Shown one piece after another: positions 1-41,120 of a stretch of 41,120 nt of DNA (its first letter is position 1; every line of letters starts with the position of its first letter). Source of the DNA: Planctomycetota bacterium. Its GTDB lineage: Bacteria; Planctomycetota; UBA11346. A program made the position numbers and the translations under genes. Location: assembly GCA_013696105.1 (NCBI GenBank), contig JACCZE010000401.1, positions 1-41,120 on the forward strand. The letters run 5' to 3'. The notes under the pieces were generated by a model that saw only the letters and a list, made by a program, of their open reading frames with translations, was not told the DNA's origin and made no database searches.

Positions 1-40
1 AGCGGAAGCCGTCCTCCATCTGTATACTCCACCGAGAGCC

Positions 41-919
41 ATGATCCGACCGCTCACCCGACCTGCCTCGACGACCTCAGGCAATCGCTTCGGCCTGCCG
101 GACCTCGGTATCGGCGTCGGCCTGCGCACGACCCATTACCACCACATCCTCAACGACCAGCCCAGCGTGGACTGGTTCGAGATCATCACCGAGAACTACC
201 TGCAGACCGCCGGCCGGCCGCTGCACATCCTCGACCAGATCGCCGAACGCTATCCCATCGTGATGCACGGCGTGTCCCTGTCGATCGGCTCGACCGATGC
301 GCTCGACCTCGACTATGTGCGCGATCTGGTGGCGCTGCGCGACCGCGTGCATGCGCGATGGGTCTCCGACCACCTGTGCTGGACCGGCGTGTCCGGCCGC
401 AACAGCCACGACCTGCTGCCGATGCCCTACACCGAGGAGGCCTTGGCGCATACCTCCGAACGCATCCAGCGCGTCCAAGACCTGCTCGGTGCGCCGTTGA
501 TCCTAGAGAATCCCTCGACCTATGTCGAATTCGCCGCTTCGACCATGCGCGAATGGGAATTCCTGTCCGCGCTGTGCGAGCGCTCGGGTTGCGGCCTGCT
601 GCTGGACGTCAACAACATCTACGTCAGTTCGCGTAATCACGGGTTCGACCCCCAGGACTACCTCGATGGCGTCCCCTGGGATCGCGTGGTGCAATTCCAC
701 GTCGCCGGACACACCGACAACGTCACCCATTGCGTCGATACGCACATCGGCCCGGTCCCCGACCCGGTGTGGGACATACTCGCTCGGGCGCATCAGCGGT
801 GCGGCGCCGCGTCGGTGCTGTTGGAGTGGGATGCTGAGATCCCCGAATTCCCCATCGTCCATCGGGATGCGCTGCGAGCCCGCACGTTCATCGGCTCCGC
901 TGGGCAGGCGCTCCGATGA
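41..919 (+). CDS. DUF692 / MNIO family oxidase (BufB-like)
   Basis: This is a 292-aa TIM-barrel protein of the DUF692 family, now called MNIO (multinuclear non-heme iron-dependent oxidases). Family members modify cysteine or other residues of ribosomal peptides together with a partner protein. Expected metal-ligand motifs are visible: MHGVSLSIGS (H76), VSDHLCW (D110, H111), LENPS (E156, N157), LLDVNNIY (D189, N191), FHVAGH (H220, H224), DTHIGP (D233, H235) and LLEWD (E262). Length is normal for the family. The ATG at 41 follows a weak purine stretch (GAGAG). The stop overlaps the next gene in an ATGA junction, so the two are translationally coupled. A bufferin-type precursor gene, usually upstream, would lie outside the window. 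Family assignment is firm; the substrate is unknown. Confidence 0.93.
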   Translation: MIRPLTRPASTTSGNRFGLPDLGIGVGLRTTHYHHILNDQPSVDWFEIITENYLQTAGRPLHILDQIAERYPIVMHGVSLSIGSTDALDLDYVRDLVALRDRVHARWVSDHLCWTGVSGRNSHDLLPMPYTEEALAHTSERIQRVQDLLGAPLILENPSTYVEFAASTMREWEFLSALCERSGCGLLLDVNNIYVSSRNHGFDPQDYLDGVPWDRVVQFHVAGHTDNVTHCVDTHIGPVPDPVWDILARAHQRCGAASVLLEWDAEIPEFPIVHRDALRARTFIGSAGQALR

Positions 920-1899
920 CGCGGTCGAACGCTCCGATGCCGCTCGTAGGAGGTCCCACCGAAGCCTTCGGCGCCGAACGCGCGAGCGCGACGCCGGCAG
1001 CGACGCCGCAGCGACGCCGACGTGCACGACGTGCGCTACCTGCGCGTAAAGCCCCCGATCCGGCCGCCGTCGACGTCGGCCAGCTTCCGCTGAGCGCCCT
1101 CCAGCGCTGGTTCCATGGCGTGATCACTCATCCAGCGGGTATCGATGCGGCCTTGGTGGATGCCCGCATCGCTCCGCCGACCTGGCGATCCCCCTCGACC
1201 GGTGCGTTGATCGCGGAGACCAGCGGACTCGGCGTCGAGGATCGGCTGGGCGTCTACCATTTCGCCTACCGGGCGCGCCTCCTCGATTGCCTGGCCGACG
1301 ATTTCCCCGCGCTTCGGCATGCGCTGGGGCAATCGGCGTTCACCGGGCTCTGCGACGAGGTCATCCAGCAGCGCCCGTCGCGATCACCCAACCTCAACCG
1401 TTATGGCAAGCACCTGGTCGAGCATTGCTGCGAGCGCGACGCTACCGCGCTGCAGCGCTTCAGCGCGGACCTCGCTCGGCTCGAATGGGCGATGACTGAG
1501 GTGTTCCACGCAGCTGCGGCACCGACGCTGTCACTCGACGCCCTGCGCAGCATTCCCTTGGAGCGCTGGCACACAGCGTCCTTCACCCAGAGCGCGACCG
1601 TGACCACCCTGTCCTTCGCCTATCCCGTCAACGCCTACCTGCAGGCGTTTCGCGAGGATCGGTCGCCGGCGATTACCCGAGCGCGGTGGTCTGCGACGGC
1701 GGTCTACCGGCAAGGCTACCGCATCTGGCGCATGGACCTGACCCGTCCCATGTCCGATCTGCTCGAGCGGCTCTTCGCAGGCGCCACACTGGGCACCGCG
1801 CTGGAATCGCTGCCCGACGGAACGGATGGCCCGCAGGTGATGCGCTGGTTCACCGAATGGGTCTCGGGTGGTTTCTTCGCGACCATCTCGACCCGATGA
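916..1899 (+). CDS. DUF2063 (BufC-like) MNIO partner protein
   Basis: This is a 327-aa protein with an Arg/Pro/Ala-rich N-terminal tail (about residues 1-50) followed by a DUF2063 domain. The typical start of that domain, LQRWFHGVI, and the motif RLGVYHFAYRARL-like segment (here DRLGVYHFAYRARL) are visible. Proteins of this family sit beside DUF692 enzymes and are thought to bind the precursor peptide and present it to the MNIO enzyme. The family is often labelled DNA-binding in databases, which is probably misleading in this context. The gene overlaps the MNIO gene by 4 nt and is followed after 19 nt by a small cysteine-containing exported protein. The long basic N-terminal tail is not typical; a later start is possible, although no better ribosome site is obvious. 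Confidence 0.88.
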   Translation: MTRSNAPMPLVGGPTEAFGAERASATPAATPQRRRRARRALPARKAPDPAAVDVGQLPLSALQRWFHGVITHPAGIDAALVDARIAPPTWRSPSTGALIAETSGLGVEDRLGVYHFAYRARLLDCLADDFPALRHALGQSAFTGLCDEVIQQRPSRSPNLNRYGKHLVEHCCERDATALQRFSADLARLEWAMTEVFHAAAAPTLSLDALRSIPLERWHTASFTQSATVTTLSFAYPVNAYLQAFREDRSPAITRARWSATAVYRQGYRIWRMDLTRPMSDLLERLFAGATLGTALESLPDGTDGPQVMRWFTEWVSGGFFATISTR

Positions 1900-1918
1900 T
1901 GACCTTGGAGACCAAGCC

Positions 1919-2242
1919 GTGAAACCCGTGTCGCCCGTGTCGCCAGTGTCAAAAGCATCGCCATACCGCCTGATCCTCTCCGTGATGATCCTGGCCGCCT
2001 TCGCATCCACGACCTCGGCCGCGGAGAAGGCCGCGGCCGATCCAGTGCACGCGATCAACACCGTCTGCCCGGTCACAGGAAAGAAGATCGATCCGAAGGT
2101 CGTCCCCCAGGTGGTCGAACTCGCGAACCCCTCATCCTCGATCGCCGTCGGACTGTGCAGCGAGGAGTGCCGCGCCACGGTCGCGAAGGATGCCGAGAAG
2201 TTCGCCAAGGCGGCGATCACCAACAAGAAGAAGAAGGACTGA
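1919..2242 (+). CDS. Small exported three-cysteine (TRASH/YHS-like) protein
   Basis: This is a 107-aa protein with a signal peptide (hydrophobic stretch about 17-30, cleavage near TSAAE) and a short mature domain. It has three cysteines, C50, C80 and C84, in the motifs VCPVTGKKID and GLCSEEC. The spacing C-x29-C-x3-C resembles TRASH/YHS metal-binding domains. The ORF track begins upstream at GTG 1868, but GTG 1919 has a GGAG site 8 nt upstream and gives a clean signal peptide, so I chose it. The gene directly follows the MNIO/DUF2063 pair. It may be the modified substrate of that pair or a metal-handling accessory protein; the sequence does not decide between these. The C-terminus is lysine-rich (KKKKD). 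Confidence 0.8.
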   Translation: MKPVSPVSPVSKASPYRLILSVMILAAFASTTSAAEKAAADPVHAINTVCPVTGKKIDPKVVPQVVELANPSSSIAVGLCSEECRATVAKDAEKFAKAAITNKKKKD

Positions 2243-2243
2243 C

Positions 2244-2264
2244 ACGTCCCTGCTGGTGGGACGT
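2244..2264. terminator. Hairpin between convergent genes
   Basis: A perfect 7-bp inverted repeat, ACGTCCC-TGCTGGT-GGGACGT, starts two bases after the stop of the cysteine protein and ends five bases before the stop of the convergent PhyH gene. No clear T-tract follows on either strand. Placement suggests a bidirectional terminator; function is inferred. Confidence 0.5.
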
Positions 2265-2268
2265 CGCT

Positions 2269-3303
2269 TCAGTATCCCGATGCGCCTGGTGATCCGCTGT
2301 CGAGGTGCGGTCGCGCGTTGTACGCGCTCTCGGCCCGGCGCTGCGCCGGGGTGAGCACAGCGGCGCACGGCGTGCCGAATCGCGGCTGGGCGTACGGAAG
2401 GTGGGTGTCTCCGCGGGCGAGGATGTGCGAACCGTTGGTCATCCCCGTCGCGGGATCGACGCAGCCGTTCGCGGCCGGATCTCCGCGCGAATCGTCGCGT
2501 CCCCAATCGGTGAACGAGCGCGCGCTGCAGTAATGGCTGACGAAGGCGCGGCGGAAACGGTGCGCCGATGAATTGGGCTTGCTGCGGTGCAGCACATGCC
2601 CGCCGAAGAAGACCACATCGCCAGCGGTCGCGGGAACCAGCACATGGGGATAAGCCGCGGCAATCGGCGCGAGCCCGTTCACGCGGTCGTCCATGTCGCT
2701 GACCCTCTCCACCCGATCCAGATCGGCGAGCACCTTGTTGCCGTAGCCGTGCGCGCTGGACGGATACACCGGCTCGACCTGGCTGCCGCTGGCCATCCAC
2801 ATCGCTCCATTGAACTCGTCGGCGTCGTCGATGGCGATCCACGCGCCGCACAGGGTGTCCGGGTGGGTCGGGATATAGTAGGTGTCCTGATGCCAACCCT
2901 GGCCTTCGCGACCGGGCGGTTTGAGGAAGAGCATGGTCTGCAGCGCCAGGAGATCCGGGCCGATGAGGGCCTGCAGGACGTCGAGCACGCGCGGGTGCAG
3001 CAGGTAGCGCTCGTGCAGCGCGAGCTTGCGGTGGAGCATGTGGAGGCGCACGAAGTGCTGCGCCTTCTCGGCCGCCGAGAGGTGCGCGGGTGGGGCGTCG
3101 ACTCCGCTCTGCGCCATCTGCTCGGCCAGCCGGCCCTGCATCAGATCCTCGGTGTGCGCCCGCAACTCGGCGACATCGGCGGCCGGGACCAGACCGCGCA
3201 CCACCAGGAAGCCCTGTTCGCGGAAGGCGCGGTATTCGCCCACCGGCACCTGGTAGCGGGGATACCCGACGACGGCAGGACGCGTGGCGACGGTGGCAGA
3301 CAT
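2269..3303 (-). CDS. Phytanoyl-CoA dioxygenase (PhyH) family protein
   Basis: This is a 344-aa Fe(II)/2-oxoglutarate dioxygenase of the PhyH family. The facial-triad motif HxD is seen in WHQDTYY (H138, D140). The distal histidine lies in HRSKPN (H239), and the basic residues that bind 2-oxoglutarate follow in HRFRRAF (about 249-253). Bacterial PhyH proteins hydroxylate or chlorinate small molecules, and the substrate here cannot be read from sequence. The ATG at 3303 has a GGGAG site about 5 nt upstream. The gene stands alone, convergent with the MNIO cassette and divergent from the efflux operon. The C-terminal 40 residues are less typical of the family. Confidence 0.9.
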   Translation of the reverse strand: MSATVATRPAVVGYPRYQVPVGEYRAFREQGFLVVRGLVPAADVAELRAHTEDLMQGRLAEQMAQSGVDAPPAHLSAAEKAQHFVRLHMLHRKLALHERYLLHPRVLDVLQALIGPDLLALQTMLFLKPPGREGQGWHQDTYYIPTHPDTLCGAWIAIDDADEFNGAMWMASGSQVEPVYPSSAHGYGNKVLADLDRVERVSDMDDRVNGLAPIAAAYPHVLVPATAGDVVFFGGHVLHRSKPNSSAHRFRRAFVSHYCSARSFTDWGRDDSRGDPAANGCVDPATGMTNGSHILARGDTHLPYAQPRFGTPCAAVLTPAQRRAESAYNARPHLDSGSPGASGY

Positions 3304-3668
3304 GGGATCTCCCGATCTTCGGTGATGATCGTTCAGCGACGACTGGAATGGCTGATGTCATCATGGGCCCGGATCCGGCTCCTGGGAATACCCGTCATGG
3401 TCGTGGACCTGCCCGTAATTGATCTGCGCGACCGCGGGACCGTCGCAGGCCATCGCAGGCCATCGCAGGTTTCGGCCAACGACCGGTCCCGTCTGGTCAC
3501 GAATCGTGCGCCGCTGGGTCCTGGAGGGTGGTCGCGGCCTGCGCGGTGCCGGTGTGGACCCCGACGTTGGCGCATCTGAAACACTCGGAGCGATGGGTCA
3601 CGGCGTGTACAGCTGGCCGTTCCCAGGGTATTGTCAGCTGCCTTGCTCCTCTCACCTGGCTCCACGTC
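3304..3668. other. Divergent intergenic region, PhyH / efflux operon
   Basis: About 365 bases separate the start of PhyH (minus) from the start of the efflux operon (plus). I see no convincing gene; the ORFs here are short and lack family features. Both promoters must lie here, but no -35/-10 pair stands out. The only distinctive element is the short 10-bp direct repeat listed separately. Confidence 0.6.
3443..3469. repeat. Direct repeat, 10-bp period, about 2.7 copies
   Basis: The unit TCGCAGGCCA is repeated at exact 10-bp spacing (TCGCAGGCCA, TCGCAGGCCA, then TCGCAGG). One helical turn of spacing places each unit on the same face of DNA, as in some operator arrays. It lies about 200 bases upstream of the efflux operon. 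Any regulatory role is inference. Confidence 0.6.
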
Positions 3669-5171
3669 GTGCCCATCTCCTTGAGCGCTGCTCCATTACG
3701 ACTCTGCCTGGCCGTCGCGCTGATCGCCGGCTGCGGCGGACGCCCAGCCCAGGTGGAGCCGCAACCGATCACCACGCAGGCCGACGCCCGGGTGCACGCT
3801 CCGCCGGCGCCGCCAGCTCCGGACGTCTCCAGCATCTCGCGCGCAGACTGCCTGCGCCTGGCGCTGGCCAACAACCGTACGTTCCGCATCCGCCACAGCG
3901 CCTTGGAGCGGGCGCGTTTCGGCCGGTCGATCGCCTACGCGCAGGTCTACGCACCGCGCCTGGATGCGACCTACACCATGGCGAACACCGATGACTCGGG
4001 TTCGGGCCGGGTCTCGGCCGTCGCCCCCGCGCTGGGATTCGACGTCGCACCTTTCGTCGCGCTCAACTATGCGCAGAACGGCCAGCCGGCGACCGGAGGA
4101 GACGCCTACACCACGTCCTACGGCGTGACGGTGTCACGCCGGCTGTTCAACATCCATGAGATGCTGCGCCAGCGCCTGCCGATCACCATCGCGGACAAGG
4201 AGTACTACGTCGCGACCAACAACGTCGTGCTCGAAGGCAAGAAACTCGCGCTCGAGACGACACGCACGTTCCTCAACGTGCAGCGCATCGAGGCACGCCT
4301 GCGCGTACGCAGCCGACGGGTCGAAGATGCCCGTGAATTCCTGGTCGTCGTCACCGATAGCGTCGCGCACGGCTTCAAGGCCCCGGTCGACGAGCTCAAT
4401 GCCTCGATCAACCTCAACCAGGCCGAGGCGGATCTGCTCGAGGAGCGAACCAATCTCCAGAACGCGAAGGAGCGCCTGCTGTCGCTGCTGGCCATGCCGC
4501 TCACCGCTCCGTTGGGGATCGTGCCCGAACGGATCTCCGATCAGGCTCCCGTCGCACCGGACATCGAGCGCGACGTCGTGCGGGTGAAGACGCATCACGA
4601 GGACCTGGGCAACCAGCTCGCCGAGATCGATCTCGAGATCGATCAGCTGCGCATCCAGCACGACCTGCTGATGCCGCAGCTGACCGCCGCATTCACCGCC
4701 CAGCACGACGAGAGCGGCATCGCAGCCTTCGACGGAAGCACGTCGGAGGCGGACATCTACAAGCTCACCTTCACCTACAATCTGCCGTTGGACTTCAACC
4801 GCGCCGCGCGTGCTCGCTACCACCAGATCCGGCGCCAGCTCGACGAGAAGTCCCTCGCGCTGCACGACGCGGAAGCGAACCTCGAAGGCCAACTGCGCTC
4901 GAGCGGCCGTCGCATCGAACAGCTGATCGCCACGGTCGAGTTGGCGAAACGTCGGCTGAGCGCCGAGCAGGGCCGCATGGAGGCCACGCTCAACCGCTAC
5001 AAGGCCGGAAACATCGATAACCTCGAGGTCACGCGTTCGAAGCAGGATCTCGACAACGCCGAGATCGCGCTGCTGGATGCCGAGATCAACAGCATCATCG
5101 CCGAATCCGAATACCGCGCGATCATGCCGCAGCCAGTAGCGCCCCAAGCGCCCCAAGCGCCGGCGCCATGA
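3669..5171 (+). CDS. TolC-like outer-membrane efflux lipoprotein
   Basis: This is a roughly 500-aa outer-membrane factor of the TolC/OEP family. From GTG 3669 the protein begins with a lipoprotein signal ending in LIAGC, then a Pro/Ala-rich linker. It continues with the family's helical repeats: CLRLALANNRTFRIRHS marks the first, and alternating long helices with beta-strand passages fill the rest. The C-terminus is Pro/Ala/Gln-rich. The ORF track starts at GTG 3528, but the extra 47 residues have no signal-like character. The gene overlaps the next by 4 nt (ATGA) and opens a five-gene run ending in MacB. It should form the outer-membrane channel for that system. The family is clear; the start has modest support because no strong ribosome site is visible. 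Confidence 0.85.
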   Translation: MPISLSAAPLRLCLAVALIAGCGGRPAQVEPQPITTQADARVHAPPAPPAPDVSSISRADCLRLALANNRTFRIRHSALERARFGRSIAYAQVYAPRLDATYTMANTDDSGSGRVSAVAPALGFDVAPFVALNYAQNGQPATGGDAYTTSYGVTVSRRLFNIHEMLRQRLPITIADKEYYVATNNVVLEGKKLALETTRTFLNVQRIEARLRVRSRRVEDAREFLVVVTDSVAHGFKAPVDELNASINLNQAEADLLEERTNLQNAKERLLSLLAMPLTAPLGIVPERISDQAPVAPDIERDVVRVKTHHEDLGNQLAEIDLEIDQLRIQHDLLMPQLTAAFTAQHDESGIAAFDGSTSEADIYKLTFTYNLPLDFNRAARARYHQIRRQLDEKSLALHDAEANLEGQLRSSGRRIEQLIATVELAKRRLSAEQGRMEATLNRYKAGNIDNLEVTRSKQDLDNAEIALLDAEINSIIAESEYRAIMPQPVAPQAPQAPAP

Positions 5172-7723
5172 AGCGCGGGCACTCGGCTGTGGTGAGCGCG
5201 CTGATAGCCGCTCTCGCAGGCTGCGGCGGCTCCTCCGCCGATCCCGTCGCCACCGTTACACAGGACCGGGTCGACCTGATCACCGTCGCCGCCTATCCAC
5301 TCGACCACCTCTCGCTGGTGATCGCCGGCACCGTTGCGAATCGCCAACCGGTCGGCCATTCCCTGCCGATGGCACGCGTCGCCATCGCGAGCCTAGCGCC
5401 CGAGGGGGAACCGATCGATGTCGGCGGATCCCTCGCCACGCTCGACCCGGGCCTGGCCCAGTATCTGATCGACCAATCGCAGCTGCGCATCCACGAGGAA
5501 GAACAGCAGATCCGTCTGACTGCGCTCAGGACGGCGTCCCAGCTCGATAGCCTGCGCGAACGCAAGACCGACCTCGAAACGCAGGTCGCGATCTACGACG
5601 CCGCCATCGCGGCCACCGGCTCGAAGGATTCCTCGCAGCTCGAGATCGCCCGGCTGCAACTCGCACAGGCCGAGGATGCATTCGCGCGCGCTGAGTCGCG
5701 GCTGAAGAATCTGGAGCCGCTGGTCGCTGCGGGCCACGAGAGTCCGGCGACGTTGGCGCGCGCGCGTGACGAGCGGACCACCGCGGACATCGGAGTGCGT
5801 CTGCCCAGGCTGCGATTGGAGCTGATCGAGCAGACGACCAATTCGGTGACCCGCAGCCGGCTGCAGATGTCGCGCGCCCAGACCCTCGAGGAGCTGGGTG
5901 GCCCGGAAGGAGACCGCGGCGTGGTCAGCGAGATCCGCGCGCTGGAGATCCTGCTCGAAAAGCAGGCTCTCATCAAGGGTGAACGCATCCAGGGGATGGT
6001 GCGCGACAACACCATCCGCAAGCAGGTGATCGATCACCCGCTGATCGAAGCGCGCGCCGCCGGACTGGTGCGCTACCGCCATTCGCTGGTGCGCGTCGGA
6101 TCGAAGCTCACCGCCTCGTTCTTCGCCTACGTGCTCGAAGACGAGCAGACGGTGGTGACGTTCGCTCTGCCGGACGAGTGGCGCGAGCTGGTACGGCCGT
6201 GGTCGCAGGACGACCCGAAGGCGGGCCTCGTCGACCTGCGCCTGGACGCGGTTCCCGGCAAGGTCTTCGTCGGCCGCGTCCTATCGATCGCCGCGGTGCC
6301 CGAAGCCGGCCGGGACGGCACGCGCGCGTTCGCATGCGCGGTCGCGCTCGACCGCGCCGATGCCGAGCTGCGCGTGGGCATGCGCGTCGAATGCGCGCTG
6401 CGCGTGCCCCTCGACCGTCCCATCGCGGTGATCCCGACCTGGTGCATCGATGACCTCCGGCATCCACGCGCGACCACCGCAGACGGCGAGCAGCGCCATC
6501 TCGAAGGTTATGCGGTCGGCCACGAATTCGTCGTCACCGCCGGCCTGTCGCCCGGCGATCGCATCGTGCCAGGTGGAGCCCGAGCCACAGCCGGAGCGCT
6601 GCGCCTGTCGGGAGTGCTCACTGCAAGTTCGTTCGTGCCGATCCGCCTGTCCTCGGGCGAGTGGGAGCTGCTCGAATCCGTGCCCGACGGCAGCCTGGTG
6701 AAGAAAGGCGACGTCGTCGCCCGGTTGAGCAAGTCGGTGAGCTGGCGAGACGCCGGCCAGTTCGCCTTCCAGGCCGAGTTCAACACCGCCGAGGCGCGCG
6801 CGAATCTGGCGATCGCCCGCATCACTGCCGAGAAGGACCTCGGGGGGGCGCTGGTCGCGTGGCACTTGGCCGCCATCCAGGTCGAGGGTGCGCGGCTCGA
6901 GCGACTGGTGGCCCGCTACGGGACCTACGACGAGTACGAAGCCCTGGCCGAAGGGGATCTCGGGCGTGCGCAGATCCGCTGGTCGCAGGCGCAGAGCGAA
7001 GCCGCGGATGTCGACGCCCCTGATACGGTCTCCGCCCGGTCGCTGAATGAACGCATGGGTATCCGCCTGCGCCTCGAGACGGCGCGCATCGCCCGCGATC
7101 GGGCGCGACTGGAACATGTCTCAGCGCTGCGCGCGCGCGATTACCTGTCGACCCGCGACAGCGAGGAGACCGTCCGCGCGGCCGAGGTGCGGGCCGCGTC
7201 CACCCGCGCCAGCTATAGCGTCGCACGATCCGCATTCCAGGCGGCGCTGTCCTGGGCGCAGGTGCGCTACCGGGACGAGCTCAATAGCCGCAAGTGGGCG
7301 CGCGAACAGCTGGCCGATGAGCGCGTGATCGCTCCGAGGGACGGACGCGTCTACCAGCGCCTGCAATGGAACGGCCGCCTGCTGCGGGTGGGAGACGCGG
7401 TGGAGACCTGGGAACCGTTCATGATGCCGATCGGCGGCGGGCGCCAGTTCATCGTCGAAGTGCCGGCTCGCCTGTTCGGCCGTTTCGTGGTCGGCGATCG
7501 GGTGCGCATCACGATACCCGTGCTCGGACCGGAGCCGCGCGACGGCTCCATCACCAAGGTCGGAGCATACTTTTCCGAAGGCGCCTCCGCCCGCGAAGAA
7601 CAGGCGACCCGCGGCACCATCGGCGTGAACGAGCGCGTGTTCCAGCTCACCATCGGCTTCGAATTGGACGAGCGCGAACAGGATCGCGCGGCTCCGGGGA
7701 CGACGGCATATGTCGACCTCTGA
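5168..7723 (+). CDS. Tandem (double) HlyD-type adaptor lipoprotein
   Basis: This 851-aa lipoprotein (lipobox LAGC, C19) looks like two membrane-fusion adaptor modules in one chain. Module 1 spans about 25-470: a lipoyl-like half (EPIDVGGSLATLDP), a coiled-coil hairpin (about 95-285), the returning half with a beta-barrel (LVRVGSKLTASFFAYVLE), and a membrane-proximal part (VGMRVECALRVPLD, SPGDRIVPGG). Module 2 starts near 480 (LRLSGVLTASSFVPIRL). It has a second lipoyl half (VPDGSLVKKGDVVARL), a second helical hairpin (about 520-715), and a closing half, VIAPRDGRVYQRL, leading to a final beta-barrel. Ordinary adaptors have one module of 350-450 aa. The gene overlaps its neighbours by 4 and 14 nt. 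Domain limits are judged by eye. The likely role is the periplasmic bridge between MacB and the TolC-like channel. Confidence 0.78.
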   Translation: MKRGHSAVVSALIAALAGCGGSSADPVATVTQDRVDLITVAAYPLDHLSLVIAGTVANRQPVGHSLPMARVAIASLAPEGEPIDVGGSLATLDPGLAQYLIDQSQLRIHEEEQQIRLTALRTASQLDSLRERKTDLETQVAIYDAAIAATGSKDSSQLEIARLQLAQAEDAFARAESRLKNLEPLVAAGHESPATLARARDERTTADIGVRLPRLRLELIEQTTNSVTRSRLQMSRAQTLEELGGPEGDRGVVSEIRALEILLEKQALIKGERIQGMVRDNTIRKQVIDHPLIEARAAGLVRYRHSLVRVGSKLTASFFAYVLEDEQTVVTFALPDEWRELVRPWSQDDPKAGLVDLRLDAVPGKVFVGRVLSIAAVPEAGRDGTRAFACAVALDRADAELRVGMRVECALRVPLDRPIAVIPTWCIDDLRHPRATTADGEQRHLEGYAVGHEFVVTAGLSPGDRIVPGGARATAGALRLSGVLTASSFVPIRLSSGEWELLESVPDGSLVKKGDVVARLSKSVSWRDAGQFAFQAEFNTAEARANLAIARITAEKDLGGALVAWHLAAIQVEGARLERLVARYGTYDEYEALAEGDLGRAQIRWSQAQSEAADVDAPDTVSARSLNERMGIRLRLETARIARDRARLEHVSALRARDYLSTRDSEETVRAAEVRAASTRASYSVARSAFQAALSWAQVRYRDELNSRKWAREQLADERVIAPRDGRVYQRLQWNGRLLRVGDAVETWEPFMMPIGGGRQFIVEVPARLFGRFVVGDRVRITIPVLGPEPRDGSITKVGAYFSEGASAREEQATRGTIGVNERVFQLTIGFELDEREQDRAAPGTTAYVDL

Positions 7724-10700
7724 TCCTCCGCATCGTTGCGCTCTGCTGCGTGCCGTCAGCGCGTCGCTGATGGCAGCGCTCATCATCCCGGCGGCGCTGC
7801 AGGCCGACGACGGCGTGTTCGTCGTGCCCCCCGCGCCGCATGAGGTGGAATTCGGATTCTCGGGAGAGAGCCAGGCAGATCGTGACCGCGTGACCGCGAT
7901 CAATGCGGGCGCGAGCGAGATGGTGGTGTCTTGGATGACTCCCAACGGCGCCCAGCTCGAGAAGGGCGACCGCATGATGGAGTTCGATACCGGCATCATC
8001 AGCCGGACGGTACCCGTCCTGGCCGCGGACCTGGAAGCCGAGGAGCGGCGACTGGTGGTCGGCGACCTGCGCATGGACAGCCAGATGCACGACCTGGTGG
8101 ACGAGCAGGAATCGCTGCGCGGAGAACTGGCGTCGTGCCGCGCCGCGATCGCCAGCGCCAGCACCGTCGACACCGGTCGCATCGCCATGCTCAAGGCAGC
8201 CTTCGACCTGGCGCTCCTACGCGCCGACGCCGCCGAGGGGGCGCTCGAACGCGCGCGCGTGCTGCATCAGGGCGGCCAGTCATCCGACCAGGATCTGGCG
8301 GCATCCGAGCAAGCCGCGGCGCTCGCGCGCATCGACTGCCGCGTGCCCGAGCTGGTGTGGAAGCGCGCGGAAGGACGCGTGGACACCTTCACGATCGACC
8401 GCCTGCGGTTGCGCGAGCGCCAATTGCGAGCCCAGCTCGGACTGGACGACGAGGACCGAGTGCTTCCCGACGAAGGGATCAACGCGCGCATCGCCGCGGC
8501 GCGCAAGCAGCAGCTCCGCCAGCACGATTCGAACGCCCTCCAGCGCGATAAGATATCGCTCAACCACCATGTCGCACTGCGCGATGCGTTCGACCATACG
8601 CCGATCGATTGGATCGAGATCACCGGGGCGGTGTCGCTGAAGGTGAACTTCCAGCCCAGGGATGCGCAGACTCCTGCGGGATTCCTTCCCGACACCGGAG
8701 GGGCGTTCGACGAAGCCCGCGGCTACGGCTGGCTGGAAGATGCGACCGCGGACATGCGAGCCAACGCCGCCGACGGCAAGCCGGGCTCGTCGCTCGCGCT
8801 CGTCCAGAAGCAGAACACCTGGCGCGCCGGGATCCCCGACGGCGTGTACCACGTGAAGATCGGTCTCGGGGACCGCGTCGATTGGGACGGGGCGGTGGTG
8901 CGGCTGGCGTCTGGCCTCGGCCCGACGCGCGGCGCCAACCACGAAAGCGCGCAGCAGGGTGCGCTGTTCGTCTCGCGCCGCATCAATGCCAAGGAATTCC
9001 CTACGGCAGAAGCCGACATCGCGGTAGTCGATGGACGCCTCGACGTGATTGTCGGCGACACCTGCGACCGTGCGGTGCGAGCTCCCGATCGCGGCCTGGC
9101 GGTCCATCGCGAGTGGATGCGGGTTGGATCGCGCACCCATTCGCCGAGCTCGCCCGTCACCTACTTCATGGATCCGCGCCATGTCAGCGTGAGGGCGCGG
9201 ATCCACCAGGATCTGGTGCCGCTGGTGCGCGCCAAAAGCGCCCCCGTGGTTGCTGACTCCGGCCCGACGGTCACCGCCGAAGCAGCGCAGCGCCGGCTCG
9301 CGACCGCGCAGGTCGCGGTTCGCACCCCCGGCGGCGACCGTTTGATCGGAGACATCAAGGCGGTCAGCAACCAGCCAGTCGCGCTGTCCCGCGCGCCCCA
9401 GGCCTGGACCGAAGGCAACCGCTCCCGCGATCTGGTCGCCAACGAGGTCGAGATCGCCTTCGCTCCCGAAGACGCCGCGAAGCTGCGCGCCGGCGAGGAG
9501 GTCTCGTGCCTCTGCCGGATCACCTTGCCGACGGGCATGGTCGCGCTTCCCGCGCACCTGGTCGCGATGGTCGACAACCGTTCATGGGTGCAGGAATCCG
9601 GCGCTCGCAGCCCTCGCGAAGTGACCGCATTCCGCATCGGCACCAAGACGGTCGTGCTCGCAGGAGTCGCTCCGGGCGTGCGCCTGATTCCACCCGATGA
9701 TCCGACGTCGGCGATCAGCGAGCGTTCGATCCCCGGCCGCGTCAAGGCGGGCACGCGCACGCCGGTGGTGCTGTCGAAATCCTGGGGGCGCATCAAGGAC
9801 ATGGTCGAGGACGGCGCACGCGTCACCAAGGGCGACGTCCTCATCACGCTGGTCAACCCCAGTCTAGAGGACCAGGTCCTCTCGCTCGAGCAGGACAAGA
9901 AGAAGGCCAACCACGCCTACCAGCTCGCCGCCGAGACGCGCCAGGTCAAGAGCGTGCAGGCCGGGATCGATCACAAGTCGAAGGTCCTGACCGAGAAACT
10001 CGCCCACCTCGCGCTTTCAGAAGCGCTCGAGATCGACCCTCTCGTGACCGCGCGCGCCGATGCTGTCACCGAGCGCTCGCGCCTGCTGGCCGAGGACAGC
10101 GCGCGGCGGCTCGAGGCTTCACAGGCGCTGCAGAAGTACGACCAGAACCGCTTCGCGGTCGCCGTCACCGAAGCTGCGCGCGCCGAGATCAGCGCGCGCG
10201 CTGCCGCGCTCGACCAGGCGGCGGCGGCGCGCGACCGCGATTGGTTCGCGCTGCGCGAGCGCGTCCATGCCTGGCAGGATGCGCTCAACGAGCTGTCGAT
10301 GCGCGAGGCGGCTTTCGCCCTGGCGCGGACCGAGGAGCAGGTCGCCGCCCTGACGGCGAAGCTGCGGCTGGCGCAGGCCCTGGAAGGAAATTGGGCCGAA
10401 CGGCAGTTCAACGAGGTGAAGCAGATGCGCGCGCCAGCCACGGGGCGGCTCTTCTACAAGGCCGGCTGGAACGATCAGGCCAACACCACCAGCAAGTACC
10501 AGCGCGATTTCCCGGTGTGGGGAGGCCAGCCCATAGCAGAGATCCTCGACATGTCGCAGTTGTCGTTTGAAGCCGAGTTTCCCGAGAGCCTATACCGCCT
10601 GGTGAAGGAGGGCATGGCCGTTTCCGTGCGCTTCCCGCAGTTCAACAACCGCCGCCTCGAGGGCACCGTCGGGACCATCGGCAAGGCCTTCACCCGTCCA

Positions 10701-10841
10701 TCGGAGGGCCGCGATACCGACGAGCGCGGCGGCTCCATCGCCATCGACCGGGTGTTCACGGTGACCGTGTCCTTCGCGACGCCGCCCGAGCTGCAGGACG
10801 TGCTGGTGCCGGGAACCAAGGGCGCGTTGGTGCTGCCATGA
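7710..10841 (+). CDS. Tandem HlyD-type adaptor with inserted malectin-like domain
   Basis: This is a 1043-aa exported protein with a signal peptide (about 1-32, cleavage near LQADD) and no lipobox. Residues about 40-290 form a first adaptor arm with long helices. Residues about 308-452 look like a malectin/galactose-binding-like carbohydrate domain, with the hallmarks VNFQP, PAGFLPDTGGAF, YGW, an NTWRAGIPDGVYHVKIGLGD stretch and a final GRLDVIVGD. The adaptor then resumes with beta-barrel-like segments. A second module starts near 668: a lipoyl half (VEDGARVTKGDVLITL), coiled coil (about 710-895), the returning half MRAPATGRLFYKAGW, and a barrel near LVKEGMAVSVRFPQF. I know of no adaptor with such an insert. 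The gene overlaps the previous gene by 14 nt and the next by 4 nt. Confidence 0.75.
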   Translation: MSTSDPPHRCALLRAVSASLMAALIIPAALQADDGVFVVPPAPHEVEFGFSGESQADRDRVTAINAGASEMVVSWMTPNGAQLEKGDRMMEFDTGIISRTVPVLAADLEAEERRLVVGDLRMDSQMHDLVDEQESLRGELASCRAAIASASTVDTGRIAMLKAAFDLALLRADAAEGALERARVLHQGGQSSDQDLAASEQAAALARIDCRVPELVWKRAEGRVDTFTIDRLRLRERQLRAQLGLDDEDRVLPDEGINARIAAARKQQLRQHDSNALQRDKISLNHHVALRDAFDHTPIDWIEITGAVSLKVNFQPRDAQTPAGFLPDTGGAFDEARGYGWLEDATADMRANAADGKPGSSLALVQKQNTWRAGIPDGVYHVKIGLGDRVDWDGAVVRLASGLGPTRGANHESAQQGALFVSRRINAKEFPTAEADIAVVDGRLDVIVGDTCDRAVRAPDRGLAVHREWMRVGSRTHSPSSPVTYFMDPRHVSVRARIHQDLVPLVRAKSAPVVADSGPTVTAEAAQRRLATAQVAVRTPGGDRLIGDIKAVSNQPVALSRAPQAWTEGNRSRDLVANEVEIAFAPEDAAKLRAGEEVSCLCRITLPTGMVALPAHLVAMVDNRSWVQESGARSPREVTAFRIGTKTVVLAGVAPGVRLIPPDDPTSAISERSIPGRVKAGTRTPVVLSKSWGRIKDMVEDGARVTKGDVLITLVNPSLEDQVLSLEQDKKKANHAYQLAAETRQVKSVQAGIDHKSKVLTEKLAHLALSEALEIDPLVTARADAVTERSRLLAEDSARRLEASQALQKYDQNRFAVAVTEAARAEISARAAALDQAAAARDRDWFALRERVHAWQDALNELSMREAAFALARTEEQVAALTAKLRLAQALEGNWAERQFNEVKQMRAPATGRLFYKAGWNDQANTTSKYQRDFPVWGGQPIAEILDMSQLSFEAEFPESLYRLVKEGMAVSVRFPQFNNRRLEGTVGTIGKAFTRPSEGRDTDERGGSIAIDRVFTVTVSFATPPELQDVLVPGTKGALVLP

Positions 10842-12907
10842 ACGTCCGCCTCATCGACAAGGCCATGCAGTTCACCAAGCGCGTGCGCTGGAATCGCCGT
10901 ACGGCTGGCATCGCTGCCGCGGTGGCCGGTGTCGTCGCGCTCGCGTTCCTGCGCCATCGTGAACCCGCCACTTTCTATTACGCATCCGAGACCGTGCGTC
11001 GCGGACCGGTGCAGCAGATCCTGCACGAGGCCGGCACCTTGAAACCGCGAGAGCCGGTGCTGGTGAAATGCGATTTCGGTGCGCGCATCCAATTCCTGGT
11101 CGAGGACGGGGCCTGGGTCGAGAAGGGAGAGACGCTGTTCATCCTCAGCGAGGAGGACGAGGTCAAGCGTGTCGCCGACGATCGCAACAACCTGCTCGGC
11201 GTCCGCCAGGAATTGCGGCTGGCGAGCATGCGCCGTCAGTTCGCCGAGGCATCTGAAGGGCAGAAGGCCTCCGCCGCCATGCGCACGTACGATCTGGAGG
11301 CGATCCGCTTCCGCATCCTCACTGCCAAGCCGGTGGGCGGCACCGAATTGATCCGCCTGCACGAGGCGCTGGTGCCGATCGAAGCCGAGACGGCGACGGT
11401 GCGCGAGGCCTTTGAGCGGGCGCAGGCCGCGTATCAGATCGCCTTCGACGCTCACCTCGACGCCGTCGATGCGGCCCAGTCCCACCGCGATGCATCGATG
11501 CGCGTGCAGGCGCGCATCGACGAACTGTCCGCCCGAGTCGACATCGCTGCGGAAGGGCTGAACGCGTCCGAGCAGGATGAGCGCGGGCGAGCGGAGAAGG
11601 ATCTGCCCGCGGCTCGCGACGAGATGGCGAGGCTCGCCGCAGGCGATGCCGCCCTGGCCAAGCGCCTGGAAGCAGCCCGTGCGACGCGCGACGCGGCGAA
11701 ACCGGCGCGCGATGAGCTCCAGGCCAAGCTCACCGAACGCGAATTGATGGAGGAGGATTACCACATCCGCATCGAGATCGAGAAGCGCGGACTGCCCTTG
11801 GCCAAATTGCGACTGGACGAGGAATCCGCGACCCTGGTGCTGGCCGAGTCCGAGCGCAAGCGTGACCAAGGTCAGCTCGCGTTCGCCGCAGGAGCCCTGT
11901 CGAAGACCGCCCTCGAGGACCTCGAAGCCGCGGTGCGCGCGAATGCCAGCCAGTTGCGTATCGTGCGCGAGAACGTGGCGATCGCCGAACGTCCCTTGGC
12001 TCCGGAGGTCCTGCTCGAGGCTCAGACCAAGCTCGACCGCATGAAGACCAAGGCGGACCAGGCGCAGGAAGCGCTCAAGCGCGCGCTCGCGATCCAGGAT
12101 CAGGAGATCGAGGTGCTGAAGGCGCAGGAAAAGCGCTGGACCTCGTCGATCGACAGCCGCAGCCGCCACTTCCCCTCCATGATCGAAGCAAACATCGAGT
12201 TCGCAGAGAAGGAACTCACCGCGCTCGATCAGGACGATGGCAAGCGCCGTTCGGACCTCACCGCCGAACTCGCGCGCATGCGCACCGCGCTCGAGGCCGC
12301 CAAGCTGACGCCGCCGAACGTCTACAAGGCGCCGGTCAGCGGCATCACCTGGGTGATGCGCGAGGGCGATCGACCGCGCCAAGCCGGCGACCGCGCGTGG
12401 GAGGAGGACACCCTGGTGGAGATCTATCCGCCCCAGGACATGGAGGTGGTCGCGAAGATCAACGAGGTCAACGTCAAGCACGTCGCCAAGGGCATGCGCG
12501 CCATGATCGACATCCCGTCGCTCGATCATCTCCGGCTGGTCGGCGACATCACGCAGGTATCGGGAATCGGCAAAGACAAGTTCGCCGAGTTCAGCGATAC
12601 CTGGGACAAGATCGTGTTCGCGGATGTCACCCAGTTCGAGGTGCGCTGCCGACTGTCCCAGACCCGGCAGGATTACCGCCAGGGGATGACCGCCCTGCTG
12701 TCGATCGTGGTCGGGGAGAAGCCCGACGCCTTGTGGTTGCCCCTGGGCGCGGTCACGCGCACCGGCGATGGTTGGACCGCCCTGGCCGGCGATGAACGCA
12801 GAACGGTCGCGGTCACCGGAGAGCCGTTCGGCGATGATGTGTTCATCGTCGACGGAGGCCTGCAGGAAGGCGACGTGGTGCAGGTGAAGCGGGTGGTGGA
12901 CCGATGA
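10838..12907 (+). CDS. MacA-like membrane-anchored adaptor with extended coiled coil
   Basis: This is a 689-aa single-module adaptor. One N-terminal membrane segment (about 23-42, GIAAAVAGVVALAFL) anchors it to the inner membrane. The first lipoyl half (FLVEDGAWVEKGETLFIL) is at about 85-105. A very long, charged, Ala/Glu/Arg-rich coiled-coil region fills about 110-490. The second lipoyl half (VYKAPVSGITWVMREGD) follows near 490. The beta-barrel and membrane-proximal domains (VKHVAKGMRAMIDI, LWLPLGAV, GLQEGDVVQV) end the protein. E. coli MacA is about 370 aa, so most of the extra length is coiled coil. It overlaps both neighbours by 4 nt and immediately precedes MacB, as macA does in classical operons. 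This is the adaptor most likely to contact MacB directly. Confidence 0.87.
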   Translation: MNVRLIDKAMQFTKRVRWNRRTAGIAAAVAGVVALAFLRHREPATFYYASETVRRGPVQQILHEAGTLKPREPVLVKCDFGARIQFLVEDGAWVEKGETLFILSEEDEVKRVADDRNNLLGVRQELRLASMRRQFAEASEGQKASAAMRTYDLEAIRFRILTAKPVGGTELIRLHEALVPIEAETATVREAFERAQAAYQIAFDAHLDAVDAAQSHRDASMRVQARIDELSARVDIAAEGLNASEQDERGRAEKDLPAARDEMARLAAGDAALAKRLEAARATRDAAKPARDELQAKLTERELMEEDYHIRIEIEKRGLPLAKLRLDEESATLVLAESERKRDQGQLAFAAGALSKTALEDLEAAVRANASQLRIVRENVAIAERPLAPEVLLEAQTKLDRMKTKADQAQEALKRALAIQDQEIEVLKAQEKRWTSSIDSRSRHFPSMIEANIEFAEKELTALDQDDGKRRSDLTAELARMRTALEAAKLTPPNVYKAPVSGITWVMREGDRPRQAGDRAWEEDTLVEIYPPQDMEVVAKINEVNVKHVAKGMRAMIDIPSLDHLRLVGDITQVSGIGKDKFAEFSDTWDKIVFADVTQFEVRCRLSQTRQDYRQGMTALLSIVVGEKPDALWLPLGAVTRTGDGWTALAGDERRTVAVTGEPFGDDVFIVDGGLQEGDVVQVKRVVDR

Positions 12908-14883
12908 GCGTCATCGAGATCAAGGAACTCACGCGCTCCTACCAGATGGGCGAGCACACCGTCCACGCGCTCAAGGGCGTGAACCTGACCATCGATGAGG
13001 GCGAATTCGTCGCCATCGTCGGTCCCTCGGGCAGCGGCAAGACCACGCTGATGTACATCCTGGGCTGCCTGGATCAGCCGAGCGCCGGAAGCTATCGCCT
13101 GTGCGGACACGAGGTCGCGCACCTCGACGACCGCCAGCTGTCTCGCATCCGCAACCGCGAGATCGGCTACGTCTTCCAGCAGTACAACCTGCTGCCAGAC
13201 CTCTCGGTGGTCGACAACATCGGCCTCGGACTCACCTATGCCGGCACCCCGCTCGCGAGCCGACGCGCGGCAGGCGCGGACCTCGCGCGCAGCCTGGGCC
13301 TCGAGCATCGCATCGCGCACACCCCGCGCGAACTGTCCGGCGGTCAGATGCAGCGCGTGGCGATCGCGCGCGGCCTGGCCTGCCGGCCGCACCTGATCCT
13401 CGCCGACGAGCCGACCGGAAACCTCGACACCAAGACCGGCGCCGAGATCATGGAGGTGCTCAAGCGTCTCAACGGCGACGGGCACACGGTCGTGCTGGTC
13501 ACCCATGATCCCAGCGTGGCCTCGCAGGCGAGCCGAGTGGTGCGCATCGTCGACGGCGAGATCGTCAGCGACGAACGCTCGCAGGCGGTCGGCCCGAAGC
13601 GCGAATCAGCGCGCGTCGAACCCGCGACCGGAGGGCGCGTCACCGACGCCGACGTCCTGCGCATCGCGCTACACGAAGGCATCCTCGCGCACAAGCTGCG
13701 CAGCTTCCTGACCATGCTCGGCATCATCTTCGGCATCAGCGCGGTGATCGCGATGACCGCGATCACCGAAGGCGGCAAGCAACGCCAGCTCGAACAGATC
13801 CGCCAGATCGGCATGAACAACATCCAGGTGCGCGGCTTGGATCTCGAAGGCTCGCGCCTGTCGCGCCTGCGCCGCATGAGCCCGTACGGCGTCGCGCTCA
13901 CTGACCTCGAGGCGGTGCGCACCTACGTCACCGGCATCGAGGCCGCCACCGCCTGGAAGGCGATCAAGGCCGAGGTGCGGCTGGGCGACAAGTCGGTCGA
14001 CGACGCCAATACCCTGGGCATCACCGGGGACTTCGAATCGGTGGTGAACTTCCACGTCGGCAAGGGCCGCTTCCTCGACGCGCGCGACGAGGCGACCTTC
14101 GCCCGCGTGTGCGTGCTCGGCGCGGGTGTGGCCAAGCGTCTGGGCCTCGATGGAGAAGGCGACGCCTGGCGCACGACCATCATCCTGGGCGATGAGCCGT
14201 TCACCGTGGTCGGGGTGATGTCTTCCAAGCGCTTCACCGAGAGCGACATCGCCGACGTCTCGATCCAGGACCGCAACCGCGACGTCTACCTGCCGTACGC
14301 CAGCCTGCGCACCTACTTCCGCAAGGAGGACCGCGCCAGCCGCTTGGATGCGATCTCGCTGCGCATGTCTTCCGATGAACGCCTGCTCGAACAGTCGCTG
14401 GCGATCAAACGCATCGTCGGCGACCTGCACAACGACGCCGAGGACTTCGCGATCTCGGTGCCGCTGGAAAGCCTGCGCCAGGCCCAGCGCACGAAGGAGA
14501 TCTTCAACGTCATCATCATCGTGATCGCAGCGATCTCGCTGATCGTCGGCGGCATCGGCATCATGAACATCATGCTCGCCACCGTCACCGAGCGTACGCG
14601 CGAGATCGGCATCCGCCGCGCCGTCGGAGCGAGCCGTCGCGACATCCTGCGCCAGTTCCTCGCCGAGGCCCTGCTGATCTCGCTCTTCGGCGGCCTGCTC
14701 GGACTGGCCCTCGGGCTGACCGCCGGCTTCCTGATCGAAGCGCTGTTCGGATTCTCGGTCGCATTCAACCTGTGGATCATGGCCCTGGCGACGTTGACCT
14801 CGATGGGCATCGGCGTGGTGTTCGGCCTATATCCGGCCTGGCTGGCGGCGCACATGAATCCGGTGGATGCGTTGCGGAATTAG
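12904..14883 (+). CDS. macB: MacB-type ABC transporter (ATPase-permease fusion)
   Basis: This 659-aa protein has the MacB layout and nearly the E. coli MacB length (648 aa). The N-terminal ATPase has Walker A GPSGSGKTT (about 40-48), signature LSGGQ (144-148), Walker B LILADEPTGNLD (about 164) and the switch THD (200-202). A first transmembrane helix (about 265-287) leads into a MacB periplasmic domain. The C-terminal FtsX domain carries three helices and the typical GGIGIMNIMLATVTERTREIG block (about 545-565). Such proteins are mechanotransmitters: ATP hydrolysis in the cytoplasm moves periplasmic parts that push substrate through the adaptor and TolC. It closes the five-gene operon, overlapping the MacA-like gene by 4 nt. 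The substrate (peptide, toxin, lipoprotein or glycoconjugate) is not evident. Confidence 0.95.
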   Translation: MSVIEIKELTRSYQMGEHTVHALKGVNLTIDEGEFVAIVGPSGSGKTTLMYILGCLDQPSAGSYRLCGHEVAHLDDRQLSRIRNREIGYVFQQYNLLPDLSVVDNIGLGLTYAGTPLASRRAAGADLARSLGLEHRIAHTPRELSGGQMQRVAIARGLACRPHLILADEPTGNLDTKTGAEIMEVLKRLNGDGHTVVLVTHDPSVASQASRVVRIVDGEIVSDERSQAVGPKRESARVEPATGGRVTDADVLRIALHEGILAHKLRSFLTMLGIIFGISAVIAMTAITEGGKQRQLEQIRQIGMNNIQVRGLDLEGSRLSRLRRMSPYGVALTDLEAVRTYVTGIEAATAWKAIKAEVRLGDKSVDDANTLGITGDFESVVNFHVGKGRFLDARDEATFARVCVLGAGVAKRLGLDGEGDAWRTTIILGDEPFTVVGVMSSKRFTESDIADVSIQDRNRDVYLPYASLRTYFRKEDRASRLDAISLRMSSDERLLEQSLAIKRIVGDLHNDAEDFAISVPLESLRQAQRTKEIFNVIIIVIAAISLIVGGIGIMNIMLATVTERTREIGIRRAVGASRRDILRQFLAEALLISLFGGLLGLALGLTAGFLIEALFGFSVAFNLWIMALATLTSMGIGVVFGLYPAWLAAHMNPVDALRN

Positions 14884-14976
14884 GGGAAGAGGTTGCGATC
14901 GCCCGAGTTGGCGCAGCATCGTTGGCGGCGTCGTAGCGGTCGGCGGAGTCATCGGACTGACGCAGTCACGGTGATG

Positions 14977-15807
14977 CTAGTCGCGCGGCAGACGCGCAAG
15001 CGCGGTCTGCAACTGCGCATCCGGCGCGGCCATCACCTCCGCGAAGGCGGCATCCGCGACCACGTCGGAGCGCCCCAGCGGCGGACGATGGGTGGTCGAC
15101 AGGCTCGCAGCCAAGGCGTGCGCCGCGTGAGGGTCGCGCCGGATCGCGAGCCAGCGCGCCTCGAGGTACATGGCCCATCCGGCCAGGATCGGGACCGGCG
15201 CCCTGGTGGCGCGGCCGTACGCGTCGATGGCAGCGTCATCTCGCCCTGCCCGCGCGTGCTCGCCGGCGATCCACAGCAGCGCGACGCGGTCGGTCGGCGA
15301 ACGCTCCAGCACGCGCTCCATCGCCGTCGTCGCGCTGTGGTCGTGACGGATGCAGCCCAACAGCAATGCCAGCAGCTGCTGCCCCCGCATATCCCCGGAT
15401 TCGGACGCGCGCTCGCAGGCCGCCTGCGCCTCGTCGATCCGTCCGGCGTCCCAGGCGATCTCGGCGCGGTGCCGCCATGCCGATGCGATCCCCGCGCGAT
15501 TGGCATCCAGCTCGGGCAGCCCGCAAGCCTTGACGAACGCGTCCAATGCGATCTCGGTCTTGCCGGTCTCGCGCAAGAACGCGCCGTACTCGACCCACGA
15601 CTGGGCCAAGAGCGGGTATTCCCGGGTCGCATACCGATAGATGCGATCGGCATCGCGGATGCGACCGGCGGATCTGAGCGATGCAGCCTGGACGCAGAGG
15701 TCGCCGAGCGTCGACCCCGGATCGACCCAGCGCATCGCGAGCTGCGATCCCACGACCAGGGTGGCGGCGATCACCAGGAAGCGCGTCGTCCGGGGATCGA
15801 GGCCCAT
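14977..15807 (-). CDS. Membrane-anchored TPR-like protein
   Basis: This is a 276-aa protein with one N-terminal hydrophobic segment (about 9-25, FLVIAATLVVGSQLAM) and helical repeats of the tetratricopeptide type. Examples are AGRIRDADRIYRYATREYP, SWVEYGAFLRETGKTEIALDAF and IAWDAGRIDEAQAAC. I chose ATG 15807 over the TTG at 15843 of the ORF track because the membrane segment then follows directly; neither has a strong ribosome site. The protein probably scaffolds other envelope proteins. It is convergent with the efflux operon and divergent from hflX. No specific partner can be named. Confidence 0.72.
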   Translation of the reverse strand: MGLDPRTTRFLVIAATLVVGSQLAMRWVDPGSTLGDLCVQAASLRSAGRIRDADRIYRYATREYPLLAQSWVEYGAFLRETGKTEIALDAFVKACGLPELDANRAGIASAWRHRAEIAWDAGRIDEAQAACERASESGDMRGQQLLALLLGCIRHDHSATTAMERVLERSPTDRVALLWIAGEHARAGRDDAAIDAYGRATRAPVPILAGWAMYLEARWLAIRRDPHAAHALAASLSTTHRPPLGRSDVVADAAFAEVMAAPDAQLQTALARLPRD

Positions 15808-15840
15808 GGCGCGCAGGATATCCCCGGCGACTCCGCGCCA

Positions 15841-15864
15841 CAAGCCCGATGGATGCCGGGCTTG
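15841..15864. promoter_or_regulatory. 8-bp inverted repeat between TPR gene and hflX
   Basis: A perfect palindromic arm pair, CAAGCCCG-ATGGATGC-CGGGCTTG, lies in the short divergent space between the TPR gene (minus) and hflX (plus). It could be an operator or an mRNA hairpin in the TPR leader; the sequence alone does not say. Confidence 0.45.
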
Positions 15865-15918
15865 AGCGCGACTTCCCCTCGGGTCTAATCATGGGCACAT
15901 GAAGCAACCGCTCCGCGC

Positions 15919-17214
15919 ATGAAGGCCAAGACGAAAGCGACCTTCCAGGCCTTGATGCCCGTGGTCCTCATGCTGACCTCGGCCCCCGAAGAGCGCGTGC
16001 TCGAGGACGAGCGCGAAGCCGAGATGCGCAGCCTGCTCGATACCGCCGCGCGTACGCCGGTGGCAACCCTCGCCCAGCATCTGGTGAAGCCCACCCCCGG
16101 CACCTACATCGGATCGGGGAAGGTCACGGAACTGGCGGAGCTGGTGAAGACCCACGGCGCGCAGCAGGTGGTGTTCGATGTGCAACTGAGCCCACGGCAG
16201 CAGCGCAATCTCGAAGAGGAGCTCGGCTGCACGGTGCTCGACTACGACGAGTTGATCCTCGACATCTTCGCCCGGAACGCGCGCACCCATCAGGCCATCC
16301 TCGCCGTCGAGCTCGCGCGTCTGGAGTACACCAAATCGCGCCTGCGCCGCATGTGGACCCACCTCGATCGCCAAGGCGCCGGCGGCGGCATGGGGTCCGG
16401 CGGATTGACGGGAACGGGCGAGAAGCAGATCGAGATGGATCGCCGCCAGGTGCGCAAGCGCATCCAGGATCTCAAGGGACGACTGAAGGAGATCGACGAC
16501 CGCAAGGACCGTGCGGTCGCCAGCCGCGAGGACTGCTTCAACGTCGCGCTGGTGGGCTACACCAACGCCGGCAAGAGCACGCTGATGAATGCGCTCACCC
16601 ATGCCGGCGTGCTCGCCGAGGATCGTCTGTTCGCGACGCTCGATACGCGCACCGCGCGGCTGCCGCTCGACCGTTTCACGAATGTGGTGATCAGCGACAC
16701 GGTCGGCTTCATCCGCAATCTGCCACCGACGCTGATCGCCAGCTTCCATGCCACCCTCGCCGAGGTGCGCGAGGCCGATGTGCTGCTGCACGTCGTCGAC
16801 GCCTCGAGTTCGGTGATGGAGGAGCAGATCGATGCCGTCGAAGCCGTGCTCAAGGCGATCGGTGCCGACAAGGTCCCGGTGGTGATGGTCTTCAACAAGA
16901 TCGACCAGGTCTACAGCAAGACCATCCTGCTCGCCTTCCGCCGCCGCTACAAGTTGGCCGTTTCGGTCAGCGCCCTGGCCGGCGACGGCCTCGACCTGCT
17001 GCGCGATGCGATCAAGACCGTGGTCGCCAAACGGGTCAAGCAGGTGCGTATCCGCTTCTCGGCGGGCGATGGCGCCCTCGACTCCTTCGTACGTGCCCGC
17101 GCGCATGTCACCGGCGAAACCTACGAAGACGATCACGCGGTGCTGTCGATCGAGGTCGATGAGCGTGCGCTCGAAGAGCTCCGCGCGAATGCCAAGGTCG
17201 AGGTGCTCTCCTAG
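15919..17214 (+). CDS. hflX: Ribosome-associated GTPase HflX
   Basis: This is a 431-aa GTPase of the HflX family, which binds the 50S subunit and splits stalled ribosomes. The N-terminal HflX domain carries IGSGKVTEL and FDVQLSPRQQRNLE. A glycine-rich linker, GAGGGMGSGG, and a helical hairpin follow. The G domain begins at about 205 with G1 GYTNAGKST (213-221), G3 DTVGF, G4 NKID and a G5-like VSALAGDGLDLL. Length is typical. The ATG at 15919 lies after a short divergent spacer. The downstream lipoprotein gene has its own start region about 100 nt later, so a shared transcript is possible but not shown. Confidence 0.96.
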   Translation: MKAKTKATFQALMPVVLMLTSAPEERVLEDEREAEMRSLLDTAARTPVATLAQHLVKPTPGTYIGSGKVTELAELVKTHGAQQVVFDVQLSPRQQRNLEEELGCTVLDYDELILDIFARNARTHQAILAVELARLEYTKSRLRRMWTHLDRQGAGGGMGSGGLTGTGEKQIEMDRRQVRKRIQDLKGRLKEIDDRKDRAVASREDCFNVALVGYTNAGKSTLMNALTHAGVLAEDRLFATLDTRTARLPLDRFTNVVISDTVGFIRNLPPTLIASFHATLAEVREADVLLHVVDASSSVMEEQIDAVEAVLKAIGADKVPVVMVFNKIDQVYSKTILLAFRRRYKLAVSVSALAGDGLDLLRDAIKTVVAKRVKQVRIRFSAGDGALDSFVRARAHVTGETYEDDHAVLSIEVDERALEELRANAKVEVLS

Positions 17215-17313
17215 ACCCCGTCGGATGCCGTCGGCCTCGCGCCGGCCATCCCCACGCCCAGTTGCGCGCATTGGTCCGCTATCCATAGTCGGATCGTGAT
17301 GCGGAGACCGCCC

Positions 17314-17802
17314 ATGCGTTACGCCCTCGCCCTGATCGTCGTCTGCTCGCTCGGTGCGGGCATGGGCTGCGGCGAGCGTCCCGCTCCCCCGCCGCCGGCC
17401 CCTCCGGCCAAACCGATGAGCTCCTGGACCGAGTCCGACTCCCAGGCCGCAGCCAAGGAGCTGATCACCGACGCCACGCGCAATCCCTGGGTCGCAGAGT
17501 ACCGCACGCGCATGAACCGCATGCCCCGAGTCGCCGTCGGCGAGATCGTCGATCGCAGTGGCGACAACGTCGACGTCACGGCCTTCACGACCGATCTCGA
17601 GCACGCCCTGTCCTCCTCGCTTCAGGTCGGGGTGGTGCGATCGCCCACAGATGCCGACCTGATCCTGACCGGCGCGGTGAGCCGCGAGTCCGGGAAGAAC
17701 GCCAGCTACTTCCAGGTCGATCTGCGCCTGAGCGCGACCGATGGGGGCGATACCGTCTGGCAACGAGGCATCGAGCGCCAGATCGACACCCCAGCGAAGT
17801 GA
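17314..17802 (+). CDS. LpoB-like lipoprotein (peptidoglycan synthase activator family)
   Basis: This is a 162-aa predicted lipoprotein. ATG 17314 is preceded by GGAG at 7 nt and is better than the GTG at 17296 in the ORF track. The signal segment RYALALIVVCSLGAGMGC ends in a lipobox-like cysteine, followed by a proline-rich linker. The mature part follows the LpoB/YcfM pattern: MSSWTESDSQAAAKELI, RVAVGEIVDRSGDNVDVTAFTTDLE, ADLILTGAVS and YFQVDLRLSATDGGDTVW. In E. coli, LpoB reaches through the peptidoglycan to activate PBP1b; in PVC bacteria the family is common but its partner is mostly unproven. The segment before the GAVS strand is shorter than in the proteobacterial protein. Confidence 0.82.
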   Translation: MRYALALIVVCSLGAGMGCGERPAPPPPAPPAKPMSSWTESDSQAAAKELITDATRNPWVAEYRTRMNRMPRVAVGEIVDRSGDNVDVTAFTTDLEHALSSSLQVGVVRSPTDADLILTGAVSRESGKNASYFQVDLRLSATDGGDTVWQRGIERQIDTPAK

Positions 17803-17994
17803 TGGCCGCCGGGGACGTGCCGATCGTGCAACCCCAAGCGATGTAACTGCTTTCGCCGTCTGATGCACTGGCGCCAGGGCCTTTCCAGGCCGCCTTGCGC
17901 CCATCCCTGGCGCTCCTAGCCTTGGCCTGTCTTGCCGCCGCGGGCCGTGGCCCGTAGCTGCATCCTTATGGCTCAGGCCCCTTTGGAGCTCTCC

Positions 17995-19209
17995 ATGCGT
18001 TGTCCGTCCCGATTCGCGCGCTCGCGATCGCTCGCGATGCCCACTCTGGCGTTGGTGGCGGCACTGACCTCGGCCCTGCCGATGCGTTCGTTCGCGGCGG
18101 AAACGGCCGAGACCAACCAGGCCAGCCAGGAGTACCTGGACGACAAGGCAGCGCTCGAGGCGATGGTCAACAGCCGTGACATGGAACTCTTCGAGATGTC
18201 GTTCGAGCCCCTGTCGTTCGACCGCGTGACGCTGCCCGACCGCACCGGCCGCGAGCGCGTCTTCAACTACCTGACCTTCCGGCTCCGCAACCAGGTCGCC
18301 GACAAGTCCTCGAAACTGTTGTCCCAGGCCAAGGGCTACAACGACGTGCTGGAGTCGATCACCAAGCAGTACGAGATGGCGAAGAAGGTCGAGGGCAACG
18401 GCACCCGGCTGGACATCGAAGGCATCGAGAGCAAGGAAGGCATCGAAGGCAACGACGCCATCATCGTCCAGCGCCTCGACGCCCAGACCCACAAGAAGAA
18501 GATGTCGATCACCGTCCTCGGCTACGACGAGAACGGCGCGCGCATCCGCCTGCTCGACGAACCCGTGGGGTCCGGTCAGCAGGAAAGCTTCAATTTCCCC
18601 GACCTGGGCGACACGGCCCGCTCTGCGATCGCCGAACGGGTGAAGGACAAGGTCGAGGAGAAGGAGGGCCGCGAGCTCTACACCCTCGACAAGATCCGCA
18701 CCATCGAGCTGCCTCCGTACGATGGCACCAAGCGTCAGGAGAACGGCTGGGCCGAAGGCGAGATCTACGGCATGGCGATGTTCAACCGCCTCACCGATTA
18801 CGGCGACTACTTCACCTTCGAAGTGCGCGGCCTGAGCAACAAGCTGCGTGTCCGCTGGCCCGACACCGAGGCCGGCAAGGTCGAGAACTACCTCGATATG
18901 CGCGTATTCCGCCGGGTGTATGTGCTGCATTACGACCGCATCGGCGACGAGTACTTCCGCGAGCTCGATCCGTTCAAGCTGACCAAGGACGGCTGGGAGT
19001 GGATCAACACCTTCCAGCGCAACGATCAGCGCCGGAACATGGCGTACGCCCGGTATTTCCTCAACAACATCACCAGCGAGAACGATCCCGAGCAGAAGCC
19101 GAACGCGGCCGTCGAGGCCGAGCTCTGGCAGTACTACAACGAGGTCCGCTCGCAGCGGCCCGAGAAGGCCGACAAGCTGCCCGATCTCGAGCAAGTCCTG
19201 AAGAGATGA
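17995..19209 (+). CDS. Exported protein of unknown function (404 aa)
   Basis: I do not recognise the family. From ATG 17995 (GGAG 6 nt upstream) the protein starts with a signal peptide, cleavage near RSFAAET. The mature part is acidic and mixed helix/strand. A charged region (about 95-230) carries EGNDAIIVQRL and a predicted helix VKDKVEEKEGRELY. A more conserved-looking C-terminal half has YGDYFTFEVRGL, RWPDTEAGKVENYLDMRVF and YDRIGDEYFRELDPFKL. It follows the LpoB-like lipoprotein and is translationally coupled (ATGA) to a 98-aa protein and then a BamB-like propeller, so an envelope-assembly role is plausible. That is inference from context only. The ORF track's earlier start at 17932 adds residues with no signal character. 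Confidence 0.75.
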   Translation: MRCPSRFARSRSLAMPTLALVAALTSALPMRSFAAETAETNQASQEYLDDKAALEAMVNSRDMELFEMSFEPLSFDRVTLPDRTGRERVFNYLTFRLRNQVADKSSKLLSQAKGYNDVLESITKQYEMAKKVEGNGTRLDIEGIESKEGIEGNDAIIVQRLDAQTHKKKMSITVLGYDENGARIRLLDEPVGSGQQESFNFPDLGDTARSAIAERVKDKVEEKEGRELYTLDKIRTIELPPYDGTKRQENGWAEGEIYGMAMFNRLTDYGDYFTFEVRGLSNKLRVRWPDTEAGKVENYLDMRVFRRVYVLHYDRIGDEYFRELDPFKLTKDGWEWINTFQRNDQRRNMAYARYFLNNITSENDPEQKPNAAVEAELWQYYNEVRSQRPEKADKLPDLEQVLKR

Positions 19210-19502
19210 TCGCGGTGCAGCAGCTCGATCCGGCGCTGCCGCCGGCGGCGGTGTTCGCCCAGCTCGACCGCGACGTGCAGCGTTTGGTGGTGGCGACGAA
19301 GACCCTGTACAACGGCAACTGGGACGATTGCGCCGAGGACATCCGCCGCAGGCGCGCGGGGAAGCCCTACCTGTTCAAGCTCTCCGTCTCCATCCCCGAC
19401 GACTTGGAATGGCTCGGCAGGCTCAAGGCCTACGAGGCCGCCCGCGGCGAGCCGTTCGACGCCCAGACATCAGACGACCATCCACGAGAGGACCTCCGGT
19501 GA
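19206..19502 (+). CDS. Small hypothetical protein (98 aa)
   Basis: This gene lies between two genes and overlaps both by 4 nt (ATGA at 19206 and GTGA at 19499). The product has no signal peptide or membrane segment. It looks mostly helical, with motifs AVFAQLDRDVQRLVVATKTLYNGNWDDCAEDIRRRR and LKAYEAARGEPFD. The coupling to an exported protein upstream and a propeller lipoprotein downstream argues that it is real. I do not recognise a family. In the ORF track it is hidden inside a longer frame beginning at 18999. Confidence 0.65.
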   Translation: MIAVQQLDPALPPAAVFAQLDRDVQRLVVATKTLYNGNWDDCAEDIRRRRAGKPYLFKLSVSIPDDLEWLGRLKAYEAARGEPFDAQTSDDHPREDLR

Positions 19503-20986
19503 TTGACCAGACCCTGCCCAACGCGCGGCGCACGAGCACCCGCATGCTGTCGATCGTCGCCCTCGGACTGAGCCTGGCCCTCGCGCATTCGTGCGGATCC
19601 GAACGCTCCAGCACGTCCGACAACGTGGCGGTGGCCCTCGACCAGACGTCGTCCCCCGCCGGAGTCGATCAGATCCCGCAGGACAAGATGCGCGTCCTCA
19701 AGGAGACGCCGTTCGAGCGCGCATGGGATCTCGAGCTGCACGAGCGCGTGCACATGACCTGGATCAGCCCCAACGTCCCCGAACTGGTGTTCTTCCAGAC
19801 CGAGGACTCGAAATCGATCCACGCCGTCGATACCATGAGCGGCGCGACGCGCTGGGTGAGCCAGCCGCTGCCCAAGCCGATCATGACCGCGCACCAGCCC
19901 CACGTGTCGCGCGTCAAGGTGAACACCGACCAGGGCGAGCGCTACAACGACGATCGCCTGTACGTGATCTCGGACGACATCCTGTTCTGCTTCGACGCGA
20001 TCGGCGGCCAGCTGATCTGGCGTTACACCCTCCCCTTCTCGCCCGCAACCGGCGCGCTCGCGCTGGGCAACGAAAGCAACCTGCGGGTCTACATCGGCGA
20101 TTGGGCCGGCCACGTCCGCGTCACCACCGTCCATCCCGAGAAGCGCTTCGCGCACGAGGTCTGGCAGTGGAACGTCCAGCATTCGCTCTCGGCGATGCCG
20201 GTCGACCGCGAGGAACTGGTCTACGTCGGCGACCACGGCGGCAACATGCACTGCTTCGGTCTCGACCGTGAGCTCAAGTGGTCCTTCGCCGCGGGCTCCT
20301 CGATCCCCGGCGCCGCGGTCGTGCGCGAGCGCTCGCTGTACTTCGGCAACGAGGACAACGTGTTCTACGCGCTCAACCGCCTGACCGGCGAGCAGCTCGG
20401 CCAGGTCAACCTGAATGGTCCGGTGACGCGCCAGCCCTTCCTGTTCCGGGATGACCCCAAACGTGTATACACCTGGGTCTCGAGCTCCAATCGCCGCGTC
20501 GGCGGCATCTATGCCATCCGCTCGGTGCCCGACACCATCTTCTTCGAGAACGACTCGGCCGACCACCCCCACCGGCCGCTCGAGGTCGTACGCCTGGCGC
20601 AAGACTGGCATTTCCCCGGCGTCACGCGCCTGGTCTCTTCGACCCCGCAGCATCTCTACATGACCTATCCCGACAGCACCATCGTGCTCGCCATCAGGCG
20701 CGACGACGGTTCGCTCGACTGGGCCTGGGACAGCGCCGAGGAGCGCGCCGGCGGCAAGCGTGGCCCGCGCGTCACCATGATCACCGAATACCAGGATCCG
20801 ACCGACCTCAACCGCGGAATCTACACCTGCGACGACAGCGGCCGTGTGATCTCGTATCGCTTCTTCGGTTTCGTCCCGCACACCGACAATTCCCGTGTCG
20901 CGGACAAGTCGCAGAAGGAAGCCCTGCAGATGCCCAAGAGCCGCAAGGCCAAAGCGGATGCGGGAGCTGCTCCAGCCAAGGAATGA
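19499..20986 (+). CDS. BamB-like PQQ-type beta-propeller protein
   Basis: This is a 495-aa protein from GTG 19499, overlapping the stop of the 98-aa gene (GTGA) and preceded by a GAGAGGA site. The start has a hydrophobic signal (LSIVALGLSLALAHSC), possibly a weak lipobox. It then shows PQQ-like beta-propeller blades: IHAVDTMSGATRW, LFCFDAIGGQLIWRYTL, VYVGDHGGNMHCFGLD, LYFGNEDNVFYALNRLTGE and LAIRRDDGSLDWAWDS. The fold matches BamB-type proteins or uncharacterised PQQ-repeat proteins common in Planctomycetota. No dehydrogenase active-site motif is seen, so a binding or scaffold role is more likely than catalysis. The C-terminus is Lys/Ala-rich. Confidence 0.82.
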   Translation: MIDQTLPNARRTSTRMLSIVALGLSLALAHSCGSERSSTSDNVAVALDQTSSPAGVDQIPQDKMRVLKETPFERAWDLELHERVHMTWISPNVPELVFFQTEDSKSIHAVDTMSGATRWVSQPLPKPIMTAHQPHVSRVKVNTDQGERYNDDRLYVISDDILFCFDAIGGQLIWRYTLPFSPATGALALGNESNLRVYIGDWAGHVRVTTVHPEKRFAHEVWQWNVQHSLSAMPVDREELVYVGDHGGNMHCFGLDRELKWSFAAGSSIPGAAVVRERSLYFGNEDNVFYALNRLTGEQLGQVNLNGPVTRQPFLFRDDPKRVYTWVSSSNRRVGGIYAIRSVPDTIFFENDSADHPHRPLEVVRLAQDWHFPGVTRLVSSTPQHLYMTYPDSTIVLAIRRDDGSLDWAWDSAEERAGGKRGPRVTMITEYQDPTDLNRGIYTCDDSGRVISYRFFGFVPHTDNSRVADKSQKEALQMPKSRKAKADAGAAPAKE

Positions 20987-20990
20987 CCTG

Positions 20991-21143
20991 GCAGGCTGTT
21001 GAAAAACAACAGCCTGCTAGCGTCGAAAAAACCCCGGCGCGACCTGCGGTCGCTATTTTGCCGGGGTTCCTTCAACTTCGACTTTTTGTCCAGGGGGCAA
21101 AATGCCCCCTTCAACCCCCAGCAGGCTGTCAACAGCCTGCTAG
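20991..21143. repeat. Family A structured repeat, copy A1
   Basis: This is a chain of hairpins starting 4 bases after the propeller gene. Stem 1 is GCAGGCTGTTG/CAACAGCCTGC. Stem 2 pairs ACCCCGGC with GCCGGGGT around an inner GCGACC/GGTCGC hairpin. Stem 3 is AGGGGGCA/TGCCCCCT. Stem 4 is AGCAGGCTGT/ACAGCCTGCT. The same architecture occurs at A2 and A3. It lies between convergent genes and may terminate both, but it is longer and more complex than a simple terminator. Confidence 0.85.
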
Positions 21144-21170
21144 GAGCCGGCATCCTCTCGCCGGCCCGCG

Positions 21171-21854
21171 TCAGCGCCCGACGTCTCCGCGCGACCAGCG
21201 ACCGGTCCCATCCAGGCCCCGACTGCGCAGCGCGGTCTGGACATCCTGCACGGACGTGACCAGCACCTCGTCATAACCGCAGCGCCTGGCGCCTGCGACG
21301 TTGTCGGGGTGGTCGTCGAAGAACAGCAGTTCGGTGGGATCCGCGCCGAGCTCCGTCGCGACGCGCATGAAGGCGGCCTCGTCCGGCTTGCGGCAGCCCA
21401 TGTCGCTGGAGACGAACACGCGATCGAACAGCGCCATGGTCCCGGCGTAGAGCTCGGACCAGCGCCGCTTGTGCACCTCGTTGGTATTGGTGAAGCAAGC
21501 GATCGTGATGCGCCCGGACAGCGAGCGCAGGACCGGCTCGATCCCCGGGACGAGGCCTCCGAAGATCGCGTTCCATCCCTGCTCGAAATCGGTCGAGGAC
21601 AATCCGATCCCGAGGGTGTCGCAGATGTGCCGATGGTACTCTGCCGGCGCCATCTCGCCGCGCTCGAATCTTCGATACGCCTCATCGACAGAAAATCGCG
21701 GCGCGATGTCGGCGAGGGGCACGCCGGAGGCACGGCTCCAGGCTCGCAGCACGCGAGCGAAATCGACGTCTAAGACGACGTTGCCGAGATCGAAGACGAT
21801 GGCGCGCGGTCCGCCGTCTGTACGCCGACGACCGTTCTCGCCGCCTCCAGCCAT
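21171..21854 (-). CDS. HAD phosphatase, YihX-like (sugar-1-phosphate type)
   Basis: This is a 227-aa HAD-superfamily hydrolase. Motif I is VFDLGNVVLDVD, with glycine at the second-aspartate position exactly as in E. coli YihX (FDLGNV). Other matching blocks are FERGEMAPAEYHRHIC, CFTNTNEVHKRRW (motif II), MGCRKPDEAAF (motif III lysine) and LLFFDDHPDNVAGA (motif IV). YihX removes phosphate from alpha-D-glucose-1-phosphate; similar specificity here is inferred. The ATG at 21854 shares one base with the stop of pyruvate kinase (TGATG), so the gene is translated by coupling to it. That pairs a glycolytic enzyme with a sugar-phosphate phosphatase. The ORF track merges it with a longer shadow frame. 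Confidence 0.87.
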   Translation of the reverse strand: MAGGGENGRRRTDGGPRAIVFDLGNVVLDVDFARVLRAWSRASGVPLADIAPRFSVDEAYRRFERGEMAPAEYHRHICDTLGIGLSSTDFEQGWNAIFGGLVPGIEPVLRSLSGRITIACFTNTNEVHKRRWSELYAGTMALFDRVFVSSDMGCRKPDEAAFMRVATELGADPTELLFFDDHPDNVAGARRCGYDEVLVTSVQDVQTALRSRGLDGTGRWSRGDVGR

Positions 21855-23350
21855 CAGATCTGATGCACCTTGATGGTGTTCGCGCCCGCGGACGAGATCC
21901 CGCAGATCACCACCACCGTGTCGCCGTCGTTGAAGACGCCGTGGCGCATGCACTCCTCGACGCTCGACTCGAGCTGGTCGTTGATGTCCTCCTTGTAGGG
22001 GATCAGCAACGGAACGATGCCCCAGAATAGGCTCATGCGCCGCCACGTGGCCTCTTCGTAGCACAACGCGACCATCGGCACGTCGCCACGGCGCTTGGAC
22101 AGGAGCAGCGCCTTGTCGGTATTGTGCGAGAAGATCATGATGCCGTTTGCCGACAGCTCGCGCGAGAGGTAGTCGGCTGCGCCGCTGATCGCCATGTCGT
22201 AATGCTGGAAGGTCTTGCCGTCGCTCTCGAGGATGAGCTTGGGCATGTACGCGCTCTTCTCGGCCTCGATGGCGATGCGCAGCATCTCGGCGACGGCCTC
22301 GACCGGGTATTTGCCGTAAGCGGTCTCGCCCGAGAGCATCACCGCGTCGGACCCATCGAAGATGGCGTTGGCGACGTCTGAAGATTCCGCGCGCGTCGGG
22401 ATGGGATTCTCGATCATGCTTTCGAGCATCTGCGTGGCGGTGATCACCAGCTTGCCCACGCGGTTGGCGCTGGCGATCAGTTCCTTCTGCACCACCGGCA
22501 GACGTTGAGTCGAGATCTCGATGCCGAGGTCGCCACGCGCGACCATGATGCCGTCGGCCTCGGCGAGGATCTCGTCGATGTGCTCCACCGCTTCGGGCTT
22601 CTCGATCTTGGCGATGATGGGGATCGAGCGTCCGGTTTCGGCGATGCGGTTCTTGATGTTGCGCACGTCGCGCGCAGTGCGCACGAAGCTGACGGCGATA
22701 TAGTCGACCTCGTTGGCGATCGCCCACGCGAGGTCGTTCTTGTCCTTGTCGCTCAACGAGGGCGCGCTGACCTTGACCCCGGGCAGGTTGATGCCCTTGT
22801 TGTTCTTGAGGATGCCGCCGACCACCACCGTGCAGTGGATGTCGTCGCCGACGATATCGTCGACCTGCAGGCGCATGCGTCCGTCGTCGACCAGCAGGAT
22901 GTTCCCCGGGACGACGTCCTTGGCCAAACCGGAATAGGTCGTCCCGACGCGCTCGGCGGTGCCCTCGGCGCAGGCACCGACGGTGATGATGGTCTTCATC
23001 CCCGGAGTCCAGGGCACGGGCGTGCCATCCTTCAACCGGCCGGTGCGGATCTTCGGGCCCTGGAGGTCGGCCAGCACTGCGACAGGCCGTTCGAGCTCCT
23101 TGCTGATGCGGCGCACCATCTGCATGCGCGCCAGGTGGTCGGCGTGCTCGCCGTGGCTCATGTTCAGGCGCGCGACGTTCATGCCCGCATGGAACATCCC
23201 GCGCAGGATGTTCTCATCGGTCGACGCCGGACCGATGGTCGCGACCACCTTGGTCATCTTGCGCGCGCGCTTGGTCAGCTGCGCCGTGCCGCCAGGCCCA
23301 GACTGCACGCCGGAATTGAGGAAGAAGCTCGTCTTATGCTCGGTGGTCAT
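21854..23350 (-). CDS. pyk: Pyruvate kinase
   Basis: This is a 498-aa enzyme that makes pyruvate and ATP from phosphoenolpyruvate and ADP. Diagnostic segments are KVVATIGPAS, NVARLNMSHG, LQGPKIRTG, the catalytic-lysine block PIIAKIEKPEAV, GDLGIEI, and VITATQMLESMIENPIPTRAE with a following DAVMLSGETAYGKYP. The C-terminal allosteric domain is complete, with HNTDKALLLSKRR and a final GANTIKVHQI. Length is normal, with about 25 extra N-terminal residues before TKVVATIGPAS. It is divergent from the NrnA-like gene, with family B repeats and a heptamer repeat in the shared upstream region. Confidence 0.97.
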   Translation of the reverse strand: MTTEHKTSFFLNSGVQSGPGGTAQLTKRARKMTKVVATIGPASTDENILRGMFHAGMNVARLNMSHGEHADHLARMQMVRRISKELERPVAVLADLQGPKIRTGRLKDGTPVPWTPGMKTIITVGACAEGTAERVGTTYSGLAKDVVPGNILLVDDGRMRLQVDDIVGDDIHCTVVVGGILKNNKGINLPGVKVSAPSLSDKDKNDLAWAIANEVDYIAVSFVRTARDVRNIKNRIAETGRSIPIIAKIEKPEAVEHIDEILAEADGIMVARGDLGIEISTQRLPVVQKELIASANRVGKLVITATQMLESMIENPIPTRAESSDVANAIFDGSDAVMLSGETAYGKYPVEAVAEMLRIAIEAEKSAYMPKLILESDGKTFQHYDMAISGAADYLSRELSANGIMIFSHNTDKALLLSKRRGDVPMVALCYEEATWRRMSLFWGIVPLLIPYKEDINDQLESSVEECMRHGVFNDGDTVVVICGISSAGANTIKVHQI

Positions 23351-23422
23351 GTGTTCCCGGAATTTACGGACGAGGGCCTGCGAGCCACGGATAAGATCAT
23401 TTTGCTCAGGGGCTATCGCGAG

Positions 23423-23488
23423 CTGTTTGTGCAGGGGCTGTCGCCCCTACGGCCCGTGGACGGGCCTACCCCCGGGCTTTGTCGCGGG
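23423..23488 (+). repeat. Family B repeat, truncated unit B1
   Basis: This unit starts CTGTTTGTGCAGG and contains the first hairpin (AGGGGCTGTCGCCCCT), the variable hairpin GGCCCGTGGACGGGCC and the block CTACCCCCGGGCTTTGTCGCG. It then breaks off directly into unit B2. It lies between the divergent pyk and nrnA-like genes. Confidence 0.85.
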
Positions 23489-23636
23489 CTGTTTGTGCAG
23501 GGGCTGTCGCCCCTACGGCACGCGAGCGTGCCTACCCCCGGGCTTTGTCGCGGCTCGATCAGGACTGCGAGGCAGTCCTGATCGTGGCGGCATCGGCTGC
23601 GCCGATTGCATGCCGCCAGCGCCGCTCGGCGCCCGA
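23489..23636 (+). repeat. Family B repeat, full unit B2
   Basis: This is a complete unit, joined head-to-tail to B1. Variable hairpin 2 is GGCACGCGAGCGTGCC and variable hairpin 3 is ATCAGGACTGC/GCAGTCCTGAT. The constant hairpin TGGCGGCAT/ATGCCGCCA follows, and the unit ends with CGCCGCTCGGCGCCCGA. B6 ends the same way, also followed by GGAGAA. Confidence 0.9.
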
Positions 23637-23651
23637 GGAGAAGAGAGGGAT

Positions 23652-23707
23652 CCACCAACCGCCATCCACCATCCACCAACCACCAACCACCAACCACCAA
23701 CCACCTC
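23652..23707. repeat. Heptanucleotide tandem repeat (CCACCAA)x8
   Basis: Eight consecutive 7-bp units: five exact CCACCAA copies (four of them consecutive) and three degenerate ones. It lies about 54 bases before the NrnA-like start codon, outside the chosen coding region. Such perfect short repeats can change copy number by slippage. Confidence 0.88.
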
Positions 23708-23760
23708 CACTCCCGCTAGCTGCACCTTGTCCGACCCGACCCTGGGTGACGATCGGCAGC

Positions 23761-24729
23761 ATGAGCTACGATGCCGCTGCTGTCGCGCTGGGTGATGCCG
23801 CCTCCATCGTCATCACCACGCACATCAATCCCGATGGCGATGGGATCGGGTCCGGGCTCGCGCTGCTGTTGGCGCTGGCGAAGCCTGGTAAACGCGTGCG
23901 CTTCCTGTGCCCGAGCACGGTCGCCTCGCTCTACGGCTTCCTGCCGCGCTTCGCCGAGCTCAGGCCGATCCTCGACGAGGCACAGGCCGCGGCCGAAGAT
24001 CCATGCGACGTGATGATCAGCTGCGATGCCGGTGATCTGCAGCGCCTGGGGGCGGTGACGAAGGTGCGCCATGGCCGGCTCATCAATCTCGACCACCACG
24101 TCACCAACACCCGCTTCGGCCACATCAATCTCGTCGATGAGGCGGCCGAATCGAGCGGTGTCGTGGTCGAGAAGCTCCTGCGACGCCTGGGCGTTCCGCT
24201 CGACCGCGCCATCGCCGAATGCCTCTACACCACCATCGTCTTCGATACCGGCCGCTTCATGCATTCGAATACCACCGCACACACCTTCCGCTGGACCGCC
24301 GAGCTGCTCGAGACCGGGATCGATGCGTCAGAGATCAACCGACGCCTGACCTACACCAAGTCGCCGAAGGACCTCGCCATCGTGAAGCTCGCGCTCGAGC
24401 ACCTGGCGATCGACGACGATCCGCGCCTGGCCGGCATCGTGCTCACGGCTGCGGCCATCGCCGCGGTCGGTGAGCCCGAGGACTGGGGCGACCTGGTCGA
24501 GATCCCGCGCTCACTCGCCGGAAACCGCGTCGCCTACCTGATGCGCGAGGCCAAGGACGGGAAGAGCGTGCGCGTCAGCCTGCGTTCCAATCCCCCGATC
24601 GAGGTCGGCGCCGTCGCGCAGGCCTTCGGCGGCGGCGGACACGCGTATGCGGCGGGCTGCACCGTGGTGAAGCCCCTCGCCGAAGCGGTCGCCGAGGTGC
24701 GCGCGCGCCTGCGCAAGCAACTCGCCTGA
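23761..24729 (+). CDS. nrnA: DHH/DHHA1 phosphoesterase (NrnA-like)
   Basis: This is a 322-aa DHH-family phosphoesterase. Metal-binding motifs are in order: THINPDGDGIGS, SCDAGD, LDHHVTN and FDTGRF. The C-terminal DHHA1 domain ends in the typical FGGGGHAYAAGC. NrnA proteins degrade nano-RNAs or cyclic dinucleotide products and can act on pAp. The ATG at 23761 gives the usual family N-terminus. The ORF track's start at 23479 would translate the family B repeats and the heptamer repeat, so it is rejected. The gene is divergent from pyk. About 160 bases to the next gene hold nothing I recognise. Confidence 0.9.
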   Translation: MSYDAAAVALGDAASIVITTHINPDGDGIGSGLALLLALAKPGKRVRFLCPSTVASLYGFLPRFAELRPILDEAQAAAEDPCDVMISCDAGDLQRLGAVTKVRHGRLINLDHHVTNTRFGHINLVDEAAESSGVVVEKLLRRLGVPLDRAIAECLYTTIVFDTGRFMHSNTTAHTFRWTAELLETGIDASEINRRLTYTKSPKDLAIVKLALEHLAIDDDPRLAGIVLTAAAIAAVGEPEDWGDLVEIPRSLAGNRVAYLMREAKDGKSVRVSLRSNPPIEVGAVAQAFGGGGHAYAAGCTVVKPLAEAVAEVRARLRKQLA

Positions 24730-24889
24730 TCGAGGCCTCGACCGCCAGGTCGTGCAGGCGCCAAGACCATCGGACACGGTTGCTGGCCGCCTCTCCCCTG
24801 CCCTTCCAGGAATCTTGGTATCCCTGGATCTTCGACGTCCTGGCGTATTGGCGGTTCCTCTCCTCCCGTCATCGTCATAAGCTCGGGGC

Positions 24890-25702
24890 ATGCCGGCGAC
24901 CGTTCCACCGGACCACCTGCCGATCCGCATCACCTCGCTGTACTACAAGGAGGCTGACCGCAGCTACTATTTCGGTCCGCATGCGCACAGCGTGCACCAG
25001 TGGTACGTGTGCCTGCATGGGGGCATGACCATCACGCTCGACGGCCGGCGCATCGATCTCGGCGCCGAGCAGTCGCTGCTGGTGAAGCCGGGGACGATGC
25101 GCGAGCCGCGCTGCCATCGCAAGGCTCCGGGGTACATGGTGGCGATGTTCACCTGCGTGGCGCTCGACGTGGCTCCGATCGCGGAACGGCCCCTCGACCT
25201 GCCGCACGACCTGCGCGACGACCTTCTCGCCCTGGTCGAGGAGCTGCGCGCGCCCAAGGGTGCCGAATCGTCGTACCTCACTGGCGTGCTGCTGACCCGC
25301 CTCCTGATCGGGCACAAACGCGCGGCGCTGGCGACCAAACCGCAGCTGTCCGGGCTGAATGCCCGCGGCCATCAGGAGGTGGTCGGCCACGCCGAGGCGT
25401 TCATGCAGCGCAACCTGTTCCGCCCCCTCGCGCGGGGGGAGATCGCGCGCGCGGTGAACCTCTCCGAGCCGCATCTGGCACGATTGTTCAAGGCCCTGCG
25501 CGGAAAGACCATCCTCGAACGACTCACCGAAATGCGCATCGACCAAGCGAAGGCGCTGCTGCGCGAAAGCAACCTCTCGGTCACGCGGATCTCCGGAGAG
25601 GTCGGCATAAGTTCTTTTAGTCACTTCGCTAAGATCTTCAGGAAGGCAGTAGGCGCGGCGCCATCGGACTATCGGCGCTCTGGCGGCCGCGTCTACGGCT
25701 GA
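24890..25702 (+). CDS. AraC-family transcriptional regulator
   Basis: This is a 270-aa regulator. The N-terminal cupin-like sensor domain has HAHSVHQWYVCLHGGMTITLDGRRIDL and LLVKPGTMREP. The C-terminal AraC domain has two helix-turn-helix units, GEIARAVNLSEPHLARLFKA and VTRISGEVGISSFSHFAKIFRKAVGAAPSDYR. It is the first gene of a co-directional run of sugar dehydrogenase and isomerase genes, so it probably senses a sugar or glycoside and controls them. The ligand is unknown. Confidence 0.92.
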   Translation: MPATVPPDHLPIRITSLYYKEADRSYYFGPHAHSVHQWYVCLHGGMTITLDGRRIDLGAEQSLLVKPGTMREPRCHRKAPGYMVAMFTCVALDVAPIAERPLDLPHDLRDDLLALVEELRAPKGAESSYLTGVLLTRLLIGHKRAALATKPQLSGLNARGHQEVVGHAEAFMQRNLFRPLARGEIARAVNLSEPHLARLFKALRGKTILERLTEMRIDQAKALLRESNLSVTRISGEVGISSFSHFAKIFRKAVGAAPSDYRRSGGRVYG

Positions 25703-25758
25703 TCGGATCGAGCACATACTGGATCGCTGGCTGCTAGCCAAGGCGACGCCCTTTCCCT

Positions 25759-26901
25759 ATGCTTTCGCGCATGGTCAGCACCCGCCTTCCCGTGCGCGCC
25801 GCCATCATCGGCTGCGGTGTCATCGGACCCACCCACGCGAAGGCCCTGTCGCTCGATGGGCGCGCTGGATTCGTGCTCGCATGCGACGTCGATCCGGCGG
25901 CTGCGGCCAGGTTGGGCGCGCCGCGCACCTCGGCCGATTGGCGCGACGCGCTCGATCCCTCGATCGATCTGGTGTGCGTGTGCACGCCGCACCACCTGCA
26001 TGCCGAGCAGGTGGTCGCCGCGCTCGCCGCCGGCAAGCATGTGCTGTGCGAGAAACCGCTGGCCACGACTCCCGACGACGTGCGACGCATGGTCGACGCG
26101 TCCGCGCTGGCCGAGAAGCGCGGCGTGGTCGCCAGCGGCGTGTTCCAGCATCGCTTCTCGCCGCTGGTCCGACGCCTGCACGAGCTGGTCCGCGGTGGCG
26201 ACTTCGGCGCGGTCCACAGCGGCGATATGACGGTGCGCTGCAAGCGCACCGAAGCCTATTACGCCAGCGGCCCCTGGCGCGGCAAGTGGGCGGGCGAGGG
26301 CGGCGGCCTGATGATCAATCAGGCGATCCACACCCTCGACCTGATGAATTGGTTCTGCGGCCGCGTGGTGTCGGTCGCGGGAACGGTCGAGCGGCGCAAG
26401 GTCCGCACCATCGAGGTCGAGGACTGGGCCGAGGCCACCGTGCGTTACGCACCCGAGCACGGTTCGTCGGGTGCGGTCGGCACGCTGCGCGCCGAGAATG
26501 ATCTCGCGACCGACTGGCAGAACACGGTCACGATCCGCCTCGCCCACGGCTCATTCACCATAGGCAACGGCAACCGCCTGACCCACATCGAGCATCCGAG
26601 CGCCGCGCTGTGCGCCGAGCTGCGCGCCTTCGACCAGATCCATCTCGACGGCTGCAAGCTGCCGGGCAAGGAATGCTACGGCGACCACCACGCGCTGCAG
26701 GTCCAGGACGTGCTTGGGGCGATCGTCGGCGGCCGCGCCCCCTTCGTCCGCCTGGCGGATGCGGCGCAATCCGCGCAGACCGTGCTGGCGCTCTACCACA
26801 GCGCCGCCACCGGCGGCGCTGTGGTGACGCTCACGGCGCCGGGATTCCGCCGCCCGACGCTCGCCCTCGCATCGGCCGCCGCATTCGCGGAGCAGGCTTG
26901 A
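25759..26901 (+). CDS. Gfo/Idh/MocA family oxidoreductase (1)
   Basis: This is a 380-aa NAD(P)-dependent dehydrogenase. The nucleotide-binding start is AAIIGCGVIGPTHAKAL, and the catalytic lysine lies in LCEKPLATT. The GFO_IDH_MocA C-terminal domain has a GEGGGLMINQAIHTLDLM block, with the histidine that usually takes part in catalysis. Related enzymes oxidise sugars, inositols or glycosides, often at C3. Start choice: ATG 25759 or ATG 25771 (MVSTR); both are plausible. The next gene is a second member of the same family 79 bases downstream, sharing the features TEAYYASG and GEGGG. Confidence 0.9.
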   Translation: MLSRMVSTRLPVRAAIIGCGVIGPTHAKALSLDGRAGFVLACDVDPAAAARLGAPRTSADWRDALDPSIDLVCVCTPHHLHAEQVVAALAAGKHVLCEKPLATTPDDVRRMVDASALAEKRGVVASGVFQHRFSPLVRRLHELVRGGDFGAVHSGDMTVRCKRTEAYYASGPWRGKWAGEGGGLMINQAIHTLDLMNWFCGRVVSVAGTVERRKVRTIEVEDWAEATVRYAPEHGSSGAVGTLRAENDLATDWQNTVTIRLAHGSFTIGNGNRLTHIEHPSAALCAELRAFDQIHLDGCKLPGKECYGDHHALQVQDVLGAIVGGRAPFVRLADAAQSAQTVLALYHSAATGGAVVTLTAPGFRRPTLALASAAAFAEQA

Positions 26902-26980
26902 CCGCTCCGCGCTGGCCGTCGCCGCAGCATCGGCCACCATCGTCTCCGACCTCCATCAACAGCTCCAGCAAGGAATCGTC

Positions 26981-28162
26981 ATGACCACTCCCGCGCATGT
27001 CCGCATCGGCGTCATCGGCGTCGGCACCATGGGTTCGCACCACGTCGAGCTGCTCCTGAACAAGAAGGTGCCACGCGCGGATCTGCAGGCCGTGTGCGAC
27101 GTCGACCCGGAGCGCATCGCGAAATACTCGACCGTCCGCGCCTTCACCGACAGCCGCCAGCTGATCCGCTCGGGCCTGGTCGACGCGGTCATCGTCGCTA
27201 CCCCGCACTTCGACCACACCACCATCGGCATCGACGCGCTCGAGAACGGGCTGCACCTCCTGACCGAGAAGCCGATCTCGGTGCACAAGGCCGACTGCGA
27301 GAAGCTGATCGACGCCTACAAGAAACGCCCGAAGAAGTCCCAGCTCTTCGGCGCCGTCTTCCAGGTGCGCACCGAGCCCGCGTTCATCAAGGTGCACCAG
27401 CTGATCCAGTCGGGCGAGCTCGGAGAGATCCGCCGCATCAACTGGATCCAGACCGACTACTACCGCACCGAAGCCTACTACGCGTCGGGCGGCTGGCGCG
27501 CGACCTGGCGCGGCGAAGGCGGCGGCGTGCTGACCAACCAGTGCCCGCACACCCTGGACCTGATGCAGTGGCTGTTCGGCCTGCCGAGCAAGGTGCGCGC
27601 CTTCTGCGGCATGGGCCGCTGGCACAACATCGAGGTCGAGGACCAGGTCTCGGCGTACCTCGAGTACCCCAATGGCGCGACCGGCGTGTTCGTCGCCACC
27701 ACCGGCGAGGCCCCCGGCACCAACCGCCTCGAGATCGCGGCCGAGAACGGCAAGGTGGTGGTCGAGAACGGCAAGATCACCTGGACCAAGAACGTGATGC
27801 CGATGACGGAGTTCTCGAAGACCACGACCGAGCGCTTCGCGCGTCCGGAGGTGTGGAACATCGACATCCCGGCGCACGGCGAGGCCCTGCGCCACCTCGG
27901 CATCATCCAGAACTTCTGCGATGCCGTCCTCGACGGCAAGCCGCTGATCGCCCCCGCCGTCGAAGGCATCCACTCGGTCGAGCTGGGCAATGCGATGGTG
28001 CTGTCCTCCATCCTCGACAAGACGCTCGAACTGCCCTTGGACAGCGCGATGGTCGAGAAGCAGTACCAGAAGCTGATCCGCGAATCGAAGTTCGAGAAGA
28101 AGAAGGTCGCCAAGGTCGCCAAGGCCGCCGGCGGCGACTTCGAGAAATCCATCCACCGCTGA
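26981..28162 (+). CDS. Gfo/Idh/MocA family oxidoreductase (2)
   Basis: This is a 393-aa dehydrogenase that looks like a diverged paralogue of the gene before it. The Rossmann motif is GVIGVGTMGSHH, catalytic lysine in TEKPISVHK, shared TEAYYASGGWRATWRGEGGG, then NQCPHTLDLMQW. An AAGGA-like ribosome site (AGCAAGGAA) precedes the ATG at 26981. The C-terminal tail is lysine-rich (EKKKVAKVAKAA), unlike gene 1. Two paralogous dehydrogenases next to two TIM-barrel isomerases suggest paired oxidation and reduction of a sugar, but the substrate cannot be read. Confidence 0.92.
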   Translation: MTTPAHVRIGVIGVGTMGSHHVELLLNKKVPRADLQAVCDVDPERIAKYSTVRAFTDSRQLIRSGLVDAVIVATPHFDHTTIGIDALENGLHLLTEKPISVHKADCEKLIDAYKKRPKKSQLFGAVFQVRTEPAFIKVHQLIQSGELGEIRRINWIQTDYYRTEAYYASGGWRATWRGEGGGVLTNQCPHTLDLMQWLFGLPSKVRAFCGMGRWHNIEVEDQVSAYLEYPNGATGVFVATTGEAPGTNRLEIAAENGKVVVENGKITWTKNVMPMTEFSKTTTERFARPEVWNIDIPAHGEALRHLGIIQNFCDAVLDGKPLIAPAVEGIHSVELGNAMVLSSILDKTLELPLDSAMVEKQYQKLIRESKFEKKKVAKVAKAAGGDFEKSIHR

Positions 28163-28193
28163 CGCACCAGCGCGGCCTGTCCGAAAGCCCTCG

Positions 28194-29000
28194 ATGCACG
28201 CCTCCCAGATCGCGCTGCAGCTCTACACGCTGCGCGACCGCTGCGCCACCGCCGCCGATCTCGCGACCACCATCGCGCGGGTGAGGAAGATCGGCTATAC
28301 GGCGGTGCAGATCAGTGGCGTCGGCCCGATCCCGGAGACCGAGATCGTGCGCATCTGCCGCGGCGAGGGCGTGGCCATCTGCGCCACGCATGAACCGGGG
28401 AAGACCATCGTCGAGGAGCCGCAGAAGGTCATCGACCGTCTCGGCGCGCTGGGATGCCGGCACACCGCGTATCCGCACCCGCACATCAAGCCGACCACCC
28501 TCGACGAGGCGCTGGCGATCGCCGCGCAGCTCGACCGCGCCGGCGAGGCCCTGCGCAAGGCCGGCATGGTCCTGACCTACCACAACCACGCGCTCGAATT
28601 CCGAAAGTTCGGCGGGCGCACCTGGCTCGACATCCTCTACTCGGAGACCGATCCACGGAACCTGCAAGGCGAGATCGACACCTACTGGGTGCAGACCGGC
28701 GGCGGCGATCCGGTGGCGTGGTGCCGGCGGCTCTACCGCCGGCTGCCGCTCCTGCACCTCAAGGACTACGGCATCGACGATCAGAACAAGCCGACGATGA
28801 TGGAGATCGGCAACGGCGTGCTCGACTGGCCGGCGATCATCTCGGCCGCGGACGACGCCGGCACCGAGTGGTTCATCGTCGAGCAGGACATCTGTCCCGC
28901 TGATCCCTTCGACTCGATCACGCAGAGCCTCCGCTTCCTGGCCCAGCTGGCGAGCGAGCGCCGCGGCACGCCTGCCGCCGCGCCAGTCCCCACCCGATAG
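28194..29000 (+). CDS. Sugar phosphate isomerase/epimerase family TIM barrel (1)
   Basis: This is a 268-aa xylose-isomerase-like TIM barrel (AP_endonuc_2 fold). Recognisable features are ALQLYTLRD at the first strand, YTAVQISG, LTYHNHALEF with its metal-ligand histidine, LLHLKDYG and EWFIVEQD near the C-terminus. Proteins of this type are annotated as sugar phosphate isomerases or epimerases, IolE-like dehydratases, or parts of glycoside-cleaving complexes. It follows the second dehydrogenase by 31 bases and precedes a second barrel by 8, so the set is probably one operon. Confidence 0.88.
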   Translation: MHASQIALQLYTLRDRCATAADLATTIARVRKIGYTAVQISGVGPIPETEIVRICRGEGVAICATHEPGKTIVEEPQKVIDRLGALGCRHTAYPHPHIKPTTLDEALAIAAQLDRAGEALRKAGMVLTYHNHALEFRKFGGRTWLDILYSETDPRNLQGEIDTYWVQTGGGDPVAWCRRLYRRLPLLHLKDYGIDDQNKPTMMEIGNGVLDWPAIISAADDAGTEWFIVEQDICPADPFDSITQSLRFLAQLASERRGTPAAAPVPTR

Positions 29001-29008
29001 AGGTCGCC

Positions 29009-29974
29009 ATGTACTTCACCGGATTCGCCGACGAGGCCGCCCACTCCATCGATGGCCAGATCCGCGCCACCAAGGAACTGGGCTGGCGATGGATCGAGTC
29101 GCGCAAGATCGACGGCGCCAACATCCACGATATCCCCGACCAGGCCTTCGACGCGGTGTGCGCCAAGCTCGAGGCCGCGGGCGTGGGCATCAACTGCTTC
29201 GGCTCGGCGATCGCGAACTGGGGCAAGAAGATCGATGAGCCCAACGAGCCGTCGATGGCCGAGGCCAAGCGCGCCATCCCGCGCATGCGCCGCCTGGGCA
29301 CCAAGCTGATCCGCGTCATGAGCTACGCCGTTCTGCCAGGGAAGCCCGCCCACGAGCAGATGGAGGACGAGCGCTTCCGCCGCCTGCGCGACCTGACCGC
29401 GCTGTTCCTCGACGCCGGCATCCAGCCGGTGCACGAGAATTGCATGAATTACGGCGGCATGGGCTGGCGGTACTCGCTGCGCATCGTCGAACGCGTGCCC
29501 GGACTCAAGCTGGTGTTCGACACCGGCAACTGCGTGCACAGCGACGACGTCGACGCTGCCGCGAGCGCGGATGGCAAGCGGCCGCGCCAATCGTCATGGG
29601 ACTTCTACACCAACGTGCGCGAGCACATCGCCTACATGCACATCAAGGACGCGCGCTGGGACGCGGCCGCGGGAGCCGGCATCCATACCTTCCCGGGCGA
29701 GGGCCAGGCCGACGTGAAGCGCATCGTCGCTGATCTGCTCGCGCGCGGCTATGACGGCGGATTCTCGATGGAGCCCCACCTGGCCGTCGTCCACCACGAC
29801 CCGACGCTGAGCTCGCCGGAATCGATCATGTACGCCAACTATGTGGAATACGGCCGCCGCTTCATGCGCCTGGTCGAAGAGGCTGTTAGTGCAGGGGCTG
29901 GCGCCCCTACGGCACGGAACGTGCCTACCCCCGGGCTTTGTCGCGGCTCGATCACTTCGGCTTCGCCTCCGTAA
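29009..29974 (+). CDS. Sugar phosphate isomerase/epimerase family TIM barrel (2), repeat-derived C-terminus
   Basis: This is a 321-aa TIM-barrel protein with a good GAGGT ribosome site before ATG 29009. Likely metal ligands lie in PVHENC, LVFDTGNC, YMHIKDARW and GFSMEPH. It is not closely similar to the preceding barrel, so the two may catalyse different steps. The natural domain ends around RRFMRLVEEA (residue 292). The last 29 residues are encoded by family B unit B3 (AGAGAPTARNVPTPGLCRG and on), so the repeat supplies a new C-terminus and stop. Whether the tail matters is unknown; the catalytic domain looks intact. Confidence 0.88.
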   Translation: MYFTGFADEAAHSIDGQIRATKELGWRWIESRKIDGANIHDIPDQAFDAVCAKLEAAGVGINCFGSAIANWGKKIDEPNEPSMAEAKRAIPRMRRLGTKLIRVMSYAVLPGKPAHEQMEDERFRRLRDLTALFLDAGIQPVHENCMNYGGMGWRYSLRIVERVPGLKLVFDTGNCVHSDDVDAAASADGKRPRQSSWDFYTNVREHIAYMHIKDARWDAAAGAGIHTFPGEGQADVKRIVADLLARGYDGGFSMEPHLAVVHHDPTLSSPESIMYANYVEYGRRFMRLVEEAVSAGAGAPTARNVPTPGLCRGSITSASPP

Positions 29975-30006
29975 TCGTGGCGGCATCGGCTGCGCCGATT
30001 GTATGC
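29883..30006 (+). repeat. Family B repeat, unit B3 (short form, partly coding)
   Basis: This unit ends early at GTATGC and passes straight into B4. Hairpin 2 is GGCACGGAACGTGCC. Hairpin 3 (GATCACTTCGGC/GCCTCCGTAATC) is imperfectly paired. Its first 92 bases are translated as the C-terminus of the upstream isomerase-like gene. Confidence 0.88.
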
Positions 30007-30151
30007 CTGTTTGTGCAGGGGCTGTCGCCCCTACGGCCCGTGCCGGGCCTACCCCCGGGCTTTGTCGCGGCTCGATGTCGTCGGGAACCTCCGACATCGT
30101 AGCGGCATCGGCTGCGCCGATTATATGCCGCCACCGCCGCTCGGCGCCCGA
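30007..30151 (+). repeat. Family B repeat, unit B4 (full form)
   Basis: This is a complete unit with hairpin 2 GGCCCGTGCCGGGCC and hairpin 3 GATGTCG/CGACATC. The constant GCGGCAT/ATGCCGC hairpin and the CGCCGCTCGGCGCCCGA end are present. Confidence 0.88.
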
Positions 30152-30152
30152 G

Positions 30153-30276
30153 CTTTTTGTGCAGGGCTGTCGCCCCTACGGTGCCTGAGAGGCGCCTACC
30201 CCCGGGCTTTGTCGCGGCTCGTTTTCAGCGGTAAGCCGCTGAAAACGTGGCGGCATTGCCTGCGGCGATTGTATGC
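30153..30276 (+). repeat. Family B repeat, unit B5 (short form)
   Basis: This short unit ends at GTATGC, like B3. Hairpin 2 is GGTGCCTGAGAGGCGCC, with one G-T wobble. Hairpin 3 is a perfect 11-bp stem, GTTTTCAGCGG/CCGCTGAAAAC, quite different in sequence from the other copies. Confidence 0.88.
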
Positions 30277-30423
30277 CTGTTTGTGCAGGGGCTGTCGCCC
30301 CTACGGCGCCTGAGAGGCGCCTACCCCCGGGCTTTGTCGCGGCTCGATGTCGTCGGGAACCTCCGACATCGTGGCGGCATCGGCTGCGCCGATTATATGC
30401 CGCCACCGCCGCTCGGCGCCCGA
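30277..30423 (+). repeat. Family B repeat, unit B6 (full form)
   Basis: This complete unit ends the four-unit array about 126 bases before the ammonium transporter. Hairpin 2 is GGCGCCTGAGAGGCGCC and hairpin 3 is GATGTCG/CGACATC, as in B4. It is followed by GGAGAA, as B2 is. Confidence 0.88.
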
Positions 30424-30549
30424 GGAGAACCGAGAACCATCTGCCATTCACCACGCGCCTGCTCCTCCTGGCCTAGGGCCACCCCTGCTCCCCAATTGCC
30501 GGCTGGGTCGGACACGGTAACACCCGCGCTACACTTGCCGTGGGGTCCG

Positions 30550-31890
30550 ATGAGCCATCTGCTGAAATCCCTCTGTCCGCCGCTGGGCGCGCTGCTCCTG
30601 GCGTGGCTGCTCATTCCTGCGACAGCCGGCGCGGCCGAGCCGCCGGCCATCGATTCGGGCGATACCGCCTGGGTGCTGGTGGCCACGGCCTTGGTCCTGT
30701 TCATGACCATCCCGGGACTGTCGCTGCTGTATGCGGGCATGGTCCGGGCGAAGAACGCACTGTCGATCTTCATGCAGTGCTTCGCCATCACCAGTCTGGT
30801 GACCGTGCTGTGGATGGCCTACGGCTACAGCCTGGCCTTCGATACGACCGGCCAGAGCGAAGGCCAGATCACCCTGCATTCGTTCATCGGCTCGTTCAGC
30901 AAGGCCTTCCTCGCCGGAGTCACGCCGACCAGCGCCGTCGGCACCATCCCCGAATCGGTATTCATCTGCTTCCAGCTCACCTTCGCGATCATCACGCCCG
31001 CGCTGATCATCAGCGCGTTCGCCGAACGCGTGAAGTTCTCGGCGATCATGATCTTCACGGCCATCTGGCTGACCGTGGTCTACCTGCCGATCTGCCACAT
31101 GACGTGGTCTGGGCCCGGCGCGCTGTTCGTCGATTTCGGCGTCTTCGATTTCGCCGGCGGCTGCGTGGTCGAGACCTGCTCGGGAGTGTCCGGACTGGTC
31201 GCGGCCCTGGTGGTCGGGCGGCGCATGGGATATCCGCACACGCCGATGCTGCCGCATTCGGTGGCGCTCGCGGTGGTCGGTGGCGGCATGCTGTGGGTCG
31301 GCTGGTTCGGCTTCAACGCGGGCAGTGCGGTGTCGGCCGGCGGCAAGGCGGGCATGGCGATGCTCACCACCCATGTCGCCTCGGCGGTCGCGGCGTGCGT
31401 GTGGATGGGCATCGAGTGGATCCGCTTCGGCAAGCCGAGCGCGCTCGGCATCGTCACCGGTTCGCTCGCGGGACTCGTCGCCATCACGCCCGCCTGCGGC
31501 TACGTCGAGCTGCCGGGGGCGATGGCGATCGGCGCCAGCGCCTGCGTGGCCTGCTACCTGTTCGTCTCGGTGCTCAAGCGCCGCTTCGGCTACGATGACA
31601 CCCTGGACGTGTTCGGGGTGCACGGCATCGGCGGCATCGTCGGCACCATCCTGCTCGCCTGCTTCGCCACCGAGGCGATGGTCGGCAAGCCCGTGGACAT
31701 GGCCGCGCAGCTGTGGGCCCAGACCAAGTCGGTGGCGATCACCATCGCATGGGCCGCTGCGGGCACCTTCATCGTGATCAAACTCATCGACCTCACCATG
31801 GGCCTGCGCGTGCCTCCGCATGTCGAGGCAGCGGGCGTCGACCTCGACCAGCACAACGAGGTCGCGTACAGCCTCGAAGAGCGCGTCTGA
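30550..31890 (+). CDS. amt: Ammonium transporter (Amt family), Glu-type twin-His variant
   Basis: This is a 446-aa Amt protein from ATG 30550, with a signal-like first segment (about 1-29) and about 11 membrane helices. Family signatures are SLLYAGMVRAKNALS, FAIITPALI, HMTWSGPGALF, GWFGFNAGSA and DVFGVHGIGGIVGT. In E. coli AmtB the first pore histidine lies in AGGTVVHIN; here the aligned segment is AGGCVVETC, giving Glu208. The second pore histidine is kept (H358 in GVHGIGG). No P-II (glnK) gene is adjacent. The ORF track's start at 30247 lies inside the B repeats and is rejected. The transport function is secure; the pore chemistry is probably altered. Confidence 0.95.
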   Translation: MSHLLKSLCPPLGALLLAWLLIPATAGAAEPPAIDSGDTAWVLVATALVLFMTIPGLSLLYAGMVRAKNALSIFMQCFAITSLVTVLWMAYGYSLAFDTTGQSEGQITLHSFIGSFSKAFLAGVTPTSAVGTIPESVFICFQLTFAIITPALIISAFAERVKFSAIMIFTAIWLTVVYLPICHMTWSGPGALFVDFGVFDFAGGCVVETCSGVSGLVAALVVGRRMGYPHTPMLPHSVALAVVGGGMLWVGWFGFNAGSAVSAGGKAGMAMLTTHVASAVAACVWMGIEWIRFGKPSALGIVTGSLAGLVAITPACGYVELPGAMAIGASACVACYLFVSVLKRRFGYDDTLDVFGVHGIGGIVGTILLACFATEAMVGKPVDMAAQLWAQTKSVAITIAWAAAGTFIVIKLIDLTMGLRVPPHVEAAGVDLDQHNEVAYSLEERV

Positions 31891-31973
31891 TCACGCCGGA
31901 CGGGGTGGCGTTCGGCGTTCGCTCTGCCGACGCTCCGGCTTGGAGTCCCCTTCCGCCACGCTAGACCACCATC

Positions 31974-32684
31974 ATGCCCGACTGGCTCCATCAGCTGTAT
32001 TCCGAAGAAGGCATCCAACGCCTGATCTACGCCTTCGGGCTGGTCGCCATCATTGGCATCGTCTTCGCCGAGACCGGCCTCCTGATCGGGTTCTTCCTGC
32101 CGGGCGACAGCCTGCTGTTCATCGGCGGGGTGCTGTGCGCAATCAACTTGCTCGATCCTGGCCAGCCGCCGCCGCTGGCTTACTGGACCATGACCCTCTC
32201 GCTGTGCGTCGCCGCGATCGCCGGCGATTGGCTGAACTTCTGGATGGGGAAATGGACCGGATCGCGGATATGGGAACGGCGCGACGGTCGGTTCTTCAAG
32301 CGCCGCTATCTGCTCGAAGCCAAGCGCTTCTACGAGCACCACGGCGGAATCTCCCTGGCCCTGGCCCGGTTCATCCCCATCGCCCGCACCTTCGTGCCGT
32401 TCGCCGCCGGCATGTCGCGCATGCCGTTCCGCTCGTTCATGTTCTGGAACATCGGCGGCGCGGTGACCTGGGTGTTCGCGGTGGTCAGCGCCGGCTATTT
32501 CTTCGGTCAGGTGCCGTTCGTGCGCAAGCACCTCGAGCTGATCATCCTGTCCATCGTCTTCATCTCCGTGCTGCCGGTAGCGGTGGCGGCCTTCAAGCGC
32601 TGGCGCTCGGGTCCGCCCGCGGAGCTCGCCGAGGACGCGGCCGCCGCCGCGGCCGCCGGGCAGCGCACGGCACCTCCACCCTGA
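31974..32684 (+). CDS. DedA-family (VTT domain) membrane protein
   Basis: This is a 236-aa membrane protein of the DedA family. Typical features are the re-entrant motif FAETGLLIGFFLPGDSLLFIGG, GDWLNFWMGKW and the conserved arginine block ALARFIPIARTFVPFAAGMSRM. DedA proteins help recycle undecaprenyl phosphate or other lipids across the inner membrane and support envelope stability. The Ala-rich tail (EDAAAAAAAGQRTAPPP) is unusual but low in complexity. The start is ATG 31974, 83 bases after amt. Confidence 0.93.
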   Translation: MPDWLHQLYSEEGIQRLIYAFGLVAIIGIVFAETGLLIGFFLPGDSLLFIGGVLCAINLLDPGQPPPLAYWTMTLSLCVAAIAGDWLNFWMGKWTGSRIWERRDGRFFKRRYLLEAKRFYEHHGGISLALARFIPIARTFVPFAAGMSRMPFRSFMFWNIGGAVTWVFAVVSAGYFFGQVPFVRKHLELIILSIVFISVLPVAVAAFKRWRSGPPAELAEDAAAAAAAGQRTAPPP

Positions 32685-32748
32685 TTCCAGACCCATTGCA
32701 GCCGGCCATGGCCCCTGGACACGACCGGTGACAGCGGAACATGGCTGC

Positions 32749-33687
32749 ATGGCCGAGCCCGAGCTGTCATTCGCCGACGTGTCGTTCTCGTACCGCGGCG
32801 ATTGGCTGAATCGCATCCATGCCCTCACGACGGTCTCGCTGTTGGTGCCGCAGGCGAGCGCCTTCGGTTTCCTCGGCGCCAACGGGGCGGGAAAATCCAC
32901 CAGCATCAAACTGCTGATGGGCTTGTTGCACGGGCACCGCGGCGACATCCGGCTGTTCGGCCAGCCCCTGGGAGACCACCGCGCGCGCGCGCGACTGGGC
33001 TATCTGCCCGAGCAGCCGTACTTCTACGACAACCTGGCGGTCGGCGAATACCTGGTGTATCTCGCCAAGCTCTCGGGGATGTCGGCGGCCGACATCCCTG
33101 CCGCATGCGATCGCGTGTATCAGCTCCTCGATCTGGGGGACCTGCGGACGCGCAAGCTCAAGAGCTTCTCAAAGGGCATGCGCCAGCGCTTCGGACTGGC
33201 GCAGGCGATCGTGCATCGACCCGACCTGCTGGTGCTCGACGAGCCGTTTTCGGGCCTGGATCCCCTGTGGCGTGCGCGCTTCAAGCAGGTGATGGCGCTC
33301 GAGCGCGCACGCGGCGCGACGCTGTTCTTCTCGAGCCACATCCTCAGCGACGTCGAAGATCTCTGCGACCATTACGCGGTGATCGACCATGGCCGCGTGC
33401 TCGAGCAGGGACGGCTCGCCGACCTGATGGGCAGCTCGCCCATCGAGCTCACCGGCTCGGGTCCCAAGCCCGCAGGCGCCGAAGACCTGCCCGACGGCAC
33501 CTGGCGCGTGCTGTTCGCTGAAAGCGAACGCGCCGAGCGCCTCGCGCACCTGCCAGCAGGAGCGCAGATCCTGCGCCTCGATCGCCAACGCATCGCGCTC
33601 GAAGATTGGTTCGTCGCCCGGGTGCGCGCCTTCCACGGCGCCGGAGCAGCGTTGCCGACCGGCGCGCGCACGGGAGGCGCGTCGTGA
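32749..33687 (+). CDS. ABC-2 type transporter ATPase
   Basis: This is an ATP-binding subunit of about 312 aa. Walker A is GANGAGKST (about 43-51), the signature is SFSKGMRQR (about 138-146), Walker B is LLVLDEPFSGLDP and the switch is SSHILSDVEDL. I chose ATG 32749 (MAEPELSF) as the start; GTG 32728 is possible and adds seven residues. The C-terminal part (from about 220) is typical of ABC-2 exporters. The gene overlaps the permease gene by 4 nt (GTGA). Confidence 0.93.
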   Translation: MAEPELSFADVSFSYRGDWLNRIHALTTVSLLVPQASAFGFLGANGAGKSTSIKLLMGLLHGHRGDIRLFGQPLGDHRARARLGYLPEQPYFYDNLAVGEYLVYLAKLSGMSAADIPAACDRVYQLLDLGDLRTRKLKSFSKGMRQRFGLAQAIVHRPDLLVLDEPFSGLDPLWRARFKQVMALERARGATLFFSSHILSDVEDLCDHYAVIDHGRVLEQGRLADLMGSSPIELTGSGPKPAGAEDLPDGTWRVLFAESERAERLAHLPAGAQILRLDRQRIALEDWFVARVRAFHGAGAALPTGARTGGAS

Positions 33688-34439
33688 TCCGCACCATCGC
33701 CGGCGCCACCTTCCGCGAAGCCACGCGGTCGCGATCGTTCGTCCTGCTGCTGGCACTGTACGCGTTGGCGGTGCTGTTGTCTCGGGTCGGCGGCTGGATC
33801 AGCGGTACCGACGGCTCGACCATCACCGCCAACCTGGTCATGAGCCTGCAGAGCGTCTTCGGAGTGCTGGTCGCGGTGGCGACGGGCACCGCGCTGGTGC
33901 AGAGCGAGATCCAGCAGAAGACGCTCTATACCGTGCTGTCGCGGCCGCTGCCGCGCTGGAAGTTCGTGGTCGGGAAATTCCTCGGACTGGCGGCGGCGCT
34001 GGTGTGCGGCCAGGCGGCGATGCTCGCGCTCGGCATCGCCTATCTGTGGATCACGGGAGCACCGGTAACCGGCTGGCTGGCGGTTGCGGGCGCGCTCACC
34101 GCCATGGAGGTGCTGGTGATGGCCGCGGTCAGCCTGTGCTGGACCGCCCTATCGAGCCCATTGCTGGCGACCGTGCTCTGCCTTGCGACCTATGCGCTGG
34201 GACACGCCGTCGGATCGCTTCCCGGTCTGATGTACCACCTCAAGGGCTTCCAGCGCCCGTTGTGCGTCGCATTCGCGAGCCTGGTGCCGGACCTGTCGCG
34301 CTTCTCGTACCGCGATGAAGCGGTGCACGCGCTGCCGATCGCCCTCGGCGAGATCGTCATCCGCTTGGCCTACGGAGCGTGCTGGATCGCGCTGCTGGTG
34401 ATGATCACCGTGATCGTGGTCCGGCGGAAGCAGCTGTGA
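33684..34439 (+). CDS. ABC-2 type transporter permease
   Basis: This is a 251-aa membrane protein from GTG 33684, with a strong GGGAGG site 6 nt upstream. It has about six hydrophobic segments and the ABC-2 pattern: IAGATFREATRSRSFVLL at the start and QSEIQQKTLYTVLSRPLPRWKFVVGKFLG, the coupling-like loop. The end is VVRRKQL. It pairs with the ATPase just upstream and overlaps the TPR-like gene by one base (TGATG). Substrate unknown. Confidence 0.88.
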   Translation: MIRTIAGATFREATRSRSFVLLLALYALAVLLSRVGGWISGTDGSTITANLVMSLQSVFGVLVAVATGTALVQSEIQQKTLYTVLSRPLPRWKFVVGKFLGLAAALVCGQAAMLALGIAYLWITGAPVTGWLAVAGALTAMEVLVMAAVSLCWTALSSPLLATVLCLATYALGHAVGSLPGLMYHLKGFQRPLCVAFASLVPDLSRFSYRDEAVHALPIALGEIVIRLAYGACWIALLVMITVIVVRRKQL

Positions 34440-35587
34440 TGCGCCGCGTGCGCCAGCTCGCGCCCTGGGCCGCATCCGCAGCGCTGATCACCGGACTGGT
34501 GGCGTGGAACGCCAGCCGCTTCGATCCCGACGCCTTCGCGATCCGCACCAAGGACCTGTCGTTCCTGCCCACTCCCGCGATGGCGCGGATGCTGTCGCTC
34601 GGCCAGGCCGGCGCGGTTTCGAAACTGCGCTGGATCGACAGTTTCGCGTATTTCGAACTCCAGCTCGAACGCCGTGACGACCACGTCGCGGGCGGAGGAA
34701 AGGGATTCGACCGCCTCTACGACATCCTGACCACGCTCGATCCGCACTACGAACCATTCTATCTGCACGCAGCCTTCAACATCGGCGCGGTCATGAACCG
34801 CCACGACAAGGCGCTCGGTTTCGTGCTGCGCGGCCTGCTCTCGCTCCCGCACGCGACTGCGTTGTGGCGCCAGGCAGCGGTCGAATTGCATACCACCTAC
34901 CGCTACGAGGAGCTGCACCCCGAGCTGATGACCGCCTTCCTGCAGCAATGGGCGGATGCGGAGCTGACGCAAAATGACAAGCGGGTGGTGTGGGAATGGA
35001 GCCTCGCGATGTCGCGACGCTCCTACCGCGGACTCGAACAGCTCCCCTATTGGCAGGAACAGCTTGCGCACCTCGAGCCCGGAAGCACCTCGGCCACCTA
35101 CGTCGAGCAGGCGATGCGCGAGCAGCTGGTGCGTTTCTGCCTCGCCGAACTGCAGGCGCTCTCGGATTCCTACCGCACGCGCCATGGCGAGGCCCCCGCG
35201 CGGTTGGAGCAGCTGCTGGAGCCGGCGGGCTTGGCGGATCGCTATCCCATCGCGATACCCGGGCTCGCTCCTTTCAAAATGCTCGATCGGCGGATCGCCT
35301 TGCGCTGCGATCCCTACGGCTTCCCGTTCGAGCTCGCGCATGGCCAGATCATCAGTCCCGGCTTCGAGCGCTACAAGGCGAACCGCCGGCTGTCGGGCAC
35401 CAACAACCAGCTCGCCTCCATCGCCAGCGCATCGGGACGGTGGCCGCAGACCGTCGACGCGGCGCGCTCCGCCGGCGTCACGCTGCCCACGCTGCCACCG
35501 GGTGGCAGCTATACTCTCGACGACCAGACGCTGGAGATCGCGTGGACGGATCCGCCCGAGGCTCCGTGGCCGCTCGGCCGGCGCTGA
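34439..35587 (+). CDS. Membrane-anchored TPR-like protein linked to ABC exporter
   Basis: This is a 382-aa protein from ATG 34439. It has an N-terminal membrane segment (about 8-25, PWAASAALITGLVAW) and a helical region. Characteristic segments are LPTPAMARMLSLGQAGAVSKLRWIDSFAYFELQ, FDRLYDILTTLDPHYEPFYLHAA and DKALGFVLRGLLSLP, which recall TPR-like proteins encoded beside ABC-2 exporters in Planctomycetota and Verrucomicrobiota. The C-terminal third (DPYGFPFELAHGQII) differs and may be a separate small domain. The one-base overlap with the permease argues for a shared function, but I cannot assign one. Confidence 0.78.
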   Translation: MRRVRQLAPWAASAALITGLVAWNASRFDPDAFAIRTKDLSFLPTPAMARMLSLGQAGAVSKLRWIDSFAYFELQLERRDDHVAGGGKGFDRLYDILTTLDPHYEPFYLHAAFNIGAVMNRHDKALGFVLRGLLSLPHATALWRQAAVELHTTYRYEELHPELMTAFLQQWADAELTQNDKRVVWEWSLAMSRRSYRGLEQLPYWQEQLAHLEPGSTSATYVEQAMREQLVRFCLAELQALSDSYRTRHGEAPARLEQLLEPAGLADRYPIAIPGLAPFKMLDRRIALRCDPYGFPFELAHGQIISPGFERYKANRRLSGTNNQLASIASASGRWPQTVDAARSAGVTLPTLPPGGSYTLDDQTLEIAWTDPPEAPWPLGRR

Positions 35588-35593
35588 GGTCCG

Positions 35594-35751
35594 CTAGCAG
35601 GCTGCGCAAAAACGCAGCCTGCTAGCGATCACGAAAACCCGGCGCGACCTGCGGTCGCTATTTTGCCGGGTTTTCGTGATCTCCTACTTTCTACATGAGG
35701 GGGCAGACGCCCCCTCAGACTCCCCGCAGGGCGCTTTCCGCACCCTGCTAG
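35594..35751. repeat. Family A structured repeat, copy A2
   Basis: This copy lies between convergent genes. Stem 1 is TAGCAGGCTGCG/CGCAGCCTGCTA. Stem 2 is ATCACGAAAACCCGGC/GCCGGGTTTTCGTGAT, enclosing GCGACC/GGTCGC. Stem 3 is GAGGGGGC/GCCCCCTC. Stem 4 is GCAGGG/CCCTGC. CTAG occurs at both ends; the last one provides the stop codon of the CBM9-like gene. Confidence 0.88.
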
Positions 35752-36404
35752 TCGGTGAACACCAGAGTTCCGAAGTTCGGCGGATCGTGGAAGGTACGGC
35801 CCGAGACTGGCGACCACAGCCAATGCGTCGCCGGGCGCTTGTCGTAATCGATGCGGTAGAAATTCGCCCGCCAACGCGTGCCCACCTTGGGAGGGCAATT
35901 GCCGATCTCGCGCATGAGGCGGAACGGGATGAAGCACTCTGCGCTCCAGCCGTCGACGCGCGCCATCGACGCGTGTCCGCCGCCGCGCACCGCGGTCGCT
36001 CGCCGGCATTTGCGCTTGTCGTCGTAACGCCAGGGCGCCCAGCCGTGGAAGCGCCCACGACAATTGGGGATGAGCAAGGCCAGCTCTGCGCCCAGCGGGG
36101 AGACCTGGTATTCGAAATACAGCGACTTCGTCGCGTCCGGTTGGATGAAGACCTCGGCGACGTCCTCTTCCCACAGTCTGCCGTTGTCGGGCTGCTGCGT
36201 GCAGGTCAGCTGCCGGTCGACGAAATCCCACAGGACGTAGATGCCCTTCTTCGACCACACGGTCTTGAAGCGGCTCTTATAGGCGACCTTCGCCCGCCAG
36301 ATGCGCCGCATCGGCTGCCAGTCCATGCGCTTCCACGCTTTGGACGTCCCATCGCCCGTGATGGTGAAATCGTCGACCTTGGGGACCGCGAGCTCTCTCT
36401 TCAT
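35748..36404 (-). CDS. CBM9-like carbohydrate-binding domain protein
   Basis: This is a 218-aa protein resembling the family-9 carbohydrate-binding fold (often DUF1083). It shows SKAWKRMDW, KTVWSKKGIYVLWDFVDRQL, LWEEDVAEVFIQPD, YFEYQVSPLGAELAL, WSAECFIPFRLM, GTRWRANFYRIDY and a final FGTLVFTD. No signal peptide is seen from ATG 36404, so the protein may be cytoplasmic or the true start may lie upstream. The stop codon TAG is the last bases of repeat A2. It lies close to a secreted glycoside hydrolase on the same strand. Confidence 0.82.
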   Translation of the reverse strand: MKRELAVPKVDDFTITGDGTSKAWKRMDWQPMRRIWRAKVAYKSRFKTVWSKKGIYVLWDFVDRQLTCTQQPDNGRLWEEDVAEVFIQPDATKSLYFEYQVSPLGAELALLIPNCRGRFHGWAPWRYDDKRKCRRATAVRGGGHASMARVDGWSAECFIPFRLMREIGNCPPKVGTRWRANFYRIDYDKRPATHWLWSPVSGRTFHDPPNFGTLVFTD

Positions 36405-36546
36405 GGTGCGTACGATGGCACGCGCCGCGGCGATTCAACCGGGCTCCGCCCCATCAGCCTCACAGATCACCACCACGGGATTCCCTGGCGGCGCTGCGAT
36501 GCGGGTCGGGCGCGCTGCGCCTGGGAAGGCGGCGCATCGGCCTGAG

Positions 36547-36686
36547 CTGATGTGCAGGGGCGCAGCCCCTACGGCCCCTGCGGGCCTACCCCCGGGCTTT
36601 GTCGCGGCACGATGTCGTCGGAAGCCTCCGACATCGTGGCGGCATCGCTACGCGATTGTATGCCGCCAACGCAGCTCGGCGCCCGA
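36547..36686 (+). repeat. Family B repeat, unit B7 (full form)
   Basis: This complete unit has the first hairpin AGGGGCGCAGCCCCT, hairpin 2 GGCCCCTGCGGGCC, hairpin 3 GATGTCG/CGACATC and a shortened constant hairpin. It lies between the CBM9-like and glycoside hydrolase genes. The flank from 36405 to 36546 holds nothing else I recognise. Confidence 0.85.
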
Positions 36687-36724
36687 CTGGTTGTGCAGGG
36701 GCCACGCCCCTGGCCCGGCACGAT
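36687..36724 (+). repeat. Family B repeat, truncated unit B8
   Basis: This is a 5' fragment joined to B7: CTGGTTGTGCAGG followed by AGGGGCCACGCCCCT, after which similarity fades (CGGCACGAT). It ends 16 bases before the glycoside hydrolase stop. Confidence 0.65.
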
Positions 36725-36739
36725 TACCTTCGAGTGAAC

Positions 36740-38926
36740 TCAGCGCCGATGCAGCTTGAAGGCCAGGTGATGCCGGAAGGCGGGCATCGACAGCCTCAGC
36801 TCGCCACCAGGGTGCTCGATCGGTGCGCTGGCGATCTCGACTCCGCGGTCGGCGTCCCACCAACTGACGGTCATCGGCCCGGTGGCGACCGACCCCAATG
36901 CGATGGTGGCGCCGGAGAAGGTCTCGTCGCTCAGTCCCGAGCGGCCCCATTCCGGATCCAGGACGTAGCCGAGGATGTTCCCCGGTTTGCGCCAGGCGCG
37001 GCACCATAGTTCCTTCCCATTGCCGGTGGCGACGTACCGCACCGAGACCGCCTTCGCACCGCGCGGGTCCTCGCCGACGATGAAGCGGCCGATGGCGCCG
37101 TACGGTCCCCAATGGTTGCGCTGATCGACCCACTCCCACCACCAGAACACGGGCCCGCCGGCGTGGCCGCTCACCAGGGCGGCGAAGCCGGCGCACGAGA
37201 CCTCGGCGGCGAGCTGCGGATGCGGCGCGCCGAATTCCGCCCCGCCGTACTCCGACACCAGGATCGGCTTGCCGAAGCGCGCGAGACCGCGCGCGGGGTG
37301 CACGGTGCTGTTGACCAGCACCTCGGCGAGCATGTCGCGGCGGAAGTAGGCATCGATGCAGGCGAAATCGATCATCGGCAACGCGACCACCGACAGGTCG
37401 GCGCTGAGGTAGTTGTCGGACCAGTGGGTCGTCACCGGGTGATCGTATGGGTCGAGCGCTTGCCAGCGCTCGGCGGCGTGACGATGCCATTCGGTGCTGT
37501 TGCTGCCGACCGCGGTCAGGTTGACCTCGCTCCACATCTTCCAGCCCAGGATCGCCGGGTGATCGGCATAGCGCGCCACCACATAGCGGCGATAGCGTTC
37601 CTGGATGGCGAGCGCGCGGGGATCGGTGAAGAACTGCGTGGTGTGCTCGATGGGGCCGCCGTGCCGGACGTTGTAGGGGCTGCCCTGCCACTCGCGGTCG
37701 GAGGCGCTGGACGCCTGGCCATGGTTGTAGATCACCAGGTTCACGCGGATGCCGTGGGCCAGCGCGTCGTCCAGCACGCGTTCCAGACGCCACGCATTGG
37801 GCTGGCTGTAGCGTCCGAGGCCATGGAACCCCGCCCAGCCGGAATTCCATTCCAGCCCGAGGTTCCACGGTGCCATCCACACCTCCGTCGCGTCGATGCC
37901 GGCGGCGGCGAAACGGGCGAAGAACTCGTGGTAGGACCAGGTCCCGCGATCAGGGGTGAGCGTGGTCTCGAGCTTGTCGCGCGAGCGCGTGTCGTTGGGC
38001 GAGCGCAGGTTCAGGCCGATCGGCCAATACCAGCGGCCAGCGCGGGTGAAGAAGCGGCGGTCGTCGGGATCGACGCGCACGAAACCATCCCATGGCTCTC
38101 CGACGACGGCGATCGGCGCCAGTTCGCGCTCGATCGCAGCGCCGGATCCCCAGCGCGCGATCAGGATCACGCGATGGGCGCCGGCGATCCGTGGCCGGTA
38201 GCGCACGCTGAAGCGCCCGGATCCATCCGGAGTCACGTCCTCGCGATCTCCGCGATCGGAGGAGCGCATCGGCTCCCACCAGAAGCCAGGAATAACGGAT
38301 TCCGCACCGTCCGGAGCGATGATCCGGGCCGTGAGATCGAATTCCGCCGGATCGAAGGGATTGGTCGGGAACGGCGTCGGCACGCAGTCGAGCTGCCAGC
38401 GGTCACCGGTGGCCACGCTCCCGGGGAAGGCGAGATCGGCCAGGTAGGCCGCGGGGGCGGGCGTCTCGTCGAGCGATCGCACCCGGTACGAGACGTCGAC
38501 CGCGGAGCCCGGAGTGGCGGAGTAGAAGAACAGGCCGGCCCGATCGACGAGCGCGGCCATCGCCGGAGTCCACGAGCGCATCGAAGGATGGCTCGCGAGG
38601 GGCTTGTAGGGATCCAGGATCAGCGGGATGCGGTTCACGCCGATGCTCAGCGGATGCGGATGCAGGGCCTGGAACCACTGCCCGTGCGCGTCGCTCACGA
38701 AGGCACCGATACCGACATCGTCGCATCCCGCGGGAACGACGACCGTGGCATCGATGCGGATGCCGTGCGACGCGCCGCCGGACGGCAGCGTGAGCGGCAC
38801 GATGGTGGTCAGGGGCGCACGCAGCGCCACTCGCGCGGTCGGGGCCTCGACGTCCATGGCCGCAGCGTGCGCATAGCCCGCCGTCAGGAGCAGGAGGATC
38901 ACGCCTGGATGGAGCGCTCGATGCAC
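36740..38926 (-). CDS. Secreted glycoside hydrolase, GH5/DUF5060-like
   Basis: This is a 728-aa exported protein. The start is GTG 38926, with a signal peptide (HPGVILLLLTAGYAHAAAMD); the ORF track's 39847 start is a shadow of the next gene. The N-terminal half (about 30-350) looks like beta-sandwich domains, including a DUF5060-like region with GRFSVRYRPRIAGAHRVIL. The catalytic TIM barrel begins near FFTRAGRWYWPIGLNLRSP. The probable acid/base is in LGWKMWSEVNLT and the nucleophile in ILVSEYGGAEFG. Aromatics such as GGPVFWWWEWVD line the probable sugar site. It likely acts on polysaccharides outside the cytoplasm; exact family and substrate are uncertain. The gene starts 11 bases after the stop of the LamG-like gene. 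Confidence 0.82.
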   Translation of the reverse strand: MHRALHPGVILLLLTAGYAHAAAMDVEAPTARVALRAPLTTIVPLTLPSGGASHGIRIDATVVVPAGCDDVGIGAFVSDAHGQWFQALHPHPLSIGVNRIPLILDPYKPLASHPSMRSWTPAMAALVDRAGLFFYSATPGSAVDVSYRVRSLDETPAPAAYLADLAFPGSVATGDRWQLDCVPTPFPTNPFDPAEFDLTARIIAPDGAESVIPGFWWEPMRSSDRGDREDVTPDGSGRFSVRYRPRIAGAHRVILIARWGSGAAIERELAPIAVVGEPWDGFVRVDPDDRRFFTRAGRWYWPIGLNLRSPNDTRSRDKLETTLTPDRGTWSYHEFFARFAAAGIDATEVWMAPWNLGLEWNSGWAGFHGLGRYSQPNAWRLERVLDDALAHGIRVNLVIYNHGQASSASDREWQGSPYNVRHGGPIEHTTQFFTDPRALAIQERYRRYVVARYADHPAILGWKMWSEVNLTAVGSNSTEWHRHAAERWQALDPYDHPVTTHWSDNYLSADLSVVALPMIDFACIDAYFRRDMLAEVLVNSTVHPARGLARFGKPILVSEYGGAEFGAPHPQLAAEVSCAGFAALVSGHAGGPVFWWWEWVDQRNHWGPYGAIGRFIVGEDPRGAKAVSVRYVATGNGKELWCRAWRKPGNILGYVLDPEWGRSGLSDETFSGATIALGSVATGPMTVSWWDADRGVEIASAPIEHPGGELRLSMPAFRHHLAFKLHRR

Positions 38927-38937
38927 CGCTGGTCCGC

Positions 38938-40401
38938 TCAGAAATTTCCGTCGTCGGCTGCGGCCTGGGCGGTCTGCGGCCGGCCTTCGGCCATCCATTC
39001 CAACCGCGCCGGATCGTCTGCGCGCGGGCGGATGGGATCCGCGGCGTTGCGCTCGATGACCACATCGTCGACCAGGGTGCTGTCGCCCCAGACGTAGAAG
39101 CAGCAGAGGTCGTGGCGATCGTCGCGCGGCGGGTGGGGATCGGTCCAGGTCAGGATCGGCTCGTCCTCGAGCCTCATCGCGATCGTGCCGCCGATGCGGC
39201 TCACCTCGCAGCGCACCCAGCGGTCGGGCGTATTCGGCGTCGGCGCCTCGACGTGCTTCTCGATGTTCCTGCGCTTCTTGACCTGCGCCATGCCACGACC
39301 CCACTCGACGAAATAGCCGTCCATGGCGGTGAGTCCATCGGTCGAGAGGAACACGCCGATGCTCACCTGGGGAGCGGACTTCCGACGCAGCGTGCGGAAG
39401 CGGATGCGGAGGTCGCCCGGCAGCGAGCCATGGATCGCGGCGAAGGCGTCCTGATGCTCGGCGGCGATCCCGACCAGCAACGCCTGCTGCTCCTCGCGCC
39501 AGGCGATGTCGCCGGCCCAGGGCAGGATGCGCTCCATGCTCGCCGGCGCATCGAAGGAATTGCGGAAGACCTCGACCCAGGTGGGCTCGACGGCGGCCGC
39601 TGCCGGCTTCGCCGGCGGATCCTGGAGATCCTCGCCACCGTTGGTGTAGACGCGCGCGCGTACGATCGCGACGGCGGCCAGCTCGGCGAAGACGCGCAAA
39701 GGAACGCGGTCCTGCGCGCCGACATCGAACGATTTCGTGACCAGGCCGTTGAGCGAGCAGGTCAGCCGACCGTCGAAGCGTTCGAACACCACGACGTTGG
39801 GGCCGAGCGGCATCGCGGCGTCCGGCGACGTGGAGATCAACGAGCATCCGCGCTCATCGAAGGCGACGGTCTTGTTCTGGTAGCCCATGAATGCGCCACG
39901 TTCATCCCGCGAGGGATCGATGATGGTCAGCTCCCATTTCACCGCGTGCGGGCAGCGTTCGCTCATGCTGAACGGCACGGGGCGGCGCTGCGACGGCAGC
40001 ACCAGCAGCGCGGTGAACTGGGCGAACTGCCCCGAAGCATCGAATGCGTGGACGGAGGTGGGAGCAGCGACGGGGCCATACCAGGAGAGCGTCTGCGCCG
40101 GGGCCGGGGCCGGTTTGCTGAAATCCTGGTCGTCGCGCAGGCGCCAGTCGGCGGTGCGCGGCTTCACCGGCGGATCGATCCGCGCTGACGCGGGCGCAGC
40201 GCCGGCCGGGGGCTGGGCAGGTACCGGTGGCGGTGCGGCGACCGGAGCCGTCGGGACTTCCGGCGGTGTCGTCGGCAGCGTGGATGAGAACGGGGCCTGC
40301 GACACCGGGGCCACGCTCTTGGGGCGGACGATCTTGTAGCCGGCCACGCCGATCACGAACAGGCCAGCCGAGACCAGCAGCAGGATGAGTAGCGTGCGCA
40401 T
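38938..40401 (-). CDS. Membrane-anchored LamG/DUF1080-like protein
   Basis: This is a 487-aa protein with a single N-terminal membrane segment (TLLILLLVSAGLFVIGVAGY) and a long Pro/Ala/Val linker (about 30-75). Two jelly-roll-like regions follow. The first (about 110-265) has FMGYQNKTVAFDERGCSL and VVVFERFDGRLTCSLNG. The second (about 280-455) has WVEVFRNSF, GDLRIRFRTL, VSIGVFLSTDGL, DRWVRCEVSRIGGTIAMRLEDE and DDVVIERN. These recall concanavalin-like LamG or DUF1080 folds, which bind or cut sugars; I see no certain catalytic residues. A GGGGGAT ribosome site precedes ATG 40401. It is co-directional with, and 11 bases upstream of, the glycoside hydrolase. Confidence 0.72.
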   Translation of the reverse strand: MRTLLILLLVSAGLFVIGVAGYKIVRPKSVAPVSQAPFSSTLPTTPPEVPTAPVAAPPPVPAQPPAGAAPASARIDPPVKPRTADWRLRDDQDFSKPAPAPAQTLSWYGPVAAPTSVHAFDASGQFAQFTALLVLPSQRRPVPFSMSERCPHAVKWELTIIDPSRDERGAFMGYQNKTVAFDERGCSLISTSPDAAMPLGPNVVVFERFDGRLTCSLNGLVTKSFDVGAQDRVPLRVFAELAAVAIVRARVYTNGGEDLQDPPAKPAAAAVEPTWVEVFRNSFDAPASMERILPWAGDIAWREEQQALLVGIAAEHQDAFAAIHGSLPGDLRIRFRTLRRKSAPQVSIGVFLSTDGLTAMDGYFVEWGRGMAQVKKRRNIEKHVEAPTPNTPDRWVRCEVSRIGGTIAMRLEDEPILTWTDPHPPRDDRHDLCCFYVWGDSTLVDDVVIERNAADPIRPRADDPARLEWMAEGRPQTAQAAADDGNF

Positions 40402-40534
40402 GCGATCCCCCGGGGAGTACTACCGCCTCACCGTGCGCATGCTGACCGATGTCCGCGGCAGTCCATCCGAATCGGGGCGGATGATCTGCTGTGGCGCACG
40501 ATCCGTTCTCGGACGTGTCCTGAGGGAGCCTGCG

Positions 40535-40690
40535 CTATCAGGCTGCGGAAAAGCAGCGGCCTGATAGCCATCACGAAATCCGGCGAGACCTGTGGTCGCT
40601 GCTTTTCCGGACTTTCGTGATAACGACTTCCTACACCGGGGGGCGGGAACGGCCCCGGATCCCCGCAGCGTGCTGTTCAGCCCCTGCTAG
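40535..40690. repeat. Family A structured repeat, copy A3
   Basis: This is the most diverged A copy. Stem 1 is CTATCAGGCTGC/GCGGCCTGATAG, where a T-A pair replaces the C-G pair of A2. Stem 2 is ATCACGAAATCCGG/CCGGACTTTCGTGAT around GCGAGACCTGTGGTCGC. Stem 3 is CCGGGGGGC/GGCCCCGG. The 3' end CTGCTAG gives the stop of the SDR gene. The 130 bases between 40402 and the element hold nothing else I recognise. Confidence 0.82.
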
Positions 40691-41120
40691 AGCCGCTGCG
40701 CGGTGAGGCCGCCGTCGACCATGATCACCTGGCCGGTCGAATAGGGCAGATCGCCACGAGCGAGCATCAGCACCGCCTTGCCGACATCCTCGGGAGTGCC
40801 CCAACGCGGCTGCAGCAGCAGGCCTCCGGAGATCAGCTTGTCGTACTTCTCGACCACGCCCGCGGTCATGTCGGTCTTGATCACCCCCGGGCGCACCTCG
40901 TACACCGGCAGCCCGAACTCGGCCAGTCGCGCCGCCCACAGCTGGGTCGCCATGCCGATGCCCGCCTTCGAGATGCAGTAGTCCCCGCGATTGACCGACG
41001 CCACCGTCGCCGAGACCGACGAGACGTTGATGACGCAGCCGGCGAAGGCCGCATCGGCGGCGCGCTGCTCGCGCATCCAGCGCGCGGCGAGCTGGGTGAG
41101 GAAGTACGGCCCCTTGAGGT
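40687..41120 (-). CDS. Short-chain dehydrogenase/reductase (SDR), 5' end outside window
   Basis: This is the C-terminal part of a classical SDR, running off the right edge. The frame stays open from the edge with [15 protein letters not shown], typical of FabG-like SDRs. The catalytic serine lies in [10 protein letters not shown] and the YxxxK motif is [17 protein letters not shown] and [16 protein letters not shown] end the protein. The Rossmann GxxxGxG motif would lie beyond the window. Known members reduce keto groups of acyl-ACP, sugars or other small molecules. The TAG stop codon belongs to repeat A3. Confidence 0.92.

Follow-up and report, generated by a model that had tools for sequence, protein, structure and literature searches.

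A planctomycetal ammonium transporter with a natural glutamate at the first pore-histidine position, and the recurrence of this form in a few bacterial clades

The 41,120-nucleotide stretch of Planctomycetota DNA analyzed here (the window) encodes what, by its sequence, is a normal-looking bacterial ammonium transporter (Amt) in which one of the two pore histidines is naturally a glutamate. We assign a probability of about 0.6 to the reading that this protein is a functional Amt with kinetics resembling those of the fungal Mep1/Mep3 transporters, acting as a paralogue beside a conventional AmtB–GlnK system. The residue itself, the fold by homology, the conserved remainder of the pore, purifying selection between close Glu-type relatives, the recurrence and independent origins of the glutamate form, and the loss of glnK linkage are documented below.

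The Amt family is well known, as is the swap itself, from fungi and from engineered mutants. The bacterial clades that carry it look undescribed, since the published statements that we found confine glutamate to fungal Mep1-like proteins: the twin-histidine motif is described as conserved across Amt–Mep–Rh except in these proteins (PMC7048316, PMC3647058). A literature search of open-access papers returned no natural bacterial glutamate variant.

The window encodes a full-length Amt

The amt gene (30550..31890, forward strand, as are all features located below) is a complete open reading frame, from the ATG at 30550 to the stop at 31890, and encodes a full-length Amt of 446 residues. PF00909 is the sole domain match; its profile is matched over positions 1–399 of 399 (356 bits, cut-off 23.2; E = 2.1e-106), and no fused signaling domain is present. 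The best PDB matches are chains of E. coli AmtB, and the first of 28 found by phmmer is 2NOW, whose chain is AmtB with glutamate at position 168. A structure model calculated from a 26-row alignment (pLDDT 85.9) has the 11-TM Amt fold, with AmtB as the top Foldseek matches (target-normalized TM 0.94, rmsd 2.0).

The N-terminal segment (MSHLLKSLCPPLGALLLAWLLIPATAGAAEP, 30550..30640) resembles a signal peptide and may be one. Residues 1–30 have a pLDDT below 50 and the aligned PDB chains start at about residue 31. An extra N-terminal segment rich in Glu, Ala, and Lys precedes the first membrane helix in two other Amts, the host's His-type protein (L001) and L157 from clade B (see below), where it looks like a coiled coil.

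The pore motif of TM5, D-F-A-G-G-C-V-V-E-T-C-S-G, is encoded at 31147..31185 and begins with D200, the equivalent of AmtB D160; F-A-G-G-C-V-V-E-T-C-S-G occupies bases 31150–31185. Phmmer alignments to 2now and 9cs5, together with multiple alignments, place Glu208 (codon GAG, 31171..31173) at the position of AmtB His168, and the phmmer and multiple alignments likewise place His358 (codon CAC, 31621..31623) at that of His318. The twin-histidine motif is incomplete, with H318 kept and H168 replaced by glutamate, exactly as the preliminary description had proposed for the two pore positions. That description had also considered a glutamate at a neighboring position with the histidine retained; the alignments do not show this, and misalignment is thereby ruled out. 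A sequencing or assembly error at Glu208 is rejected because nine further host-family genomes share the glutamate.

The remaining functional positions of AmtB are conserved in the aligned protein, namely F107, W148, D160, W212, F215, S219, T273, and H318. These include the complete periplasmic NH4+ site (W148, S219, and D160) and the Phe gate (F107 and F215), all identical to AmtB.

Distribution of the glutamate form

The host genome, a draft in 481 contigs with a completeness of 79%, contains a second Amt, L001, with the ordinary histidine motif VVHISSG. A single marginal match to PF07596 was too little on its own to assign the host's phylum. A strict DNA motif search finds a Glu-type Amt in 10 of 23 genomes of the host family (f1) versus none of the 369 genomes sampled elsewhere in the phylum; the few non-Glu matches of this search in the phylum sample are Asp motifs in sequences that do not look Amt-like. 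The stricter pattern was used because an initial motif with a fixed Phe, FAGGxVVE, gave 32 matches that were mostly non-Amt, with only 4 of 30 loci, all from f1, aligning to Amt. A loose pattern accepting any polar residue was dropped from counting owing to too many chance matches, and a scan of viral contigs returned one motif match, the translation of which does not look Amt-like.

The 95 aligned Amt copies of 80 close relatives represented by GTDB contigs uniformly have histidine at the site. This all-His set suggested that the Glu form is exclusive to one family, an idea ruled out by the proteobacterial Glu form found in a whole-genome search, which covered 50 genomes of the 80-relative set. 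The listed motif matches in these 50 named genomes, classified by reading, include 67 with His, one with Glu, and two that are not Amt. Matches in a sample of 195 Verrucomicrobiota genomes, also classified by reading, comprise 65 His, 1 Glu, and 2 non-Amt, which gives 132 His to 2 Glu for the two samples from other phyla combined. A true Glu-type Amt is present in 1 of 339 genomes of a Pseudomonadota sample, the centre genome of that sample, and in 9 of 120 genomes of the proteobacterial order to which this genome belongs (clade C). The nine clade C proteins and the single Verrucomicrobiota protein (L222) were all verified as Amts; each retains H318, D160, W148, and the two Phe residues of the gate.

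Judged from these sequence samples, glutamate at AmtB position 168 is rare across bacteria and fixed in a few clades. The preliminary description had called the change uncommon in bacteria and had named a high frequency among related bacteria as a finding that would refute it. The first statement is borne out for bacteria at large (67:1, 65:1, and 1 in 339) and fails for the nearest relatives and for one proteobacterial order, where the form is locally common (10/23 and 9/120 genomes).

Independent origins and purifying selection

A phylogenetic tree was built with the motif columns excluded. The window Amt and seven other sequences form clade A (8 rows, support 100/97), while clade B (2 rows, support 100/100) lies within the classical His-type group of the host family. 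Joining clades A and B is rejected by the AU test (p = 3.2e-5), as is joining the proteobacterial clade C with clade A (p = 1.2e-5) or with clade B (p = 9.7e-5). L222 has no firm placement and, with an AU p of 0.317 for its joining to clade A, is not established as a fourth independent origin. Because the trees and AU tests keep clades A, B, and C apart, the sequences support at least three independent bacterial origins of the Glu form, and perhaps four. A change from His (CAY) to Glu (GAR) takes two base changes. In the tree, which contains no Mep1 sequence, the window Amt nests among bacterial Amts and its closest His-type relatives are bacterial.

Purifying selection is observed between close Glu-type relatives, with dN/dS values of 0.23 for the clade A pair L144/L145 and of 0.07–0.13 for clade C pairs; the value of 0.57 for the window gene versus L144 is uninformative at their high divergence. 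The repeated origins, together with the loss of the glnK link described below, suggest that the swap is adaptive.

Position 171 and other changes at the site

Clade A differs consistently from its His-type relatives at few positions, the clearest of which, besides E208, is Ser211 (31180..31182), aligned with AmtB position 171. All Glu-type Amts examined have Ser or Cys at this position; of the 107 His forms from outside the classical group of the host family, 95 have Ala. Within that group, Ser is found in 10 of 10 His forms. The association of Ser/Cys with glutamate is therefore not fully independent evidence, as Ser was in place before the glutamate of clade B arose. Since Ser211 lies three residues past Glu208 on the same helix, it may form a hydrogen bond to the carboxylate or face it. 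We consider it possible, at somewhat below even odds, that a Mep1-like Amt has evolved in bacteria repeatedly and by convergence, combining the glutamate swap with a hydrogen-bonding Ser/Cys three residues on, typically in a paralogue freed from the glnK unit.

A further change concerns Ser219 of the NH4+ recruitment site, which is Gly in all nine clade C Glu-type Amts (L200 and L214–L221) and likewise in the clade A member L151.

Loss of glnK linkage and genomic neighborhood

No P-II gene is detected by tblastn anywhere in the 41-kb window, in line with the earlier remark that glnK is not adjacent. Among host-family loci with a visible flank, glnK is located downstream within about 160 bp of 10 of 12 His-type amt genes versus none of nine Glu-type genes (Fisher p = 2.2e-4, in a test that ignores relatedness). 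The two His-type genes lacking glnK are L152 and L153; the host's own His-type gene, L001, reaches the contig end where glnK would be expected. No P-II gene is found near clade C amt genes in the loci examined. One exception to the lack of linkage is observed in the Verrucomicrobiota sample, where a Glu-type amt (L222, 634–2985) has glnK-like genes on both sides, ruling out a universal rule by which glutamate means no glnK.

The C-terminal tail of the window Amt aligns to AmtB through residue 444 and is largely conserved at the level of the overall alignment. Because this tail contacts GlnK in AmtB, control of the window Amt by GlnK in trans is possible.

In 11 of the 15 host-family genomes examined, a gene read as accA (acetyl-CoA carboxylase alpha) is followed immediately downstream by a divergent P-II gene (L170 3835–5362 on contig C309 in the host genome; L223–L236 in relatives). 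Elsewhere, P-II proteins are known to control acetyl-CoA carboxylase.

The window amt is surrounded by sugar-metabolism, DedA, and ABC genes. A VTT/DedA-domain membrane protein (31974..32684; PF09335, E = 1.8e-21) starts 83 bp past the amt stop codon. No homologue was found near the other f1 amt genes, and this gene is probably a mere neighbor. Likewise, no conserved neighbor was found across the Glu-type amt loci; since the flanking genes vary between genomes, they suggest no partner for the Glu-type Amt. A GC-rich repeat of about 66 nt (GTGCAGGGGCTGTCGCCCCTACGG...CCTACCCCCGGGCTTTG) occurs in six copies at 23416–23547 and 29876–30335, four of which crowd the ~680 bp immediately upstream of amt. 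It is possibly a dispersed mobile or REP-like element and may influence amt expression.

At the left end of the window (41–1899), a gene of the MbnB/TglH/ChrH family (PF05114) overlaps a DUF2063 gene, a typical RiPP-modification pair whose precursor gene may lie beyond the window's left edge. A gene cluster at 3528–14883 codes for a MacB-like ABC transporter, an outer-membrane efflux protein, and three HlyD-like proteins, whose lengths of 851, 1043, and 689 residues are unusual.

Proposed mechanism and alternative explanations

By analogy with AmtB, NH4+ would be recruited at W148, S219, and D160, pass the F107/F215 gate, and be deprotonated, with NH3 and H+ moving inward along a lumen predicted to be lined by E208 and H358. 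Glu208 would probably render the pore more hydrophilic and, as in the engineered AmtB-H168E and in fungal Mep1/Mep3, would probably speed up turnover, reduce the apparent affinity, and alter the pH response. In the cell, this paralogue would serve alongside a conventional His-type AmtB and, located outside an amtB–glnK unit, it would probably be expressed independently of GlnK. We infer the kinetics, the pH effect, the division of labor, and the expression of the window Amt from such analogies.

AmtB H168E is active, with a Km of 12.9 versus 0.8 mM, a faster current decay, and no K+ current (PMC9040831); it is the only one among 14 AmtB histidine variants still moving methylamine, and its structure is changed only locally (PMC3647058). 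Mep2 H194E is also active, its Vmax being higher and its pH optimum shifted, and restoration of the histidine in Mep1 yields an inactive protein (PMC7048316). The statement of the preliminary description that fungal Mep1/Mep3 carry glutamate and that the residue affects kinetics and pH dependence agrees with these reports (PMC7048316, PMC9040831, PMC3647058). The inactivity of the restored Mep1 suggests that natural Glu-type Amts may have compensating residues that restore affinity, and the size and direction of the affinity change are uncertain for this reason.

The conserved remainder of the pore would also fit a near-neutral swap, in which glutamate serves equally well in place of histidine given the surrounding sequence, leaving an ordinary high-affinity Amt whose kinetics are unchanged. 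The Ser/Cys found three residues on in all Glu forms could buffer such a change, and the engineered H168E structure is kept apart from local changes (PMC3647058). However, the swap, which requires two base changes, hardly occurs elsewhere (132 His to 2 Glu), yet it has at least three origins, and its fixation in clades A, B, and C looks like selection. Altered kinetics in the published cases (PMC9040831, PMC7048316) add to the reasons for which we regard a near-neutral swap as unlikely. The fixation of glutamate through the clades, with dN/dS of 0.07–0.23 between close Glu-type relatives, makes a decaying or defective paralogue extremely improbable, even if the host's His-type Amt could cover the function; moreover, the 446-residue frame is open and the site and gate residues are all kept.

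The altered pore might instead pass K+ or other cations, or have methylammonium or other amines as its main substrate. Twin-histidine variants carrying Ala or a pair of acidic residues let K+ through, but no K+ current could be measured for AmtB H168E or H168D (PMC9040831). As every complete Glu-type Amt examined also has its second histidine intact, a leaky or less selective pore appears improbable. As a second Amt copy unlinked from glnK, the window protein could also be an ammonium sensor or transceptor that binds, barely conducts, and signals via a partner. Amt-derived sensors do exist, and 6eu6 and Sd-Amt1 are found among its matches, at 26% identity. A bare Amt frame with no fused signaling domain, variable neighbors of which none is conserved across Glu-type loci, and the finding that the fungal Glu forms are the non-signaling ones (PMC7048316) make this role distinctly doubtful.

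If the reading of a convergently evolved, Mep1-like class of Amt is true, bacteria would display a yeast-like split between a tightly gated, Mep2-like scavenger and a high-flux, pH-shifted transporter of the Mep1/3 type. The bacterial Glu clades, their close His-type relatives, and, in several genomes, His-type paralogues provide ready comparison pairs for testing the role of the residue in a bacterial protein evolved to use glutamate.

Comparison with known systems

The window Amt shares with E. coli AmtB (PF00909) the 11-TM fold, the S1 site, the Phe gate, H318, and the C-terminal tail, at about 44% identity over ~400 residues. It differs in having glutamate for His168 and no adjacent glnK. 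The same swap in a bacterial Amt pore is present in engineered AmtB H168E (2NOW; PMC9040831, PMC3647058); in contrast to this laboratory mutant of one protein, the Glu forms described here occur naturally, as clades, and have Ser or Cys at position 171.

Kuenenia Ks-Amt5 and Shewanella Sd-Amt1, two sensor Amts, are likewise diverged bacterial copies derived from Amt. The window protein has 26% identity to them and, unlike them, lacks a sensor domain. The twin histidines are conserved in Ks-Amt5 (PMC10433425).

With the fungal Mep1/Mep3 type (ScMep1, ScMep3, and CaMep1), the window Amt shares a natural glutamate at the first twin-histidine position and a His-type paralogue in the same cell. These fungal proteins establish that the twin-histidine motif is characteristic of, yet not required for, Amt/Mep/Rh membership (PMC7048316). 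ScMep1 is reported to have glutamate near the second histidine as well (PMC9040831), whereas the second histidine is kept in the window Amt. In PDB and Foldseek matches, the window protein is closer to AmtB than to Mep2. Since the bacterial swaps, unlike those of the fungal type, are nested in clades of bacterial Amts, with His-type bacterial proteins as relatives, the sequences make convergence likelier than membership in the fungal Mep1/Mep3 lineage.
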